This document shows positions 1-64,000 of a stretch of DNA of 64,000 nucleotides, one piece after another. The first letter of the stretch is position 1. Each line of letters opens with the position of its first letter. The DNA is from Nesterenkonia sp. E16_10 (lineage in GTDB: Bacteria; Actinomycetota; Actinomycetes; Actinomycetales; Micrococcaceae), in the NCBI RefSeq assembly GCF_017347085.1, contig NZ_JADPSA010000022.1, positions 124,001 to 188,000 on the forward strand. The letters are read 5' to 3'. The translations under genes and the position numbers were made by a program. The notes below the pieces were generated by a model, which was not told the origin of the DNA, did no database searches, and worked only from the letters and a program-made list of their open reading frames with translations.

Positions 1-777
1 TCGATGCGGGCCCGGGCCGACCGGGTCGAGGCCTGGTTGGATCGATCGGACGTGGACGTCCTGGCGATCCAGGAGACCAAGTGCAAGGACGAGAACTTCC
101 CCTGGGAGCTCTTCGAGGCCAACGGCTACGACGTCGCGCACTTCGGGCTGAGCCAGTGGAACGGGGTGGCCATCGCCTCCCGAGTCGGCATGAAGGACGT
201 GGAACGGACCTTCCAGGACCAGCCGGTGTTCGGCAAGGGCGGCAAGGACCCCATCCAGGAGGCCCGCGCCATCGCCGCGACCTGCGGCGGAGTGCGCATC
301 TGGAGCCTCTACGTCCCCAACGGGCGCTCCCTCGAGGACGAGCACATGAGCTATAAGCTCGCCTGGCTGCGGCAGCTCAACGAGCACGCGCAGTCCTGGC
401 TGAACGAGGAGCCCAAGGCCCAGATCGCGCTGATGGGCGACTTCAACATCGCCCCGCAGGACGAGGACGTCTGGGACATCGACTTCTTCCGCGAGCAGGG
501 CCTGACCCACGTCTCAGCACCCGAGCGCGAGGCGTTTCAGGGCTTCCTGGACAGCGGCTACACCGAGGTCGTCCGGCCCCACACCCCCGGCCCCGGGGTC
601 TACACCTACTGGGACTACACCAAGCTGCGCTTCCCCAAGAAGGAAGGCATGCGGATCGACTTCGTGCTGGGCTCGCCCGCGCTGACCGAACGCGTCACCT
701 CCGCCTCGATCGACCGTGAGGAGCGCAAGGGCAAGGGCGCCTCCGACCACGCTCCCGTGCTGGTGGAGCTGGGCTGA
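1..777 (+). CDS. xth: Exodeoxyribonuclease III, 5' end cut by window edge
   Basis: This is a Mg-dependent AP endonuclease / 3'-5' exonuclease of base-excision repair, in the EEP (endonuclease/exonuclease/phosphatase) fold. Visible family motifs are the metal-binding AIQETK near the left end, LYVPNGR, MGDFNIAP in the middle, and the C-terminal MRIDFVLGS and GASDHAPV with the catalytic Asp-His pair. The reading frame is open to base 1, and the family normally begins about a dozen residues earlier (an RIATWNVNS-like strand). The ATG at base 4 is therefore probably internal and the true start lies outside the window. It is convergent with the next gene, and the two share a strong hairpin terminator. 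Function is confident; only the N-terminus is unknown. Confidence 0.93.
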   Translation, partial: SMRARADRVEAWLDRSDVDVLAIQETKCKDENFPWELFEANGYDVAHFGLSQWNGVAIASRVGMKDVERTFQDQPVFGKGGKDPIQEARAIAATCGGVRIWSLYVPNGRSLEDEHMSYKLAWLRQLNEHAQSWLNEEPKAQIALMGDFNIAPQDEDVWDIDFFREQGLTHVSAPEREAFQGFLDSGYTEVVRPHTPGPGVYTYWDYTKLRFPKKEGMRIDFVLGSPALTERVTSASIDREERKGKGASDHAPVLVELG

Positions 778-802
778 TCCAGCAGAGCCGGAACAGCGAC
801 TG

Positions 803-854
803 AACGACGACGGCGCCTGGTCCTCCACGTGGAGGATCAGGCGCCGTCGTCGTT
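803..854. terminator. Bidirectional hairpin terminator between xth and the DUF4282 gene
   Basis: Two 24-base arms (803-826 and 831-854) are complementary except for one G-U pair, with a 4-base ACGT loop. The hairpin lies exactly between two convergent stop codons. There is no long T-run, which is common for high-GC actinobacterial terminators. Confidence 0.85.
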
Positions 855-875
855 GTGCCAGGAGGAGGCGGAGGC

Positions 876-1691
876 TCAGCGGCTGTTCTTCAGCTCAGAT
901 CGCAGCGCTTCGATCTCGCTCCGGGTCCCGGCGGTGTTCTGCGAGGTGCGGACCAGCGCGATCATGAACTCCAGCGAGATCCGGATCAGGATCAGGTAGA
1001 TCGCCGCGGGAATCCAGCCCAGCAGCAGAACGATCATGCCTTCCGCAGCGCCGTCGCTGAACGCCGCAATGACCACGACCAGGTAGCCCAATGCGATGAA
1101 CGCGATCAGGATCGCGTAGATGAACTTGGCGAACTTCACGGCCACGAAGCTCTGGAACGAGAAGTCGAAGAGCGCCGCAAAGAAGTTCTTGCCCTCTGGC
1201 GACCTGTGCTTCGTCGGGGCTCCCTGAGACTGCGGGTACGGCTGCTGGTACGGCTGACCGGGGTACTGGCCGGGGTACTGCTGACCGGCCGGACCGGGCT
1301 GACCCTGGCCGGGGCCCTGGCCGGGCTGACCAGGCTGGTTGGGCTGGTTGGGCTGGTTGGGCTGGTTGGGACCGGGGTAGCCGCTCTGCTGCTGTCCATA
1401 CCCATAGCCCGAAGGGCCGTAGCCGGAGGGACCGGCACCTGGCGCCTGCTGGTGCGGCGGCGCTGGCTGGCCGTAACGACCCGCCTCGGGCTGACCTGGG
1501 ACCGTTCCGGGCGGGTTCGGCGACTGGCCAGGGGGACGCCCGGGGACGCCGGGCTCGTTCGGAGCAGCGCCCAATGGTCTGGTGGGCTGGTGACCCGGTG
1601 AGTCGGCGTCTTCAGGGGTCTGTTCCCGGCGCTGGCCCGGATTCTGGTCCTTGCCCTCGGAAGGTTCGTCCTGGCCTGGGTGCTGAGTCAT
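876..1691 (-). CDS. DUF4282 membrane protein with Pro/Gly/Gln-rich N-terminal tail
   Basis: 271 residues. The first ~165 residues are low-complexity and disordered, rich in Pro, Gly, Gln and Asn, including four back-to-back NQP triplets. The C-terminal ~100 residues carry the DUF4282 pattern: an FDFSFQSF-type start, two hydrophobic segments and the conserved RISLEFMIALVR stretch, then a short helical tail. The protein is predicted to be an inner-membrane protein with a cytoplasmic tail. No enzymatic motif is visible and the function of DUF4282 is unknown. The start ATG follows a GGAGGCGCC ribosome binding site. It is transcribed alone, and its 3' end shares a terminator with xth. Confidence 0.8.
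   Translation of the reverse strand: MTQHPGQDEPSEGKDQNPGQRREQTPEDADSPGHQPTRPLGAAPNEPGVPGRPPGQSPNPPGTVPGQPEAGRYGQPAPPHQQAPGAGPSGYGPSGYGYGQQQSGYPGPNQPNQPNQPNQPGQPGQGPGQGQPGPAGQQYPGQYPGQPYQQPYPQSQGAPTKHRSPEGKNFFAALFDFSFQSFVAVKFAKFIYAILIAFIALGYLVVVIAAFSDGAAEGMIVLLLGWIPAAIYLILIRISLEFMIALVRTSQNTAGTRSEIEALRSELKNSR
1334..1376. repeat. Short tandem repeat encoding (NQP)n
   Basis: About four copies of a 9-base GGGCTGGTT-like unit read in phase within the DUF4282 gene and encode successive Asn-Gln-Pro triplets on the minus strand. Copy number may vary by slippage without breaking the reading frame. Confidence 0.75.
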
Positions 1692-1776
1692 GGCGCCTCC
1701 TATGATGTGCGGTCGCTCCGCGTCGTTCTCAACCTATACGAGGCGATCTTGAACAGTCGAGCATTCCACCCGCAGG

Positions 1777-2064
1777 TCAGGACGAGCGCCTATCCCCATC
1801 CTCGGAGTCAGGGGAAGCCTCAGAGGTTGCGGCCCGGATGCGCTCGGCGAGCGATGCAGGCGGCTCCTCCTCGTCCCAGGTCATCTCCGCAGCGTCCAGG
1901 CGGGCCGCAGTCGAGCCAAGCTCTGCGAGCTCCACGTCGATCGAGGGGTCTGCGGCTCGGGCCTGGTCAAGCTCAAGCCACTCCTGGTCACTGAGACCGC
2001 CCGTCAGCGCCCCGGCGATGAGCTCCGCGCGCCGCGAAGGCCGTTCCGTCATCGTGCGCGTCAC
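1777..2064 (-). CDS. Minimal anti-sigma-factor-like protein
   Basis: 95 residues, starting inside the end of the upstream ECF sigma gene (77-base overlap), so the two are very likely translationally coupled. The segment from LIAGALTGGL to ELGSTAARL resembles the N-terminal helical domain of RskA/zinc-anti-sigma proteins. The HxxxCxxC zinc ligands are absent, and there is no transmembrane helix or periplasmic domain. It therefore looks like a cytosolic, N-domain-only anti-sigma factor. Position and helix pattern support this role, but sequence identity to any family is weak. Confidence 0.55.
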   Translation of the reverse strand: MTRTMTERPSRRAELIAGALTGGLSDQEWLELDQARAADPSIDVELAELGSTAARLDAAEMTWDEEEPPASLAERIRAATSEASPDSEDGDRRSS

Positions 2065-2563
2065 CTCCCATGGCAGCCCGAAGGGACCTCATCCCGTAAT
2101 ACATCCGCGTCCGCAGGGTCGCGACCGGAATCCCGGTCCGCTCCGAAAGCTCTTGGTAGCCTACGCCGTCCAGCTGAACTGCGGCAATCACCTCTCGGTG
2201 CTCGTAGGTGAGGGTCGCGAGGGACTCATAGAGGACCAGACGCTCCACGATGAGCAGGTCCTCGGTCACGGGCTCGCTCGCCCACTCGATCTTCTCCGCA
2301 TCCGAGGGCGCCGGGCGCCGGGCGCGAGCGCGCAGCGCATCGATGACCAGATTCCGGGTGATGGCAAACAGCCAGGTCCGCACGGATCCCCGTGAGGTGC
2401 GGTACCGATCCCTGCTCCGCCAGGCCCGGATGAAGGCTTCTTGGACGCAGTCCTCAGCCTCGGTGCGGTCCCCGAGCGCGTTGAGCGCGAACGAATAGAG
2501 CGCACCACCATGTTCGGCGAAAGCTACCTGCACCTCGAAGGGCGAGTCGTCATCGGCGCGCAT
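1988..2563 (-). CDS. ECF-type RNA polymerase sigma factor
   Basis: About 191 residues with both ECF regions. Region 2 includes the DCVQEAFIRAWR core-binding helix and an SVRTWLFAITRNLVIDALR -10 recognition segment. Region 4 includes LATLTYEHREVI and the YQELSERTGIPVATLRTRMYYGMRSLR helix-turn-helix. The ATG at 2563 is preferred over a GTG at 2572 because GAGGTG lies six bases upstream of it. The C-terminus has a short Arg/Gly-rich tail where the anti-sigma gene overlaps. It sits between a DUF4282 gene and the polylysine-synthetase locus. Whether it controls that locus cannot be told from sequence. Confidence 0.9.
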   Translation of the reverse strand: MRADDDSPFEVQVAFAEHGGALYSFALNALGDRTEAEDCVQEAFIRAWRSRDRYRTSRGSVRTWLFAITRNLVIDALRARARRPAPSDAEKIEWASEPVTEDLLIVERLVLYESLATLTYEHREVIAAVQLDGVGYQELSERTGIPVATLRTRMYYGMRSLRAAMGGDAHDDGTAFAARGAHRRGADGRSQ

Positions 2564-2753
2564 AGAAGACACCTCTGCCCGATCTGGCAGGAGGTGAGCA
2601 AGGTTCCTCCTCCGCCGTGGACCTCACCGAGAACTCCGGCGCTACCCGGTGCCAGGCGGCTTCCCGGGCCATGACGGAACCACGGAGCGGACGGGTGCGA
2701 CCGGCGAGCAGCTTCACGGGGGTGTGGTGCTGAACGGAGGAAGAAACAGGCAT
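2550..2753 (-). CDS. Possible small upstream ORF of the sigma operon
   Basis: 67 codons with a strong GGAAGGTGAG ribosome binding site just before its ATG. Its stop codon overlaps the start of the ECF sigma gene by 14 bases. That layout suits a leader peptide or translational coupler. Third-codon GC is high in the first half but falls toward the end. There are no recognisable motifs. It may be real or may simply be the leader of the sigma mRNA. Confidence 0.35.
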   Translation of the reverse strand: MPVSSSVQHHTPVKLLAGRTRPLRGSVMAREAAWHRVAPEFSVRSTAEEEPCSPPARSGRGVFYARR

Positions 2754-2774
2754 AAGAACTCACCTTCCTGGTCC

Positions 2775-2802
2775 CCTATCGCGTCCGGTGCAAGGATTTC
2801 AA
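2775..2802 (-). promoter_or_regulatory. Candidate promoter for the ECF sigma operon
   Basis: On the minus strand, TTGAAA (2797-2802) and GATAGG (2775-2780) are separated by 16 bases and lie just upstream of the small ORF's ribosome binding site. The -35 is close to consensus and the -10 is moderate. Confidence 0.35.
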
Positions 2803-3144
2803 CCGGGGACGGTCCTTAAGTGCTGAGCCTCTAGTAGAGTAGCCCCGCTCACTCTGTTTCCACAAGATGTGATGAGAATCACAATTCAGACTGAGCATTC
2901 CCGTCGCCAATACGCTCTCTCGCGTCGACGCATCCCGTGGCCTGAGCCCCTCGTCAAGACGCCTGCGCGTCGTCGAGCAGAGACCTCCCCGAGTCAGGGG
3001 TCGCAGATTCTTTGGCCCTGCGTTGAACGCCGCTCCCGATCCTCGCGTATCCCCTGTTACAACCGATCCGCCATCCGGACCGGGACCCATTGGTCGCGCC
3101 TGGAAACGACAGGACGTTGACGCTATCCGCCGAAAAGGTGATTC
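2803..3144. other. Intergenic region upstream of the Pls-like synthetase
   Basis: About 340 bases with no convincing gene. It holds a perfect CRP/GlxR-type palindrome at 2868-2883 and an AAAAGGTG ribosome binding site just before 3145. No lysine-riboswitch hallmark and no convincing sigma-A or ECF promoter for the synthetase gene was found by eye. Confidence 0.6.
2868..2883. promoter_or_regulatory. Perfect CRP/GlxR-type operator upstream of pls
   Basis: TGTGATGAGAATCACA matches the TGTGA-N6-TCACA consensus of CRP/GlxR-family regulators exactly and is fully palindromic apart from the centre. It lies about 260 bases upstream of the pls start and about 66 bases upstream of the candidate sigma-operon promoter, so it could act on either transcript. 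Confidence 0.6.
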
Positions 3145-6100
3145 ATGGTTCTATATGAAGGCTCGCCGCAGGCCCTCCCCTCGGTGACCCCGGAGCTTGC
3201 ATCGAAAGCTTCTCCTGCCCCAGTCCGACGCGAAGAGAACTCGGGTGAGGTCATTGCACTGACCGCACCCGCCGGACCTCCGAAGCTCAGTGACCACCGG
3301 AGACACCTTGCGCCTTCGACCGCTGTCTACTCCGGCGGGGCCGTAGCGGCCCCACGAACCCTTCTGGACATCTTCTTCACCACCGTGGACAACTACCCCG
3401 ACGCGATCGCGCTCGACGACGGCGTCGTCGCGCTGACCTACATGGACCTGCTGGGACGCATCGAATCGGTGGCGCAGATCCTGCGTGAGTCCGGCATCGG
3501 CACCGGAGACCGAGTAGGCATCCGCGTGCCGTCCGGGACGAATGATCTCTACATCGCCGTCCTGGCCGCCATGAACCGTGGTGCGGCCTACGTTCCGGTG
3601 GACCACGACGAACCCGAGGAGCGCGCCACCCTGGTCTGGGAAGAGGCCAGCGTCAGCGCCGTGATCGGTTCCGGTCTGAACGTCCACCTCCGGCCAGAGT
3701 CTCCCCCGCATGGGAAATACCATCGCCCCACCGGCGACGACGATGCCTGGATCATCTTCACCTCCGGCTCCACCGGGAAGCCCAAGGGAGTCGCGATCTC
3801 ACACAGGTCCGCGGCTGCATTCGTGGACGCCGAGGCCTCGGTCTACTGCGTGGATGCACCGCTCGGGCCGGGCGACCGGGTGCTTGCCGGACTCTCGGTG
3901 GGCTTCGACGCGTCCTGTGAAGAGATGTGGCTGGCCTGGCGCTACGGCGCCTGCCTGGTGCCGGCGCCCCGCGAGGTGGTCCGGTCCGGCGAAGACCTCG
4001 GACCCTGGATGGCTGCACGCGGCATCACCGCCATCTCCACCGTCCCGACGCTGGCCGCGATGTGGCCCGCGGAGTCCCTGGACAACATCCGGCTGCTCAT
4101 CTTCGGCGGAGAGGCCTGCCCGCCCGAGCTCGCCGCACGCCTGGCCACCGACGGCCGGGAGGTCTGGAACACCTACGGACCCACCGAGGCCACCGTCGTC
4201 TCCACGGCAGCGCTGGTCGACGGTGCCACTCCGGTGCGCATCGGGCTTCCGCTGCGCGGCTGGCAGCTGGCAGTCGTGGACGCCGAGGATCAACCGGTGC
4301 CCTGGGGCGAGGTAGGACAGCTGGTGATCGGCGGAGCCGGACTGGGCCGCTATCTGGACCCGGAGAAGGATGCCGAGAAGTACGCACCGATGACCACGCT
4401 CGGTTGGCCGCGCGCCTATCGCAGCGGGGATCTGGTGCGTGCCGAGATCGAGGGGCTGATTTTCGTGGGCAGAGCGGATGATCAGGTCAAGCTTGCCGGC
4501 CAGCGGATCGAGCTGGGTGAGGTCGATGATGCCTTGAGCCACCTGCCCAATGTCGCCGCCGGCGCCAGCGCCGTGCAGAAGAGCCCGGACGGCAATGGAA
4601 TCCTCGCCGGGTACCTGGTGCCCGCCGCGGGGAAGGTCATCGACCTGGCCGAGGCCCGCGCCCGGCTCAGCGAGCAGCTGCCGGGACGTCTTGTCCCAGC
4701 ACTTGCGGTGATCGATGAACTGCCGGTGAAGACCTCCGGCAAGGTCGATCGCAAGGCCCTGCCCTGGCCGCTGCCAGCAGACCCGAGCGCGGCGGCCGCA
4801 GCCGCCACGCTGCACACCGACTTCGTCTGGCTGGCCGAGAAGTGGACCAGCCTGCTCGGACCGGTGCCGATGAGTGCAGACAGCGACTTCTTCACGCTGG
4901 GCGGCTCCAGCCTGAGCGCCGCCCAGCTGGTCTCGATGCTGCGCAAGCGCTACCCCGATGTTTCGATCGCAGACCTCTACGCCCACCCCACGCTTTCCGC
5001 GATGTCCTCACACCTGCGGCAGCTGGATCCGACATCCGCGGTGGAACGAACGACTCGTCCCACGCCGCGGTGGACCGGCTTCCTGCAGCTGCCGCTGATC
5101 GCGAGCCTCTACGGCATCATCGGCCTGCGCTACGTCACCGGAATCGCCATCGTCTGCCTGGTGCTGTTCCAGATCGGTGAGACCCCATGGGTCCCGAACC
5201 CACCACTGATCCCGACCATCATCGCCTGGGCGGTCCTGTTCAGCCTGCCCGCGCGAGCACTGGCAGCCATCGGCTCCTCCCGGCTCCTGCTGTTCAAGGT
5301 CAGGCCGGGCATCTATCCGCGCGGCGGAGTGATACACATCCGACTCTGGGCCGCAGAGCGGATCATGACCTTCTGCCAGCTGGACGGACTGATGGGCACC
5401 CCCATGGCACCCGCATTCGCGCGAGCCCTGGGTGCCGGAGTCGGCAAGGACGTCCACCTGGACGCGCTTCCGCCGGTCACCGGCCTGGCCGCGATCGAGT
5501 CCGGGGCGTCCATCGAGCGCGACGTGGACCTCGCCGGGCATTGGCTCGAGGGCGACACCTTGCACATCGGCATCGTACGCATCGGCCAGAACGCCCGCGT
5601 GGGCACCAGGGCGACCCTGCAAGGCGGCGCCGTGATCGGCGACGACGCAGAGATCGCCCCCGCCAGCGTGGTCACCGGCATGGTCCCGAAGAACGAATAC
5701 TGGGCAGGCTCACCGCTGGAGCGGGTCGGCACCTCAGGACAGGACTGGCCGGAGTCGACGCAGCAGGAGAGCCCGCACTCCCGCGGCACCGACCTGCTGT
5801 ACCCGCTCGGACTCGTCCTGCTGGGGCTCCTGGCGCTGGCGGCACCGCTGCCCGGCGCAGCCCTCATGTTCTACCTGATCTCCGACTTCGAGGCCCTGGC
5901 GCCCGCGCTGTGGACGTTGGCCGCGTGGACACCGGTGTTCGTGCTCCTCACCGTGGTGACGTACCTCGGCCTGCTCGCCGGATCCGTCCGGCTCATGGGT
6001 CGACTCATGCCTCGAGGCACCCACTCGGTGCACAGCGTTCCCGCATGGGCCGCCTGGATGTCCGGGCAGCTGATGTCGAAGTCTCTGATCAACATGTACC

Positions 6101-7212
6101 CGCTCTACTCCAGCATGGCGACCCCGTTCTGGCTGCGCCTGCTCGGCGCACATGTGGGCAAGGACGTGGAAGCTGCCACCGTTGAAGCAATTCCACACCT
6201 GACCAGCGTCGGTGACAAGGCGTTCCTGGCCGACCATTCGCTGGTCTCCTCCAAGTACGTGCGTCACGGCTGGGTGCGGCTCGAGAGCGGCAGCGTCGGG
6301 CAGAAGGCGTTCCTCGGCAATTCGGCGATCCTCGGTCCAGACCAGAGGATGCCCTCGAACTCGCTGGTCGCCGTGCTCTCCAGTGCACCGAAGAGCATGC
6401 CGGCAAACTCCCTGTGGCTCGGCAACCCGCCGATCGAGCTGCCGCGGGCCCCTGAGCCGGTCGATGCCTCACTGACCTACGAGCCCAGCCGCCGGCTCAA
6501 GCTCGCCCGCGCCACCGTGGAGCTGTGCCGGATGGTGCCGATGTTCATCACCGCCTGGCTGGCTCTGATCACGGTCTTCGTGCTCTCGACGATCTTCGAC
6601 GCCTATGGCCTCCTGGTCGCCGTGCTGTTCTCCGGACCGGTGCTGCTGGCCAGCGGAATCGTCGCTGCTCTCATCCCGATGGCGGCCAAGTGGCTCCTCG
6701 TCGGTCGGTTCAAGGCGACCCAGAAACCGCTGTGGAGCTCCTTCGTCTGGCGCAACGAGCTGGCCGACTGCTTCTCCGAGGCGCTTGCCGTTCCCGGACT
6801 GATCCGGATGAGCCTGGGCACCCCCCTGCTGAACCTGTGGCTGCGCGGAATGGGCGCGCGCATCGGTCGCGGCGTCTGGTGTGAGACCTGGTGGCTGCCC
6901 GAGTTCGACCTGATCCAGCTCGACAAGGCGGCCACGATCAACCGGGGCACCGTCCTGCAGACCCACCTGTTCCACGATCGCATCATGCGGCTGGACCGCG
7001 TCCATTTCGAGGAAGGCTCCTCACTCGGGCCGAACAGCATCGTGCTCCCCGGAAGCTCCCTGGGTGCCCACGCCAGCGTGGGTGCAGGGTCTCTGGTGAT
7101 GCGCTCGGAATCCATCCCGGAATCCACCACGTGGAACGGGAACCCGATCCGGCGGACTCAGGTCAGCGCCGGTACCCGAGAATCCCTGGCGCCCGCCGGG
7201 ACGCTTCGTTGA
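3145..7212 (+). CDS. pls: Membrane NRPS of the epsilon-poly-L-lysine synthetase (Pls) type
   Basis: 1355 residues, close to the ~1300 of characterised Pls proteins. Domain order: adenylation domain (~70-545) with TSGSTGKPKG, NTYGPTE (342-348), YRSGDL and the A10 lysine K533; thiolation domain with the phosphopantetheine Ser589 in LGGSSL; then six predicted membrane helices in three pairs (~650-712, 885-949, 1130-1185). The pairs enclose three soluble domains with hexapeptide/left-handed-helix patterns (~766-849, 995-1100, 1237-1340), the tandem C domains diagnostic of Pls. There is no classical HHxxxDG condensation domain and no thioesterase. Alignment by eye to GrsA gives the code D-A-E-S-I-G-T-V-V-K, similar to remembered lysine codes. 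Known Pls enzymes join lysine through its epsilon-amino group into ~25-35-mers. Lysine versus another diamino acid is inferred. The start follows AAAAGGTG. Confidence 0.9.
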   Translation: MVLYEGSPQALPSVTPELASKASPAPVRREENSGEVIALTAPAGPPKLSDHRRHLAPSTAVYSGGAVAAPRTLLDIFFTTVDNYPDAIALDDGVVALTYMDLLGRIESVAQILRESGIGTGDRVGIRVPSGTNDLYIAVLAAMNRGAAYVPVDHDEPEERATLVWEEASVSAVIGSGLNVHLRPESPPHGKYHRPTGDDDAWIIFTSGSTGKPKGVAISHRSAAAFVDAEASVYCVDAPLGPGDRVLAGLSVGFDASCEEMWLAWRYGACLVPAPREVVRSGEDLGPWMAARGITAISTVPTLAAMWPAESLDNIRLLIFGGEACPPELAARLATDGREVWNTYGPTEATVVSTAALVDGATPVRIGLPLRGWQLAVVDAEDQPVPWGEVGQLVIGGAGLGRYLDPEKDAEKYAPMTTLGWPRAYRSGDLVRAEIEGLIFVGRADDQVKLAGQRIELGEVDDALSHLPNVAAGASAVQKSPDGNGILAGYLVPAAGKVIDLAEARARLSEQLPGRLVPALAVIDELPVKTSGKVDRKALPWPLPADPSAAAAAATLHTDFVWLAEKWTSLLGPVPMSADSDFFTLGGSSLSAAQLVSMLRKRYPDVSIADLYAHPTLSAMSSHLRQLDPTSAVERTTRPTPRWTGFLQLPLIASLYGIIGLRYVTGIAIVCLVLFQIGETPWVPNPPLIPTIIAWAVLFSLPARALAAIGSSRLLLFKVRPGIYPRGGVIHIRLWAAERIMTFCQLDGLMGTPMAPAFARALGAGVGKDVHLDALPPVTGLAAIESGASIERDVDLAGHWLEGDTLHIGIVRIGQNARVGTRATLQGGAVIGDDAEIAPASVVTGMVPKNEYWAGSPLERVGTSGQDWPESTQQESPHSRGTDLLYPLGLVLLGLLALAAPLPGAALMFYLISDFEALAPALWTLAAWTPVFVLLTVVTYLGLLAGSVRLMGRLMPRGTHSVHSVPAWAAWMSGQLMSKSLINMYPLYSSMATPFWLRLLGAHVGKDVEAATVEAIPHLTSVGDKAFLADHSLVSSKYVRHGWVRLESGSVGQKAFLGNSAILGPDQRMPSNSLVAVLSSAPKSMPANSLWLGNPPIELPRAPEPVDASLTYEPSRRLKLARATVELCRMVPMFITAWLALITVFVLSTIFDAYGLLVAVLFSGPVLLASGIVAALIPMAAKWLLVGRFKATQKPLWSSFVWRNELADCFSEALAVPGLIRMSLGTPLLNLWLRGMGARIGRGVWCETWWLPEFDLIQLDKAATINRGTVLQTHLFHDRIMRLDRVHFEEGSSLGPNSIVLPGSSLGAHASVGAGSLVMRSESIPESTTWNGNPIRRTQVSAGTRESLAPAGTLR

Positions 7213-7232
7213 GAACGGAAGAAGGACACCCG

Positions 7233-8237
7233 ATGGATTCGACACCCGATCTCAGGTTTCGGCTCGCTCCCCCCTTCGGCACCGTGGTGACCGCTATGGT
7301 GACCCCCTTCGACCCGTCTGGTCATTTGGACCTCGACGGCGCCAGGGACCTGGCCTGCTGGCTCACCCGTGATGGTTGGAACGACGGCCTGGTCGTCAAC
7401 GGCACGACCGGGGAATCGATCACCACCACCGACGCGGAGAAGACGGCCATGGTCAGGACGGTGGCCGCCGCGGTCGGTGGACGGGCCACGGTGATCGCCG
7501 GAGTGGGGGTGGCCGACACCCAGCACAGCATCGACCTGGCGCAGGCTGCCGCGGAGTCCGGCGCCGATGGCCTGCTGGTGGTCGCACCCTATTACTGCCG
7601 TCCCAGTCAGGCCGGGCTGCTGCGGCACTTCACCGCGGTCGCAGAAAGCACCTCATTGCCCGTGATGCTCTACGACATCCCGAAACGCACCGGGGTCGCG
7701 ATCAGCCGAGAGACCTTCGCCGCAGCCGCGGGGCACCCGCAGATCGTGGCGGTCAAGGACGCCAAGGGCGATCTGGCATCGAGCTCCTGGGTCATGCGGC
7801 ACACGGACCTGACCTACTACTCGGGGGACGACATGCTGAACCTGCCGCTGCTCTCGATCGGGGCAACCGGATTCGTATCTGTGGTCGGCCACGTCGCCGC
7901 AGACCTGTTGCGCCACCTGCAACGCTGTCACCAGCAGGGAAGAACCGTTCAGGCCGCCGGCATCCACCGTCAGCTGCTCGCCGTCTATGAGGGCATGTTC
8001 CGCGCGCCCGCAGCCGCCTCGGTCAAGGCTGCGTTGGCGATGCAGGGCCTGCCCGGCGGGCCTGTGCGCCTGCCGCTGGTGGCACTCGACGACGCCGAAG
8101 GCCAGCTGCTCTCGCTGGACCTGGCGGAGTCCGGGATCCCGAACCGCGCCATGCCGGCTCGAGCCATGGTCTCTGCGGAGGCCACGGTGTCCCAGTCCGG
8201 CGGGGCACGGCCCGTGCTCAGTCTGAGACTGCCATGA
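7233..8237 (+). CDS. dapA: 4-hydroxy-tetrahydrodipicolinate synthase, DapA family
   Basis: 334 residues, a TIM-barrel class I aldolase that condenses pyruvate with aspartate semialdehyde, the first dedicated step to diaminopimelate and lysine. Active-site elements are present: NGTTGES, APYYCRPSQ, Tyr147 in LYDIPKRTG, and the Schiff-base Lys175 in VAVKDAKGD. The C-terminus runs about 30 residues past the usual end. The ATG at 7233 is chosen for its GAAGAAGGA site and starts 20 bases after the pls stop, so the two are surely co-transcribed. Its position implies a dedicated lysine or DAP supply for the synthetase rather than the housekeeping copy. Other N-acetylneuraminate-lyase-superfamily activities remain possible. 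Confidence 0.88.
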   Translation: MDSTPDLRFRLAPPFGTVVTAMVTPFDPSGHLDLDGARDLACWLTRDGWNDGLVVNGTTGESITTTDAEKTAMVRTVAAAVGGRATVIAGVGVADTQHSIDLAQAAAESGADGLLVVAPYYCRPSQAGLLRHFTAVAESTSLPVMLYDIPKRTGVAISRETFAAAAGHPQIVAVKDAKGDLASSSWVMRHTDLTYYSGDDMLNLPLLSIGATGFVSVVGHVAADLLRHLQRCHQQGRTVQAAGIHRQLLAVYEGMFRAPAAASVKAALAMQGLPGGPVRLPLVALDDAEGQLLSLDLAESGIPNRAMPARAMVSAEATVSQSGGARPVLSLRLP

Positions 8238-9460
8238 GGGGGGCAACCCGAGGCGCCCCAGCCCTCGCCTCGGCCACCTCGGCCGGGCAGAAGCCCAAGC
8301 GCCGCCTGATGGCGGTCGATGCTGCGCGGGGCCTCGCGCTGGTCTTCATGGTGGCCATCCACGTGCTTCCCTCCTGGACGCAGAACGGGGATCCGACCTT
8401 CATCTGGTCTGCCTTCTCCGGTGTCGGGGCAACGCTGTTCGCGCTGCTGGCAGGCGTGACGCTGGCCTTCCTGACGGGCGGGCGACGTCCGCTGCGGGGC
8501 CACGCGATGACCTCGGCGAAGGCGGCGCTCGCGGTGCGGGCGGTGCTGATCGCCGCCCTGGGGCTGCTCCTGGCCTACGTCGACCCGCCGGCATCCATCA
8601 TCCTGGTCTACTACGGCGCCATGTTCCTGCTGGCCATTCCGCTGCTCCGGCTCTCATTCCGGGCGCTGGTGGCCGTGGCCCTGGGGATCGCGGTACTGGG
8701 CCCGATGCTGGTGCATCTGACGCAGAACTCACTGCCGACCCTCGACGGCTACGATCCGACCCTCACCACGCTGGTCACGGACCCGATCACGTTCCTCAGC
8801 GTCGTCTTGTTCACCGGCAGCTTCCCGGTCATCCCGTGGATGGCCTACGTGTGTGCCGGCATGGCGATCGGTCGCCTCGATCTGAAGGCGAAGTCCACGG
8901 CTGCGCGGCTGTTCATCACCGGAGCCGCGGTCGCCGTCGTCGTCTGGTTGAGCTCGGCGCTGCTGCAGGGTCCGTTGGGCGGCCGTGATCAGCTGTTCTG
9001 GGCGACGCCGTGGTCGGCGGGCGAGATCGAGAACTTCCTCACCTGGGGTCCGCCACCGGACCTTCCGAGCACCACCTGGTGGTGGCTCACCGTCTTGGCT
9101 CCCTATACCTCGACGCCGTTCGAGGTCCTGCATTCGCTGGGCATCGCGACGGCCGTGCTGGGAGCGATGCTGCTGCTGGGCCGCTGGGCCGCACGCGTGG
9201 TGCAGCCCTTGGCGGCGATCGGCAGCATGACGCTGACGCTGTACTGTGCGCATCTGCTGATGTTGGCCACCGGCTTCCTCGCCGATGCGCCATGGGCGTC
9301 TTTGATCATCCAGCTGCTCGCGGCCACCGGGTTCGCGGTGGCCTGGAGACACTTCCGAGGCCCGGGCCCGCTGGAACACGGCATCTCTGTGGCCACCAAG
9401 ACCGTGCGGGACCGGGTCGGCACACGCCTGGAGGAGAGGACACCGCGATCAAGACACTGA
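8234..9460 (+). CDS. Polytopic membrane protein, HGSNAT/DUF1624-like acyltransferase
   Basis: 408 residues with roughly ten hydrophobic helices. It opens with the RLMAVDAARGLALVFMVAIH motif typical of DUF1624 / heparan-alpha-glucosaminide N-acetyltransferase-like and DUF418 proteins. A late segment, SMTLTLYCAHLLML, carries a conserved His. Start and upstream stop overlap as ATGA, so translation is coupled to dapA. Relatives transfer acyl groups across membranes, but many are uncharacterised. In this operon it could modify, export or give tolerance to the cationic product. That role is inferred from context only. Confidence 0.7.
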   Translation: MRGATRGAPALASATSAGQKPKRRLMAVDAARGLALVFMVAIHVLPSWTQNGDPTFIWSAFSGVGATLFALLAGVTLAFLTGGRRPLRGHAMTSAKAALAVRAVLIAALGLLLAYVDPPASIILVYYGAMFLLAIPLLRLSFRALVAVALGIAVLGPMLVHLTQNSLPTLDGYDPTLTTLVTDPITFLSVVLFTGSFPVIPWMAYVCAGMAIGRLDLKAKSTAARLFITGAAVAVVVWLSSALLQGPLGGRDQLFWATPWSAGEIENFLTWGPPPDLPSTTWWWLTVLAPYTSTPFEVLHSLGIATAVLGAMLLLGRWAARVVQPLAAIGSMTLTLYCAHLLMLATGFLADAPWASLIIQLLAATGFAVAWRHFRGPGPLEHGISVATKTVRDRVGTRLEERTPRSRH

Positions 9461-9562
9461 GCGTCCTGTGATTCTCGGTCCACTAGACTGACGTTCGAGA
9501 ACCAGGCGCAGCCATATGTGCGCGCATACTGTCCTTTGTCTTCCAAGGTGCCGGAGGGGTAC

Positions 9563-9745
9563 GTGCGCAGCAATCGCGACGACGCGGCCAAAGCCTTGTA
9601 TGAAGAACGCAGAAAGCTGCTCGCCGGCCTGATGATGTCTGAAGCGGAGCCATGGGAAGACCTGCCCGAGGATGTGAAGGAACGCTGGCGGGGCAAGTCC
9701 GAGAGCCCCGGAACCTCCGAAGACCCTGGAGTGCCCAGGCCCTGA
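9563..9745 (+). CDS. Small acidic/basic hypothetical protein
   Basis: 60 residues starting at a GTG preceded by GGAGG at good spacing. It is rich in charged residues, with the central pattern LYEERRKLLAGLM followed by PWEDLPEDVKERW, probably two amphipathic helices. No family is recognised. It lies about 100 bases after the membrane acyltransferase-like gene and is convergent with the phosphopantetheinyl transferase. Codon use matches its neighbours, which supports a real gene. Confidence 0.55.
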   Translation: MRSNRDDAAKALYEERRKLLAGLMMSEAEPWEDLPEDVKERWRGKSESPGTSEDPGVPRP

Positions 9746-9801
9746 GCCCAGGGCAAAGGGGGAAGGCCGCGCCCGAGCGAGCTCTGCTCCGGCCTGGTGT
9801 C

Positions 9802-10446
9802 TCATCGACCCGGACGAGTGACCGGGCCGGGGTTCCGCGCCAGAGCCAGCATCAGCAGACCACTGTCCCGGGTGTTCTCCCCCGTCGGGCCCTCAGTCGC
9901 GATCTTGCCTTCGGGCCCGGGTGGGGTGCGCAGATCGGTCACCGTGATGTGGTCGTGGCTGAGACAGACCGGAGCATCCCAGGGCTCGTTCAGCACCACG
10001 GCGCCGGGCGGCAGGCCGCCGCGCCCGGTGTCGAACCCGGTGTGCAGCGACTTGAGCACCGCCTCCTTGCGCACCCAGGTGCGCAGCAGCCAGGCCAGCC
10101 GCCGGGCCCGGGCCGCACCCTTCGTCTCACGGAACCACTTCAGCTCCTCGGGTGCCAGCACCAGCTCGGCGAACTCGGCGGGCTCGGTGACCGAATCAAG
10201 GAACGGCCGGACGACCTCGATGTCGATCCCCAGGGAGCACTCCTCCCCTGGGCCGGCGCAGGCCGCTGCGAGGTATCCGTTCGAGCGGGACCGGGAGAGC
10301 TCCACCCGGTGGCCGTCGATCCTGGCCTCGGGCGCTCCGCGCCGCCGGGGCAGCTCCACCCGGAGCGGATCCACGCCGTAGGTCTGCGCCACCAGGGCGC
10401 GGACGGCCGAGTCCGCATCGCGGTCAGCCCCATACGTCCATTCCAC
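9802..10446 (-). CDS. 4'-phosphopantetheinyl transferase, Sfp/EntD superfamily
   Basis: About 214 residues. It transfers phosphopantetheine from CoA to the serine of carrier domains. Signature motifs are LGIDIE (metal-binding Asp/Glu), FAELVLAPEE and WVRKEAVLKS with the catalytic Glu-Ala-Lys segment. The GTG at 10446 is chosen because GGAGGTGG sits six bases upstream; an ATG at 10482 would add 12 residues without a good site. It is divergent from the M1 peptidase gene and close to pls, whose Ser589 is the obvious substrate. It may also be the cell's general PPTase for other carrier proteins. Confidence 0.85.
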   Translation of the reverse strand: MEWTYGADRDADSAVRALVAQTYGVDPLRVELPRRRGAPEARIDGHRVELSRSRSNGYLAAACAGPGEECSLGIDIEVVRPFLDSVTEPAEFAELVLAPEELKWFRETKGAARARRLAWLLRTWVRKEAVLKSLHTGFDTGRGGLPPGAVVLNEPWDAPVCLSHDHITVTDLRTPPGPEGKIATEGPTGENTRDSGLLMLALARNPGPVTRPGR

Positions 10447-10572
10447 CGACCCACCTCCCGAAACCTGTGTTGAGCGCTGCATGTCATCGAGTCAGCTCAT
10501 TCTCACACCGCTTCCCGGCGGTCGGGGCCGCAGCCTGGAAATTCGACCTTGTAGAAGGACACGTGTTTCACC

Positions 10573-11874
10573 ATGAGCCAGCCAGATCCCTACACCCCCA
10601 CCTCAGGTTCGGCGGAGCTGAAGGTCGCGCACTACGACCTGGATCTCGACTACGAGGTCCGGCCGAACCGCCTCACCGGCCACGCGAAGCTCCACGTGCG
10701 CGTGCTCACCGAGACCTCCAGCATCGAGCTTGATCTGTGCGGCCTGAAGGTCAGCCAGGTGCTCCTGGACGGCACCCAGACCCGGTACAAACAGACCCGC
10801 ACGAAACTGGTGCTCCCAGGTCGCTTCGCCGCAGACGAGGCGCTCATCATCGACGTGCACTATCGGGGACGGCCCCGACCACGGAAGGGCCCGTGGGGCG
10901 CCGTCGGCTGGGAGGAACTCAGCGACGGCGCGCTGGTGGCGGGACAGCCCAATGGGGCAGCCACCTGGTTCCCCTGCAACGACCATCCCAGCGACAAGTC
11001 CACCTACCGCTGCAAGGTCGTGCTCGACTCGGACTACACCGCGATCAGCAACGGTGCGCTGCGCCAGGTGACCGCTGAGGGCAGCCGCACGGCCTGGACC
11101 TGGGAGTCCGACCGACCGCTGGCGACCTACCTTGCGACGGTCCAGATCGGAGCATACCGGCGCGGTCGGATCGCACCAGCTCAGCACCCTCCGGCCCGAG
11201 TGCCGCTGGAGCTGGCCTGCGGGGAGCACCAGTGGCAGCGGGCACAGGACGCCCTGGCGAAACAACATGCGATGCTCACGGTCTTCGAACGAGACTTCGG
11301 CGAGTATCCCTTCAACGACTACACGGTCGTGGTGACCGACGATGAGCTGGAAATTCCCCTTGAATCCCAGCCGCTGTCCATCCTGGGGGCGAATCACCTG
11401 AGCCCGGGCTGGGACTCCGAGCGCCTGATCGCCCACGAACTCGCCCACCAATGGTTCGGCAACTCCGTGACTCCGCGACGCTGGACCGACATCTGGCTCA
11501 ACGAAGGCTTTGCCAGCTACGCGGAGTGGCTGTGGTCGGAAGCCTCCGGCCAGCTCGGCGCCGACGCGCATGCTCGCTCCGCGCACGACCGGCTGGCGTC
11601 CCTGCCGCAGAACATCGTGCTCGCCGATCCCGGCGGACCCGACATGTTCGACGACCGGGTCTACCTGCGCGGGGCGCTGACGCTGCACGCGCTGCGCAGG
11701 TCCACCGGTGACGAGATGTTCTTCCGAGTGCTGCGCTCATGGACGACGGAGAATCGATATGGCTCCGTGACCACCGCAGACTTCCTCGACCATGCCGAGC
11801 GAGTCACCGGGCAACCCGCGCGGTCGCTGCTGCATGGCTGGCTGTTCGAGCCGACGCTGCCCGGTCTGCGCTGA
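10573..11874 (+). CDS. M1-family zinc aminopeptidase, short form
   Basis: 433 residues. An N-terminal beta-domain is followed by the gluzincin catalytic domain with HELAH (288-292) and the third zinc ligand Glu311 in WLNEGFASYAEW, i.e. HExxH-x18-E. The exopeptidase GAMEN loop is replaced by IPLESQ, like the ALETQ loop of short bacterial M1 proteins, so the substrate-anchoring Glu is kept. The long C-terminal helical domain of full aminopeptidase N is missing. There is no signal peptide. Epsilon-polylysine producers are known to have zinc peptidases that trim the polymer. This gene is a candidate for that role because of its position, but it could be a general aminopeptidase. Confidence 0.85.
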   Translation: MSQPDPYTPTSGSAELKVAHYDLDLDYEVRPNRLTGHAKLHVRVLTETSSIELDLCGLKVSQVLLDGTQTRYKQTRTKLVLPGRFAADEALIIDVHYRGRPRPRKGPWGAVGWEELSDGALVAGQPNGAATWFPCNDHPSDKSTYRCKVVLDSDYTAISNGALRQVTAEGSRTAWTWESDRPLATYLATVQIGAYRRGRIAPAQHPPARVPLELACGEHQWQRAQDALAKQHAMLTVFERDFGEYPFNDYTVVVTDDELEIPLESQPLSILGANHLSPGWDSERLIAHELAHQWFGNSVTPRRWTDIWLNEGFASYAEWLWSEASGQLGADAHARSAHDRLASLPQNIVLADPGGPDMFDDRVYLRGALTLHALRRSTGDEMFFRVLRSWTTENRYGSVTTADFLDHAERVTGQPARSLLHGWLFEPTLPGLR

Positions 11875-12047
11875 GTGGAAGATCCCTCCTTGATCACGGT
11901 GACCCGCCCGGCTTTTCGCTTCCCTGCGACCGAACATCTCCTACACTCATGGCAGAGCCCACCCGGGGCATGGCATGACCCCGATCAGATCCGTCGGCAA
12001 GAGTCTCCGAGAGCACATCGGGGCCGAAGCATGGCGCAGGCGCAAGG

Positions 12048-12974
12048 ATGACCACTATGACCACGCGTTGGGTGCTGCTGTGTGGACTGCTGGCAGCTGT
12101 GCTCGCCGGCCTCCTCGGGCTCTTCGCGATGAGCCTGCTCCTGGGCGAGGACGAGGCCACCGAGACTGCGGAGAATTCACCGGCCAGGTGCGAGCCCCAC
12201 GGGATCGTGCCGCCGGACCCGCGCGCTCAACCGGACTCCGTGACCGGTATCGGCGTTGCCGACGAGCCCGGTGAGTCTGCTGGCTCCGCGGATGCGGTCC
12301 AGCTCCATCAGGAGTTCACCTCGGGTGACACGACCAGCCGCTACCACCTGTTCACCCGGGGCGTGGACTTCGATGAGCCGGTCGGGGTCGTGGTGAGGCT
12401 GCACGGAGACGGCGGAGCTGAATTCGAGGACCCCGATGGTCTGCTGAACTGTCTCGCCGCGGTCGCCGCGTCCCAGAACATGATGTTGCTGGCTCCACTG
12501 ACGCCGGATGTGCAGGGCGAGGTCACCTGGTGGGAGGACATCTCCACGAACCTTCCGTGGCTGAACGACCTGTTGACCCAACGCGTGACACAGTCCTTCC
12601 CCGTCGATCCTGAGCGGATCTGGTGGATGGGGTACTCGGGCGGAGCCGAGATGATCACCTATGGCGTGCTTCCCCGGACCCCCGAGCTGGTCACAGGAGG
12701 CGCCGTGATGATCGGGGGTGGAGGAGATCCAGAGGCAGCGGTTGAAGAACCCACCTCGGAGCAGCGACAGTTCCTGGACCTGATCTGGGTGACCGGAACA
12801 TTGGATGACGGCTCGGTCCCCTACGCCCCGTTCGACGCCGTCACAGCCGCCCGAGAAGGTTCGGCCTGGTACCGCCAGCAGGGATTCGAGCAGGTCCGGG
12901 CCGAGTATCCGGAGGGCGAGGATCACTTCTCACTGCAGCAGGCACGGATCCTGGACGAGGCGCTCGCACAGTAG
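12048..12974 (+). CDS. Secreted or membrane-anchored alpha/beta hydrolase
   Basis: About 308 residues. An N-terminal hydrophobic helix (WVLLCGLLAAVLAGLLGLFA) acts as signal anchor, followed by an acidic linker and a hydrolase domain. The nucleophile elbow is GYSGGA in the middle, the oxyanion-hole strand is VVVRLHGDGG, and the His near the C-terminus is in GEDHFS. The pattern is closest to secreted esterases/PHB-depolymerase-like proteins. The start could also be the ATG at 12057, which has AAGGA at better spacing. It stands alone between the M1 peptidase and a convergent regulator. The substrate is unknown. Confidence 0.7.
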   Translation: MTTMTTRWVLLCGLLAAVLAGLLGLFAMSLLLGEDEATETAENSPARCEPHGIVPPDPRAQPDSVTGIGVADEPGESAGSADAVQLHQEFTSGDTTSRYHLFTRGVDFDEPVGVVVRLHGDGGAEFEDPDGLLNCLAAVAASQNMMLLAPLTPDVQGEVTWWEDISTNLPWLNDLLTQRVTQSFPVDPERIWWMGYSGGAEMITYGVLPRTPELVTGGAVMIGGGGDPEAAVEEPTSEQRQFLDLIWVTGTLDDGSVPYAPFDAVTAAREGSAWYRQQGFEQVRAEYPEGEDHFSLQQARILDEALAQ

Positions 12975-13019
12975 CCCACCGGCTCGAATCTCCGCGAGGG
13001 TGAACCGGATCCGGGATTC

Positions 13020-14282
13020 TCAGGTCTGCTGCTCCGTGAGGAGCGTGGCGATCGCCTCCGCACGAGAACCCGCCTTCAGCTTGTGCAGGATCCGTGAGAT
13101 GTGGAACTTCACCGTGTTCTCGCTGATACCCAGCTCTTCAGCGATGGCGCGATTCCGGCTGCCTGAGGCAAGCAGGTTCGCCACCTCCATCTCCCGGGGC
13201 CGCAGACCCGCTATGGCGGCCGTGGAGGGCCGAACCAAGGGAGGCTCCAGGGGCAGCACCGCTGAGAGCTCTGCCCCCCATCCTGACGTGGAGTTGACCG
13301 CCAGCTGGCCCCTGAGGGCATGGATGCGCTGCTGAACGCTCTGCAGCAGAGTCTCTGCATCTGCGGTCCCGCCATCGCCGTCATCCCGAACCTTGAGGAT
13401 CAGGCCGGTTCCGTCACAGGACCACTGCACGCGCACCCGGCTGATCTCGGAGCGTTGCATCCGGCTGAGAATAAACCGGTGGACCACGGCCCTGGCGCCA
13501 CGGGCCACGTCGTCGGGGATCAGATGGTCACCCTCAGGAGGTTCTATGAACTCCAGTTCAACCTGCCAGGACCGCGCAGCGGACCAGAGCTCCTCCTTCA
13601 GGCGCGCGAAGGCCAGCGTCACCGACTCCGCCGCCACGGTGTGTGCCTGCTCGGTCATCCCACGAAGTCGTTTCAGTCCCGCGGCGGACCTTGCGATGGC
13701 GGCGTCTCGCGCGGAGGCATCGGAGAGCTGCCCCGACCGCAGCGGAACCAGGATGCTGTCCAGGGTCGCAGAGTACTCGTCCTTGATCTCGCTCAGCACC
13801 TGCAGGCGCAGCCCTGCGGTGGAGCGTGCGTGTCGGAGATAGTCGGGGGCGGCTTCATCTGCGCGCTCCTGCACGTGCAGCGCCACGATGTTCCAGATGT
13901 CCAGCAGCGGGTCGAGATCCTCCATCGGGCCTGGATCGGTGAGCACCAGGAGCGCGCCATTGCGGGCCACCACCTGGATCGCTGGGCGCCGGTCATCGCC
14001 GACGAGCAGTGTGGTTCGATGCACGCCCTCGACGCTGCCGATCTTGTTTCTGAGCCCATCAAGATCCAGTCCACGCACCCCGCGCTGGACGGTCGGATCA
14101 CCGCAGCATTGGATGCGTCCGCCGCTGGGATCGGCGGTGAGCGTGATCAACGCCGAGTGGGCCACCAGTGGGCTCAGCAGATCGGAGAGCCCGCGAACGA
14201 TCAGGCCGAGCGGCGAAGCGAGAACCTCGAAGAGCGGGTGGAGCTGACCGTCGGGCAGTGTGACGCGTTCCATACTTCTCAT
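13020..14282 (-). CDS. LuxR-family regulator with degenerate sensor/ATPase module
   Basis: About 420 residues from the ATG at 14282 (14273 also possible). The N-terminal ~170 residues look like a GAF-type sensory domain. The centre has a helical stretch, then a GHKL-ATPase-like C-terminal portion (RVRVQWSCDGTGLILKVRDDGDGG, then GWGAELSAVLPL). The end is a clear LuxR/FixJ helix-turn-helix (LRPREMEVANLLASG, then ISENTVKFHISRILHKL). It thus resembles a NarL-type sensor kinase fused directly to its output domain, with no obvious phospho-acceptor His and no receiver. It is divergent from formaldehyde dehydrogenase, which it may control. That link is inference. Confidence 0.75.
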   Translation of the reverse strand: MRSMERVTLPDGQLHPLFEVLASPLGLIVRGLSDLLSPLVAHSALITLTADPSGGRIQCCGDPTVQRGVRGLDLDGLRNKIGSVEGVHRTTLLVGDDRRPAIQVVARNGALLVLTDPGPMEDLDPLLDIWNIVALHVQERADEAAPDYLRHARSTAGLRLQVLSEIKDEYSATLDSILVPLRSGQLSDASARDAAIARSAAGLKRLRGMTEQAHTVAAESVTLAFARLKEELWSAARSWQVELEFIEPPEGDHLIPDDVARGARAVVHRFILSRMQRSEISRVRVQWSCDGTGLILKVRDDGDGGTADAETLLQSVQQRIHALRGQLAVNSTSGWGAELSAVLPLEPPLVRPSTAAIAGLRPREMEVANLLASGSRNRAIAEELGISENTVKFHISRILHKLKAGSRAEAIATLLTEQQT

Positions 14283-14412
14283 CCTACTGAGGCGACCTAC
14301 TCGAAGGTAGGGCTGCGGCCAACCACAAGTGTCATTGAGAAGACTCACACCCAAATAGAGACTTAAACCATGTGGCGGAATCTTGCCGTCGCGGCCCAAG
14401 GAGAGGATAGCA

Positions 14413-15630
14413 ATGTCTACAAACAGTGCAATCGCGTATAAGAGTCCGGGTGTGGTGGAGGTCGTCGATACCCCCTACCCCGAGTTCGAGCTCAAGGACG
14501 GACCTGGCGTCAATCCCGCCAACATCGGCCGCAAGGTGCCGCACGGCGCCATTCTCCGCACTGTCGCGACGAATATCTGTGGCTCCGACCAGCACATGGT
14601 GCGCGGCCGGACCACCGCCCCTGCAGGCCTCGTGCTCGGTCATGAGATCACCGGCGAGGTGGTCGAAGTGGGCCCCGATGTCGAGTTCATCAAGGTCGGC
14701 GATATCGTCTCGGTGCCGTTCAACATCTCCTGCGGGCGATGCCGCAACTGCAAGGAGCGCAAGACCGGAGTCTGTCTCAACGTGAACCCGGACCGCCCGG
14801 GCAGCGCCTATGGGTACGTGGACATGGGCGGCTGGGTCGGCGGACAGGCGGAGTACGTGCTGACACCCTATGCCGACTGGAACCTGCTGAAGTTCCCGGA
14901 CCGGGATCAGGCGCTGGAGAAGATCCTGGACCTGACCATGCTCTCGGACATCTTCCCGACCGGATTCCACGGCGCCTACTCGGCCGGCGTCGGACCAGGA
15001 TCCACGGTGTACATCGCCGGCGCAGGCCCCGTCGGGCTCGCGGCTGCGGTCGGTGCCCAGCTGCTCGGTGCGGGGGCGGTGATCGTCGGGGACCTCAACG
15101 AGGAGCGACTGGCGCAGGCCCGTTCCTTCGGCTGTGAGACCGTGGATGTCTCCAAGGGCGATCCCCGAGACCAGATCGAGCAGATCCTCGGAGTGCCGGA
15201 GGTGGAGTGCGGCGTGGATGCGGTCGGCTTCGAGGCGCGTGGGCACGGCGCGGATTCAGCGCAGGAGGCCCCGGCAACCGTCCTGAACTCGCTGATGAAC
15301 CTCACCGAAGCCGGTGGCGCACTCGGCATTCCGGGTCTCTATGTCACCGGAGATCCGGGCGGGGTCGACGAGGCGGCCCAGGTTGGGTCCCTCTCGATTC
15401 GTCTGGGACTGGGCTGGGCGAAGTCCCTGTCCTTCACCACCGGACAGTGCCCGGTGATGAAGTACAACCGCCACCTCATGCAGGCGATTCTTCAAGACAA
15501 GGTGCAGATCGCCAAGGCGGTCAGCGCCACTGCGATTGCGCTTGAAGACGCCCCGGCTGCCTACGCGGAGTTCGACAAGGGCGCGGCGAAGAAGTTCGTG
15601 CTCAATCCCAACGGCTACATCAAGAACTGA
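14413..15630 (+). CDS. fdhA: Glutathione-independent formaldehyde dehydrogenase (zinc MDR)
   Basis: 405 residues, close to the ~399 of FdhA from pseudomonads, which oxidises formaldehyde to formate with tightly bound NAD. Visible are the catalytic zinc ligand region NICGSDQHMVRG, GHEITGEVVE, the structural-zinc cysteines CGRCRNCKERKTGVC, the Rossmann glycines YIAGAGPVGLAAAVGA and the NAD-site Asp in VGDLNEERL. The ATG at 14413 follows AAGGAGAGG; an upstream in-frame ATG at 14383 has no site. It is a single gene ended by a hairpin and divergent from the LuxR-type regulator. It probably detoxifies formaldehyde from methylated-compound breakdown. Confidence 0.9.
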   Translation: MSTNSAIAYKSPGVVEVVDTPYPEFELKDGPGVNPANIGRKVPHGAILRTVATNICGSDQHMVRGRTTAPAGLVLGHEITGEVVEVGPDVEFIKVGDIVSVPFNISCGRCRNCKERKTGVCLNVNPDRPGSAYGYVDMGGWVGGQAEYVLTPYADWNLLKFPDRDQALEKILDLTMLSDIFPTGFHGAYSAGVGPGSTVYIAGAGPVGLAAAVGAQLLGAGAVIVGDLNEERLAQARSFGCETVDVSKGDPRDQIEQILGVPEVECGVDAVGFEARGHGADSAQEAPATVLNSLMNLTEAGGALGIPGLYVTGDPGGVDEAAQVGSLSIRLGLGWAKSLSFTTGQCPVMKYNRHLMQAILQDKVQIAKAVSATAIALEDAPAAYAEFDKGAAKKFVLNPNGYIKN

Positions 15631-15700
15631 ACCGGCTCCACAACAGCCCACCGAGATCGCTGATCGAGGTGCAGGGCCGCTGAGATTCAGCGAAGCAGGA

Positions 15701-15732
15701 CGGGGCTCACCTTCACCAGGAGGTGGGCCCCG
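15701..15732 (+). terminator. Hairpin terminator downstream of fdhA
   Basis: GGGGCTCACCT and AGGTGGGCCCC form an 11-base stem (one G-U pair, plus a closing C-G) around an 8-base loop, about 70 bases after the fdhA stop. Nothing else is evident in 15631-15885. Confidence 0.6.
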
Positions 15733-15885
15733 ACACCGCCTGCCAAACTGTCGACTTCGTCAGCCTCACCCAGGGAATCAGTCCTCGCAATTACTCCGCG
15801 CCACGATCCCTCTCCCACGAACCGAGCACGGCCCAGCTCGTCTCACCCCTCACCCCTCGGGCGGGGTCTCGGTGCCCCTCGCCGC

Positions 15886-18774
15886 TCATCGGGTGGAGAG
15901 CGCAGAAGCCAGCAGCTCGAGGATATGCCGGTAGGGCTGGCCCGTGGCCCGAGTCATCCCGATCTCGCAGGTCCGATTCGTGGAGGCATGCGCCGACGCC
16001 CGCAGTTCCCGCACCTCGGCCGCCTGGAGCGCCGTAGCGGAGTCGGTCAGCTCCGGGTGCAACATCCCGCGGTCTCCGGCGAAGCCGCAACAGTCCCACG
16101 ACTGGGGCACATGAACCTCCCTCGCCACGGCGGAAGCCAGCTCCTCCAGCGCGGGATTGAGGCCCAGCCGAGTGGAGGAGCAGGTCGGGTGCAGCGCCAC
16201 TGAGCTCAGCGGAGGCGAGAACTGCGCTCCCTGCTCGCGCAGGGCCGGCAGGATCCTCTCCGAGGTGAAACTGATGGCGTCCAGCACCTCGATCGGGCGC
16301 TCCATCCGCCCAGATTCGGCCATCAGCACCTCGAGGCCCTCGGTGCAGGAGCTGGCATCGCTGACCACGGGCAGCCTGCCGCCCTCGGTCGCCTCCCAGA
16401 GCGTCTCGACGACGGTGCGCCGCATCTGCCCATAACCCTGGGTCATCCCCTTGGACTTCCACGGCGTGCCGCAGCACAGCGAGGGCAGCGTCTCCGGCGT
16501 GCGTACACGCACCCCGGCCGCCGCGCAGAGCCGCAAAAACGCCTGCCCCACGCCGCCGAGCTCCCGCTCCGCCGGCTCCTGTGCCGCGCCGAACATGGTC
16601 TGGGTACAGCTGGCGAACCAGACGACCTCGGCCTGCGGGTCACGGCTGAGCGGCCGACGTCGACCCCCACGCGGCAGGTCCGCGGTCCAGCCTGGGACGT
16701 TCTCGTGGCCGAGCAGGCTCCGTGCGACGTTCGAGCCTGCCCGGGGCAGCACGGCGGGGCTCAGGCTGGCGGCCGTCAGGGCGAGCGCGCCAGCCTGGGT
16801 CGAGAAGCCCCAGTGAGTGGCCGCCGTCTTCCACAGCTTCTGCTGCGCGGCGGAGCTGCTCTCCGCCCGCAGCCGGCGCACCAGGTCCCCGGTGTTGATG
16901 AACACCGGGCAGGCGGTCTCGCACATGCCGTCCGCGGCACAGGTCTGGACCGCGTCGTATTCGTACTCCTCACGCAACGTATGCGCCAGCGCGGAGTCCC
17001 CGGCCTGCTCGGCGCGCGCGATCTCCCTCCTGAGAACGATCCGCTCCCTCGGGGTCGTGGTCAGCCGTCGACTGGGACACACCGGCTCGCAGTATCCGCA
17101 CTCCACGCATCGATCGACCTCCTCCTCGACCTCGGGGGATATCTTGAGGTGCTTCAGGTGCGCCTGCGGATCCTCGCTCAGCAGCACACCCGGGTTCAGC
17201 ATCCCGTGCGGGTCTACCAGCGTCTTGATCCGGTGCATCACCGAGTAGAGCTGGTCCCCCACCTGACGACGCACGAACGGCGCCATGATCCGGCCGGTGC
17301 CGTGCTCCGCCTTCAAGGTGCCCCCGCGCGCCAGCACGCACTCCACCATGTCCTCGGTGAACGCAGCGTAGCGGTCCACCCCCGTGATGGAGCCGTCTCC
17401 GAAGGACTCGGTGACCATGAAATGGATGTTGCCGTCCTTGGCGTGGCCGAAGATGACCGTATCGGCGTAGCCGTGAGTGTCGAAGAGCCGGTTCAGCGCC
17501 TCGCAGGTCTCGCCCAACCGCTCCACGGGAACCGCGATGTCCTCGAGCAGCGCCGTCGTCCCCTGCGGCCGGTTGCCGGCCACGGCGGTGAACAGGCCCT
17601 TGCGGGTGTGCCAGAATGCGGCGCGGCGCGCGGCGTCCGTGGTCAGCTGCGCCGGCGCTGCGAGCGGGAGCCGTTCCCACAACGGCGCCGCGCTGTGCAG
17701 CCGCCCCTGCAGCGCCTGTTCATCGGCCTCCTGGAATTCCACCAGCAACGCGCAGTGATCCTCGACGGCGAGGGCGCGGATCTCCTCGGGCGACTTCGGA
17801 TCCCGCTGGGAGACCCGCAGGCTGGTGGCGTCCATCAGCTCCACCGTGGCCAGCTTCGCGGCCACCAGCTCGGGGAGGCTCGCGGTGGCCGAGCGCAGGT
17901 CCGGGTAGATCAGCAACCCGGTGGCAACATGCGGCAGGATCGGCAGGGTGCGCAGCGTGGCCTGGGCCAGGAAGGCCAGCGTCCCCTCGCTGCCGATGAC
18001 CAGATGCTCCAGGATGCGCACCGGCTCTGTGTGGTCCAGGAACGAGTTGAGTCCGTAGCCCATCGTGTTCTTGATCGAGTAGAGCCTGGTGATCCGCTGC
18101 ACCGACTCCTCATCCGCTCGCAGCTCCTCGCGCAAGTCCTGGAGTCCCCGGTGGAGCTCGGGTTCGGCCGCGGCCAGCTCCGAGTCCGCCTCCGGGCGGG
18201 AGGTGTCCACCACAGTGCCGCTGGGCAGCACGAACACCGAGGAGTCCAGCGTCCGGTAGGTGTTCGCCTCGATGCCGCAGGCCATCCCGGAGGAGTTGTT
18301 GGCCACCACGCCGCCGATGGTGCAGGCGATCTCGCTCGCCGGGTCTGGGCCCAGCTTGCGACCGTGACGCCGCAACCGTGCGTTGACCTGCCGCAGCACC
18401 GCGCCCGGCCCGCACCGTACCCGGTCTCCGCCGTCGAGCACCTCGATGGAACCGAAGTGCCGACGTACATCGACCAGCAGGTGCTCGGTGACGGCCTGCC
18501 CGGAGAGGCTGGTGCCTCCCGAGCGGAAGGTCACCGGGGCGCCAGCTCGTTGAGCCTCCCGGAAGAGACCGACGACCTCCTGCACGGAGTTCGGCCGGAG
18601 CACGGCCTGCGGCGTCAGCAGGTAGTGGGAGGCGTCGTGGGCGGAGCCGAGACGGTCGGTGGCCCGGACCCCGACCTCGCCGACGACGCCGCGCAGCACC
18701 TCGACGAGACCGGCCGGGGTCTCTGCCAGCGTGGAGGCGCCGGGCTGCGCCGTCGGGCTGATCGCGGCCGCCAC
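15886..18774 (-). CDS. FAD-linked oxidase / Fe-S dehydrogenase fusion (D-lactate or 2-hydroxyacid type)
   Basis: 962 residues, one chain combining GlcD-like and GlcF-like parts. FAD-binding PCMH domain ~45-190 (FRSGGTSLSGQAV and IGGVVANNSSGM), FAD-oxidase C domain ~230-520 (AEHGTGRIMAPFV), two Fe-S motifs near residues 555-570 (CVECGYCEPVCP) and 610-625 (CAADGMCETACP), then CCG domains with LCCGTPW and DCCGFAGDRG. The family oxidises D-lactate, glycolate or similar 2-hydroxyacids and feeds the quinone pool at the inner membrane face. It starts with a GTG 2 bases after the GMC oxidoreductase stop, so it is the last gene of that three-gene operon. Exact substrate unknown. Confidence 0.87.
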   Translation of the reverse strand: MAAAISPTAQPGASTLAETPAGLVEVLRGVVGEVGVRATDRLGSAHDASHYLLTPQAVLRPNSVQEVVGLFREAQRAGAPVTFRSGGTSLSGQAVTEHLLVDVRRHFGSIEVLDGGDRVRCGPGAVLRQVNARLRRHGRKLGPDPASEIACTIGGVVANNSSGMACGIEANTYRTLDSSVFVLPSGTVVDTSRPEADSELAAAEPELHRGLQDLREELRADEESVQRITRLYSIKNTMGYGLNSFLDHTEPVRILEHLVIGSEGTLAFLAQATLRTLPILPHVATGLLIYPDLRSATASLPELVAAKLATVELMDATSLRVSQRDPKSPEEIRALAVEDHCALLVEFQEADEQALQGRLHSAAPLWERLPLAAPAQLTTDAARRAAFWHTRKGLFTAVAGNRPQGTTALLEDIAVPVERLGETCEALNRLFDTHGYADTVIFGHAKDGNIHFMVTESFGDGSITGVDRYAAFTEDMVECVLARGGTLKAEHGTGRIMAPFVRRQVGDQLYSVMHRIKTLVDPHGMLNPGVLLSEDPQAHLKHLKISPEVEEEVDRCVECGYCEPVCPSRRLTTTPRERIVLRREIARAEQAGDSALAHTLREEYEYDAVQTCAADGMCETACPVFINTGDLVRRLRAESSSAAQQKLWKTAATHWGFSTQAGALALTAASLSPAVLPRAGSNVARSLLGHENVPGWTADLPRGGRRRPLSRDPQAEVVWFASCTQTMFGAAQEPAERELGGVGQAFLRLCAAAGVRVRTPETLPSLCCGTPWKSKGMTQGYGQMRRTVVETLWEATEGGRLPVVSDASSCTEGLEVLMAESGRMERPIEVLDAISFTSERILPALREQGAQFSPPLSSVALHPTCSSTRLGLNPALEELASAVAREVHVPQSWDCCGFAGDRGMLHPELTDSATALQAAEVRELRASAHASTNRTCEIGMTRATGQPYRHILELLASALSTR

Positions 18775-18776
18775 GG

Positions 18777-20390
18777 TCAGAGCCGCTGCGCCTTGAGCTC
18801 TGCTGCGATGTGCTCCGCCTGCCTGATGGCCAGCGCCACGATGGTCAGCGTGGGATTCGCCGCGGCGCCGCTGGTGAACACCGAGCCGTCGGAGATGAAC
18901 AGGTTCGGCACATCATGGGAGCGCCCCCAGCCGTCGACCACTCCGTCCTCCGGGCGCGCGCTCATCCGCGCCGTACCGAGGTTGTGTGTAGAGGGGTACG
19001 GCGGGGTCCGGTGCGTGGACGTCGCACCCACCGCGTTATAGATCTTCTCGCCGGAGGCATAGCCGTGCTCGCGCATCGCGATGTCGTTGGGGTGGTCGTC
19101 GTAATGCACGTTGGGCACCGGGAGGCCGCTCTCATCTTTGAGCGTGGTGTTCAGCGTGACCCGGTTGGTCTCCTGCGGCATGTCCTCTCCGACGATCCAC
19201 ATCCCCGCCGAGTTCGTGTAGGCATCAAGCAGCCTCGCGAAGTCAGGCCCCCAGGAGCCGGGCTCGACGAACGCGGCCATGAAGGCCGGCCCGAGCGAGA
19301 TCGTCTCCAGGTAGTAGCCGCCGGCGAAGCCACGATCCGGATCATAGAGCGACTCGTCACCGATCATTCCGGCCATGGTCTCACCTCGGTACATCCGCAC
19401 CGGCTGCTCGAAATGGCCCCAGACCGTGCCCGTGAGGTGTCGCATGTAGTTGCGACCCACCTGTCCGGAGGAGTTGGCAAGGCCCTCCGGGAAAGTCGGC
19501 GTAGCGGAGAGCAGCAGCAGCCGGGGGGTCTCGATCGAGTTCGCCGCCAGGCACACCGCCTTCGCCGCTTGGCGGTGCAGGTTGCCCTCCTTGTCCAGGT
19601 AGAGCACCGCATCAGCCCGTCCCTGGGCGTCGTGGGTGATCTGCACGGCCTGAGACTCCGGGCGCAGGTCCAGCAGGCCGGTCTTCTCCGCCCGAGGGAT
19701 CTCGCGCACCAGGGTGGACCACTTGGACCGGTTCTTGTCGCCCTGGAAGTTGAACCCGTCCTGGATCGACGCCGGACGGCCGTCGTACTCCTCCGCGTTG
19801 GTGGCGTAGGGGCCGGTGGCGTAGTACTTATAGCCCACGCGCTCGGCGCCGTTGGCGAACACCTTGTAGTTGTTGTTCCCCGGCAGCGGCGGGCGTCCGT
19901 GCACATGGGTAGACCCCATCGCCTTCTCGGCACGGTCGTAGTAGGGGGCGAGGTCCTCCAGGCCGATCGGCCAGTCCAGCAGGTTGGCGCCGTCGACTCT
20001 GCCGTACACGCTGCGGGTCCGGAACTCGTGCTCCTTGAAGCGGGGCGTCGCCCCGGACCAGTGCGTGGTGGTTCCGCCGACGGCCTTGACGATCCAGGCC
20101 GGGAGGTTGGGGAAGTCGCGCGCCACGCGCCAGGATCCTGAGGTGGTGCGCGGATCCAGCCAGGCCATCTGGTTGAAGGACTCCCACTCGTTGTTCACAT
20201 AGTCGTCGTGGGTCAGATACGGCCCTGCCTCCAAGACCACCACCGGGATGCCCTGCGCCGTGAGCTCGTAGGCGAGGGTGCCTCCTCCGGCGCCGGAGCC
20301 GATGATGACGACGGCCTCCTCGTCCTGATCGATCTCGTGTGCGGTGACGCTTCTGCCTGGCGTGTGGTTCTCAGGAGCGGTGGGCATCAC
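18777..20390 (-). CDS. GMC-family FAD oxidoreductase (membrane dehydrogenase large subunit)
   Basis: About 537 residues. FAD-binding VIIGSGAGGGTLAYEL near the N-terminus, the VGGTTTHWSG segment, and a C-terminal GMC domain with HNLGTARM and ISDGSVFTSGAAANPTLTI. The family includes the large subunits of gluconate, 2-ketogluconate and sorbitol dehydrogenases, which pair with a small subunit 3. That subunit is the gene just upstream. The start is either the GTG at 20390 or the ATG at 20387, the latter overlapping the upstream TGA as TGATG. The likely substrate is a sugar acid or polyol. No cytochrome subunit is present in the window. Confidence 0.87.
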   Translation of the reverse strand: MMPTAPENHTPGRSVTAHEIDQDEEAVVIIGSGAGGGTLAYELTAQGIPVVVLEAGPYLTHDDYVNNEWESFNQMAWLDPRTTSGSWRVARDFPNLPAWIVKAVGGTTTHWSGATPRFKEHEFRTRSVYGRVDGANLLDWPIGLEDLAPYYDRAEKAMGSTHVHGRPPLPGNNNYKVFANGAERVGYKYYATGPYATNAEEYDGRPASIQDGFNFQGDKNRSKWSTLVREIPRAEKTGLLDLRPESQAVQITHDAQGRADAVLYLDKEGNLHRQAAKAVCLAANSIETPRLLLLSATPTFPEGLANSSGQVGRNYMRHLTGTVWGHFEQPVRMYRGETMAGMIGDESLYDPDRGFAGGYYLETISLGPAFMAAFVEPGSWGPDFARLLDAYTNSAGMWIVGEDMPQETNRVTLNTTLKDESGLPVPNVHYDDHPNDIAMREHGYASGEKIYNAVGATSTHRTPPYPSTHNLGTARMSARPEDGVVDGWGRSHDVPNLFISDGSVFTSGAAANPTLTIVALAIRQAEHIAAELKAQRL

Positions 20391-20968
20391 TTCTTCACCT
20401 CTTCCATGTCTGAGCTGGTGGAGCCGGGCTGATTGGTGCTGTCACTCTGCGGTCCGGTGACCGCAGGCCGCGGGTTCCTCGCCGCACCCGGGGCCATCTC
20501 CGGCATCGTCTCCCCCTCGGGGAACTCGACCCGGGGGTCCGGCAGCCAGTCGAGGTCGTTGAACCCGCGGCTGAGATAGCCGCCCTTGTCATAGGAGGCG
20601 CCCTCGTAGCCCAGCTCCGTCCACACCTCGGCGTCGTCGTAGAGGTTCAGCACGGCGGTGCGGCGGACGAAGCCGAAGAACTCGGTCCCCTCGACCCGGC
20701 GGAGTACCCGCAGCGCCGCGGCGTCGTCGAGACTGCGGAAGTCACCGTCAGCCAACTGGTTCAGTGAGAGCAGCCCTTGGGTGAGCGCCACCCGGAACCA
20801 GGTCTCGTTCTGAGCCTCGGTCAGTATCGTGTCCGCGGTGCGCTCGTAGGGGCCGTCGGGCACGCGCTCATGGGGGAATGCGACTCGAAGCACCCGGATC
20901 AGGGTCTGTCGGGCCTCCTCAGTCATCTCTGTCGCATTGAGCGAGGGATACTTCGCGGGGAAAACCAT
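20387..20968 (-). CDS. Gluconate 2-dehydrogenase subunit 3 family protein
   Basis: 193 residues from the ATG at 20968, which follows AAGGAGCG. The ARQTLIRVLRVAFPH start, a helical centre and the GYEGASYDKGGYLSRGF segment are typical of subunit-3 proteins that accompany GMC dehydrogenases. A twin-arginine signal, found in many relatives, is not seen here. It is the first gene of the operon, overlapping the GMC gene at its stop, and divergent from the IclR regulator. Confidence 0.8.
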   Translation of the reverse strand: MVFPAKYPSLNATEMTEEARQTLIRVLRVAFPHERVPDGPYERTADTILTEAQNETWFRVALTQGLLSLNQLADGDFRSLDDAAALRVLRRVEGTEFFGFVRRTAVLNLYDDAEVWTELGYEGASYDKGGYLSRGFNDLDWLPDPRVEFPEGETMPEMAPGAARNPRPAVTGPQSDSTNQPGSTSSDMEEVKK

Positions 20969-21099
20969 CGGGACGCTCCTTAGGCTGCTCCAGCTGTCCC
21001 CGGTCCGGCGAGGATCTCTTGCTCCGGACGCTGCGGGACGGGCATGGTCATGATGTGATCGTCCATCCACGCTATGTGATCTGCAACACTGAGCGACAG

Positions 21100-21112
21100 G
21101 GTGATTATCACC
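21100..21112. promoter_or_regulatory. Candidate IclR operator palindrome
   Basis: GGTGATTATCACC is a perfect 13-base palindrome in the 190-base divergent region between the dehydrogenase operon and the iclR-type gene, about 50 bases upstream of the regulator start. IclR proteins bind such short palindromes as dimers. Confidence 0.5.
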
Positions 21113-21161
21113 GTACGAGAACGTCTCTCAGAGGCCCCTCTGCTGCCCGGAAAGAGCACAC

Positions 21162-21914
21162 ATGCCCGCCATTGCCGTCATCCACCGCACCTTCGCCGTG
21201 CTGGAGGCCGTCGCCGCCTCCGGAAGTGCCACAGCCCGCGAGGTCGCCGAGCGGCTCGAGATCCCGCTGCCCAGCGTGTACCGACTGCTCAATGAACTGG
21301 TGGCCACGCAGTACCTGGTGCACCTGAAGGAGGAGAGCCGCTTCGAGCTGGGCCCCAAGTGCTTTGACCTCGGACTCTCCTTCCGTCAGCGCCTGGTCGC
21401 CCCCGCGGCGATCAGACGGGCCACCGACGATCTGCACCGAACCCTGCAGACGGCGTCCTACTTCGCCGTCTACCGAGGCTCGGACATTCTGCTCACCTAC
21501 CTCTCGGACTGCGAGAAGCACCCGCGGCTGCGCCCGCTCCGATTCGGCTTCCACGAAGCGGCCCACGCCACCGCCTTCGGGAAGATCTTGTTGTCCGGGA
21601 TGACCCAGGAGCAGCGAAGCTCCTACATCCGGGCGCGCGGGATGCCGGTGCTCACCTCGCACACGATCGCCCGCGAGGACCTGCTCGACGAGCACCTGGA
21701 AGCCGTCTCCACCCGGGGAATCGCGTGGGAGCACGAGGAGTTCCTGCCCCGGACCACCTGTGCGGCCGTGCCGGTGCGCAACAGCAGCGGCCTCAACGTC
21801 GGCGCCATCGCGATCAGCATGCCCAGCCGCAGCGCCGCGGGGAAGGAGCCGCAGATCGAGTCCGCGCTGCGGGAGTATGCCGGCCGGTGCAGCAGGTACA
21901 TGCGCTCCGGCTGA
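21162..21914 (+). CDS. IclR-family transcriptional regulator
   Basis: 250 residues. The N-terminal winged helix-turn-helix (SATAREVAERLEIPLPSVYRLLNEL) is followed by the IclR effector-binding domain (HATAFGKILLSGM, TRGIAWEHEEF, AIAISMP). It lies head-to-head with the GMC/Fe-S dehydrogenase operon and upstream of SDR and monooxygenase genes on its own strand, so it is the natural regulator of both arms. Whether it represses or activates and what ligand it binds cannot be read from sequence. Confidence 0.88.
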   Translation: MPAIAVIHRTFAVLEAVAASGSATAREVAERLEIPLPSVYRLLNELVATQYLVHLKEESRFELGPKCFDLGLSFRQRLVAPAAIRRATDDLHRTLQTASYFAVYRGSDILLTYLSDCEKHPRLRPLRFGFHEAAHATAFGKILLSGMTQEQRSSYIRARGMPVLTSHTIAREDLLDEHLEAVSTRGIAWEHEEFLPRTTCAAVPVRNSSGLNVGAIAISMPSRSAAGKEPQIESALREYAGRCSRYMRSG

Positions 21915-21999
21915 TTCTCACTGGGCGAGAAGCCACCTGGCTCCGAGTGTGTCTTGCGTCACAGACTGTGCTCACCATCAAGCAGAAGGAGAACCGCTC

Positions 22000-22785
22000 A
22001 TGAGCACACATCAGAGGGTCGCCGTCGTCACCGGAGCAGGACGCGGCATCGGTCGCGGCATCGCGGAGAGACTCGGACGGGACGGACTCCATGTCGTCGT
22101 CGCTGATCTGCCCGGGATGCAGGAGGGGGCCGAGGAGACCGCCGAGACCATCCGTCAGGCGGGCGGTCAGGCCAGCGCCGCCGAGGTCGATGTGACCGAC
22201 GAGGCCTCCACCGACGCGCTGGTCCGCTCGGCGGTGGCGGCCGGGGGCTCGCTGGACGTGTTCGTCGCCAATGCCGGCATCGCGCAGGTCCAGTCGCTGC
22301 TCGACTACTCCGTGGAGGACTTCCAGAAGGTCATGGATGTCAACGTCACCGGGGTGTTCCTCTCCTACCGCGCGGCGGCGCGGCAGATGAAGGAGCAGAG
22401 CTCGGGCGGGAAGATCATCGGAGCCGCCTCGATCGTGGCATTCCGCCCCTTCGCGCTGCTCTCCCCTTACTCCGCGAGCAAATGGGCGGTCCGCGGGATG
22501 ACCCAGGCCGCCGCCATGGAATGGGCCAAGTACGGCATCACCGTGAATGCCTACGGCCCCGGGATCGTGGGCACCGCGATGTGGGACCTGATCGACGAGA
22601 AGCTGGCGGAGGAGGAGGGACTGCAGAAGGGCGAGGCGATCAAGAAGTATGCCGGAGACATCCTGCTGGGGCGGGTCTCGGTCCCTGACGACGTAGCCAG
22701 CCTGGTGTCCTTCCTCGCGTCGAAGGATTCCGACTACGTCACGGGACAGACGATGCTGGTGGACGGCGGGATGCAGTTCTCCTGA
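22000..22785 (+). CDS. Short-chain dehydrogenase, acetoin/butanediol dehydrogenase-like
   Basis: 261 residues. NAD(P)-binding TGAGRGIGRGIA, the NAG motif in FVANAGIAQV, catalytic Ser in GAASIV and Tyr-x-x-x-Lys in YSASKWAV, then ITVNAYGPGIVGTAMWD and the C-terminal GQTMLVDGGM. The GIVGTAMWDLIDEK stretch is typical of the BudC/diacetyl reductase subgroup, though polyol dehydrogenases look similar. ATG at 22000 follows AAGGAGAA. It is downstream of the iclR-type gene and upstream of a quinol monooxygenase, suggesting one catabolic unit. Confidence 0.83.
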   Translation: MSTHQRVAVVTGAGRGIGRGIAERLGRDGLHVVVADLPGMQEGAEETAETIRQAGGQASAAEVDVTDEASTDALVRSAVAAGGSLDVFVANAGIAQVQSLLDYSVEDFQKVMDVNVTGVFLSYRAAARQMKEQSSGGKIIGAASIVAFRPFALLSPYSASKWAVRGMTQAAAMEWAKYGITVNAYGPGIVGTAMWDLIDEKLAEEEGLQKGEAIKKYAGDILLGRVSVPDDVASLVSFLASKDSDYVTGQTMLVDGGMQFS

Positions 22786-22869
22786 CACCTGATGCTCGAC
22801 CGCCCGGGCTCACTCAGACCCCGGGCGGCAAGATCCAAGAGACACGATCTACCAGAAGGGACGAGACGC

Positions 22870-23199
22870 ATGATTCTCATCGTCGTGAAGTTTGACGTGC
22901 GGCCGGAGTACGCGGAGCAGTGGCCCGGGATCACCCGGGAGTTCACCCAAGCCACCCGCGCCGAGCCAGGTAACAAGTGGTTCGAATGGTCCCGCAGCCT
23001 CGAGAACCCCAACGAGTACGTGCTGGTCGAAGCATTCGAGAACCAGGGCGCCGAGCCGCACGTGCAATCCGCGCACTTTCAGGCGGCAACCGCCCCGGGT
23101 TCACCGATGCACCAGGCCCTGGCCTCCACGCCGAAGATCATCTCCCGGCAGGTCGAGGGTGAGGGGTGGGACGAGATGGGCGAGATGCAGGTCAGCTGA
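22870..23199 (+). CDS. Putative quinol monooxygenase (ABM domain)
   Basis: 109 residues, a single ferredoxin-like alpha/beta barrel of the antibiotic-biosynthesis monooxygenase family (YgiN-like): ILIVVKFDVRPEYAEQW, then EPGNKWFEWSRS and EYVLVEAFENQGA, with the HVQSAHFQAA helix. The family acts without cofactors on quinols, or has stress roles. The start at 22870 has AGAAGGGA upstream. It is 84 bases after the SDR gene on the same strand, so probably co-transcribed. Confidence 0.78.
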   Translation: MILIVVKFDVRPEYAEQWPGITREFTQATRAEPGNKWFEWSRSLENPNEYVLVEAFENQGAEPHVQSAHFQAATAPGSPMHQALASTPKIISRQVEGEGWDEMGEMQVS

Positions 23200-23350
23200 G
23201 CAGTGAGCCAGGCCCACCACGCCTCGTCGCCGGTGAAGCACCCGCGGCGGGGCGGGCGCAAGGAGGCCCGGATCCAGTTCCTCGACACATTGCCAGCAGA
23301 TCGAACAGCAGAGACCCCCGGGTCCCTACAGAATAGAGACCCGAATGTCT

Positions 23351-23551
23351 TCACTCTCGATTTCCCTGTGCCCCGAAGACGTCGTGAAAGCCGAACTTCC
23401 GGCCTGCGGGGCGGGCTAGCGCCAAGACAAAAATTCCGTAGAGACCGAAGACAGCGTGGCTCCAGTCACTTACCGGCAACATGATTCCCAGAAGACCGGC
23501 GCCCAAGCATATGACCAAGAAATAGGCTGTTCGAAATTTCCAGATACTCAT
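23351..23551 (-). CDS. Small two-helix membrane protein
   Basis: 66 residues from an ATG with AAGGGGTGA upstream. Two hydrophobic helices (AYFLVICLGAGLLGIMLP and HAVFGLYGIFVLALA) are followed by a short basic tail. No family is recognised. Convergent with the monooxygenase gene. Length and hydrophobicity fit a real small membrane protein, but there is no supporting neighbour. Confidence 0.45.
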   Translation of the reverse strand: MSIWKFRTAYFLVICLGAGLLGIMLPVSDWSHAVFGLYGIFVLALARPAGRKFGFHDVFGAQGNRE

Positions 23552-24620
23552 CTTCACCCCTTGATCAGCGAATGCCAGTGATCCAGCAGCCATCAACGAC
23601 CACGCTCGCGCTAGTGGCAGATACACCAGTCGTCACGCGTCCATTCTTTCATTGCGCAGCGGAGCATCTCTGAGACAAGCAAATGGTAATCCTTCGACTT
23701 AGAAGCCCTGAGTCAACAAAAGCATCGAGTTCGGCGGTCCGGCACCATTCATCTCTGCAGGCGGCTCGGTCGCCCGCCGTGGAGGCCTCGGTGCGGTGCT
23801 GCACGGTCAACGATGACCATGTCGACAGCCGAGCAGGCTCGAAGCCATGAGTTCCGGACGATCTCCCGCACGGCTGGGCGACGTCTTCTGCTCCGGCGCG
23901 GCTCAGGCCTCAGGCCTTCACCGAACACCAATCAGGCGCGATTCTCGCCTACCCGGCAAGCCTTCTTTCCCGGGGGATCTGGCTTCCGCGAAGACGGGTC
24001 TACGAGGCCGACGACGGGAGCGGACCGGTAATCCATAAGGGCTCCCGAATATGCAACGACGCCGGCACGACCGCACTGCTGAGTCTCACCGTAGTGGTCA
24101 CCGTAGTGGTGGATGTGATGCTGCTCGGCGCCAGACTCGGACCACCAGGGACCAACCTGGCGACCGTGATCTGGTCGCCCTTCGCCCTGGGTCTGACACG
24201 GTCCAATCCGGGGACTCTCCCCATGAGACCGGTGGGACCAGAGACTCCGTGAGGTGACCGGGGCGAGTCGCCGCGCGCGCAGCGTCCCGGCACTCGATTG
24301 CCCGCGGTGCTGATCACGCGGCGACCGCTGAGGCGTTGCCCGCCGAGGCGTCGCAACGCTCTGCCGGCGGCGCTTCTGCTGACCCCGGCGGTTATGCGAA
24401 CCCCCATGAACAGCCGAGACAGAAGAGCTACAAACGGAATGCACGCATCCGGAGCCCACGAGAACCCGTCCAGGACCCAGGACGTCTACATGAACACCGC
24501 GAAGGGGACGACGGAAGCAGCCAGAGTTATGGAGAAGCAGCTCGTTGGACTGATCTGAATTCACGGAATTTATGCGGAACGGCTGACTGAAAGTACTTTC
24601 GGTCCTGACCTCAGACACAA
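23552..24620. other. About 1 kb without convincing genes
   Basis: Between the small membrane protein and the tRNA operon no frame has a good ribosome binding site, sustained codon bias or a recognisable domain. One frame on the plus strand is open from 23851 to 24252 and includes a hydrophobic stretch (LLSLTVVVTVVVDVMLLG) but lacks a start codon. This may be decayed coding DNA beside the tRNA genes. Confidence 0.5.
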
Positions 24621-24648
24621 GAAAACCCCTGGAGATCCAGGGGTTTTC
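24621..24648 (-). terminator. Terminator of the tRNA operon
   Basis: GAAAACCCCTGGA and TCCAGGGGTTTTC form a near-perfect 13-base stem with an A/T-rich foot, placed about 22 bases past the 3' end of tRNA-Phe on the minus strand. Read on that strand it is a classical stem ending in Ts. Confidence 0.8.
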
Positions 24649-24669
24649 TCTCCCGCTAGCGGGTAAAGG

Positions 24670-24742
24670 TGGCTCCGACCGGCGTCGATCCGGTGACCTT
24701 TCGATTTTCAGTCGAACGCTCTACCAACTGAGCTACAGAGCC
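24670..24742 (-). tRNA. tRNA-Phe (GAA)
   Basis: 73 bases, full cloverleaf. Acceptor GGCTCTG pairs with CGGAGCC, the D-arm has AGCTCAGTTGGTAGAGC, the anticodon loop ACTGAAAATC gives GAA, and discriminator is A. The T-arm has GGATCGACGCC, a variant of the usual GTTCGA loop. CCA is not encoded. Third gene of a Glu-Asp-Phe operon. Confidence 0.95.
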
Positions 24743-24803
24743 ATGATCGCCAAACTGAGCGACGACTCGCTCTCCGACCAGATTCTCTGTACAGAGAGTG
24801 AAG

Positions 24804-24877
24804 CGACCCTGACGGGACTTGAACCCGCGACCTCCGCCGTGACAGGGCGGCGCGCTAACCAACTGCGCTACAGGGCC
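24804..24877 (-). tRNA. tRNA-Asp (GTC)
   Basis: 74 bases. Acceptor GGCCCTG pairs with CAGGGTC (one G-U), the anticodon loop CTGTCAC gives GTC, the T-loop is GGTTCAAGTCC, and discriminator is G as expected for Asp. CCA not encoded. It is 61 bases upstream of tRNA-Phe. Confidence 0.96.
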
Positions 24878-25001
24878 TTACTTTGTGCCGCTTGGCACGG
24901 AGAGAAACTTTACCAGTCTCACCCCTGCTGTCCAAATCCCGCTTCCGCAAGCTTCGAACAACCCTCTGCAGCTTATCGCTGCAGACTCCGTTTCACCGGA
25001 G

Positions 25002-25074
25002 TACCCCCAACGGGATTCGAACCCGTGCCGCCGCCGTGAAAGGGCGGTGTCCTAGGCCGCTAGACGATGGGGGC
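25002..25074 (-). tRNA. tRNA-Glu (TTC)
   Basis: 73 bases. Acceptor GCCCCCA pairs with TGGGGGT, the anticodon loop CTTTCAC gives TTC, the T-arm is GGGTTCGAATCCC, discriminator A, CCA not encoded. First tRNA of the operon, about 20 bases after the predicted transcription start. Confidence 0.96.
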
Positions 25075-25099
25075 CCGATCCCTGGTGGGAACCTCTAGA

Positions 25100-25128
25100 A
25101 GTTTAGGTCCAGCACCCTCACAGAGCAA
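25100..25128 (-). promoter_or_regulatory. Sigma-A promoter of the tRNA operon
   Basis: On the minus strand TTGCTC (25123-25128) and TAAACT (25100-25105) are separated by 17 bases. Initiation near 25093 would place the start about 19 bases before tRNA-Glu. Confidence 0.65.
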
Positions 25129-25180
25129 ATCCGCCCACGGCGCTCCCCGCGCCAGGCGCGAGTCTCCTTAGGATAGGTCC

Positions 25181-25546
25181 ATGCCCTTTCCCATGAGCGA
25201 CGAGGAGTTCGACGCCGCCACCATAGAGGCCCTGGACAGCATTCCCGCGGACCTGTCCGGCCAGCTCGAGAATGTGGCGGTCTTTGTCGAGGACCGGTAT
25301 GAGCCCCAGCCCTGGGAGGACCCTTCCACCGTGCTGCTCGGGCTCTACGAGGGGATTCCGCTCACCGAGCGCGGCGGAGAGGGTTGGTCCATGCCGGATC
25401 ACATCACCCTATATAAGGAGTCGATCCTGGCGATGTGCGAATCCCGCGAGGACGTAATCAACCAGGTGACCATCACCGTCGTCCACGAAGTGGCGCACTT
25501 CTTCGGCATCGATGACGAAACCCTGCATCGCCTTGGCTGGGGATGA
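25181..25546 (+). CDS. Minimal zinc metallopeptidase (zincin-like, DUF1025)
   Basis: 121 residues, the usual size for this one-domain family. The MSDEEFDAATIEALDSIP start, the ITLYKESI segment and the VHEVAHFFGIDDETLHRLGW zinc site (HExxHxxGxxD) identify it. The fold is known, but physiological substrates are not. ATG at 25181 is preferred (AGGATAGG upstream), though 25193 also begins the conserved MSDEEF. A single gene, divergent from the tRNA operon and closed by a strong terminator. Confidence 0.88.
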   Translation: MPFPMSDEEFDAATIEALDSIPADLSGQLENVAVFVEDRYEPQPWEDPSTVLLGLYEGIPLTERGGEGWSMPDHITLYKESILAMCESREDVINQVTITVVHEVAHFFGIDDETLHRLGWG

Positions 25547-25615
25547 AGACCTCGGATTCGCGAAATTTACCCGAGGCGATAATCCATTAGCACAGTCCCA
25601 TTGCAATCCCCGGGA

Positions 25616-25648
25616 GGCTCAACCTTCAACCTACTTGAAGGTTGAGCC
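25616..25648 (+). terminator. Rho-independent terminator after the metallopeptidase gene
   Basis: A perfect 14-base inverted repeat GGCTCAACCTTCAA / TTGAAGGTTGAGCC with a 5-base loop, followed by a T-rich stretch ending in CCCTTTTTAG. Confidence 0.82.
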
Positions 25649-25990
25649 TAAGCCTTTATCCCTTTTTAGCCCCGGAATGACAGGGAAGTAGCCCTCACAG
25701 CTTGATCACAGGAACGACACGACCTGTTGCCAAGATGACAAATCCACAACTATCGTTACCGGCGTAGCGCCAAAAGGCTCGAATCGCGTTTCCCATCGTT
25801 ACGCTTCGGCCTCTGGATCACACGGCTATCACTGCAGGGCGATCTTCTTTTTGATTGACGGCATTAAAACCGCCTTTCCTCAGGTCCGCCTGGCCACGTG
25901 AGTCCAAGAGCTGAGGCACCGCGATTCGAACCTTGCCCCATGAGACGGGCTGCGGCGCTTCCCCCAGTGAGGACTAAGTGAGGATCTACC
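25649..25990. other. Leader region of the NlpC/P60 gene
   Basis: About 340 gene-free bases with lower GC than the surroundings. Near the gene it can form stems CCTCAG/CTGAGG (25878-25883 with 25911-25916) and nested CCGC-GCCC/GGGC-GCGG (about 25920-25957). Because actinobacterial NlpC/P60 genes often carry c-di-AMP riboswitches, the ydaO hallmarks were looked for and not found. Confidence 0.4.
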
Positions 25991-27979
25991 GTGAAATATC
26001 GTCGCAATCTTGCGGTGGCCGCAGTTACTGCCGCCGTCGTGACGACAGCGCTGGTCGGGACAACGCTCCCCGACCTGGTGGCCGATCGTGCCGCCAACGC
26101 CGTCGAACAGAATGACAAGAATTCCGCAGACTCGGTCACTGTGACTGAGCTTCCGGCGGTTCCTTCCGCCAAAGAGATCTCTACGGCCCGGGATTCATCC
26201 CAGGCCACCGAACAGATGATCGATGAGATCTCGGATCGCATCTCCCAGGCCAGCCAGCGTGCACTGGAACTGGAATCCGCCATGCAGGCGGAACACCAGA
26301 CCGCAGTTCAGGCTCAGGTCGAGGCCGATGAGGCCGCAGCCGCAGCCGACGAGGCCCGCGCCGCCGCCGAGGAGACTCAGGCGGCTGCCGTGGAGGAGTA
26401 CCAGGAGCCCGAGACCTCTGTCGCGGAGGTCCTGCTTACCGAAGAGGACAGCCTCGCCGATGCCGCGACGGACACCCGGCTCCAGGAGCAGGCCGAACAG
26501 GACGCCGTCGACGCTGAGCAGGAGGCCGCTGAGGCCGAGAGCCTGGCCGAACAGGCTCGCCAGAACTCCACCAGCGCTGCCGAAGCAAGCGAGAATGCCG
26601 ATCGCGCCACCGAGACCACCCGCACCGACGTCGAACAGGTCGGCGAGACGCTCCAGGGGCTCCTCGAGAACCTGATGGAGCTTGAGGGCTGGGAAGGCGA
26701 TCTGCAGAGCTTCTTCGACCAGATCCTCGGCAACAGTGACTTCGTCGATGAGAACGGCGAGGTCGATCATGAGCAGCTGAGCTACCGGATCACCGCGCTT
26801 CGTGCAGATGCCGAGCAGGCTCGCATCACTGACGAGGCCGCCGAGGCAGCAGCCGAGGAAGAGGCAGAAGCACAGGCAGAGGCCGCCGCTGAGGAGGCCG
26901 CTGAGGCTGAGGCAGAGGCCGCCGCTGAGGCCGCCGCTGAGGCTGAGGCAGAGGCCGCCGCTGAGGCCGCCGCCGAAGAGGCAGCAGCAGCTGAAGAAGA
27001 AGCAGCCGAGGCCGCCGCCGCTGAGACGGCAGCTGCCGAAGCGGCCGCCGCTGAAGAGGCAGCAGCCGAGCAGGCAGCCGCCGAAGAAGCAGCAGCTGAG
27101 CAGGCAGCCGCCGAAGAGGCAGCAGCCGCGGAAGAGACTTCCTCGGAAGGTGCGGACGGGGAAGCCGCACCTTCCGAGGAGCCACAGCCGGCGCCTGCTC
27201 CGGAGCCCACGATCGCGTCCTTCAGCGATCTGAGCACCAGCATGCAGACGCTCATGAGCCAGGGCGCTGAGCTGGAGTCCTCCTTCAGCGGAGGCGCTCA
27301 GGACTACTACCGGGCGGTGCTGAGCAACGGAGCACTGACCAACGCCGACGGCAACGCCTCCTGGAACAAGATGCGCTGGCACGTGGACTACCTCGCAGCC
27401 CAGGTCGAACCAGAACCTGAGCCTGAGCCGACGCCAGAACCGGAGCCCACTCGGGCGCCGGCCCCCGCACCTGCTCCGGCACCCGCCCCAGAGCGCACAC
27501 AGGCCCCCGCGCCTGCTCCGGCGCAGACGCAGTCACAGAGCCAGTCGCAGAACCAGTCACAGAGCCAGGCGTCGGCCCGGCAGCAGTCCTCGACCGTGGT
27601 CCCGGCCAGCAGCAACTCCAACGGCGCTGAGATCGCGATCAACTGGGCGGTGGCCCAGGCCAACCGCGGCGATGTCAGCTACGTGTTGGGCGCCAACGGC
27701 CCCAATGCCTTCGACTGCTCCTCGCTGATCCAGCAGGCCTTCGGCCAGGCCGGTGTCAGCCTGAGCCGCACCACGTTCAGCCAGGTCAACGAGGGGCAGG
27801 CAGTATCTGCGGGCGACATGCGCCGCGGAGATCTGGTCTTCTTCGGCAGCGCCACCGCACCGGGCCACGTGGGCATCTACCTGGGCAACGGCCAGATGGT
27901 CGATGCCTCCAACCCGAGCCGCGGCATCACCGTACGGTCGGTCTACCAGACCCCGTCAGCGGTGCGTCGAGTGATCTGA
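25991..27979 (+). CDS. Secreted NlpC/P60 peptidoglycan endopeptidase with Ala/Glu-rich coiled coil
   Basis: 662 residues. A signal peptide (MKYRRNLAVAAVTAAVVTTA, cleavage near the first ANA) is followed by coiled-coil regions, a ~110-residue Ala/Glu repeat (~275-385), a helical domain, a Pro/Glu and Gln/Ser linker, and a C-terminal NlpC/P60 domain. The catalytic dyad is Cys576 in FDCSSLIQQAFG and His626 in GHVGIYLG. Such RipA-like enzymes cut D-gamma-Glu-mDAP bonds in stem peptides during cell separation. The GTG/ATG context has TGAGGATCTACC before the start. It stands alone between two terminators, with a long leader. Confidence 0.9.
   Translation: MKYRRNLAVAAVTAAVVTTALVGTTLPDLVADRAANAVEQNDKNSADSVTVTELPAVPSAKEISTARDSSQATEQMIDEISDRISQASQRALELESAMQAEHQTAVQAQVEADEAAAAADEARAAAEETQAAAVEEYQEPETSVAEVLLTEEDSLADAATDTRLQEQAEQDAVDAEQEAAEAESLAEQARQNSTSAAEASENADRATETTRTDVEQVGETLQGLLENLMELEGWEGDLQSFFDQILGNSDFVDENGEVDHEQLSYRITALRADAEQARITDEAAEAAAEEEAEAQAEAAAEEAAEAEAEAAAEAAAEAEAEAAAEAAAEEAAAAEEEAAEAAAAETAAAEAAAAEEAAAEQAAAEEAAAEQAAAEEAAAAEETSSEGADGEAAPSEEPQPAPAPEPTIASFSDLSTSMQTLMSQGAELESSFSGGAQDYYRAVLSNGALTNADGNASWNKMRWHVDYLAAQVEPEPEPEPTPEPEPTRAPAPAPAPAPAPERTQAPAPAPAQTQSQSQSQNQSQSQASARQQSSTVVPASSNSNGAEIAINWAVAQANRGDVSYVLGANGPNAFDCSSLIQQAFGQAGVSLSRTTFSQVNEGQAVSAGDMRRGDLVFFGSATAPGHVGIYLGNGQMVDASNPSRGITVRSVYQTPSAVRRVI
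26820..27130. repeat. Imperfect repeats encoding poly(Ala/Glu)
   Basis: Short Ala-Glu codon units (GCCGCTGAGGC, GCTGAGGCAGAGGCC and variants) recur, including a longer block that is duplicated in tandem around 26905-26975. In frame they give AEAEAAAEAAAEAE-type helix. The same DNA keeps long open frames on the antisense strand, which are artefacts of this composition. Confidence 0.85.
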
Positions 27980-28062
27980 ACCAGCACACGCACCACCGAA
28001 TAACCTCTCACTGGTTCTCCCGCTCGCGGTAGGGCGGAGAGATCGATTGAAGATGAAGATGA

Positions 28063-28100
28063 AGAGGGCTCCCGGCGTCGGACACCGGGAGCCCTCTTTC
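28063..28100. terminator. Bidirectional terminator between the NlpC/P60 and universal stress genes
   Basis: AGAGGGCTCCCGG and CCGGGAGCCCTCT form a perfect 13-base stem with a 9-base loop. It is flanked by A-rich sequence on the left and TTTCTT on the right, so it can work for both convergent genes. Confidence 0.87.
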
Positions 28101-28126
28101 TTCATGTCTGCCTCGCGCGAATCGTG

Positions 28127-29296
28127 TCAGTCGCCGAGCACCGGTCCGAACTCGGGACGGTTCTCCAGCCGGGTGTCCTCATTCTGGGGCACCACCATCA
28201 ACGGGCCCTCCGCATGGTGCAAGACGCCCTGGGAGGTGGATCCCAACAGCATCCCCGCGAATCCTCCCCGGCCCCGCGTCCCGATGACGGTGAGCTGCGC
28301 GCCGCGGGTCTCCTGGACCAGCACGTCCACGGCGGTGCCGTCGATCACCTGGGCGTCGATCTGAAGATCCGGGTAGTGGCTGTGCAGCCAGTCTCGACCT
28401 GCATCGAGCTTCTCGCGCAGCTCTTGGAGCGCCGCGTCGTTGTCGATGCTGGTCGGGATCCAGACCAGCGTCGCACCCACCGGCGGCAGCGCGCACACGA
28501 TCCTCAGGCTGGTCCCCCGCTCGCTGGCCTCGCGCGCGGCCACCAGCGCCGCGACCCGGCCAAAGTCCGAGCCGTCGACCCCGGCGGCCACCGGACGAGT
28601 ATCTTTGGCCCGAATCGGTTGGGCGCCCTCGGCGATCATCGAGGCCGGCGCGGCGCCGCCCGGCTGGGACGCGGCGCTCCCCTGCTGCGGCGATGCGCCC
28701 ACAATCGGGATCGCTCCGGTGGCAGTGGTCACCGCGTTGGACTCCTTCGAGGAGAACTTCAGCGGGACCAGCACGGTGGGGCACTTCGCGTGCGCCGGAA
28801 GCGCCGAGGAGACCGAGCCGAGCAGGCGCCCCAGGAACCCTCCCCTGCCACGACTGCCGACCACCAGGACCACGGCGTCGTGGGAGTAGTCCAGCAGAAC
28901 CCCGGCGGGGTCCCCGGACTCGACCTCGTAGCGGACCTCGCCGGGATAGTCACGCAGGAACTCGGCGGCCTGCTCGATGACCTTCTCCGAGCCCTGGCGC
29001 AGCGCCGAGTCATCCATCAGCGCGTAGCCGCCGTCCATCGAGGAGGCGGCGAATGCCGGGATCGAATAGGCCGTGACCACGGTCAGCGGAAGCTGTCGGC
29101 GGTGCGCCTCAGCCGCGGCCCAGTGCGCCGCGCGCAGCGACTGCTCCGAGCCGTCAACACCGACGACGACGCCGCGGGTCCTCCCGCGTGACGAACCGGC
29201 GGGGCTCCTCGACGCTTCTGGTGCCGGCGGGGGTGCAGCGCGGCCGCTGCGCGGTGAGGCGCTGTCGGGGGCTTCACGGTGCGGTGTGGGGTTCAT
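28127..29296 (-). CDS. Tandem universal stress protein (two UspA domains)
   Basis: 389 residues with two UspA folds. Domain 1: VVVGVDGSEQSLRAAHWA, then VGSRGRGGFLGRLLGSVS. Domain 2: VAAGVDGSDFGRVAALVA, then IGTRGRGGFAGMLLGSTS. Each has the G-x2-G-x9-G(S/T) ATP-binding signature. A ~40-residue Pro/Arg/Ser-rich tail precedes domain 1, and a variable linker joins the two. The family is linked to stress or dormancy adaptation; the molecular role is unclear. AGGAGC precedes the ATG. Monocistronic. Confidence 0.9.
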   Translation of the reverse strand: MNPTPHREAPDSASPRSGRAAPPPAPEASRSPAGSSRGRTRGVVVGVDGSEQSLRAAHWAAAEAHRRQLPLTVVTAYSIPAFAASSMDGGYALMDDSALRQGSEKVIEQAAEFLRDYPGEVRYEVESGDPAGVLLDYSHDAVVLVVGSRGRGGFLGRLLGSVSSALPAHAKCPTVLVPLKFSSKESNAVTTATGAIPIVGASPQQGSAASQPGGAAPASMIAEGAQPIRAKDTRPVAAGVDGSDFGRVAALVAAREASERGTSLRIVCALPPVGATLVWIPTSIDNDAALQELREKLDAGRDWLHSHYPDLQIDAQVIDGTAVDVLVQETRGAQLTVIGTRGRGGFAGMLLGSTSQGVLHHAEGPLMVVPQNEDTRLENRPEFGPVLGD

Positions 29297-29447
29297 GGGA
29301 GCTCCTGAAGGCCGTAACGGTCAGCGTGGGCTCATGATATCGCTCCATGTCCACCGGCACATCTGCGCGGGACCACACAGTGCGGGCACCGCTCATCCTG
29401 TGTGCGGCAGCAGCCGGTGCAGCATCCCCGGCGAAGGCTCATCCGGC

Positions 29448-30479
29448 TCAGCCGACGGGGGTGACCGCCTGCAGCATGCGTGCGGGGTAGTTCGTGGTGA
29501 TCTCCTGAACCCCGAGCTCCAGGAGCAGGCCGGCGTCCTGCGAGTCATCCACCGTCCAGACTCGAAGTCGAGAGCCACGAGCCACCCAGGCCTTGACCTC
29601 GGCGCGGTGATCCTTCACATAGGTGAGACCGGGACCGGCGATCCCTGCCCGTCCGTTCCAGACCAGCGCCTCGGAGTCGCGGAGGGTCCCGCGCATCACA
29701 GCAGCCACCACGGGCCGCACCGCCATCGCCAGGGGCAGCCTCTCCAGCCGCTTCTGCACCTGCGCCTCGGTGACCGAGCTGAGCAGGGCGCAGAGCTTGT
29801 CCGGGGCCACCATGTCCGCGAGGTAGACCAGGGACCCGGGATAGAAGCTCATGAAGGAGACGGTCACCGCGTGCTCGCCAGATTCACCCGCCGGGATCAC
29901 AGAGGTCTCGGGGTCCCATCCGAAGCGCAGCAAGGTGCGCAGCGTCTTGTTCTCCAGCCGGTCCCCATAAGGCGACGGGTGCTTGAGCTCCACAGCCAGT
30001 TCAAGGTCACGTCCTGCCTGCACCATCAGTTCCAGGACATCGGCGAGTGTCATCAGCTGCTGGTGGCGTCCGCCATAGTCACCGGGAAGCCTCGGAGTCT
30101 TCCAGCTGGTGAAGTCCAGGGTGCGCATATGAGCCAGGCTGAGCTCCGCCACCGAACCGGTGCCGTTGCTGGTGCGGTCCACCGTGGCGTCGTGGAAGCA
30201 GACCGGTTCACCGTCCGCAGTCAGGTGCAGGTCGATCTCCAGGCCGTCTGCACCCTCCTCGATGGCCCGGCGATACGCCGCTCGGGTGTGTTCCGGGAAC
30301 AGCCCGGAGGCACCCCGGTGCGCGAAGATCTTGGCACGCCGACGGCGCAGTGCCGCTGGCTCACTCGCATCGAACGGGTCTGCCGGAGAGGGAGCGCTCA
30401 TCGGCGCCGCGTCCAGGCTGATCGGAGCGGCCCGTCGAAGCGGGCCTGCGGGATCTTGGTTCTGCGCGAGTTCTGTCAT
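29448..30479 (-). CDS. Glycerophosphodiester phosphodiesterase
   Basis: About 343 residues from the ATG at 30479; an earlier in-frame ATG at 30557 lacks a ribosome binding site. GDPD hallmarks are FAHRGASGLFPEHTRAAY, GADGLEIDLHLTADG and VCFHDATVDRTSNGTG, which hold the catalytic His pair and metal-binding Glu/Asp. It hydrolyses glycerophosphodiesters to glycerol-3-phosphate and an alcohol. No signal peptide is seen, so cytosolic lipid or teichoic-acid turnover is likely. The EcsC-like gene lies just upstream on the same strand. Confidence 0.87.
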   Translation of the reverse strand: MTELAQNQDPAGPLRRAAPISLDAAPMSAPSPADPFDASEPAALRRRRAKIFAHRGASGLFPEHTRAAYRRAIEEGADGLEIDLHLTADGEPVCFHDATVDRTSNGTGSVAELSLAHMRTLDFTSWKTPRLPGDYGGRHQQLMTLADVLELMVQAGRDLELAVELKHPSPYGDRLENKTLRTLLRFGWDPETSVIPAGESGEHAVTVSFMSFYPGSLVYLADMVAPDKLCALLSSVTEAQVQKRLERLPLAMAVRPVVAAVMRGTLRDSEALVWNGRAGIAGPGLTYVKDHRAEVKAWVARGSRLRVWTVDDSQDAGLLLELGVQEITTNYPARMLQAVTPVG

Positions 30480-30589
30480 CACGGTTCCAGACTGGACCCG
30501 TCGGGACAACGGGCTGCGACGATCGTGGGGCACATTCGGAGAAGCCTCGGTGAACATGGCATGAAGCCGGTCTCGGTGGTGGAATCTGT

Positions 30590-31546
30590 TCAGGGCCGCT
30601 TCGCGTCGGACGTGGCGCGGCTGGTTTCCAGCGCCTCGGCCGGCGTCTCGTCCTGTGAATGGCTCTTGGACCGGCGCTCGGCGAGGATCTCACGCTTCCG
30701 TCCGCGGCGCGCCTTGCGCTCGGCTCGCAGCCGCTCGCGCTCCAGCGCGCGCTCCATATCGGCCGCCAGGGCCGCTGGTGTCTGCTCCGGCAGCTCCCCG
30801 AACGTCTTGTGGGCGGATTTCACGATCTGGCTGGCCAGTCGGTGGTTCGCGGCGCCGCCAACGACCATTCCGATGCCGAAGGGTATGGCGCGAGCCAGCA
30901 TCGAGGTGCCGGAACGGATGAAGAATCGGCGCATGAACTGGCGCTTGATCTGGTTGACCACCAGCCCCGAGACCCCGGTGGAGCTGGAGGAGATGTTCAT
31001 CGGCACCAGGGAGGAGAACGGGCCGGTCCCCTTGCCGCCGGCCTGTTGGGAGAGCTCCCCCAGGAGCTTGCGGCCCTGATCGCCGAGCATCACGCCCATC
31101 ACCAGCAGCTTCGCCCGTTCCGGGTCTGCGGTGCTGATACCTGAGAGCTCGGCGATCGACTGGGCGTAGAGCGCGCAGGCCTCGAGGAAGCTGCCGGTGG
31201 CCGCCGCGGAGAGTCCCAGCGAGGTGACCGTGCCGACGGCCGGGACCGCTGCGGTGGCCCCGATCAGGGCGCCGCCGCCGGTCATCGCGCGGGTGAAGTC
31301 TTTGTCCAGCTGGGCGGCCAGCGCTCGGTTGGAGAGCCCGGGGTGCGCTTTGCGCAGCCTGCGCAGATTCGCCAGCACCAGCGGTCGCTGCACGGTCACG
31401 GCCCGGGTCAACCAGGTCTCCGCCCGCGGGGTCAGCTTTCCGGAGTCGTCGAAGGCGTGACCTTTGACCATCGACGCCGTCTGCTGGGCGAAGAAGCCGG
31501 TGGCCGCAGTGCCCATGAGTTTCGCGTTCGCTGAGGACTTCTTCAT
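30590..31546 (-). CDS. EcsC-like helical protein
   Basis: 318 residues. The central glycine-rich hydrophobic stretch GALIGATAAVPAVGTVTSLGLSA and the ELSGI segment resemble the EcsC family, which has no known activity. Another hydrophobic patch (MLARAIPFGIGMVVGGA) is near residue 225. The last ~60 residues are highly charged with Arg/Glu repeats. It sits 30 to 110 bases upstream of the phosphodiesterase gene and is likely co-transcribed. Family assignment is by pattern only. Confidence 0.6.
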   Translation of the reverse strand: MKKSSANAKLMGTAATGFFAQQTASMVKGHAFDDSGKLTPRAETWLTRAVTVQRPLVLANLRRLRKAHPGLSNRALAAQLDKDFTRAMTGGGALIGATAAVPAVGTVTSLGLSAAATGSFLEACALYAQSIAELSGISTADPERAKLLVMGVMLGDQGRKLLGELSQQAGGKGTGPFSSLVPMNISSSSTGVSGLVVNQIKRQFMRRFFIRSGTSMLARAIPFGIGMVVGGAANHRLASQIVKSAHKTFGELPEQTPAALAADMERALERERLRAERKARRGRKREILAERRSKSHSQDETPAEALETSRATSDAKRP

Positions 31547-31588
31547 AGCCTCAGTCTAGAGCGTGACCCCGAGGAGGCGGGAAGCCAT

Positions 31589-32923
31589 TCAGCTGCCGGC
31601 GATGTCCAGCCAGACGAGCCGGCCGACCGGGGCGTCTGGGTCTGCCGGATCCACGAGGTCGAAGCCGAACTCTCCCTCCGAGGGCCAGAAGACGCCGGAG
31701 CTGTCGATATCGAGGTCGGCTGCGGGCAATACATAGGAGGACCGCACGGCATCCCCGCCGGCCAGGCCGTGGGTTGCCTGGGGGTCGACCGCAGCGTCGC
31801 GGCGCTGCGGCAGAGGCTCCTCCGTGATCGCCTCAGGCCCGGGGTCCTGGATGGCGCCGCCCTCCAGCAGCGAGGCGAGCGCCGGAACCTGATCGTCCGG
31901 CCAGGTCTGCAGCTCCTGCGCGTCGGCGAGACTGCCAGCGAGCACGAACGGGGTGCCGGACCCGAGACCGCCGTAGGTGCCTTCGTCGTCGTAGAGGTAC
32001 CAGGAGGCTCCGGAGATGAACTCCGCGACCATTCGACGCTGGTCCTCGCTGCGGGCCACATCGGGGCCGGTGGGGCCTGGGGGGCTGTTGAGATCGGTGG
32101 CCACGACATGCACGTGCTCGGTCTCGCCGGGAACCTCGAGTGGAATGTCCCACAGGCTGGTGCTGGGCAGCGGAATCACCGACTGTTCCAGCTTTGAGAA
32201 TTCATCCTCAGGGATCGAGTTCTCCGGCATGTCCTGCCAGAGGAAGTCCTGGAACGTACGGACCTCATCCTCGGCGATCGGGTAGGTGGAGAAGACAGCC
32301 ATGCCGCGCTCCCCCGCATAGCGCCCATAGCCCAGCGCGTCGGCGGGCCCGCCGATCCGTCCATCGCCGTCGAGATCCGCGCCAGACTCGATGCCGGAGT
32401 TGGTCGGTGCGGTGTAGACATGGCGGTACTCGAGGCCGGACTGGCCGTTCTGACCGCGGGAGAGGTACTCCTCGTTGACCGTCGCCGCGATCTGCTGCTG
32501 CTCGTCATAGCTGAGTCCGGTCAGCACCAGCACATCGGGGGCATTGACCTGAACCGTCTCGGCCAAGACCCGGGCCTGAGGATGCATGCCGCCGTCGAGC
32601 TCCTCCAGCACCTCGGCGGAGGAGCCGCCGCGGATCTGGGCATGCAGGGTCGCGACCCGGATGTCGCCTGAGGTCTTCTCCACGGTCGTCGCCGGCTCTT
32701 GGGGCTCAGCCCTTGCCAGAGGCTGTCCCGGGGTCGGATAGAAGGGGGTGCTGTTCGCACTCCCGCCCCTGTCAATGGTGCTGCTGGCGGGACCACTGCC
32801 GGTGGAGTCGCTGCCGGAGGGGTCACTGCTGCTGGGGCCGCTTGTGGGAGGTGCGGCGTGCGCGCCGGAAGATCCGGCCACCATCAGGCCGGCCACGAGG
32901 CAGCCGGCGAAGCCGCTGCGCAT
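31589..32923 (-). CDS. Secreted endonuclease/exonuclease/phosphatase-fold protein
   Basis: About 444 residues. The ATG at 32923 is chosen because it follows GAGGATCC and begins a clean signal peptide (MRSGFAGCLVAGLMVAGSSG, AHA cleavage). A Ser/Gly/Pro linker precedes an EEP-like domain with IRVATLHAQIRGG at the start, DVLVLTGLSYDE, the calcium-like LDGDGRIGG and ERGMAVFSTYPI. Typical catalytic residues are partly altered (DLNSPPGPTGPD replaces the usual GDFN), so activity is uncertain. Relatives are secreted proteins of unknown substrate. Monocistronic. Confidence 0.7.
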   Translation of the reverse strand: MRSGFAGCLVAGLMVAGSSGAHAAPPTSGPSSSDPSGSDSTGSGPASSTIDRGGSANSTPFYPTPGQPLARAEPQEPATTVEKTSGDIRVATLHAQIRGGSSAEVLEELDGGMHPQARVLAETVQVNAPDVLVLTGLSYDEQQQIAATVNEEYLSRGQNGQSGLEYRHVYTAPTNSGIESGADLDGDGRIGGPADALGYGRYAGERGMAVFSTYPIAEDEVRTFQDFLWQDMPENSIPEDEFSKLEQSVIPLPSTSLWDIPLEVPGETEHVHVVATDLNSPPGPTGPDVARSEDQRRMVAEFISGASWYLYDDEGTYGGLGSGTPFVLAGSLADAQELQTWPDDQVPALASLLEGGAIQDPGPEAITEEPLPQRRDAAVDPQATHGLAGGDAVRSSYVLPAADLDIDSSGVFWPSEGEFGFDLVDPADPDAPVGRLVWLDIAGS

Positions 32924-33365
32924 GGATCCTCGGGCCCGCAGCTCAGATCGTTGCTGGCCATGGGGCATGGGTTACACCGTAGTGGGGCACCCCGGCCGTG
33001 CCAACCCCAGAACGCTGCAACGACAAACAGTTACCAAGGCGTAATAGTCGGGCGGCGAGATGTGGGAGCTCGCGCTGCGGAGCCGAATCGGACGGTGATG
33101 CAGGTCTCTCGGGGCCGCAGCAGTTGCATTATAAGGGCATACAGTGTCTAAATAGTAGAGGAACGCTAGACATTCGTGAGTGCACGACACTTCTGACGAC
33201 GACGCAGAGCTTCGCTGACTGCCGCACCGGGACCATGGGAATCATCCCGCCGCTGCGACCACGGAGCCGGCGTCGTCGTTTTCTGTGTCTGGAACGAATG
33301 ACACGCTGCGCTGAATCATCTCGCACACAACTAGAGAACACTCTCACCTGACTGAGGAGGACTTC
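32924..33365. other. Divergent intergenic region before the BCCT gene
   Basis: About 440 bases without a convincing gene. An A/T-rich patch at 33122-33160 (TTGCATTATAAGG to TCTAAATAGTAG) is the most promoter-like stretch, but no well-spaced -35/-10 pair was found. GAGGAGG precedes the BCCT start. Confidence 0.45.
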
Positions 33366-35465
33366 ATGGCTTCGCAACCCGAAGCTCGACTACGGGACTG
33401 GTCGCCGGCTGATGCCTGGCGCGGCCTGAACAAACCCGTATTCATCCCCGCCGTGCTCATCATCGTCGCCGGCCTGATCTTCGCCACCATCTGGGGCGCG
33501 TCCAACGGTGCCGAGGCGTTCGAGACGCTGAACTCCACCATCGTGGAGACCGTCGGCTGGTGGTACGTGCTGATCGGCACCGGATTCGTCGTCTTCGCCC
33601 TCTGGGCCGGACTGTCCAAGGCAGGCAACATCCGCCTGGGCCGCGACGACGAGAAGCCTGAGTTCTCGCTCGGCTCCTGGTTCACCATGCTCTTCGCAGC
33701 AGGCATGGGCATCGGGCTCGTCTTCTGGGGCGTGGCAGAACCGCTGGGTCACTTCATCGCACCCCCGGAGGTCACCGGCACCACCGGTATGGATGCCAAC
33801 GGTGACCCCATCTCCGCCACGGAGTCCGCCATGATGGGCGACGCGATGGGACAGTCGATGTTCCACTGGGGCCTGCACGCCTGGGCGATCTACGTCGTCA
33901 TCGGTCTGGGCCTGGCCTACATGACCTTCCGGCGCGGACGTCCACTCTCCATCCGCTGGCTGTTGGAGCCGATCTTCGGCCGCAAGCTCATCGAATCCTG
34001 GGTGGGTCACATCATCGATGTGGTCGCCATCGTGGGCACCGTCTTCGGAATCGTCACCTCACTGGGCATCGGCACACAGCAGATCGCCGCCGGGCTGGGT
34101 TTCATGGGCTGGATCGAAGATCCCGCCAACACGGGCCTGCTCACGGCGATCGTGGTCGTCATCATGGCCATCGCGACCTTCTCGGTGATCTCCGGTGTGA
34201 ACAAGGGCCTGAAGTGGCTCTCGAACTTCAACATGGTCATGGCCGCGATCCTGGCACTCTTCGTGCTGATCGCCGGCCCGACGCTGTTCCTGCTGCAGGC
34301 CTTCGTGGGCAACCTCGGCGAGTACGCCATGACCTTCGCCAACCTCATGTTCGAGTCCAGCGCGAGCTATGTCGGCGGCGACGAGGGCGGCTGGTCCGCA
34401 GACTGGACCATCTACTACTGGGGCTGGTGGATGAGCTGGTCCCCATTCGTGGGCATGTTCATCGCGCGGATCTCCCGCGGACGCACCATCCGCCAGTTCG
34501 TCATGGGCGTGCTGCTGGCACCGACCTTGGTCAGCATCCTGTGGTTCACCATCTTCGGATCCTCCGGCATCTGGTTCCAGATGACCGAGGGCGTCATGGT
34601 CGGCGAGGACGGCAGCGTCGACACCGTCGGAGCCACCTTCACGCTGCTCGAGCAGCTGCCCCTGGCGTCGATCACCGCAGTTGTCGCCATCCTGGTGATC
34701 GCGATCTTCTTCATCACCTCCGGAGACTCCGGCTCGCTGGTCACCGATGTGCTCGCCTTCGGCGGACGCACCGATACTCCCAAGCTGACCCGCGTGTTCT
34801 GGACGATCTTCATCGCGATCACCGCCATCGTGCTGCTGGCAGCCGGTGGCGGCGAGGCGGCAGACGCCTCGCTGCGCGTGCTGCAGGTGGCTGCCATCAG
34901 TGCGGCGGCTCCGCTGTCGATCGTCATGGTGCTGGCCGTCGTCGCGCAGGTCAAGATGTTCAACTACGAGACCGCGACGATGCCTCGCTATGTGCGCATC
35001 CGACCCACTGCCAGCAAGTCGGCCCTGGTCGACACAGCACGCAGCGCCGCCGGCGGCGGTGACTCCGCTCCCGGTGTGCACCGGAACCTGCGCTCGATCC
35101 TCAGCGGTCAGCGCAGCGCGCTGAAGGGCTTCCTGGGCGGCACCTCCGCCACTCTGGCAGGACTGGACAAGCCGAGCTCGAAGGAGTCGGCAATCTCCAC
35201 ACCGTTCGACTCCGATGACATGGTGTTCGCGATCCAGGACGTGCCAGCCCACTCCACCGTGGTCAATCCCGAGACGGGAACCATCGGTTGGGACGAGGAC
35301 GTGGCGTTCCACGATCCGATTGCCGATGAGGTGTTCGAGACTCCGGAGTTCGCCGAGTCTGCCACCGGCCAGCAGTGGGAGTCTGAGCAGATCTACGACG
35401 AGGCCGTGGGCAACGCTGAGACCGACCCGAAGCCGAATACGACCGAAGAGAACACCCAGCGCTGA
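33366..35465 (+). CDS. BCCT-family betaine/choline/carnitine transporter
   Basis: 699 residues with about 12 membrane helices (33-560) and long hydrophilic tails. The BCCT signature is clear: GMGIGLVFWGVAEPLGHF, and WTIYYWGWWMSWSPFVGMFIARISRGRTIRQFVMG with the conserved Trp box. The C-terminal ~140 residues are acidic and unlike the short basic osmosensing tail of BetP. It imports glycine betaine or related osmolytes with Na+ or H+. Its presence fits a salt-tolerant organism. GAGGAGG precedes the ATG. Single gene with a strong terminator. Confidence 0.92.
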   Translation: MASQPEARLRDWSPADAWRGLNKPVFIPAVLIIVAGLIFATIWGASNGAEAFETLNSTIVETVGWWYVLIGTGFVVFALWAGLSKAGNIRLGRDDEKPEFSLGSWFTMLFAAGMGIGLVFWGVAEPLGHFIAPPEVTGTTGMDANGDPISATESAMMGDAMGQSMFHWGLHAWAIYVVIGLGLAYMTFRRGRPLSIRWLLEPIFGRKLIESWVGHIIDVVAIVGTVFGIVTSLGIGTQQIAAGLGFMGWIEDPANTGLLTAIVVVIMAIATFSVISGVNKGLKWLSNFNMVMAAILALFVLIAGPTLFLLQAFVGNLGEYAMTFANLMFESSASYVGGDEGGWSADWTIYYWGWWMSWSPFVGMFIARISRGRTIRQFVMGVLLAPTLVSILWFTIFGSSGIWFQMTEGVMVGEDGSVDTVGATFTLLEQLPLASITAVVAILVIAIFFITSGDSGSLVTDVLAFGGRTDTPKLTRVFWTIFIAITAIVLLAAGGGEAADASLRVLQVAAISAAAPLSIVMVLAVVAQVKMFNYETATMPRYVRIRPTASKSALVDTARSAAGGGDSAPGVHRNLRSILSGQRSALKGFLGGTSATLAGLDKPSSKESAISTPFDSDDMVFAIQDVPAHSTVVNPETGTIGWDEDVAFHDPIADEVFETPEFAESATGQQWESEQIYDEAVGNAETDPKPNTTEENTQR

Positions 35466-35512
35466 TCCGCGGGTGTCGGTCGAGCGCCTCCACACCGGCG
35501 CTGGGCTGAGAC

Positions 35513-35556
35513 AGAGCAGGGCCCCAGTTCGATCTGAACTGGGGCCCTGCTCTTTT
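35513..35556. terminator. Bidirectional terminator between the BCCT and aldo/keto reductase genes
   Basis: AGAGCAGGGCCCCAGTTC and GAACTGGGGCCCTGCTCT make a perfect 18-base stem with a 5-base loop followed by TTTTCT. Confidence 0.92.
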
Positions 35557-35637
35557 CTGCGCCGCGCAGGATCTGCAGCTCGCACAGGATCGCCTCGGCC
35601 AGGCTCTGCGCCTCGGTCCGAGCTGCGCGGCAACGGG

Positions 35638-36468
35638 TCAGGAGGGGTTGAACTCTCCCGGGTTGGGCCCGGTCCGACCGTCGCGCTCGAGTCCGTCGAT
35701 GGCGGCCAGCTCCTCCTCGGTGAGCTCGAAGCCGAAGACGTCGAAGTTCGACGCGATGCGCTCCGGAGTCACAGATTTCGGGAACAGGATCCGTCCGCGC
35801 TGCAGGTGCCAGCGGATGACCACCTGCGCAGGGGACACCTGGTGCGCCTGGGCCGCGGAGACCACGGGCTGATCCTCGAAGACCGCGCCCTGGGCCAGCG
35901 GGCTCCAGGCCTGAGTCTTGATGCCGTGGCGCTCGTTGGCCTCCTGGATCTCACGCTGCTGCAGCGCAGGGTGGATCTCCACCTGGTTGATCGCGGGGAT
36001 CACGGTGCCCGCCTCGGCCACCCGCTCGAGGTGCTCGGGCAGGAAGTTCGACACACCGATGCTGCGGGTCAGCCCATCGGCCTGCAGCTCCTCCATCGCC
36101 TTCCAGGCATCCAGGTAGGCCTCGTCCGCCGGTGCGGGCCAATGGATCAGGTACAGATCCACGTAGTCCAGGCCCAGCTTCTCCAGCGAGGTGCGCAGCG
36201 CCTGCTTGGTGTTTCCGGCCTTGAAGTCGTTCACCCACACCTTGGTGGTGATGAAGAGCTCCTCGCGGGGGATCCCGGAGGCGGCGATGGCGCGTCCCAC
36301 GCCCTCTTCGTTGCCGTAGACGGCGGCATTGTCGATATGCCGGTATCCGACCTTCAGCGCTTCAGCGACCACCTTCTCGGCGTCGTCGGCCGGGACCTGC
36401 CAGACCCCGAAGCCGAGCTGGGGGATCGCGGTTCCATCATTGAGTGTGATCGTGGGAACAGTAGCCAT
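35638..36468 (-). CDS. Aldo/keto reductase (2,5-diketogluconate reductase-like)
   Basis: 276 residues from the ATG at 36468 with GAGAGAGG upstream. AKR motifs: LGFGVWQVP, the catalytic tetrad in HIDNAAVYGNE (Asp, Tyr), KVWVNDF (Lys) and YLIHWPAP (His), SIGVSNF, QVEIHPALQQ, and the C-terminal FPKSVTPERIASNFDVFGFELT. An NADPH-dependent reductase of aldehydes and ketones. Monocistronic, convergent with the BCCT gene. Confidence 0.92.
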   Translation of the reverse strand: MATVPTITLNDGTAIPQLGFGVWQVPADDAEKVVAEALKVGYRHIDNAAVYGNEEGVGRAIAASGIPREELFITTKVWVNDFKAGNTKQALRTSLEKLGLDYVDLYLIHWPAPADEAYLDAWKAMEELQADGLTRSIGVSNFLPEHLERVAEAGTVIPAINQVEIHPALQQREIQEANERHGIKTQAWSPLAQGAVFEDQPVVSAAQAHQVSPAQVVIRWHLQRGRILFPKSVTPERIASNFDVFGFELTEEELAAIDGLERDGRTGPNPGEFNPS

Positions 36469-36687
36469 CGGCAACCTCTCTCATCCTGCGTCTGTGTCTG
36501 AGGGCAACCATGCCCTCGTGTTGTGTGAACCACGCAACAGTCAGGATCATTCCCAGCGGGAGCACCGTCCAGATGCCCCCTGAAGGACTCCCCTCACTGG
36601 TCAGCCGCTGAGCGCGGGCCTAAGCTGAGACCATAGGAGCACATCGTCCCCGGGGCTGTTCCCCCAGCGCAGATCAGAGGATTCATC

Positions 36688-37332
36688 ATGGCCGCAGAGA
36701 TCACCGCATCACGACGACGAGCCACCGGGCGCACCCTGCTGATCATCTCAGCGCTGGGCGCCGCGGGGTTCGCCGGCTGGTCGCTGGCTCAGCTCCAGCT
36801 CACCACCTCCGAGACGTTCCTCTCGGAGGCCTGGCACGCGTTCGGGCTGATCGTCTTCGCGGGGCTCTTCGCCCTCGTCGCCTGGCGCCCCCAGGCCTAC
36901 CCCGGCCTGATGGAACTCACCATCGTGCACAGCATCGGGATGTTCGTGCTGGCGCTGACCAATCAGGATGCGGCCGGCGCGACGGCGACCATGATCCTGC
37001 ATGGCCTGCTCGCCCTGGCCCTGCTCGTCGCCTATGTGGTCCTGGGCTGCATCAAGGCCTGGAGGCGTGCGCCCGCGGCACAGCGGCCTGCCTCAGCACC
37101 GGCATCCGCACCGGCGAAGCGACCCGAGGACGCGCGAGGTCCCGTGGCCTCCGGAAGCTCCCCGGCGAAGGGGCAGCAGGACCGAGGCAAGGCGGCGGAG
37201 AGCGGCCCCCGCGGATTGGACCGGGGCTCTGAGCCTACGGCGAAGCCGGGCGCTGCTCCCCAGGGGCGGACCGGTACCGCGGCGACCAGGCCGATGCCGC
37301 AGGAGTTCCCCGAGGATCACCCGCAGCGCTAG
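36688..37332 (+). CDS. Four-helix membrane protein with disordered tail
   Basis: 214 residues. Four predicted helices within residues 15-125 (TLLIISALGAAGFAGWSLA, HAFGLIVFAGLFALVAW, TIVHSIGMFVLALT, ILHGLLALALLVAYVVLG) are followed by ~85 Pro/Ala/Arg/Gly-rich residues. AGAGG precedes the ATG. No family recognised. It is convergent with the response regulator and nearly abuts it. Confidence 0.6.
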   Translation: MAAEITASRRRATGRTLLIISALGAAGFAGWSLAQLQLTTSETFLSEAWHAFGLIVFAGLFALVAWRPQAYPGLMELTIVHSIGMFVLALTNQDAAGATATMILHGLLALALLVAYVVLGCIKAWRRAPAAQRPASAPASAPAKRPEDARGPVASGSSPAKGQQDRGKAAESGPRGLDRGSEPTAKPGAAPQGRTGTAATRPMPQEFPEDHPQR

Positions 37333-37341
37333 CCGCAGCGC

Positions 37342-38124
37342 TCATACCCCCAGGCGACGGCGCAGCTCAGGCGCGTGCCGGCGGGAGACCTCCACGCGGC
37401 TGCGCTGACGGTCGTTGAGCACCAGGACCAGCGCGCCGCGGAAGTCTGGCACCAGCTCCCGGACGTAGCGCAGATTGACCAGATATGAGCGGTGCACCCG
37501 GAAGAAGTGCCCCTGGAGTCGACGTTCGAGCTCATTGAGCGAGAAGGAGACCAGCACGCGATCGTCGGTGAGCTTCAGCGAGGCATAGCCGCGCGCCGCC
37601 ACCGCGTAGACGATCGCCTCGCCGTCGACGAGCACGGTCCTGCCGTCCTTCTGCACCGGGATCCGCACCAGCTGCTGCGCCGTACGCATGGCCGGAGCAG
37701 CGGGGACCGTGGGCGCCGGGGCGGTCACGGGTGAGGAGGCGGCCTCGGCGCCGGCGAGCGCCCGCTGCACCGATCGCTGGAGCCGGTCGGCGGAGAACGG
37801 CTTGACCAGGTAGTCCGCGGCCGCCAGGTCGAAGGCCTCCACGGCATGATCCGGGTAGGCAGTGGTGAAGATGACCTGAGGTCGCCGCACCCCTTCGGGG
37901 GCGCTGGCACCGCGCAGCCGCTGTGCGACCTCAAGGCCGCTGAGCCCGGGCATGCGGATGTCGAGGAAGACCAGGTCATAGGCCAGGGAGTTCAGCAGCA
38001 GGAGCGCCTCTTCACCATTGGTGGCTTCTCCCACCACCTGGACGCCGCCGATCTCCTCGAGCAGGAACCGGAGTTCTTCGCGGGCAGGAGCCTCGTCGTC
38101 CACGATCAGAGCGCGTGGATGCAT
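37342..38124 (-). CDS. LytR/AlgR-type response regulator (receiver + LytTR)
   Basis: 260 residues. Receiver domain 1-125 with the phospho-acceptor Asp55 in LVFLDIRMPGLSGLEV and Lys in YLVKPFSADRL. A Pro/Ala linker leads to a LytTR DNA-binding domain (~150-255) with VRELVPDFRGALVLVLNDRQRSRVEVSRRHAPELRRRLG. Partner of the LytS-like kinase 42 bases upstream in the same operon as a sodium symporter. LytTR proteins bind two 9-base direct repeats about two helical turns apart. A matching pair is at 42242-42271. Confidence 0.92.
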   Translation of the reverse strand: MHPRALIVDDEAPAREELRFLLEEIGGVQVVGEATNGEEALLLLNSLAYDLVFLDIRMPGLSGLEVAQRLRGASAPEGVRRPQVIFTTAYPDHAVEAFDLAAADYLVKPFSADRLQRSVQRALAGAEAASSPVTAPAPTVPAAPAMRTAQQLVRIPVQKDGRTVLVDGEAIVYAVAARGYASLKLTDDRVLVSFSLNELERRLQGHFFRVHRSYLVNLRYVRELVPDFRGALVLVLNDRQRSRVEVSRRHAPELRRRLGV

Positions 38125-38166
38125 CCACTCAGTATAGGGGGAACATTCAGGATATTGTGATTGCGG

Positions 38167-39492
38167 TCACCGAAGTGGGATCTGCAGCTCCACCACGGTG
38201 CCGCCGGAGCGCGGGGTCGAGATCGAGAGGTCATAGCGGTCCCCGAACAGCGAGTTCAGCCGCTCTGTGATGTTCTGCAGACCGACGCCGGCGTGGTTCG
38301 GATCATCCGGCAGCGGCTCCCCTCCCCCGAGGCGACCGGCACCGTCGGCCATCTGCGCCAGCACCTCCGGGGCCATCCCCACGCCGTCGTCGCTGACCCG
38401 GATGCTCGTGGTGCGGGCCAGCGGATCCACTCTGGCGCGCAGATGCACGGTCCCACCGGCAGGCTTGCCCGCGATGCCATGCTTGACCGCGTTCTCCACC
38501 AGCGGCTGGATCATCAGCACCGGCACCCGGGTGGTGAGCACCTGGGGGTCGATGTCGTAGCGGACCTTGAGCCGATCCCCGAAGCGCGCCTGCTCCAGCG
38601 ACACATAGGTGCGCACGAAGTAGTACTCCTGAGCAAACTCGGCGTAGTGCCCCTCCTGGCGCACCGCGTAGCGGAAGAACTCGGAGAGTCGCAGCAGCAG
38701 CTCGCGGGCCTCATCGGGCCGGGTGCGGGCCTTTGAGGCGATGGTGTTGAGGATGTTGAACAGGAAGTGCGGGTTGATCTGGGCGCGCAGCGCGTTGAGC
38801 CGCGCGTCGGTGGCCAGCTGCTTCTCGCGGTCGAGCTCGGCGAGCTCCAGGTGCAGCGAGAGCATGGAGGCCATGTCCTCGACCAGCTGACGCGGCGGGA
38901 TCTCGGCCTCAGCCTGGTAGACCCCGAGGGTCCCGATCACCCGGGCACCTACGCGCAGCGGCACGATGACCGCCGAGGTGACCTCGCAGTCGGGCTTCCG
39001 ACAGCCGACCCCGGCGCGGTCGCGGACCACCTGGGTCTTGCCCTTGGCGATGGTGCGCGGGGCCGCGGAGGTCTGCATCTGGGCCCCCTCGCGATGGTGA
39101 TCGGCGCCAGGCCCCACATAGGCCAGGATCTGCTCGCGGTCGGTGATCGAGACCGCGTCACCGGAGAGCATCGGGCGCAGCAGCTCACAGGTCCGGCGGG
39201 CGGCCTCCGGGGTCAGCCCGGCGCGCAGCGGCATGGAGCGCCCCGCCGCGGCCAGGTTGCGCACCCCGCGGCTGACCTCGACCTCCCGGGGGGAGACCGG
39301 ACGCTGACGACGCCGACCGGTGGCCCCACGCAGCGCCGAGGGATAGCCCAGCACCGCTGCGACCGTGAGCCCGAGTCCGAGTCCGAGGGTGGGCAGCATC
39401 GGCAGAGCCGGGTCCGCGAACACCTGGGTGCCGAGATAGACCAGCACCCAGATCAGCGTCACTCCGGCCGCCAGCATCGCGCTACCGCGCAT
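38167..39492 (-). CDS. LytS-like sensor histidine kinase
   Basis: 441 residues. Two N-terminal helices (~5-55), a GAF-like domain (~90-205) with VIVPLRVGARVIGTLGVY, a His_kinase core with the phospho-acceptor His242 in INPHFLFNIL, and a GHKL ATPase domain (ENAVKHGIAG, VSDDGVGM, GVGLQNITERLNSLFG). It begins within the last 11 bases of the symporter gene. The pairing of a LytS-like kinase with a monocarboxylate symporter recalls pyruvate/acetate sensing systems; the ligand here is inferred only. Confidence 0.92.
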   Translation of the reverse strand: MRGSAMLAAGVTLIWVLVYLGTQVFADPALPMLPTLGLGLGLTVAAVLGYPSALRGATGRRRQRPVSPREVEVSRGVRNLAAAGRSMPLRAGLTPEAARRTCELLRPMLSGDAVSITDREQILAYVGPGADHHREGAQMQTSAAPRTIAKGKTQVVRDRAGVGCRKPDCEVTSAVIVPLRVGARVIGTLGVYQAEAEIPPRQLVEDMASMLSLHLELAELDREKQLATDARLNALRAQINPHFLFNILNTIASKARTRPDEARELLLRLSEFFRYAVRQEGHYAEFAQEYYFVRTYVSLEQARFGDRLKVRYDIDPQVLTTRVPVLMIQPLVENAVKHGIAGKPAGGTVHLRARVDPLARTTSIRVSDDGVGMAPEVLAQMADGAGRLGGGEPLPDDPNHAGVGLQNITERLNSLFGDRYDLSISTPRSGGTVVELQIPLR

Positions 39493-41167
39493 CCATGCCT
39501 CCTCGGGTCAGTCGGGCCATACGCTCTGCGCGGCGGTCCGCGGCAGTTCCATGCATCCGCACCCAGTGTGCCTGCACCCCGTCGGGGGCCCTGGTGCGCA
39601 GCGAGACCAGCACCACCACCGCCACCGTAATCGGTGCGACCACCAGGGTCGGCGCGGCCAGCAGCTCCCGCAGCCAGTCGGTGGTGATCAGCCCGGCGGT
39701 CATGAACATCGACACCGAGAGCACCGCCCCGGTGAGCAGGCCGGCCAGGGACCCTGCCGCCGTCGTGCGGTGCCACCAGATCGCAAGCACCAGCACCGGG
39801 GTCAAGGCTGACCCGGCCACGGCGAAGGCCCAGGTCACCATGGTCGCGACCAGCGAGGGCATCGCCGGGACAAAGGCCTCGGGACGCAGCGCGATGGCCA
39901 GGCCCGCCGCGAGCGCGGCGCCCAGGAGTGTGGTGATCCGCCCGGCCCAGACCGCCTGGCGCTGCGTGGCGCGCGGGTTGATGTGGCGCTCGTAGACGTC
40001 GTGGCCCCAGGTCGCCGCCGAGGCCAGCAGCAGTCCGGCCACGGTGGACATCGCGGCGATCAGCGCGGCGGCTGCGATCAGCCCCAACCCGGTCTGCTCC
40101 CCGTAGATCCGGCCGAGCACCGGCAGCGCGTGCTCCGGGGTATGCAGCACCCCGTTCACGGTGAGCTCCTGGAGCCAGGGCCGGCCCGCCACGGCGTCGG
40201 GGATGATGTCCCGGGCGGCGGTGCCCAGCATGATCGCCATCGCGTAGAACGCGCCGATCAGCGCCAGCACCCAGACGGTGGTGGTGCGCGCGGCCTTTCC
40301 GGTCGGGGAGGTGAAGTATCGGTTCATCACATGCGGCAGCCCGGCGGTGCCGAGCCCCAGGGTGACCACCAGCGCCACCTGGCCCAGCGGCCCGTAGCGG
40401 GCCCCGGGCTCGCCGAAGAGCGCCGGCTCCCCCGGGTGCATGTGGTTGGTCTCCTCGGTCAGCGTCCACTCCTGCCCCTCGGCGCCGCCGAGCGTCGGGT
40501 TCGCGAGCGGGGCCTCACTCAGGCTCTGCACCGCCTCCCCATAGCGAAAGCCGTCCGCGGTGACCACCACGGCGAGCCAGACCAGGGCGGCGAAGAGCAG
40601 CAGAAACTGCACGGCCTGGTTCCAGGTGGTCCCGCGCATCCCACCGAAGGCGACGACGACGGCGACCACGGCCGTGGAGAGCAGCACCCCGGTCGCATAG
40701 GGCGAGAGTCCCAGCAGGCCCTGCCCGACCAGCAGCTCCCAGGTGATGCCGCCGCCCACCGACTGCGGCACCAGATAGCAGAGGATCACGAGCTGGACCA
40801 CACCCACCGAGGCCAGCCGGACCGGGCCCGAGTCCATCCGGCGGCCGAGAAAGTCGGCCAGTGAGAACTCCCCGAAGCGGCGCAGCGGCGCGGCGACGAG
40901 CAGCAGCACCGGTACGAAGCCGGCGGCGAAGCCCACGGCGTACCAGGCCCCGTCCAGCCCCGAGACGTAGACGGCTGCGGCCACCCCGAGGAAGGAGGCG
41001 GCCGAGAGGTAGTCCCCGCAGATCGCCCAGGAATTGGTCATGACACCGACCCGCTGGCCCGCGAGATAGAAGTCCACTGTGGAGGGGCCCCGAGGCCGGC
41101 TGATGAAGGAGACCCCGAGCACGACGATCAGCACCGCGGCCAGGGTCACCACCGCCGTCGAGGTCAT
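39482..41167 (-). CDS. Sodium:solute symporter, acetate/monocarboxylate (ActP-like)
   Basis: 561 residues with about 13 helices of the LeuT fold. SSS motifs: YLSAASFLGVAAAVYVSG, GLGTAGLPHVMNRYF and ALIAAMSTVAGLLLASAATWGHDVY. These are characteristic of the acetate/pyruvate permease group. The final ~50 residues are basic and cytosolic. It overlaps the upstream DUF485-type gene by ATGA and the downstream kinase by 11 bases. The whole operon (two small membrane proteins, symporter, kinase, regulator) is thus tightly coupled. Confidence 0.88.
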   Translation of the reverse strand: MTSTAVVTLAAVLIVVLGVSFISRPRGPSTVDFYLAGQRVGVMTNSWAICGDYLSAASFLGVAAAVYVSGLDGAWYAVGFAAGFVPVLLLVAAPLRRFGEFSLADFLGRRMDSGPVRLASVGVVQLVILCYLVPQSVGGGITWELLVGQGLLGLSPYATGVLLSTAVVAVVVAFGGMRGTTWNQAVQFLLLFAALVWLAVVVTADGFRYGEAVQSLSEAPLANPTLGGAEGQEWTLTEETNHMHPGEPALFGEPGARYGPLGQVALVVTLGLGTAGLPHVMNRYFTSPTGKAARTTTVWVLALIGAFYAMAIMLGTAARDIIPDAVAGRPWLQELTVNGVLHTPEHALPVLGRIYGEQTGLGLIAAAALIAAMSTVAGLLLASAATWGHDVYERHINPRATQRQAVWAGRITTLLGAALAAGLAIALRPEAFVPAMPSLVATMVTWAFAVAGSALTPVLVLAIWWHRTTAAGSLAGLLTGAVLSVSMFMTAGLITTDWLRELLAAPTLVVAPITVAVVVLVSLRTRAPDGVQAHWVRMHGTAADRRAERMARLTRGGMDAR

Positions 41168-41652
41168 CGAGGATCCTCCGCGCCCTGCGTGGGGCCGGGC
41201 GAGCCCTCCTCGAGGGTCTGCTGGCCGCCCAGCATGCGCGACTCCACCGAGGCGCTGAGCCGGGCCGCAGCGATGCCGATGACGGCGAACGCCAGGTAGA
41301 GCCCTCCGGCCGCGGCGACGAAGCCCGGACTCAGCTCACCGAAGACCCGCGCCTCGGTCCACCACGGCAATGTCATGGTCAACACCGGGAACGCCGCCAC
41401 CAGCACCAGGAAGACCAGGAAATAGGCCAGCGCCACCCCGCGCTGGGCGCGGAAGGCGGCGTCGACCTCGGCGGGGGTGTCACGGACCTCGGTGTCGGGA
41501 GGAAAGTCGAGCTCGGGCCCCGGAGCGGGGTGCGCAGGAGCGGGGCGAGCACGATCAGCGTGGACAGGGGCGGGGCGGACAGGGTCCGGCGTCGAGCCCG
41601 AGGGGGTGGGTGTCTCCGCCCCAGGCCCGGGTGCGCTCAGGCGGGGAGCCAC
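41164..41652 (-). CDS. Small membrane partner of the symporter (DUF485-like)
   Basis: 162 residues. A ~60-residue Pro/Ala-rich tail precedes two helices (ALAYFLVFLVLVAAFPVLTM and FVAAAGGLYLAFAVIGIAAARL) in the arrangement of the small DUF485 proteins that accompany ActP symporters. It starts 16 bases inside the upstream gene and ends in ATGA overlap with the symporter. Role presumed accessory. Confidence 0.65.
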   Translation of the reverse strand: MAPRLSAPGPGAETPTPSGSTPDPVRPAPVHADRARPAPAHPAPGPELDFPPDTEVRDTPAEVDAAFRAQRGVALAYFLVFLVLVAAFPVLTMTLPWWTEARVFGELSPGFVAAAGGLYLAFAVIGIAAARLSASVESRMLGGQQTLEEGSPGPTQGAEDPR

Positions 41653-42119
41653 GTCCGGTACATGTTCCAGGAGGACTTGAGCAGGACCACGGCGCCGCCG
41701 CCGGCGAGCACCAGGCCCATGCCGGGCAGCAGTCCGCCCCAGGCGCCGGAGCTGGCCGAGAACGCGAGGATGTTCCAGGCCTGCAGCAGCACGATCCCTG
41801 CGACGATCACACCCGCGACCCCGGCATGGGCGATCGCCAGCCTGCGGCGCGGCACGAAGGCGCCGGCGAAGGCCAGGAAGCCCACCGCGAGGGTGATCAC
41901 CCCCGGGCCATCGGTGCCGCGCAGCGCGTAGACCTCGCCGGTGATCTGCTCCATGAAGGGCAGATAGACCCAGGGCAGGAAGGCCGAGACGATCAGCATG
42001 AGTCCGCCGAGGATCATCGCCTTGCTGCCGGGGTGGAACACGCCCCAGCCGGTGGCGCTGCCAGCCTTCAGCCGCGCGGTGATCCCGCCGTAGATCCCTT
42101 TGTCCGCTGTCGTGGTCAT
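41637..42119 (-). CDS. Four-helix membrane protein heading the symporter operon
   Basis: 160 residues with four hydrophobic segments (AMILGGLMLIVSAFLPWVYL, GVITLAVGFLAFAGAFV, AHAGVAGVIVAGIVLLQAW, GGLLPGMGLVLAGGGAVVLL). No family recognised with certainty. First gene of the five-gene operon running to the response regulator. AGGA lies seven bases before the ATG. It probably assists transport or signalling, but nothing in the sequence proves it. Confidence 0.65.
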   Translation of the reverse strand: MTTTADKGIYGGITARLKAGSATGWGVFHPGSKAMILGGLMLIVSAFLPWVYLPFMEQITGEVYALRGTDGPGVITLAVGFLAFAGAFVPRRRLAIAHAGVAGVIVAGIVLLQAWNILAFSASSGAWGGLLPGMGLVLAGGGAVVLLKSSWNMYRTWLPA

Positions 42120-42241
42120 GCCGTCATCCTAAGTGTGATCGGCGCCACAGGCGAAGCCTGTGCCGGGAAATCTGCCCAGCGACGGTGTTCCGGCGCTGAG
42201 CGGCAGGCTCGGCCGGATGAGCGGTCACCGCGGCATGATTC

Positions 42242-42271
42242 CCCGTTCGGCGCGGGATTCATGCCGTTGGC
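42242..42271. promoter_or_regulatory. Candidate LytTR direct-repeat binding site
   Basis: CCCGTTCGG (42242-42250) and GCCGTTGGC (42263-42271) share GTT cores exactly 21 bases apart, two helical turns, as LytTR regulators require. It lies in the divergent region between the two symporter operons, which include the window's only LytTR regulator. Confidence 0.45.
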
Positions 42272-42304
42272 AAACACAGATACACCGCTGAAGGTGTCTG
42301 GTCT

Positions 42305-42320
42305 TGTGATCTGGGCCACA
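42305..42320. promoter_or_regulatory. CRP/GlxR-like site upstream of the second symporter operon
   Basis: TGTGATCTGGGCCACA matches TGTGA-N6-TCACA with one mismatch. It lies 85 bases upstream of the DUF4212 start. GlxR is known to control acetate metabolism in corynebacteria; a homologue here is assumed. Confidence 0.4.
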
Positions 42321-42404
42321 TTTTGGCTGGCTTGGAGCAGTGCCCGCGCATCCGCGTGGGCGAATCGCCCCGCATCACTCGCACTAGGAAGAAGGGAGCC
42401 TCCC

Positions 42405-42731
42405 ATGTCCGATGTGGCACATGAGGGAACCTCCGGCGCTCCGCCAGAGGCGGAGGACACCAGTTGGCGCAAGCGCTATTGGAAGAAGAACCTCCGTCTG
42501 ATGATCACGCTGCTGGTCATCTGGTTCACCGTCTCATTCGGCTTCGGCATCCTGCTGATCGAGCCGCTCAACAACATCGTCATCCTCGGCTTCCCCCTGG
42601 GCCTCTGGTTCGCTCAGCAGGGATCCATCTACGTCTTCGTGATCCTGATCCTGGTCTACGCCTTGTGGATGGACCGGATCGATGACGAGTTCGGCGTGGC
42701 CGAGCGCAACGAAGAAGGTGGCTACAAGTGA
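42405..42731 (+). CDS. DUF4212 symporter small subunit
   Basis: 108 residues. The RYWKKNLRLMITLLVIWF and GFPLGLWFAQQGSIYVFVILILVYALWMDRID blocks are diagnostic of DUF4212, the small two-helix partner of VC_2705-type sodium/solute symporters. Start follows GGAAGAAGGGAG. Its stop overlaps the symporter start as GTGA. Confidence 0.92.
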   Translation: MSDVAHEGTSGAPPEAEDTSWRKRYWKKNLRLMITLLVIWFTVSFGFGILLIEPLNNIVILGFPLGLWFAQQGSIYVFVILILVYALWMDRIDDEFGVAERNEEGGYK

Positions 42732-44404
42732 ACGAGACCCAGTTCTGGACCTTCTTCTTCATCATCCTGACCTTCGGCATCTACATCATCATCGCGTGGC
42801 GCTCTCGGGTGAAGGAGACCAAGGAGTTCTACGTCGCCTCTCAGGGTGTGCCGACTCTCGCCAACGGCGCCGCGGTCGCGGCGGACTGGATGAGCGCCGC
42901 CAGCTTCATCGGCATGGCTGGCCTGATCGCGTTCCTGGGCTCCGACGGCTCGGTCTACCTGATGGGCTGGACCGGCGGCTACGTCCTGCTTGCACTGCTG
43001 CTGGCCCCCTACCTGCGCAAATGGGGCAAGTTCACGGTGCCCGAGTTTGTGGGCGACCGATACTCGGAGTCGGTGCGCATCGTCGCAGCGATCGCCGCGA
43101 TCGTGGTCTCCTTCACCTACGTGGTCGGCCAGATGGCCGGCGGTGGCATCGTCTTCAGCCGGTTCCTGGGACTGAGCATCGAATGGGGCGTGGTGCTGGT
43201 CGCCGTCGTCATCTTCATCTACGCGGTCCTCGGCGGCATGAAGGGAATCACCTACACCCAGGTAGCGCAGTACACCGTGCTGATCATCGCCTACCTGATC
43301 CCGGCCTTCGCCGTGGCCTACCAGACCACGGGCATTCCGGTTCCGCAGATCTCCTACGGGCAGATCCTCGCGGAACTGGACTCGCTCAGCGTGGAGTTCG
43401 GGCTCAACGAGTTCACCGAGGCGTTCTCCGGCCGCGCCGGCGGTCAGATCGACGTCTTCCTGGTGACGCTCTCGCTGATGCTGGGCACCGCGGGTCTGCC
43501 GCATGTGATCATCCGGTTCTACACGACCAAGACGGTCCGCGGTGCTCGCTACTCGGCCTTCTGGGCACTGTTCTTCATCTCGCTGCTCTACCTCACGGCT
43601 CCTGCCGTGGGCGCCTTCACCAAGCTGAACCTGCTCCAGGGTGTGCAGGGCCAGGGGCCAGACAGTCTGCCCGACTGGATCAACACCTGGGCTCCGACGG
43701 GCCTGGTGACCGTGAACGACGATGCCGAGACGATTCAGACCGTCTCCAACCTGGCCACCTCCGGGGCTGACCTGATCGTCAACAACGACATCCTGGTCCT
43801 GGCGTCCCCGGAGATCGGCGGGCTCCCCGCTCCGATCGTGGGCCTGATGGCCGCCGGCGGCATGGCAGCCGCCATGTCCACCGCGGCGGGCCTGCTGCTG
43901 GTCATCTCCTCCGCGGCTTCCCACGACCTGTACTTCCGGGTCTTCAAGAAGACCGGAGCCTCGGAGAAGGAGCAGATGCTGGTCGGACGCCTCGCCATGG
44001 GCGTCGCGATCCTGTTCGCCATCTGGGCCGGCATCAACCCGCCGGCGTTCGTGGCCCAGGTGGTCGCGTTCGCCTTCGGCCTCGCCGCGGCCAGCTTCTT
44101 CCCGATCCTGATCCTCGGGATCTTCTGGAAGAAGGCCAACGGTCCGGGTGCCACTGCCGGCATGCTGACCGGTCTGGCGTTCACCGGAACCTACATGGTC
44201 TACACCCTGGAGGTCTTCGGCACCAGCGCCAACGAGCACATCTTCAACGTCTCGCCTGAGGGCATCGGCGCCGTGGGCGCCGCGGTCAACGCCATCGTGA
44301 TGATCGTGGTCTCGAAGCTCACCGCACCACCGAGCGCCAAGGTCCAGGAGATGGTCGAGGACATCCGGTACCCGCAGACCCGAAAGGCGGCTGTGCGTTC
44401 CTGA
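42728..44404 (+). CDS. VC_2705-type sodium/solute symporter (acetate/monocarboxylate)
   Basis: 558 residues, about 13-14 helices. ADWMSAASFIGMAGLIAFLG, GTAGLPHVIIRFYTTK and AAGGMAAAMSTAAGLLLVISSAASHDLY are SSS motifs of the subgroup that pairs with DUF4212. GTG start overlaps the DUF4212 stop. It faces the ActP-like operon across a 285-base region with candidate LytTR and CRP sites. Having both types side by side suggests uptake of acetate or pyruvate over different ranges or conditions. Substrate is inferred from family. Confidence 0.9.
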   Translation: MNETQFWTFFFIILTFGIYIIIAWRSRVKETKEFYVASQGVPTLANGAAVAADWMSAASFIGMAGLIAFLGSDGSVYLMGWTGGYVLLALLLAPYLRKWGKFTVPEFVGDRYSESVRIVAAIAAIVVSFTYVVGQMAGGGIVFSRFLGLSIEWGVVLVAVVIFIYAVLGGMKGITYTQVAQYTVLIIAYLIPAFAVAYQTTGIPVPQISYGQILAELDSLSVEFGLNEFTEAFSGRAGGQIDVFLVTLSLMLGTAGLPHVIIRFYTTKTVRGARYSAFWALFFISLLYLTAPAVGAFTKLNLLQGVQGQGPDSLPDWINTWAPTGLVTVNDDAETIQTVSNLATSGADLIVNNDILVLASPEIGGLPAPIVGLMAAGGMAAAMSTAAGLLLVISSAASHDLYFRVFKKTGASEKEQMLVGRLAMGVAILFAIWAGINPPAFVAQVVAFAFGLAAASFFPILILGIFWKKANGPGATAGMLTGLAFTGTYMVYTLEVFGTSANEHIFNVSPEGIGAVGAAVNAIVMIVVSKLTAPPSAKVQEMVEDIRYPQTRKAAVRS

Positions 44405-44435
44405 ACCGGGCTGCCACGGCAGTCCCCACGCTGAA

Positions 44436-44472
44436 CCTGCGGCCCCGCTCCATGACTGGAGCGGGGCCGCAG
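44436..44472. terminator. Bidirectional terminator between the symporter and epimerase genes
   Basis: CCTGCGGCCCCGCTCCA and TGGAGCGGGGCCGCAGG form a near-perfect 16-17-base stem with a short loop between two convergent genes. Confidence 0.88.
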
Positions 44473-44482
44473 GCCTGTCTGC

Positions 44483-45325
44483 TCAGTGCTCGCGCCAGGA
44501 GTGCTTCGGCGCGTAGCCCAGCTCCCGGCGGGCCTTCTCGATGGAGAGCAGCGTGTCATGGATGCCCAGATCCCCGCGCAGCTCGACCTCGGGGAAGACC
44601 TCGGCGACGAGTTCGGCGTTCGGCCGGGACATCACGGTGTCCGCCGCGGCGATGATGTAGCGCTGGAACCCTGGGCCGGCGACGGCGAGGGCGCGCTCGA
44701 TCGCCTGGGCGCCGTCGCGGGCGTCGATGTAGCCCCAGAGGTTCCATTTGCGCAGCGTCGCGTCGGCGTCGAAGCCGGGGAACTCGGCGTAGTCCTCGGG
44801 GTTCATCACGTTGGAGAAGCGCAGCGCGGTGATGGCCAGCCGCGGGTTCCAGCGGACCAGCTCGATCGCCATCTGCTCCTCGAGATGCTTGACCAGCGAG
44901 TAGGTGGATTCGGGCCTGGCGGGGTACTGCTCGTCCACCGGGATGTACGGCGGCGGGGTGTCGAAGGGAAGCCCCAGCACCGTCTCTGAGGAGGCGTAGA
45001 CGATGCGCTCGATCCCGAGCCGGGCCGCGGCCCAGAAGACGTTGAAGGTGGCGTTGATGTTGTTGTGGAAGGTGGCCGCGTCGGTGCGGATCCCGGGCGC
45101 CGGAACGGCCGCCAGGTGCACGACCGCCTCCACGCCGTCGTGCTGATCCCCGACTCCGCCGAGCGCATCAATGACCTGGCCGTAGTCGGTGAGGTCGAGC
45201 TTCACGAAGCCGGGGCCACGGGCGCCCTCGACGTCGAGGCCGATGACTTCGTGGCCGGCCGATCGGAGCTCCCGCACCACAACTGTGCCGAGCTTGCCGG
45301 TGGACCCGGTGACTGCGATTCTCAT
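44483..45325 (-). CDS. NAD-dependent epimerase/dehydratase family protein
   Basis: 280 residues, extended SDR. Rossmann start IAVTGSTGKLGTVVVREL, LDLTDYGQV, VVHLAAVPAPG, the Ser of YASSETVLG and the catalytic YSLVKHLEEQMA (YxxxK). The C-terminal sugar-binding half contains LRFSNVMNP and WGYIDARDGAQAI. Probably acts on a nucleotide sugar or, like uronate dehydrogenases, a free sugar acid. Monocistronic; substrate unknown. Confidence 0.82.
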   Translation of the reverse strand: MRIAVTGSTGKLGTVVVRELRSAGHEVIGLDVEGARGPGFVKLDLTDYGQVIDALGGVGDQHDGVEAVVHLAAVPAPGIRTDAATFHNNINATFNVFWAAARLGIERIVYASSETVLGLPFDTPPPYIPVDEQYPARPESTYSLVKHLEEQMAIELVRWNPRLAITALRFSNVMNPEDYAEFPGFDADATLRKWNLWGYIDARDGAQAIERALAVAGPGFQRYIIAAADTVMSRPNAELVAEVFPEVELRGDLGIHDTLLSIEKARRELGYAPKHSWREH

Positions 45326-45474
45326 AGCGCCTCATTCTGGTGTGTCGTGGGTCTCATGCAATCCAGTGCCCACAGTAATCCACCGCAGCCGCTGATCAGG
45401 GCATGACGAAGGGTCCAGGTACAGGCCCGGTGCGGCCCGGTGGGGCTGGGGCGCGGATCAGCGAGGGTCGCAGA

Positions 45475-45969
45475 TCAGCGAGGGTCACGCCCCAGGCCGA
45501 GCGCGTCGAACACCGCGGAGGGCTGGGTCAGGCACCAGCTGAAGACCGGGTCCGGGTAGATGATGCCCACCGCTTCGTCTCCCTCGAGCACCAGCAGCGG
45601 CTGCGCTCCGGAGACGCGGTAGCGGGCCAGCACCGCCTCGATCGGGTCCTCCGGGCCCAGCGGCTCGGGTGCGGCGCCCAGCAGTGCGGCGCACCGCTTC
45701 TTCTCCCACTGCTCGGGGTGCCTCCCGGACACCTCGCTCAGCGCGGCCTCGGTGATCAGCCCCAGCGGCTGGTGCGAGAGCCCCACGACCAGCACGGCCG
45801 CATCCATTCCACGCACCAAGGCTGCGGCATCGCGCAGCGGTGCGGTCACCGAGACGACCGACTCCACGCGCGACATGAGGTCCAGGACGCGCATGGTGCG
45901 GGAACCTTGTGCGGGAAGAGTGGTGTGTCCGCCAGAGAACCGGGCGGTCGGATCTGAAAAATGCTCCAT
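45475..45969 (-). CDS. Degenerate CBS-domain protein
   Basis: About 164 residues. After ~25 variable residues, RVLDLMSRVESVVSVTAPLRDAAALV and GLSHQPLGLITEAAL look like one CBS motif, and GPEDPIEAVLARYRVSGAQPLLVLEGDEAVGIIYP like a second. CBS pairs bind adenine nucleotides. The ATG at 45969 is chosen over a TTG at 45975. It lies downstream of the nucleoside-type ABC operon on the same strand, about 100 bases away. Confidence 0.6.
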   Translation of the reverse strand: MEHFSDPTARFSGGHTTLPAQGSRTMRVLDLMSRVESVVSVTAPLRDAAALVRGMDAAVLVVGLSHQPLGLITEAALSEVSGRHPEQWEKKRCAALLGAAPEPLGPEDPIEAVLARYRVSGAQPLLVLEGDEAVGIIYPDPVFSWCLTQPSAVFDALGLGRDPR

Positions 45970-46068
45970 AAGCAACCCTTGAATAGTGGATCAAGAGCCC
46001 GTTGCTTGAGCTGGTCAGAGCCTATACGCAAGCTCGGCCGTGGTAAAGACGAGCGATCACCACCGGGG

Positions 46069-47370
46069 TCATTTCACATACGGGGTGCCGTTGGCGGCAG
46101 GGGGCCGGACCCGCCCGACGAAGCCGGCCACCGCGAAGATCGTGATCACATAGGGCAGCATCAGCAGCGCCTCCGAGGGGACAGGGGTGCCGATGGTGGC
46201 CAGCGTGTTGCCCAGCGACGTGGAGAAGCCGAACAGCAGCGCCGCCAGCAGGGCCCCGATGGGGTGCCAGCGGCCCAGGATCATCGCGGCCAGGGCGATG
46301 AATCCCGCGCCAGCCGACATCTCCTTGCCGAAGGCGAGCCCCTGCCCGATGGTGAAGAACGCACCGCCGAGTCCGGCGATCGCCCCACCCAGGATCACGT
46401 TGTAGACCCGCATCCGATTGACCTTGATGCCCACGGTGTCCGCGGCCTTGGGGTGCTCGCCCACCGCACGGGTGCGCAGGCCCCAGCGCGAGCGGAACAG
46501 GAAGATGTTGAGCAGTCCCACGATGAGGTACATCAGGTAGACCAGGATGGTCTGGTTGAACAGCACCGGTCCGATGATCGGGATCTGCGAGAGTCCCGGG
46601 ATCGGCAGTCGCGGCAGCTGCTGTCGGGCATTCCACAGCTCGGGGTTCTGGGTCAGTGCGGTGGAGAAGAGGTATCCGGTCAGCCCGATGATCAGCACGT
46701 TGAGCACCACGCCGACGATGATCTGGTTGACCTGGTACTTCACCGAGAAGAACACGAGCAGCGCCCCGACCAGCGCGCCGGCGATCGGCGCGAAGACCAG
46801 TCCCATATAGGCGCTGGTGAACACCGAGGCGGCGACGGCGGCCAGGAAGGCGCCGGCCAGCAGCTGGGCCTCGATCGCGATGTTGATCACGCCGGAGCGC
46901 TCCCCCACGAGCCCGCACATGGCCCCGAAGATCAGCGGCACCGAGAGCGCCAGCGCTCCGGTGAGCATGGTGACCAGCGGGATGACGGCACCTCGGTCGG
47001 CGCCGGCCCAGACCAGGAACGCGAGCACGAAGAGCACGCCGAAGAGCAGCGGCAGCCACAGGCGGGTCCGTATGCGACGTGACGCCTGCCAGATCGCGAG
47101 GCCGGCCAGCGCGACCAGGATCACCGCGAGGATCCAGCCGGCTGGACGGGACGGCAGCTCCACGAGTGGGATCTCGAAGAAGTCTCCACCCGAGGAGAGC
47201 CGGAAGTGGGTCCGCGCACCCGCCGGAATAGTCAGCACGAAGAGCACTGCGAGCGCGGCCAGCACTGCGTAGGTGATCGGGTACTTCCAGGAGATCGGGC
47301 GGACTCCGGTGGCAGTCTGCTTGAGCGGGTCGGCCTGGACGGCAGCGGTGCTCACGGTCTGTTCGCTCAC
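46069..47370 (-). CDS. BMP/nucleoside-type ABC transporter permease (second)
   Basis: 433 residues with about ten helices of the branched-chain/ribose permease type. The central GLVGERSGVINIAIEAQLLAGAFLA and RAVGEHPKAADTVGIKVNRMR motif identify the nucleoside subgroup (NupQ/YufQ-like). GTG start overlaps the upstream permease stop as GTGA. Last gene of the four-gene uptake operon. Confidence 0.87.
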   Translation of the reverse strand: MSEQTVSTAAVQADPLKQTATGVRPISWKYPITYAVLAALAVLFVLTIPAGARTHFRLSSGGDFFEIPLVELPSRPAGWILAVILVALAGLAIWQASRRIRTRLWLPLLFGVLFVLAFLVWAGADRGAVIPLVTMLTGALALSVPLIFGAMCGLVGERSGVINIAIEAQLLAGAFLAAVAASVFTSAYMGLVFAPIAGALVGALLVFFSVKYQVNQIIVGVVLNVLIIGLTGYLFSTALTQNPELWNARQQLPRLPIPGLSQIPIIGPVLFNQTILVYLMYLIVGLLNIFLFRSRWGLRTRAVGEHPKAADTVGIKVNRMRVYNVILGGAIAGLGGAFFTIGQGLAFGKEMSAGAGFIALAAMILGRWHPIGALLAALLFGFSTSLGNTLATIGTPVPSEALLMLPYVITIFAVAGFVGRVRPPAANGTPYVK

Positions 47371-48776
47371 TTGCCAGGCTCCTGTGTCGTGCTGTTCGGG
47401 GACTCGCTGCTCGAGGACTCGGCGCTCGGAGGTTCGGCGCTGGATGCCCCCGAGGTGGAGGCGGTCTGCAGCTCCGGCTGCCGGCTTGAGGATGTGCCGG
47501 CCGCAGCCTCGGTCTTGCGCCGTGCGCTGCGTCGGCGGATCCGGGGGCGCCCATCGGCGTGGGGCAGGAAGAAGATCGCCCGCACCAGCGGCGGGGCGGC
47601 GATCATCAGCACGATCACTGCCTGCAGGACCAGCACGATGTCGATCGGGGTGCCGGTCTGCGCCTGCATCAGCACGCCGCCGGCGCGCAGCCCGCCCAGC
47701 AGCAGGCCGGCCAGGAAGGTGCCCAGGGGCTTGGAGCGACCCAGCAGAGCCACGGTGATCGCATCGAAGCCCAGGGTGCCTGCGACACCGCCGGCGAGTC
47801 GATATTCGGTGCCCAGCACGTGGGCTGCGCCGCCGAGGCCGGCGAGGCCTCCGGCGATCACGAGCACCAGCGCGGTGGCCTTGGGCACGTTGATCCCCGC
47901 GGTGCGCGCCGCTTCGGGATTCTCCCCGATGGCGCGGAACTCGAAGCCCAGCGTGGAGCGTTCCAGCAGCCACCACACGCCGAGGGTGGCCAGGATCGCG
48001 ATGAGGAAACCGGCGTGGAGCCGGAAGCCCGAGCCCAGCAGTGAGAAGAGCTGGGCTGATTCATCCACCGAGCTCGAAAGCGGCTGGTTGGAGCCGGTCT
48101 GCTTGTACCACTGCTGCTGCAGCAGATAGGCGAGCAGGTAGATGGCGATGTTGTTGAGCATGATCGTCACGATCACCTCGTTGGCCCCGGTGCGTGCCTT
48201 GAGCACACCGGCGATCCCGCCCCAGATCGCGCCGCCGAGGATGCCGCCGGCCAGCGCCAGCAGCACGTGCAGCCCCACGGGCAGCGACAGCGCGTAGCCG
48301 AGGAAACCTGCGGAGGTGGCACCCAGGATGATCTGGCCCTGCCCGCCGATGTTCAGCATGCCGGAGCGGAAGCCGATGGCGATGCCCAGCCCCGCGAGGA
48401 TCAGCGGCACCGAGTAGACCATGGTCTCGGTCAACGGCCGGATCGAGCGAGCGGCCGAGGGGGCCTGCCAGTCGAAGACCGCGCCGCGGAACAGCGCGGA
48501 GTAGGCCTCGCGCAGCACCTGGAAGGCGGTCTCCAGGAATGCGGTGGGCTGGGCGAAGAAGTAGCTCAGGCTGGCCTGGACATCGCGGTTGGCCGCGAGG
48601 ATCAGCACCGCGCCGACCACCAGGGCGACGACGACGGCCAGCACGGTGACCACCCAGGAGGTCTGGCCCAGCTCGCGCAGGGCACGCGAGAGTCGACCCT
48701 CAGCCTCGGCCCAGGGGCTCTGATGCTCGGGCTTCGGGGCAGGGGTCATCCCCTGCTGGGACCCTGATGCGCTCAC
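47367..48776 (-). CDS. BMP/nucleoside-type ABC transporter permease (first)
   Basis: 469 residues, about nine helices. Shows GIAIGFRSGMLNIGGQGQIILGA and RAIGENPEAARTAGINVPKA, the permease loop repeated in its partner. The last ~70 residues are a charged Arg/Glu/Ser tail not usual for the family. Overlaps the ATPase stop as GTGA and the next permease start as GTGA. Confidence 0.87.
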   Translation of the reverse strand: MSASGSQQGMTPAPKPEHQSPWAEAEGRLSRALRELGQTSWVVTVLAVVVALVVGAVLILAANRDVQASLSYFFAQPTAFLETAFQVLREAYSALFRGAVFDWQAPSAARSIRPLTETMVYSVPLILAGLGIAIGFRSGMLNIGGQGQIILGATSAGFLGYALSLPVGLHVLLALAGGILGGAIWGGIAGVLKARTGANEVIVTIMLNNIAIYLLAYLLQQQWYKQTGSNQPLSSSVDESAQLFSLLGSGFRLHAGFLIAILATLGVWWLLERSTLGFEFRAIGENPEAARTAGINVPKATALVLVIAGGLAGLGGAAHVLGTEYRLAGGVAGTLGFDAITVALLGRSKPLGTFLAGLLLGGLRAGGVLMQAQTGTPIDIVLVLQAVIVLMIAAPPLVRAIFFLPHADGRPRIRRRSARRKTEAAAGTSSSRQPELQTASTSGASSAEPPSAESSSSESPNSTTQEPGK

Positions 48777-50362
48777 TGGTTCTCCTCTGCTTCGGCCTGC
48801 TCATCGGCCTCGGCCAGCACGGTGTGGTGGGTGGCGGCCTGGGCCTGCGCCTCATCGGCAGGCACCCCGGCCATCATCAGGCCGAGCACGTCCCGGCTGG
48901 TGCTGGCCGGCACGATTCCTACAACCTTCCCGCGGTACATGACCGCGATCCGGTCGGCAAGGTTCAGCGCCTCGTCAAGCTCGGTGGAGACGATCAGGCA
49001 CGGCGTGCCCTTGTCGCGCTCCTCGATGATCGTACGGTGCACGAACTCGATCGAGCCGACGTCGAGGCCTCGGGTGGGCTGGCTCGCCACGAAGAGCCGC
49101 AGGTCGCGGCTCATCTCACGGGCCAGCACGACCTTCTGCTGGTTGCCTCCGGAGAGGGTGGAGATCGGGTCGTCGACGGTGCCCATGCGCACGTCAAAAC
49201 GTTCGGCCTGGGTCTGCGCGGCTTCGCGCATGACCGGCAGGCGCAGCGCCACGTTGCCGGGACCTCCGGCGTAGGGGGGACGGTCATACATGTCCAGCAC
49301 ATAGTTCTCGGTGATGGTGAACGCGCCGATGACGCCGTCGGTGCTGCGGTCCTCGGGCACGAAGCCCAGTCCCGCGGCCAGGCGCTGCTTGACGCTGAGC
49401 GGGGCGAGATCCTGGTCGTCGAGCAGGATGCTGCCCGCCACCGGGGTGCGGAGCCCGAGGATGGTCTGAGCCAGCTCGCTCTGGCCGTTGCCGTCGACCC
49501 CGGCGATCACCAGGATCTCGCCGCGCCGCATGGAGAGATCGACGTCGTCGACCACGACCTTGTCTGCACTGCTGAGCACGGTCAGCCCGCGCACCTCGAA
49601 GCTGACCTCGCCGGGATCAGCCGGCTCCTTGGCGGTGGTCAGGTTGACCTCACGGCCGACCATCAGCCCGGCCAGCTCGGTCTCGGTGGACTGTGGCGAG
49701 GTCTCCCCCACCACGGCGCCGCGCCGGATCACTGTGATCCGGTCTGCCACCGCGCGGACCTCGCGCAGCTTGTGGGTGATGAAGACGATGGATGTGCCGG
49801 AGTCGCGCAGCTGGCCCATGATGGTGATCAGCTCGTCGGTCTCCTGCGGAGTCAGCACCGCGGTGGGCTCATCGAGGATGAGCACCCTCGCGTCGCGGGA
49901 GAGCGCCTTGATGATCTCCACGCGCTGCTGGGCACCGACGGGGAGGTCCTCGATGCGCGCATCGGGGTCCACGTCGAAGCCGAAGCGCGCGGAGATCTCC
50001 AGCACCTTCGCCCGGGCCACGGCCATGTCCATGATTCCCGCCGCGCGGGTGGGCTCGTAGCCCAGCGCGACGGACTCGGTGACGGTGAACACCGGGATCA
50101 GCATGAAGTGCTGGTGCACCATCCCGATCCCGGCGGCCACTGCGTCACCGGGCCCGTTGAAGCTGACCTCCCGGTCATCCAACAGAATCTCACCCTCGTC
50201 AGGGCTGTAGAGCCCGTAGATGGTGTTCATCAGAGTGGACTTGCCGGCCCCGTTCTCGCCGAGCAGGGCGTGGATCTCGCCCGGTGCAACGGTGAGGGAG
50301 ATCCGGTCGTTGGCAGTGAAGGAGCCGAAACGCTTAGTGACCCCTCTGAGCTCAAGCTTCAT
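48773..50362 (-). CDS. ABC transporter ATP-binding protein, two nucleotide-binding domains
   Basis: 529 residues with two ABC cassettes, as in RbsA/NupO-type proteins. First Walker A GENGAGKSTLMNTIYG, signature VGAQQRVEIIKAL, Walker B VLILDEPTAVL. Second cassette has the usual degenerate Walker A (AGVDGNGQSELAQTI) and signature LSGGNQQKVVLARE. It energises the two downstream permeases. Gap to the binding protein gene upstream is 43 bases. Confidence 0.92.
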   Translation of the reverse strand: MKLELRGVTKRFGSFTANDRISLTVAPGEIHALLGENGAGKSTLMNTIYGLYSPDEGEILLDDREVSFNGPGDAVAAGIGMVHQHFMLIPVFTVTESVALGYEPTRAAGIMDMAVARAKVLEISARFGFDVDPDARIEDLPVGAQQRVEIIKALSRDARVLILDEPTAVLTPQETDELITIMGQLRDSGTSIVFITHKLREVRAVADRITVIRRGAVVGETSPQSTETELAGLMVGREVNLTTAKEPADPGEVSFEVRGLTVLSSADKVVVDDVDLSMRRGEILVIAGVDGNGQSELAQTILGLRTPVAGSILLDDQDLAPLSVKQRLAAGLGFVPEDRSTDGVIGAFTITENYVLDMYDRPPYAGGPGNVALRLPVMREAAQTQAERFDVRMGTVDDPISTLSGGNQQKVVLAREMSRDLRLFVASQPTRGLDVGSIEFVHRTIIEERDKGTPCLIVSTELDEALNLADRIAVMYRGKVVGIVPASTSRDVLGLMMAGVPADEAQAQAATHHTVLAEADEQAEAEENQ

Positions 50363-50405
50363 CGCTGCGGTGTCGCCAATCAGTTATTCGTCGTTCAGGA
50401 ACGGG

Positions 50406-51491
50406 TCAGGACGGGGCGTTCTCGGAGTCGATGACGGTGTCGCCATCGATGATCTCCTGGCGCAGCTGCTCGATGGCGTCTGCGACCTCGGAGGGCACCT
50501 CGTCCTCGAAGTCGTGGAACGGCGCCAGGCCGACACCCTCGTTCTCCAGGGTGCCCACGTAGGACTCGCTGGTGAAGCCGTCCTGGACGCCCTCATCGAT
50601 GGTGGCGTAGACCGACTGACCGATCTCCTTGAGCACCGAGGTCAGCACGATGTCGCCGTAGTCGGTGGACTCGTAGCCATCGGAGTCGACCCAGATCATC
50701 TTGGCCTCGGCCGCCTCCAGGGCGGGGCCTGCGCCGACGCCCGCGTTGCCTGCCACGGGCATGATGATGTCAGCGTCCTGGCTCAGCAGCTGTTCGGTGA
50801 CCTCGCGGCCCTGGGTCTGGTCGCTGAAGTCACCGGAGAAGGACCCGGACTGGCCCTCCTTGTCCCAGCCGACCAGCTCGACGTCGCCGTCGTTGTCCGT
50901 GTTGTAGCGCTCCACACCGTCGGCGTAACCGTCCATGAAGACCGTCACCGAGGGGATCTGAATGCCGCCCCAGGTGCCGACGACGCCGGTCTCGCTCATC
51001 GCGGCGGCCACATAGCCGGCCAGGTAGGCGGCCTCACCGGTGTTGAAGACCAGCGGCTTGGCGTTCTCGAGCTCTTCGCCCTCTTCGAAGTTGAAGTAGG
51101 AGTCGATCAGCGCGAAATCGGTCTCCGGGTTCGCCTCAGCAGCCTCGCGCAGACCCTCCTCGAGCAGGAAGCCGACGCCGAAGACGACGTCGCAGTTCTG
51201 CTGGACCATGGTGTCCACGTTGGGGCCGTACTCGGACTCTGCGGTGGACTGCGCGTCGGCGGAGTCGACGCCGAGCTCCTCGATGGCCATCTCCAGGCCC
51301 TCGAAGGCGGACTGGTTGAAGGAACGGTCGTCCCAGCCTCCCTCATCGGAGACCAGGCAGGCCTTGTAGTCGACCTCTTCGGCGGCGGCGCCCTCGCCGT
51401 CCTCCTCGGGGGCCTCTCCACAGGAGGACAGGAGCAGTGCTGCGGCGGCCGTCGCGGCGATGGTGCCGCGGGTCTTGAAGGACCTCTTCAT
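50406..51491 (-). CDS. BMP-family substrate-binding lipoprotein
   Basis: 361 residues. A lipoprotein signal ends in the lipobox LLLSSCG. The mature part is a Bmp/Med fold: KACLVSDEGGWDDRSFNQSAFEGLE, FALIDSYF, NTGEAAYLAGYVAA, MPVAGNAGVG and IWVDSDGYEST. These proteins bind purine nucleosides in characterised systems. ATG at 51491 has GAGGAGAG upstream. First gene of the operon. Confidence 0.92.
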   Translation of the reverse strand: MKRSFKTRGTIAATAAAALLLSSCGEAPEEDGEGAAAEEVDYKACLVSDEGGWDDRSFNQSAFEGLEMAIEELGVDSADAQSTAESEYGPNVDTMVQQNCDVVFGVGFLLEEGLREAAEANPETDFALIDSYFNFEEGEELENAKPLVFNTGEAAYLAGYVAAAMSETGVVGTWGGIQIPSVTVFMDGYADGVERYNTDNDGDVELVGWDKEGQSGSFSGDFSDQTQGREVTEQLLSQDADIIMPVAGNAGVGAGPALEAAEAKMIWVDSDGYESTDYGDIVLTSVLKEIGQSVYATIDEGVQDGFTSESYVGTLENEGVGLAPFHDFEDEVPSEVADAIEQLRQEIIDGDTVIDSENAPS

Positions 51492-51515
51492 GGGGCTCTC
51501 CTCATGGTGCAAGAA

Positions 51516-51535
51516 CGGCACCTCTACGGGTGCCG
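51516..51535 (-). other. Hairpin in the leader of the BMP operon
   Basis: CGGCACC/GGTGCCG is a perfect 7-base stem with a 6-base loop about 25-45 bases upstream of the lipoprotein start. It could affect mRNA stability or ribosome access. No purine-riboswitch core was found. Confidence 0.35.
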
Positions 51536-51634
51536 AGAAACGAGTGATGCAGGCAATAGTACGTCACATTTCCACCTCAAACATTGCCCGGATGTTTCCG
51601 CGATGTTCACCGGTCTGAGCAGGGAGAACCGCGC

Positions 51635-53002
51635 TCAGTCGAGCTGTCTGGCGGTGGTGTCGGGAGCCAGCCTGAGCATCAGCAGCACCGCCAGCACCAC
51701 GCCGATCAAGCAGATCCCGAAGGCTCCGGCCAGACCGAAGGTCGGCTCCATCCAGGCGATGAAGAGCAGCGGGCCCAGTCCGGCGCCGATCCGCGAGATG
51801 GTCGAGGCCCAGCCGAAGCCGGATCCGCGCAGCTCCGTGGGGTAGAGCTCCGAGACGTAGGTATAGAGCACCGGGATCGCGATCTGAATCACCATGCCGA
51901 AGCCCAGCAGCAGGATCAGCACCGCCGTGGGCAGGTGCATGCTCAGTCCGAGAATCACCAGCATCGCGGTGGCCAGCGGCGCGGAGATCGCCAGCAGCAC
52001 CCGGCGTCCGGTGATCTCGACCAGCACCGTGGAGATCACCACCCCGATGAGGCCGACGGCGGCCATTCCTGCCGTGCGGATGAATGCCTGGTCCTGTTCA
52101 TACCCCGCCTCGATGAGCAGCGTGGGCATCCACTGGATCGCGATGTAGTAGACGGTCATGATGGCCAGGAAGAGCACCCAGGAGACGGTGGTGACTCGCC
52201 AGCCATGCGCCCAGACGAGCCTCAGCTGCTCCCCCACCGCACGGAAGCTCAGCTTCGCCGGGGCCTGGGTGGTCTGAAGGCTGTACGCCCGGACCGGAGC
52301 CCCGGTGCGGGCGACCATGGAGTCGATGACCTTGCGCGCCTCTTCCATCTGCCCCTGGCGCATCAGATACATCGGGGACTCAGGCACGAAGAGTCGCACC
52401 GCGAAGACCAGCAGCGCGGGCAGGATCATCGCCAGCAGGGGCAGTCGCCAATCACCCCAGGTGCCCACCAGCCAGGCCGAGACGAATCCGGCCAGGGCCG
52501 CCCCGATGGGCCACCAGCCGTCCATGGCGGTGAGCACCCGCCCGCGCTGTTTGGCCGGGGTGAACTCACCCACCAGGGCGTAGTCCACCGGGATGCAGCC
52601 GCCGAGGCCGACGCCGGCCAGGAAGCGGAAGAGCACGAACCATTCCAGGCTTCCGGTCATGGCACCGGCCACGGTGAACAGCGAGAAGATCAGCAGCGTC
52701 CAGGCGAACGCCTTCTTGCGTCCGATCCGGTCAGCGATCGTGCCCCACATGACCGCACCCACCGCCATGCCCATCAGGTTTGCGGTGCCGATCCATGCCG
52801 CATCCGAGGCGGTGAGGTTCCACTCCTCGGAGAGCAGCGGGATCAGGATGCCGTTGAGCGAGACGTCCCAGGCGTCGAACATGAAGCCGAGCCCGCCGAT
52901 GAGGAAGATCCGGCCCTGGGTGTTCCATCGCCAGGGCAGGCCCTGGAGGACCGACTCACCGGTGGGCAGCGCCGTGGAGGAGCTCGCAGTGTTCTGATGC
53001 AC
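51635..53002 (-). CDS. MFS transporter (sugar/metabolite porter type)
   Basis: 455 residues with 12 helices. MFS signatures: MWGTIADRIGRKKAF after helix 2, RFLAGVGLGGCIPVDYALVGEF in helix 4, PESPMYLMRQGQMEEARKVI in the central loop and YVSELYPTELRGSGFGWAS in the second half. FDAWD in helix 1 recalls metabolite:H+ symporters for organic or aromatic acids. The GTG start lacks a strong ribosome binding site. Substrate cannot be assigned. Confidence 0.85.
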   Translation of the reverse strand: MHQNTASSSTALPTGESVLQGLPWRWNTQGRIFLIGGLGFMFDAWDVSLNGILIPLLSEEWNLTASDAAWIGTANLMGMAVGAVMWGTIADRIGRKKAFAWTLLIFSLFTVAGAMTGSLEWFVLFRFLAGVGLGGCIPVDYALVGEFTPAKQRGRVLTAMDGWWPIGAALAGFVSAWLVGTWGDWRLPLLAMILPALLVFAVRLFVPESPMYLMRQGQMEEARKVIDSMVARTGAPVRAYSLQTTQAPAKLSFRAVGEQLRLVWAHGWRVTTVSWVLFLAIMTVYYIAIQWMPTLLIEAGYEQDQAFIRTAGMAAVGLIGVVISTVLVEITGRRVLLAISAPLATAMLVILGLSMHLPTAVLILLLGFGMVIQIAIPVLYTYVSELYPTELRGSGFGWASTISRIGAGLGPLLFIAWMEPTFGLAGAFGICLIGVVLAVLLMLRLAPDTTARQLD

Positions 53003-53032
53003 GAAGAGAGTGTAAGCCCGCGGGAGCCGGAA

Positions 53033-54475
53033 CTACTCCCAGATGACCTCCAGCTCCTCGGCGGTCATGTCCACCATGGGGCTCCCCAGCGTGCCCGGAT
53101 CCCCGAAGTACAGCTCGTAGAGGCTGGTCACGCCGTCCTCTTCGGCTTCGTATTCCACATCGACGCGGCCGCTGAAGTACTCGGCGCCGACCAGGGTCGG
53201 GGTGCTGTAGCTGGGCTCCGGGGTCAGTCGCTGAAGCTCCTGGTCGGTCTCTGCCGGCAGTGACCGTGAAATGCTGCCTTCGATCACGGTGGCTCCCGAG
53301 GCGTCTTCGGGCATGTCCAGGCCGCAGCCGGCTTCCAGGTCCGTGGAGGCCACGCATTCCTCGACCTCGCTGAGGATCAGCTCGCGCCAGGTCTCGGTGG
53401 CCTCCTCGGTGAGTCCGACGTCGAGCGTGCTGGCACTGGCGTAGCTCTCGGTCACCTCGACCAGGCCGTCGCCGTCGATGGTGAAGTTCTCGTCGTCGAT
53501 GGCGATCTCGTACATCAGCCCGAGGAAGACGGTGGCCTCGGAGCCGGAGACGGGCTCGCCGTTGACCGTGGTCTCCAGGTCACCCAGGTCTGGCTGCATC
53601 AGCGTCGCGGCGCCGTCGATCTCCCAGGCGTCGGTGTCGTTGTTCTGGTAGGTGTAGATCCGCTTGGTCACACCGGTGTCCCCGAGGGAGTAGCTGACCT
53701 GGACCTGGTGGGAGAACGAGAGGTCTTCGGTCATCTCCTCCTCGGTGACCTCGACCTCGGTGATCGGCGCCAGCTCCAGCGAGGCCGCGAGCACCTCCTC
53801 GGTGAGGTAGGTCGTGTCTCCGGCGTCGTAGACCAGTGAACGTGCGGCTTCCGCGTCGCCCTCGGCGAGCGCGGTGAAGTAGGACTCGACCGCTGAGAAG
53901 GGGGTCTCGGCATCGGCCTCGACGCTCCCGGAGTCTCCCGACTCATCGGCGGCCTCGGTGTCACTGGCCGCCTCGGCGTCGCCGGTCTGATCCTCGGCCT
54001 CGGCGGACCCGCCGCCGGTGAGCATCATGACCAGGGCGATGATTACGCCCACCACGACGACGCCGGACGCGATGAGCGCGATCAGCAGGCCCTTGCCGGG
54101 ACCCTTGCCTCCACCGCTGGGCCCACCCGGACCCTGCGGGTACATCGGGCCCCCGGGACCCTCGGGGTAGCTGGGCCCACCGGGACCGTGCGGGCCCTGA
54201 GGGTATCCGGGGCCGCCGGGAGACTGCGGGTAAGCCGATTCGCCGTAACCACCCTCGCCGTAGCTCGGCTGGCCCTGCTGGCCCTGCTGGCCATAACCCT
54301 GGCCGTACCCGGGCTGGCCGTGCTGGCCATAGCCCTGCTCGAATCCGGGCTGGCCCTGCTGGCCGTACCCGTGCTGGCCGGGTCCCGCCTGGCCGTCGGC
54401 CGGATGGTCTCCGCCTGGCGGCGTGAAGCGATCCCGCTCTGGTTCCCGGCCAGAGTTCGGCTGCTGATCTGTCAT
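53033..54475 (-). CDS. Single-span membrane protein with Gly/Gln/Tyr-rich cytosolic tail
   Basis: 480 residues. Residues 1-125 are Gly/Gln/Tyr/Pro-rich repeats (GYGQ, GQPG, PGGPSYPEG units). One helix follows (GLLIALIASGVVVVGVIIALVMML), then an acidic linker and a ~290-residue extracytoplasmic region of two or three alpha+beta domains, the first opening with AVESYFTALAEGDAEAARSLV like the small DUF4878-type lipid- or ligand-binding fold. Two Cys are in ECVASTDLEAGCG. Role unknown. Confidence 0.7.
   Translation of the reverse strand: MTDQQPNSGREPERDRFTPPGGDHPADGQAGPGQHGYGQQGQPGFEQGYGQHGQPGYGQGYGQQGQQGQPSYGEGGYGESAYPQSPGGPGYPQGPHGPGGPSYPEGPGGPMYPQGPGGPSGGGKGPGKGLLIALIASGVVVVGVIIALVMMLTGGGSAEAEDQTGDAEAASDTEAADESGDSGSVEADAETPFSAVESYFTALAEGDAEAARSLVYDAGDTTYLTEEVLAASLELAPITEVEVTEEEMTEDLSFSHQVQVSYSLGDTGVTKRIYTYQNNDTDAWEIDGAATLMQPDLGDLETTVNGEPVSGSEATVFLGLMYEIAIDDENFTIDGDGLVEVTESYASASTLDVGLTEEATETWRELILSEVEECVASTDLEAGCGLDMPEDASGATVIEGSISRSLPAETDQELQRLTPEPSYSTPTLVGAEYFSGRVDVEYEAEEDGVTSLYELYFGDPGTLGSPMVDMTAEELEVIWE
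54090..54420. repeat. Low-complexity repeats encoding GYGQ/GQPG and GGP units
   Basis: Tandem short units such as GGCTGGCCCTGCTGGCC and GGCCCACCGGGACC recur within the membrane protein's first 125 codons. Imperfect, in frame, and likely variable in length. Confidence 0.7.
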
Positions 54476-54653
54476 GGTGCGCCCCTTGATGGTGCCAGCG
54501 AGAGCTGGTCATAGCTGGTTCTGTACGCCGATGCCCCCCGGGCCCGGTCGGCGAGACACGGCGTCTGATGGACGCGCGCATCGCAAATCTCACAGTATCG
54601 TCAGAAATTCCAGAAACAGCGTTGAAGCGCCAATAAATTTACCTAGATTTCGT

Positions 54654-54679
54654 GGAAAAACCCTGATCAATCGAGGGTT
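54654..54679 (-). terminator. Terminator overlapping the end of the 54.7 kb gene
   Basis: On the minus strand AACCCT and AGGGTT form a stem around a 9-base loop, followed by TTTTTCC. It begins just inside the coding end. Confidence 0.65.
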
Positions 54680-55296
54680 CCGGCGCGGCAGCCCCGGGCG
54701 GCGCTCTCCAGCTCCTCCGCGGTGCGCAGAAGCTGGTCTGCGCGCTCGGTGAGCCGCTGAGCGGATTCGGGACTGTGCCGCTCGGAGCCCCCCGCCCAGA
54801 GCGCCTGACCGCGGGCGATCACTCGGCAGAATGCCCCGGCCCGGTCGAAGGCCGAATCGATGTCGCCGCGGTACATGCCGGCCAGCACCAGATCGGCCAG
54901 CCGGTCCATCTCCTGTGCTGTGGGCGGCTCGGCCACCCCAGCGATCGCGTGCGGCGCGGAGTCGGTCTTACCCAGCTGGTAGTACTCGCTCATCCGCTGC
55001 GGGTCCTTGTTCACCGCAGCTCGGATCGCGTAGATCCTCCAGAGGCCACCGGCCAGCGAGTGCGCCGGGGAATCGGACCAGAGCTCGGCGATCGCTTCGA
55101 TGCCCTCGGTCTCGGCCAGCCGGATGAAGCGCTCGGTCACCTCGGGATCATCGGAATCGCGACCGTGGAAGACCAGCGCGTGCGCGGTGTCGTGGGCCGC
55201 CTGGGAGATGATGGCAGGATCCGCGCCGCCTTCTCGCTGATCGAAGGCTGCCGGCTCGGTGTAGCGCGGCCGGCGGTGGCGGGGCTGGCTGGTCAT
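54667..55296 (-). CDS. Conserved-looking hypothetical helical protein
   Basis: 209 residues from an ATG with AAGGAGG upstream. Almost wholly alpha-helical: ISQAAHDTAHALVFHG, VTERFIRLAETEGIEAIAELW, then GGLWRIYAIRAAV and a C-terminal coil TERADQLLRTAEELES. No family or motif recognised. Divergent from tRNA-Lys, whose start is about 130 bases away. Codon bias and ribosome binding site make it a confident gene of unknown function. Confidence 0.7.
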   Translation of the reverse strand: MTSQPRHRRPRYTEPAAFDQREGGADPAIISQAAHDTAHALVFHGRDSDDPEVTERFIRLAETEGIEAIAELWSDSPAHSLAGGLWRIYAIRAAVNKDPQRMSEYYQLGKTDSAPHAIAGVAEPPTAQEMDRLADLVLAGMYRGDIDSAFDRAGAFCRVIARGQALWAGGSERHSPESAQRLTERADQLLRTAEELESAARGCRAGTLD

Positions 55297-55422
55297 CGCG
55301 TCCTCCTTGGAGAGATTCGCTGCGGTCCGTGGGCCGCTGAACTGCCGGTCCACATCGTGTCCGTCATTATGCCGCAGGCCCCGGCGGCGATACCATAGGG
55401 GAGGTCTTCAGCGGCTCCACAG

Positions 55423-55495
55423 GGGCCTTTAGCTCAGTTGGTAGAGCATCGGACTTTTAATCCGCTGGTCGCGGGTTCGAGTCCCGCAGGGCCCA
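55423..55495 (+). tRNA. tRNA-Lys (TTT)
   Basis: 73 bases. Acceptor GGGCCTT pairs with AGGGCCC, the D-arm has AGCTCAGTTGGTAGAGC, the anticodon loop CTTTTAA gives TTT, and the T-arm is CGGGTTCGAGTCCCG. CCA is encoded at 55496-55498, unlike the three tRNAs of the 25 kb operon. Confidence 0.96.
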
Positions 55496-55516
55496 CCATA
55501 GTCCTCCGTTGGAGAC

Positions 55517-55559
55517 AGATATACCCAGGTCAGCGCTCAGCGTAGACCTGGGTATATCT
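55517..55559 (+). terminator. Terminator downstream of tRNA-Lys
   Basis: AGATATACCCAGGTC and GACCTGGGTATATCT form a perfect 15-base stem with a 13-base loop about 20 bases after the tRNA. Confidence 0.8.
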
Positions 55560-55597
55560 CTTGGAGGCTCGGATTCAGAGCTGGTCCTGGCGCTCGG

Positions 55598-55627
55598 TTG
55601 ACCGCATGCGGGGACAGGGAGCACACT
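55598..55627 (+). promoter_or_regulatory. Weak candidate promoter before the structured element
   Basis: TTGACC (55598-55603) and CACACT (55622-55627) are 18 bases apart. The -35 is good and the -10 poor. Initiation would fall at the left arm of the 55629-55721 inverted repeat. Confidence 0.25.
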
Positions 55628-55628
55628 G

Positions 55629-55721
55629 GAGGTGTGCCGGGCCGCGGTAACCCCCGGGCTCCATTATTGAGCCGCTTCGAGCGGCCCCGCGCCGTGAGGC
55701 GTTCCCGGCCCGGCACACCTC
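55629..55721 (+). ncRNA. Candidate structured RNA (93 bases) closed by a 16-base helix
   Basis: GAGGTGTGCCGGGCCG (55629-55644) and its exact complement CGGCCCGGCACACCTC (55706-55721) enclose 61 bases with at least two further hairpins: GGCTC/GAGCC with loop CATTATT, and GCCGC/GCGGC around TTCGA. The whole folds as a multibranched structure. It resembles no RNA family I know (not SRP RNA, 6S, 6C or tmRNA). It could be an sRNA, a 5' leader of the phosphate genes, an extended terminator or a palindromic mobile repeat. Strand is a guess. Confidence 0.4.
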
Positions 55722-55862
55722 TACTCTCTTGAGACCGCGCACTCGGGAGATCCCCTCTTGCCCTCACGGCGAACCTTTTCAGGCCGGGCGGCCGAGTTCA
55801 TCTTCGCGCTATACACTCATGGCCGACACGTCGTCACTCGTTCACCTGGGGAAATTCACCGC

Positions 55863-56480
55863 ATGATCGCACGCAGAGGCCAGCGCAAGCCTGAAGCCAC
55901 AGACCTTCTGGCGAGCATCGCCCGTGAGGTGCGTGCCGGGGTACAGCTGATCTCCCAGCTGCTGGGCAGCCCGAACGAGGACCGTGCCGTGCTGCGCGAA
56001 CAGCTGCTCGGCCTGGAGGGCCGGGCAGTGGACCTGCACTTCAACCTGATGACCCATATTCGCAGCGTCTTCCTGACTCCGCTGCCCAGGCACGACATCT
56101 ACGCGCTCTCCCAGCAGCTGAACCGGACCATGGAGCACGTGGTCGCAGCCGGTGATCTCATCCTGGCCCGACCGCGCCTGAGCCTGCCCAGTCAGAGCGC
56201 CGACCAGCTGGAGACGCTGAGCCGTCAGCTGGACCTCACGGTGGCCGCGATGTCGCGGCTCGAGGACTTCGACCTGCTCGAGGACTACTGGATCCAGATG
56301 CAGCGTCTGACCAAACAGGCGAATCGAACCCACCGGGCGTGGATGACCAGCACCGACAATGCGTTTCAGCCGAACATCGCGCTGCAGCAGGCGCAGATCG
56401 CGGATGCGCTGCTCGCCGCGATCGACGACCAGCGAGCCGTCGCGGTCACCGCCGGCTCCATCATCGTGCGCGAGTCCTGA
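55863..56480 (+). CDS. DUF47/PhoU-like phosphate transport accessory protein
   Basis: 205 residues, all helical, in the pattern of DUF47 proteins that accompany Pit carriers: LLASIAREVRAGVQLISQLLG, LEGRAVDLHFNLMTHIRSVFLTPLPRHDIYALSQQLN, and VAAMSRLEDFDLLEDYW. The TPLPRHDIY block is the DUF47 hallmark (TPxDRxDI). It begins at 55863 with GGGGA upstream; an ATG at 55758 would add 35 residues. The pit gene follows after 9 bases. Confidence 0.87.
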   Translation: MIARRGQRKPEATDLLASIAREVRAGVQLISQLLGSPNEDRAVLREQLLGLEGRAVDLHFNLMTHIRSVFLTPLPRHDIYALSQQLNRTMEHVVAAGDLILARPRLSLPSQSADQLETLSRQLDLTVAAMSRLEDFDLLEDYWIQMQRLTKQANRTHRAWMTSTDNAFQPNIALQQAQIADALLAAIDDQRAVAVTAGSIIVRES

Positions 56481-56489
56481 GGCACCCTC

Positions 56490-57506
56490 GTGGAGATGAT
56501 TCTGCTCGGGCTCATCTGCCTGACGCTGGTTCCCAATGCATTCATCGCTGGACTCCACGACGTACCCAACGCCATCGCCATTCCGGTGCGCACCAGAGCA
56601 CTGACACCTCGGGCGGCCACACGACTGGCGGCGGGGTTCAACACGCTCGGCGTGCTGCTGGCCCTGCCCCTGGGAATCTACCTCTACACCTGGTTCGAGT
56701 TCCCGCAGATGGAGCCGCAGCTGCTGCTCGCCGTCGTCTTCTCAGCGGCCCTGGCGCTGCTGGGCTGGAACCTCTTCACCTACCTGCGCGGGATGCCTAC
56801 CTCGACCACTCACGCCCTGCTGGCGGGCTTCCTCGGCGGCACCCTGGCCGCCGCCGCCGTCGCGGATCTCGACTTTGAACAAGTCCTTGCGATGCCCTGG
56901 GCCGGAGCGGCGCTGACGCTGCTGCTCTCTCCGCTGGCGGCCTTCGGGCTCGCCTACCTGCTGGTGTTTGTGGCCGTGCGCTTCGCGCGCGGCGAGGACC
57001 CGGATGCGGTCAACACGGCCTCGCGGATGACTCAATCGGTGAGTGTGGGCGTGACTTCCCTGGGCACCGGGCTGCAGCAGGGACAGCGGTTCTCCTTCGT
57101 GCTGCTCACCGCCCTGGTCGCGGCAGAGGTCGATGATGCACAGATGTGGCTGCCCTACGCCTATCTCGGCTTCGCCCTGGTGATCGGCATGGGCTGCCTC
57201 AACGGCGGCTGGCGGATCGGGCACACGCTGGGTCACCGCCTGGTGGAGATAGATCCGCTGCGCGGAATGGTGGCGACCACGTCCACCTCGGCGCTGCTGT
57301 TCATCGGATCGCTCGGCTTCGCGCTCCCGCTGTCCACATCGTTGACCGCGGCCTCCACGGTGATCGGGGCCGGGTCGAACCAGCGCTTCACCACCGTGCA
57401 CTGGCGGCAGTTCCGCCGTATCTGCCGCTACTGGGTGCTGACCCCGATTGCCGCGGGCACTGCCACGGCGGTCTTCACGCTTGCGCTCAGTCCGCTGCTG
57501 GGCTGA
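56490..57506 (+). CDS. Inorganic phosphate transporter, PiT family
   Basis: 338 residues, about nine to ten helices. The duplicated Pit signature is seen as FIAGLHDVPNAIAIPVRTRALTPRAA and FTYLRGMPTSTTHALLAGFLGG in the first half. In the second half the expected GxNDxQ segment appears as TAASTVIGAGSNQRFTTVHW. Low-affinity, proton-coupled phosphate (or metal-phosphate) uptake. GTG start, 9 bases after the DUF47 gene. Convergent with the high-affinity pst operon. Confidence 0.9.
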   Translation: MEMILLGLICLTLVPNAFIAGLHDVPNAIAIPVRTRALTPRAATRLAAGFNTLGVLLALPLGIYLYTWFEFPQMEPQLLLAVVFSAALALLGWNLFTYLRGMPTSTTHALLAGFLGGTLAAAAVADLDFEQVLAMPWAGAALTLLLSPLAAFGLAYLLVFVAVRFARGEDPDAVNTASRMTQSVSVGVTSLGTGLQQGQRFSFVLLTALVAAEVDDAQMWLPYAYLGFALVIGMGCLNGGWRIGHTLGHRLVEIDPLRGMVATTSTSALLFIGSLGFALPLSTSLTAASTVIGAGSNQRFTTVHWRQFRRICRYWVLTPIAAGTATAVFTLALSPLLG

Positions 57507-57537
57507 GCCAGGAGCCCCCGGCCGAGGGCGGACCCTC

Positions 57538-57573
57538 CACCGGGGTCAGCCTGTACCGGCCGGCCCCCCGGTG
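57538..57573. terminator. Hairpin between pit and pstB
   Basis: CACCGGGG and CCCCGGTG form an 8-base GC-rich stem with a 20-base GC-rich loop between the two convergent stops. Confidence 0.55.
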
Positions 57574-57574
57574 C

Positions 57575-58354
57575 TCAGCCGAAGCGTCCGGAGACGTAGT
57601 CCTCGGTGGACTTCTCCTGTGGGGTGTTGAAGATCGAGGTGGTGTCGTCGTATTCGATGAGCTTGCCCGGCTTGCCGGTGCCGGCGATGTTGAAGAACGC
57701 GGTCTTCTGCGAGACCCGTGCCGCCTGCTGCATGTTGTGGGTCACGATGATCACGGTGTAGTCCTGCTGCAGCTCACCGATGAGGTCTTCGATGGCGAGC
57801 GTGGAGATCGGGTCCAGTGCCGAGCACGGTTCGTCCATGAGGATGACATCCGGCTTCACCGCGATGGTCCGTGCGATGCACAGTCGCTGCTGCTGCCCAC
57901 CCGAGAGGCCCGAGCCCGGCCGGTCCAGACGATCCTTGACCTCGTTCCAGAGGTTCGCGCTGCGCAGCGAGGTCTCCACGATCTCCTCGGACTGCGACTT
58001 CGAGAGTCGGGCGCCGTTGAGCTTGTAGCCGGCAAGCACGTTCTCTCGGATGGTCATGGTCGGGAACGGGTTCGGCCGCTGGAACACCATGCCGACCTGG
58101 GTGCGCACGGTGACCGGGTCCACGCCGGACTCGTAGATGTCCTCTCCGTCCAGCAGCAGCTGGCCCTTCACCCGGGCGCCCGGGAGAACCTCATGCATCC
58201 GGTTCAGCGAGCGCAGCAGGGTGGTCTTGCCGCAGCCGGAGGGGCCGATGAACGCGGTCACCGCTTGGGCGTCGATGTTCATGTTGACGCCTTCCACCGC
58301 CAGGAAATCGCCGTAATAGACGTTGAGGTCGACGACATCTACTCGCTTAGACAT
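57575..58354 (-). CDS. pstB: Phosphate ABC transporter ATP-binding protein
   Basis: 259 residues. Walker [21 protein letters not shown]-loop [10 protein letters not shown], signature [13 protein letters not shown], Walker [19 protein letters not shown]-loop [14 protein letters not shown] and the C-terminal [10 protein letters not shown]. All are PstB-specific. Fourth gene of pstSCAB, 53 bases after pstA. Confidence 0.97.
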
Positions 58355-58407
58355 ATCTGATATTCACACTTTCTCTGGAAGAACGATGGGGACCGCGGGA
58401 GCGGCGG

Positions 58408-59616
58408 TCAGCGGCCGGTCTGCTTGGGCGCGAAGAACTTGGCGATGAGCCGCGCGAAGAGGTTCAGCCCCATCACGATCAGGATCAGCACCAGAGCGGC
58501 CGCCCAGGCCCGCTGCTCGGAGGGGTCCGAGAAGTTCGGCGAGGTCGGGTTCTGGAACTGCCGGAAGATGTACACCGGCAGGGCGGTCATCCATCCCTGG
58601 AACAGGTTCCAGTTGGTGTTGACCACGAATCCTGCCGTGACCAGGATCGGTGCGGTCTCACCGATCACCCGGGCGATGGCCAGGGTCACGCCGGAGGCGA
58701 TGCCGGAGATGGCGGTGGGCAGGACCACCTTCAGGATGGTCCGCCATTTGCGCACACCCAGGGCATAGGAGGCCTCGCGGAGCTCGTTGGGCACCACCCG
58801 GAGCATCTCCTCGGTGGTCCGCACCACCACCGGGACCATCAGCACCGAGAGCGCGATGGCCGCGGTGATGCCCAGGGTGGAGCGCTGGGTGGTGAGCAGT
58901 CCGGTCACCCCGCTGAAGACCGAGAGGAACCAGGCCATGGCGGCACCGGCGAAGAGCCCGGCCACGATGGAGGGGATTCCGGTCATCACGTCGACGAAGA
59001 ACGTGATGGCGCGGGAGAGGGGCCCTCCCTTGGCGTACTCCACCAGGTAGATCGAGGTCAGCAGCCCGATCGGCACCGAGATGACGGTGGCGGCCAGGGT
59101 GATCAGCAGCGAGCCGATCAATGCATGGAAGATCCCGCCGAGGACCGGGGTGCCTTCGGTCTGTGAGGCCTCGTCCACCAGTCCGGTGATTCCCTGCATG
59201 TCGGAGCTCAGGAAGCCCGGAGCCATGAGCCCCTGGATGCCGACAGATGCGACCGACCAGATCACCGAGATCAGCGGCATCAGCGCGATGAGGAAGGCGA
59301 GGTAGACCAGGTTGGTCCAGAGCCCGTCGGTGGCGCGTCTGCCGTTCACCTTGGTGCGGGTGAGGAAGTAGCTGCTGAGGATGTAGATCACCGCGGTGAA
59401 GATGAACCAGGTGGCCAGGTTGAACCCGAACAGTGCTGAGAGCGCAGCGCCCAGGACGAGGGACCCGCCGAGCATTGCGATCCACAGCCAGGACGGCAAC
59501 GTGTTCTGGGTCAGGGAGCTGCGTCGCGGCACCCCGTTGCTGCTGGGCTCTGTGAGCCCAGACGCACCTGAGGGGCCCTGGACGGAGGCCGGCGTCGGAG
59601 TGGGGGTCTGTGTCAT
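58408..59616 (-). CDS. pstA: Phosphate ABC transporter permease
   Basis: 402 residues, longer than usual because of a ~60-residue hydrophilic N-terminus and extra N-terminal helices. The PstA permease core is clear: GLLTSIYLVEYAKGGPLSRAITFFVDVMTGIPSIVAGLFAG and the EAA loop NELREASYALGVRKWRTILKVVLPTAISGI. Overlaps pstC by one base (TGATG). Confidence 0.95.
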   Translation of the reverse strand: MTQTPTPTPASVQGPSGASGLTEPSSNGVPRRSSLTQNTLPSWLWIAMLGGSLVLGAALSALFGFNLATWFIFTAVIYILSSYFLTRTKVNGRRATDGLWTNLVYLAFLIALMPLISVIWSVASVGIQGLMAPGFLSSDMQGITGLVDEASQTEGTPVLGGIFHALIGSLLITLAATVISVPIGLLTSIYLVEYAKGGPLSRAITFFVDVMTGIPSIVAGLFAGAAMAWFLSVFSGVTGLLTTQRSTLGITAAIALSVLMVPVVVRTTEEMLRVVPNELREASYALGVRKWRTILKVVLPTAISGIASGVTLAIARVIGETAPILVTAGFVVNTNWNLFQGWMTALPVYIFRQFQNPTSPNFSDPSEQRAWAAALVLILIVMGLNLFARLIAKFFAPKQTGR

Positions 59617-60551
59617 CAGTTGGCTCCCGAGAATTCCTTGTGGCGGCTGACGATCCAGCGCGCTGTCATATTCACCAGCAGCGTGATCAGGAACAACACC
59701 AGGCCGATGGCGATGAGCTGGGCCTGACGTTCCGAGCCCGGCGGAGCTTCGGGGAAGCCCAGAGCGATCTCAGCCGGGATGGTGCTGTTGCCGCTGGAGA
59801 TCAGCGAGGCGGTGAGCATCCCCGGAGAAAGGACCAGGGCCACGGCCATGGTCTCTCCCAGCGCGCGGCCGAGACCGAGCATGATGCCGGAGATGATGCC
59901 GGCGCGGGCGAACGGGAAGACCGACATCTTGATCATCTCCCAGCGGGTCGCACCCAGCGCAAGCGCCGCCTCTTCGTGCAGCTTGGGGGTCTGGATGAAG
60001 ATCTCGCGGCAGACGGAGGTGATGATCGGCAGGATCATGACGCCGAGCACGACGCCGGCGGTGAAGATCGTGCGACCGGTCTGTGAGGGATCTCCGGCGA
60101 ACAGCGGGATGAACCCGAGGTTCTCGTGCAGCCACCCATAGACCGGGATCAGGGCCGGCCCGAGGAAGCTCATGCCCCAGGCCCCATAGACCACCGAGGG
60201 GATCGCGGCCAGGAGGTCGATCACATATCCGATGCCTTTGGAGAACCTGGGCGGAGCGTAGTGCGAGATGTAGAGCGCAACGCCGACCGCGACCGGCGCC
60301 GCCAGGATCAGCGCGATGAACGAGGCGATGAGCGTGCCGATGACCAGCGGGTATGCGTAGTCGAAGAAGGCGGTGAGGATCCAGCCTCCCTGGTCCTCCT
60401 GATAGACCGCATCCCGGGAGTTCACCGTCAGGAACAGTGCCACGAAGGCCAGGGTGAGCAGAATGAGGACGCCGGCGGATACCGTCAGCGCCGAGAAGAC
60501 ACGGTCTCCTGCGACTCCCCTTTTATCGGACTGAGTCAGTGAGCTGGTCAC
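59616..60551 (-). CDS. pstC: Phosphate ABC transporter permease
   Basis: 311 residues, six helices. VALYISHYAPPRFSKGIGYVIDLLAAIPSVVYGAWG, ITSVCREIF and the EAA-like LHEEAALALGATRWEMIKMSVFPFARAGIISG identify PstC. GTG start at 60551 with GAGAGGCAG upstream. Confidence 0.95.
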   Translation of the reverse strand: MTSSLTQSDKRGVAGDRVFSALTVSAGVLILLTLAFVALFLTVNSRDAVYQEDQGGWILTAFFDYAYPLVIGTLIASFIALILAAPVAVGVALYISHYAPPRFSKGIGYVIDLLAAIPSVVYGAWGMSFLGPALIPVYGWLHENLGFIPLFAGDPSQTGRTIFTAGVVLGVMILPIITSVCREIFIQTPKLHEEAALALGATRWEMIKMSVFPFARAGIISGIMLGLGRALGETMAVALVLSPGMLTASLISSGNSTIPAEIALGFPEAPPGSERQAQLIAIGLVLFLITLLVNMTARWIVSRHKEFSGAN

Positions 60552-60592
60552 CTGGTCTGCCTCTCAGATCTGTTGGTTGAAGCGTGATGCAG

Positions 60593-60651
60593 CACGGACG
60601 GACGCCGGGCGGCCGGAGTCTGAACCCCGACCCGACCACCCGACGTCCGTG
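60593..60651 (-). other. Hairpin between pstS and pstC
   Basis: CACGGACG and CGTCCGTG form an 8-base stem enclosing a GC-rich region with further pairing. Such intergenic structures often let the binding protein be made in excess of the permeases. There is no T-run. Confidence 0.4.
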
Positions 60652-60681
60652 TGCTTCATGCGTTGAAGTGACTGATCAGGC

Positions 60682-61794
60682 TCACTCGGAGACGGTGATC
60701 GCGGAGAGGGACTCCATGGCTCCGTCACGCAGTTCATCCGAGATCGGAGCGTTGCCGGCTGCACCTTCGGCGGTGGCCTGGCCGTCTTCGGAGATGACGT
60801 ACTCACCAAAGGCGAGCGCCAGGTCAGCGGTCTCCTGGTCGGGGTACTCGTTGCAGAAGATGTGGTAGCTCACCAGGACCACCGGGTAGGCGCCGGACTC
60901 TTCGGTGCGCCGATCCAGCTCATAGGCCATGTTGTTCGACGCCTGACCCTCGACCGGAGTCGATGAGGCCACTGCCTGGGAGGCAGCCTCTGGGGAGTAC
61001 TCGACGTACTCTTCGCCGACCTGCACGGCGACAGTGGTCAGGTCACCGATCTGGGAGGCGTCGGCATAGGTGATGGCGCCGTCGGTCTCTGAGGTCAGAC
61101 CGACCACGCCGGAGGTCTGCTGGGCAGACTCTGCGGCGATCTCGCCGGGCCACTCACCGGAGACCTCGTAGTCCCAGACGTCCGAGGCGGTCGCGAGGTA
61201 GTCCACGAAGTTCTCGGTGGTTCCCGAGTCATCTGCGCGGTGCACCACGGAGATCGGGGTGGAGGGCAGCTCCATGTCGGGGTTGTGCTCGGCGATGGCC
61301 TCGTCGTCCCAGCTGGAGACCTCACCGGCGAAGATCGAAGCGATCGTGTCCGCGTCGAGGTTCAGGGTCTCGTCGATGCCTTCGACGTTGAATGCCACGG
61401 CGACGGGGGAGATGTAGGAGGGGATGTGGAAGGCGCCTTCGGGGCCGCAGATCTCCTGGGTGGACTCCCACTCCTCGTCGCTCATCGCGGCGTCGGAGCC
61501 GGCGAAGTCGTACTCGCCGCCGAGGAATCCGTCGCGGCCGCCGCCGGAGCCGACCGAGGCGTAGTTGACCTGAGCGTTGGGGGCCACGGAGGTGAAGCCG
61601 TCGGTCCACGCGGTCATCGCTGCCTCCTGCGAGGATGCGCCGCCACCCACAAGGGTGCCGGCGACATCGCTGCTGGATCCGTTCTCGCCGCTGTCTGTGT
61701 CGCCCCCAGCATCGGGGTTGTTGGACTCGCCGCAGCCCACCAGGGCAAGGGTTGATACGGACAGGATGGCCGCTGCGCGACCGAAGCTCTTCAT
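60682..61794 (-). CDS. pstS: Phosphate-binding lipoprotein
   Basis: About 370 residues. Lipobox TLALVGCGES, then a Gly/Ser/Asp linker and the PstS fold: GTLVGGGASSQEAAMTAW, NYASVGSGGGRDGFLGGEYDFAGSDAAMSDEEW, VAVAFNVEGIDETLNLD and SVVHRADDSGTTENFVDYL, which contain the phosphate-coordinating Ser, Asp, Arg and Thr. Start at ATG 61794 or GTG 61800 (GAGG 10 bases before the GTG). Preceded by a PHO-box array. Confidence 0.96.
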   Translation of the reverse strand: MKSFGRAAAILSVSTLALVGCGESNNPDAGGDTDSGENGSSSDVAGTLVGGGASSQEAAMTAWTDGFTSVAPNAQVNYASVGSGGGRDGFLGGEYDFAGSDAAMSDEEWESTQEICGPEGAFHIPSYISPVAVAFNVEGIDETLNLDADTIASIFAGEVSSWDDEAIAEHNPDMELPSTPISVVHRADDSGTTENFVDYLATASDVWDYEVSGEWPGEIAAESAQQTSGVVGLTSETDGAITYADASQIGDLTTVAVQVGEEYVEYSPEAASQAVASSTPVEGQASNNMAYELDRRTEESGAYPVVLVSYHIFCNEYPDQETADLALAFGEYVISEDGQATAEGAAGNAPISDELRDGAMESLSAITVSE

Positions 61795-61915
61795 CTTCAC
61801 GTTATTAGTGCCTCTCTGAGTGATTCATCAAAGCGCGCGGAAGCGCCATGCCTTAAGACGTATGAGATTTGCCGTGGGTGCGTCCGGCGAACCTCGCATC
61901 ACACTAGGCACCACA

Positions 61916-61977
61916 GGTGACCCTGGACCGCTGAACAGGTGACTGTGGCACTCACTTAAGGTGAACGCTTGGTGAAC
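61916..61977 (-). promoter_or_regulatory. PHO-box array upstream of pstS
   Basis: On the plus strand GGTGACC (61916), GGTGACT (61938), GGTGAAC (61960) and GGTGAAC (61971) start at multiples of 11 bases from each other; two intervening positions are degenerate. Read on the minus strand the last two are GTTCACC-AAGC-GTTCACC. This is the 11-nt direct-repeat PHO box bound by actinobacterial PhoP. It lies 115-180 bases from the pstS start. Confidence 0.8.
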
Positions 61978-62062
61978 TGGTGTGCCGTGCTGGTGTGTCC
62001 GATGACATAGCAGCGAACCGCCAGGTGTGAGGCACCTCGTATCCCCGTAGGTGTGTGCCGCC

Positions 62063-62068
62063 TAGACT
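62063..62068 (+). promoter_or_regulatory. Candidate -10 element for a leaderless transcript
   Basis: TAGACT ends six bases before the GTG at 62075, so transcription would begin at or next to the start codon. No ribosome binding site precedes that GTG. No good -35 was found. Confidence 0.4.
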
Positions 62069-62074
62069 CGTGGG

Positions 62075-63220
62075 GTGACGACCGAGCGCTCCACTTCCCG
62101 CCCGCTGGACCGGGCGCGCCGCTTCACCCGACGCCGAGTCCGGGTCGGGGTCCGCAGGATGCGACGCTCGGTGATTCCTGCGCTGCAGATGACCGTGGCC
62201 GGCGTGGGCGCCTACACGATCGCAGAGCGGGTGCTGGGCCACGATGATCCGCTCTTCGCCGCCATCGCCGCGCTGATCGCGCTGGGCTTCACCAAGGAAC
62301 CCCGGATGCGCAAGGTGCTCGAGGTCAGCGTGGGCTGCACCCTGGGCATCCTGATCGGCGACCTGCTGCTGCATCAGCTCGGCTCCAACCTGGGCACCGC
62401 CGCGCTGGTGCTGTTCCTGTCCATCATGTTGGCCCGCTTCCTGGACTCCGGGCCGGTGCTGGCGATGCAGATGGGGCTGCAGGCGCTGCTGGTGGTGCTG
62501 ATCCCGCCCCCGGAGGCCGCCGCGCTCGGGCCGTTCACGCGCAGCCTGGACGCCATCGTCGGCGGCGCGTTCGCCATGGTGATCACGCTGCTGACCCCGA
62601 AGGATCCGCGCCGCGAGCCGATCGCTGAGCTCAAGAGCGTGGTGGACGCGATGACCGCCTCGCTGCGCGACGTCGCCGAAGCGGTGCGGAACTCGGATTC
62701 CCGCCAGGCCTGGCACTCGCTGATCCGCTGCCGCGGCCTGCAGCCGCAGATCGACGAGCTGCGCAGTGCGGTGAGCTCCGCCAAGGAGCTCACCGTCTTC
62801 TCCCCCGCCTACCGCAAGCACCGCCACTACGTCCGGCATATGGCCGAGGTCGCGGACCAGGTGGACCTCTCGGTGCGCAGCATGCGCGTGGTGGCGCGCC
62901 GGATCATCAGCACCGTGGACCACGCCAGCCTCAGCGACGAGGCGGTGGAGAACCTCGCGGCGGTGTTGGACGAGTTCGCCGAATGTTCGCTGCTGCTCTC
63001 CCAGGCGGTCTCGGAACCCGGCTCGGCCTACACGCGTCGGATGGACACCGCCCAGGAGGCGCTCTCCCTGCTGGCCCAGAGGCTGCACCCGAAGTCCCTG
63101 GGGATCGGGACGCTGGAGGGCGAGACGGTGGTGCTGCTGCTGCGCACCCTGGTGGTGGACATGCTGCAGGCCGCCGGGTCCAGCCACGAGGATGCTCGGG
63201 AACAGCTCCCTGAGCTCTGA
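62075..63220 (+). CDS. FUSC/aromatic-acid-exporter-like membrane protein
   Basis: 381 residues. An Arg-rich N-terminus, then six hydrophobic helices within ~35-170 (PALQMTVAGVGAYTIAERVLG, DPLFAAIAALIALGFT, VLEVSVGCTLGILIGDLLL, ALVLFLSIMLARFL, LAMQMGLQALLVVLIPPP and SLDAIVGGAFAMVITLL) and a ~210-residue helical cytosolic domain. This is the layout of FUSC/ArAE half-transporters. Divergent from pstS with a shared upstream region. Substrate unknown. Confidence 0.75.
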   Translation: MTTERSTSRPLDRARRFTRRRVRVGVRRMRRSVIPALQMTVAGVGAYTIAERVLGHDDPLFAAIAALIALGFTKEPRMRKVLEVSVGCTLGILIGDLLLHQLGSNLGTAALVLFLSIMLARFLDSGPVLAMQMGLQALLVVLIPPPEAAALGPFTRSLDAIVGGAFAMVITLLTPKDPRREPIAELKSVVDAMTASLRDVAEAVRNSDSRQAWHSLIRCRGLQPQIDELRSAVSSAKELTVFSPAYRKHRHYVRHMAEVADQVDLSVRSMRVVARRIISTVDHASLSDEAVENLAAVLDEFAECSLLLSQAVSEPGSAYTRRMDTAQEALSLLAQRLHPKSLGIGTLEGETVVLLLRTLVVDMLQAAGSSHEDAREQLPEL

Positions 63221-63292
63221 GGCGCCGGGCGCCGATCAAGTGCCGCAGCGCTGGGCGCTGAGTTCGCAGCGCTGAGCGGAGAGCTCTGGTGG

Positions 63293-63326
63293 TCAGAGCA
63301 TGGAGATCAGAGCATGGAGATCAGAG
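63293..63326. repeat. 14-base tandem repeat near the acetyltransferase stop
   Basis: TCAGAGCATGGAGA occurs twice in tandem (63293-63306, 63307-63320) and a third partial copy forms the acetyltransferase stop codon region. Confidence 0.7.
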
Positions 63327-63827
63327 CTGCAGGATCATCCTGGTGTTGCCCAAGGTGTTGGGCTTGACCCGGGCGAGGTCGAGGAACTCCGCGACGCCTT
63401 CATCGGGTGAGCGCAGCAGCTCGGTGTAGACCTCCGGGTCCACCGCGGCCTGGTCATCCATGATCCCGAAACCATGTCGGGTGAAGAACTCCACCTCGAA
63501 GGTCAGACAGAACACTCGACTCACGCCGAGGGTCTGGGCTCGCGCGGTGAGCTCCTTGAGCAGCCCGGATCCCACGCCGTGTCCGCGCCAACGGGAATCG
63601 GTGGCCAGGGTGCGCACCTCGGCGAGGTCCTTCCACATCACATGCAGGGCTCCGAAACCGATCAGGCTGCCGTCCTGAGCCTCAGCCACGACGAATTCCT
63701 GGATCGCCTCGTAGTAGGCGACGGCCTCCTTGGGCACCAGCACGCGCTGATCGACCAGGGGTTCCGCCATGCCCATGATGGCGGCGACATCGGCGGTACG
63801 CGCTGGCCTGATGATGAAGGAACCCAT
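63321..63827 (-). CDS. GNAT acetyltransferase, short ArgA (N-acetylglutamate synthase) type
   Basis: 168 residues from the ATG at 63827 (a GTG at 63833 is possible). GNAT motif A reads VRTLATDSRWRGHGVGSGLLKEL with the Q/RxxGxG/A pyrophosphate loop. The N-terminal FIIRPARTADVAAIMGMAEPLVDQRVLVPK and the RVFCLTFEVEFFTRHGF segment match the short actinobacterial amino-acid N-acetyltransferases that start arginine synthesis. Assignment by pattern. Confidence 0.78.
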   Translation of the reverse strand: MGSFIIRPARTADVAAIMGMAEPLVDQRVLVPKEAVAYYEAIQEFVVAEAQDGSLIGFGALHVMWKDLAEVRTLATDSRWRGHGVGSGLLKELTARAQTLGVSRVFCLTFEVEFFTRHGFGIMDDQAAVDPEVYTELLRSPDEGVAEFLDLARVKPNTLGNTRMILQL

Positions 63828-63895
63828 CGGCACAGTCTATGCGTCGACGTCACCTGGTCAGGGCGACGCCGGCGCGGCCGGTGGACCTGGTGGGA

Positions 63896-64000
63896 TCAGC
63901 CCTCGTTCAGGCTGAAGTCATGCGGCTCCGACCGGACGCCGCTGAGGCTCACGGTCAGCTCATAGCGGCCTGGATTCAGCGCGGCGGGCTCGGCGCAGTC
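63896..64000 (-). CDS. C-terminal end of a gene cut by the right edge
   Basis: 34 codons before a TGA, reading on the minus strand and open to the window edge. The end NPGRYELTVSLSG, then EPHDFSLNEG, looks like a final beta-strand pair of a secreted or surface beta-sandwich domain. Too short to name. Confidence 0.5.
   Translation of the reverse strand, partial: DCAEPAALNPGRYELTVSLSGVRSEPHDFSLNEG

Follow-up and report, generated by a model that had tools for sequence, protein, structure and literature searches.

A candidate self-sufficient ε-poly-L-lysine locus with its own dapA copy and a transmembrane acyltransferase gene in Nesterenkonia sp. E16_10

Polylysine is a commercial food preservative. 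The ε-poly-L-lysine (ε-PL) synthetases (Pls) of Streptomyces albulus and Corynebacterium variabile are built as A-T-(TM-C)x3, carry a lysine code and have an M1-type peptidase gene at their loci; a peptidase operon is reported in PMC8117764. PosA, the δ-poly-L-ornithine synthetase, belongs to the same synthetase family and shares its repeated terminal domain (PMC10522769). Position 2 of the specificity code is argued to set chain length, Phe standing for Dap/Dab, Met for Orn and Ala for Lys (PMC10522769). In the clusters for γ-poly-Dab and β-poly-Dap, with the code DFECLSVVTK, a precursor-supply gene lies beside the synthetase, and these genes, dat and ask, are named in the legend to Fig. 1 of PMC8117764. 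Here we describe a locus in a window of 64,000 nucleotides (the whole stretch of DNA analyzed) from Nesterenkonia sp. E16_10, which has the same synthetase architecture, lysine code and M1-type peptidase gene as S. albulus and C. variabile, but in which pls and the peptidase gene are separated by a dapA gene, a transmembrane acyltransferase gene (act) and a PPTase gene, and to which an ECF sigma factor gene is added (Table 1). As in the poly-Dab and poly-Dap clusters, a supply gene adjoins the synthetase, but it is dapA instead of ask/dat; posA, in contrast, is a single-gene operon, and its code DMEHNGTVSK has Met at position 2, unlike the DAESIGTVVK found here (PMC10522769). Judging from the sequence, we consider it likely that pls, dapA2, act, the PPTase gene and the M1 gene constitute, as one block, a self-sufficient ε-PL locus.

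Table 1. Coordinates and supporting evidence for the features of the pls locus, numbered within the window.
Feature	Position	Strand	Evidence
Block that two close relatives lack at this site	1767..13018 (about)		BLASTN against L211 and L212; gene order
Short anti-sigma-like protein, its gene overlapping that of the ECF factor	1777..2064	-	NF052375, 25.6 bits, below the cut-off of 100 (weak)
ECF sigma factor, divergent from pls	1988..2572	-	PF04542, 78.6 bits; inside the block
pls, predicted ε-poly-L-lysine synthetase, A-T-(TM-C)x3, 1355 aa	3145..7212	+	Family, domain, code and tree evidence
dapA2, 4-hydroxy-tetrahydrodipicolinate synthase	7233..8237	+	TIGR00674, 259.7 bits (cut-off 206)
act, transmembrane acyltransferase, TmAT superfamily, HGSNAT_cat/Acyl_transf_3, DxxRx10H	8234..9460	+	Pfam, alignment, motif
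4'-phosphopantetheinyl transferase (PPTase)	9802..10482	-	PF01648, 48.5 bits (cut-off 25)
M1 zinc metallopeptidase, PldII-like, HELAH...E	10573..11874	+	PF01433/PF17900, motif
Putative secreted/membrane-anchored α/β-hydrolase	12048..12974	+	Weak PHB-depolymerase-like match, 27 bits (cut-off 150)

The uninterrupted reading frame of pls is, by its sequence, that of a full-length Pls and an ordinary member of the family. Pfam placed an AMP-binding domain (PF00501) at residues 78-401, a PP-binding domain (PF00550) at 562-624 and one Hexapep stretch at 811-845, and the NCBIfam 'Pls/PosA family' model TIGR02353 covered residues 691-1335 at 599 bits (cut-off 423). Three helix pairs were located by a hydropathy scan (651-678/688-710, 881-913/917-951 and 1127-1164/1149-1187). 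C1 was the sole terminal domain scoring as Hexapep in Pfam; C1, C2 and C3 are mutual repeats in hhalign profile comparison (probability 98.0 to 99.3%), so that the 'three hexapeptide-type domains' of the original prediction is a fair description. Ser589, the serine of LGGSS and the phosphopantetheine site, was invariant in nine aligned sequences including the window's Pls. In the PDB, the A domain matched best that of ε-PL synthase, 7wew, with 638 bits and an alignment over almost the full length. These observed features of Pls are far beyond chance, and they bear out the original prediction of a Pls-family enzyme with an A-T-(TM-C)x3 layout, Ser589 in LGGSS and no classical condensation or thioesterase domain, neither of which was found in the Pfam scan.

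Computed alignment to GrsA gave the code D255, A256, E259, S298, I319, G321, T343, V351, V352 and K533 (DAESIGTVVK), which agrees at every position with the one previously read by hand and fits the lysine-Pls code DAESIGTV[VI]K. DAESIGT[VI][VI]K was present in 140 of the 147 synthetase ORFs taken from loci, a set that includes duplicates such as L004-L016 against L114-L124; in a separate GrsA extraction, 4 of 92 loci lacked the full code, the ORF being cut by extraction. The shared code, 7wew as the best PDB match and the lysine-pathway gene dapA as the next gene all speak for the predicted lysine specificity, and lysine as the probable substrate of Pls is well supported. In an A-domain tree of 69 hand-chosen rows, which include no characterized enzyme and lack PosA, a 99* branch comprised all 62 DAESIGT rows, including the window's, and was separate from 5 DFEC rows. 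The window's row thus groups with lysine-type and not with Dap/Dab-type rows, in line with the original prediction. The full-length Pls tree agreed on the placement among DAESIGT rows; two of its rows, L037_m and L193_p, are second Pls genes at their loci, and the locus-wise label dapA+act is wrong for both. Alignment A3 contained 41 of 92 possible rows. The long outgroups of the A-domain tree attach among the Nesterenkonia rows, a point in which it differs from the full-length tree.

All synthetases of this kind share one family, and the weak activity of PosA on lysine means that codes are not absolute; a polymer of another diamino acid (δ-polyornithine, γ-poly-Dab or β-poly-Dap) is nevertheless very improbable, as code position 2 is Ala256, not Met or Phe, the A domain clusters with DAESIGT and apart from DFECLSVVTK in the tree without PosA, and the pls neighbor is dapA rather than an aspartate kinase and a Dab transaminase gene. 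An ε-poly-β-lysine product is still more remote. A Micrococcaceae synthetase with a poly-β-lysine-like code (L215) also adjoins a dapA relative, together with a KamA-family aminomutase gene, but its code is DGESVSVVNK, with Gly at position 2, and no aminomutase was found among 17 ORFs scanned in the interval 4-18774 of the window. We therefore rejected ornithine, Dab/Dap and β-lysine as Pls substrates, on the code together with the neighbor genes.

The dapA2 gene begins 20 bp after the pls stop; its start was put at 7233, as the called ORF (6891-8237) begins too early. It is the second copy in the genome over the TIGR00674 cut-off, with 45% identity to the other. At the six positions corresponding to what we take to be the catalytic residues of E. 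coli DapA (T44, T45, Y107, Y133, R138 and K161), DapA2 has TTYYRK, identical to the E. coli enzyme. At the seven positions that presumably form the lysine allosteric site of E. coli-type DapA (S48, A49, H53, H56, N80, E84 and Y106), it has SIDKAHY, differing at five. The housekeeping DapA, with TSDKNHY, also differs from E. coli at five of the seven, so that lysine insensitivity is not special to dapA2, and we discarded the idea of a special feedback-resistant copy. Asn80 is missing from all 30 dapA2-like rows and present in the housekeeping copy. No Rfam match to a lysine riboswitch was found within 1-20 kb. In one Streptomyces, ε-PL rose by 19.8% with higher dapA expression (Li et al. 2021, cited in PMC8506220). 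Most likely, dapA2 serves to supply lysine for the polymer, since related synthetases with other codes adjoin other precursor genes: an aspartate kinase gene lies beside three DFECLSVVTK synthetases (L222, L223 and L224), two of which (L222 and L223) also have a Dab transaminase gene, the neighbor ORFs of L220, L221 and L224 having been scanned in part. Most Pls loci are without an adjacent dapA, indicating that the gene is not needed for polymer synthesis.

The pls-dapA-act arrangement was present in at least 28 of 395 Micrococcaceae genomes, which belong to eight genera; this is a lower bound at an E cut-off of 1e-88, in loci that reach 1.5 kb and show pls through its C-terminal part, full-length pls beside dapA being seen in larger stretches. 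Of 32 DapA2-like matches in the family, four had no lysine-code pls next to them (L175/L188/L215, L185/L195/L216, L186/L213 and L187/L214). Using clade lists hand-drawn from neighbors and tree, we found dapA following pls in the same orientation, the aligned ends being 18-201 bases apart, at 16 of 17 distinct loci compared in the window's Pls clade (L116 and L193 left out as duplicates, and L196 as a duplicate of L035). Zafaria (L036) is without an adjacent dapA. Adjacent dapA occurred at none of the 73 loci of other Pls clades, where there was one distant copy on the opposite strand, and at none of the eight sister-group loci, counting L042, which is absent from the tree and whose contig stops just after pls. 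This linkage across eight genera, together with the 20-bp gap and a 4-bp overlap of the act start with the dapA2 stop, which suggest a single transcript, tells against the reading in which the dapA copy acts in a different aldolase reaction or provides DAP for the cell wall, and act has an envelope-modifying role unrelated to the polymer. Other aldolases do exist in the DapA family, act relatives flank other synthetases too, and one DapA2 relative in a pls-free setting (L185) has lost catalytic positions; but matches to the other aldolases were all under their cut-offs here, whereas TIGR00674 was passed and the six catalytic positions are those of E. coli DapA. We regard this independent role as unlikely and prefer lysine supply to the polymer.

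Act matches both PF07786 and PF01757 and is a multi-TM protein with DxxRx10H, FxxxxG, a conserved Arg (R102, for the TMH3 Arg) and a late Tyr (Y337, for the TMH9 Tyr). It thereby shares both Pfam families and the motifs (DxxR(x10H), FxxxxG, TMH3 Arg and TMH9 Tyr) of the TmAT superfamily (AT3, HGSNAT and YeiB/DUF418) as listed in PMC12423673. The DxxRx10H motif was present in all 22 rows of alignment A2, which were chosen sequences, and a profile search gave no PDB relative. At loci of the window's Pls clade, and of the Kocuria-Corynebacterium group that is sister to it, act comes directly after pls (after dapA where present), a place occupied at most other loci by an M1 peptidase gene. Relatives of act also adjoin two Dab/Dap-code synthetases, so that Act is not specific to the lysine polymer. 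We can offer a guess as to its role: Act may add acyl groups to free amino groups on the polymer or on an acceptor in the envelope, and in this way adjust charge or shield the producer. A bolder and doubtful version is that the polymer made by act-clade loci is modified, Act delivering acyl groups through the membrane to the free α-amino groups of newly exported polylysine; the resulting N-acylated ε-PL, of lower charge, would then represent producer immunity or a tuning of polymer use. The parts of the TmAT literature searched describe no member that acts on a poly-amino acid.

The block lies between xth/DUF4282 on one side and luxR/fdhA on the other, and is absent as a unit from L211 and L212. 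Pls was encoded in 5 of 30 genomes of the genus, with 84-97% identity to the window's; N. sandarakina carries the complete block. Strong relatives of the PPTase, in a search blind to any strongly divergent PPTases of the other 25 genomes, and relatives of the M1 peptidase were confined to the same five. The five genomes probably share one gain, and the co-occurrence of the three genes accordingly amounts to about one event. The PPTase, which scored 36.1 bits against TIGR00556 (cut-off 45.4), likely activates the Pls carrier domain; as further NRPS genes are present in the genome, a dedicated enzyme is no more than likely. The M1 gene lies 3.4 kb downstream of pls. Its relatives are found downstream of pls at most other loci, and within 6 kb of it at 67 of the 73 loci of other Pls clades. 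The enzyme is likely to degrade the polymer and protect the producer, its designation as PldII-like resting on the M1 zinc site and its place in the locus; deletion of Pld and PldII in S. albulus left polymer yield and length unchanged (PMC8506220). Relatives of the α/β-hydrolase occurred within 6 kb of pls, on either strand, at 10 of 25 act-clade loci and at none of the 73 others (duplicate L196 removed), and whether it belongs to the cluster is uncertain. The ECF sigma factor likely regulates the cluster. The anti-sigma-like protein had no Pfam match, and a promoter/terminator scan of 1600-13100 found none, fewer than in shuffles.

In the mechanism we propose, the ECF sigma factor would turn the block on, the PPTase would prime Ser589, and DapA2 would draw aspartate semialdehyde into the lysine pathway. 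The A domain would activate L-lysine and load the T domain, and the three tandem membrane C domains would link lysines via their ε-amino groups and pass the chain outwards. Misplaced polymer would be broken down by the M1 peptidase, while Act, with the characteristic features of enzymes that transfer acyl groups through the membrane, may acylate the polymer or an envelope acceptor. Compatible with such a locus is the possibility, to which we give less than even weight, that it is silent in ordinary culture or makes short lysine oligomers for stress tolerance, not as antimicrobials. C. variabile has a functional pls and no polymer in culture (PMC8117764), but the genes are kept intact in the five Nesterenkonia genomes at the Pls identities given above, and an ECF sigma gene is adjacent.

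The original prediction stands as to the Pls family and lysine specificity. Its inference that this organism makes the polymer is a possibility only, given that C. variabile yielded none in culture from a working gene, and its view that such an enzyme is unusual outside Streptomyces and Kitasatospora does not. TIGR02353, with any code, was found in 224 of 395 Micrococcaceae genomes (23 of 32 genera), the best 80 of 587 named loci are spread over many actinobacterial genera, and Pls homologues are reported from a range of genera, among them Corynebacterium, Brevibacterium, Arthrobacter and Microbacterium, with one confirmed by expression in another host (PMC8117764). The C. variabile gene has been expressed in Streptomyces coelicolor M145 under the pls promoter of S. 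albulus. The best reading is that the enzyme is already known and that the self-sufficient cluster variant is not found in the literature searched; what seems new, to a modest degree, is the packaging. The dapA copy built into the locus in eight genera would be a ready-made supply module, and the match between synthetase code and neighboring precursor gene may offer a second, independent predictor of the diamino acid used by uncharacterized synthetases. The acyltransferase, in turn, raises the question of how producers tolerate their own polycation.

The product of pls, the epsilon-poly-L-lysine synthetase gene, adds a new member to a well-known enzyme family. The NCBIfam model TIGR02353 (Pls/PosA family), which has a cut-off of 423 bits, covered its residues 691-1335 with a score of 599; Pfam placed AMP-binding and PP-binding domains in it, and its top match in the PDB was the epsilon-poly-L-lysine synthase adenylation domain 7wew (638 bits, with a second chain at 388). 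Downstream of the carrier domain we found three hydrophobic helix pairs, and profile comparison showed that the three regions between and after these pairs are repeats of one another. The family model, the 7wew match, the helix pairs and the repeats thus bear out the original prediction of a Pls-type enzyme. Alignment to GrsA, the reference sequence of which was checked against 1amu, gave the substrate code D255, A256, E259, S298, I319, G321, T343, V351, V352 and K533, the same ten residues as had previously been read by hand. In PMC10522769, chain length is argued to depend on code position 2, which is Phe in poly-Dap/Dab, Met in polyornithine and Ala in polylysine synthetases; the Pls of the window carries Ala, as the polylysine synthetases do.

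Among 147 synthetase ORFs from the fetched loci, duplicates included, 140 showed the code DAESIGT[VI][VI]K, five DFECLSVVTK and two DGESVSVVNK, the last two being a single locus fetched twice. An A-domain tree was built from 69 rows, all of them uncharacterised enzymes. There the window's Pls was one of 62 DAESIGT rows, which a branch with support of 99 set apart from five DFEC rows, in agreement with the lysine-like specificity first proposed. The long outgroups GrsA and L215 (a locus of another code) attached among the Nesterenkonia rows of this tree. A full-length tree (FastTree, 131 rows), unlike the A-domain tree, placed the Nesterenkonia rows inside the act clade, which unites the window's Pls clade with a sister group of Kocuria, Corynebacterium and the genome G034 (support 99). 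We trust the full-length tree more on this placement, but the root is unsure.

Such enzymes had been expected to be rare outside Streptomyces and Kitasatospora, a view that did not hold. Of 395 Micrococcaceae genomes, 224, spread over 23 of the 32 genera, had a TIGR02353 match with any code. The portion of PMC8117764 consulted describes Pls homologues in coryneform genera, that of C. variabile being verified in S. coelicolor. Excerpts of other reports place the NAPAA cluster class in Leifsonia and among Antarctic Actinomycetota isolates. The model was found in one of 14 control genomes, solely Corynebacterium glutamicum, and full-length pls in 5 of 30 Nesterenkonia genomes. The opposite strand of the Paeniglutamicibacter antarcticus locus (L037/L193) carries a second ORF of Pls type.

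Features of the pls block and of the L215 locus (G130 contig 63)
Feature	Coordinates	Strand	Remarks
ECF sigma factor gene		divergent from pls	upstream of pls
putative anti-sigma protein gene		divergent from pls	upstream of pls; weak match
pls	3145-7212	+	1355 residues, open ORF
dapA2	7233-8237	+	starts 20 bases past pls stop; preceded by AGAAGGA
act	8234-9460	+	start overlaps dapA2 stop by 4 bases; HGSNAT_cat and Acyl_transf_3
PPTase	9802-10482	opposite to pls	PF01648 passed, TIGR00556 not
M1 peptidase	10573-11874	+	zinc site intact
putative alpha/beta-hydrolase	12048-12974	+	weak match, PHB-depolymerase-like
L215 synthetase	5791-9657		code DGESVSVVNK
L215 dapA-like gene	9806-10666
L215 KamA-family radical SAM aminomutase	10849-12198		TIGR00238, 246 bits, cut-off 199

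DapA2, encoded beside pls, scored above the DapA equivalog cut-off (259.7 versus 206 bits) and kept all six catalytic positions of E. coli DapA. It shared 45% identity with the genome's other DapA above the cut-off, on contig 16. Close relatives of DapA2 were found in 31 of the 395 family genomes (32 matches at E <=1e-88). At 28 of the 30 loci with such matches (28 genomes, eight genera), the C-terminal part of pls lay directly upstream and the transmembrane acyltransferase gene act downstream; at L175, the same locus as L215, the relative adjoined a synthetase of different code, and no pls was found by the match at L185 or at two matches outside the 30 loci. The L185 relative (also L216; G179 contig 28; TAYCRM versus TTYYRK) is probably no longer a DHDPS, since catalytic positions have been lost. 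In the window's Pls clade, with one duplicate removed, 16 of 17 loci had dapA within 6 kb of pls on either strand; by the same measure it was near pls at none of the eight sister-group loci and at one of 73 others (L102, a distant copy on the opposite strand). The corresponding counts were 17/17, 7/8 and 1/73 for act, and 9/17, 0/8 and 67/73 for the M1 gene. The dapA clade of the full-length tree had support 97, and Zafaria lies inside it yet lacks dapA. Two act genes flank pls in L039, L191, L197 and L199.

Synthetases of other codes were accompanied by other genes. The L215 code is nearly DGESISVVNK, given for a poly-beta-lysine synthetase in the consulted part of PMC10522769. The aminomutase of L215 fell under the lysine 2,3-aminomutase equivalog cut-off, and an act-like gene (35%) also adjoins the synthetase; this Micrococcaceae locus is a candidate poly-beta-lysine cluster. 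The DFECLSVVTK synthetases of five family genomes (L220-L224, from G219, G207, G168, G369 and G243) likely mark poly-Dab/Dap clusters in Micrococcaceae: aspartate kinase was present in L222, L223 and L224 and diaminobutyrate transaminase in L222 and L223, an act relative (47-48%) was divergent from the synthetase in L220 and L221, and no dapA match was found in the five loci. A dapA in a polylysine block fits this agreement of synthetase code with neighbouring supplier gene. PMC8506220, in the part seen, cites a 19.8% rise in epsilon-PL with dapA overexpression in S. diastatochromogenes.

The five pls-bearing Nesterenkonia genomes shared the same gene order, except that no DUF4282 match was found in L115. 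Among the 30 genus genomes, relatives of the PPTase (E cut-off 1e-5, which PPTases of other kinds would escape) and of the M1 peptidase (1e-40) were confined to these five. Two close relatives, G011 and G016, have xth/DUF4282 directly beside luxR/fdhA: one flank matches window positions 1-1196 and 1675-1766, the second matches 13019-15630, and in each genome about 80 bases separate the two. Because the flanks adjoin in both genomes, about 11.25 kb (1767-13018) is, judged by sequence, a unit gained or lost as a whole. The five genomes may be one clade, so their co-occurring genes count as about one event, not five. Of 25 act-clade loci, 10 had a relative of the putative hydrolase within 6 kb of pls, among them four of Kocuria and one of Corynebacterium (L040, L041, L042, L088, L089), versus 0 of 73 others; the hydrolase may belong to this type of cluster as well. 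The window's genome had one further PPTase-search match (28 bits). On contig 22, which also holds the window, an open frame of 3591 residues at 89552-97549 lies some 26 kb ahead of it and contains three matches to A domains; the genome thus has other carrier domains for a PPTase to serve. Elsewhere in the window, AT skew was strong (0.27) at 26001-28000 and 40001-42000, and its size was below 0.15 in the other two-kilobase stretches (n=32 in all).

Act is a multi-helix protein, and DxxRx10H, described in transmembrane acyltransferases in the consulted parts of PMC12423673 and PMC9558356, was present in 22 of 22 chosen Act proteins. Among the titles and abstract openings listed by the literature searches, none dealt with a pls-dapA cluster, and the portions seen of PMC8506220, PMC9617413, PMC11078813, PMC10628120 and PMC9973853 mention none; as this covered openly available main texts, it is weak evidence of novelty.

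Sequence features, code, gene order and presence or absence of genes were observed directly. From knowledge of the families, the ECF sigma factor would switch the block on, the PPTase would prime Ser589 of Pls, DapA2 would supply lysine, Pls would activate it and make epsilon-linkages, and the M1 enzyme would turn the polymer over; we consider this whole reading as a polylysine locus quite probable. That Act acylates the polymer is a guess, and an improbable one. We regard the pls cluster of this organism as a modest new variant.
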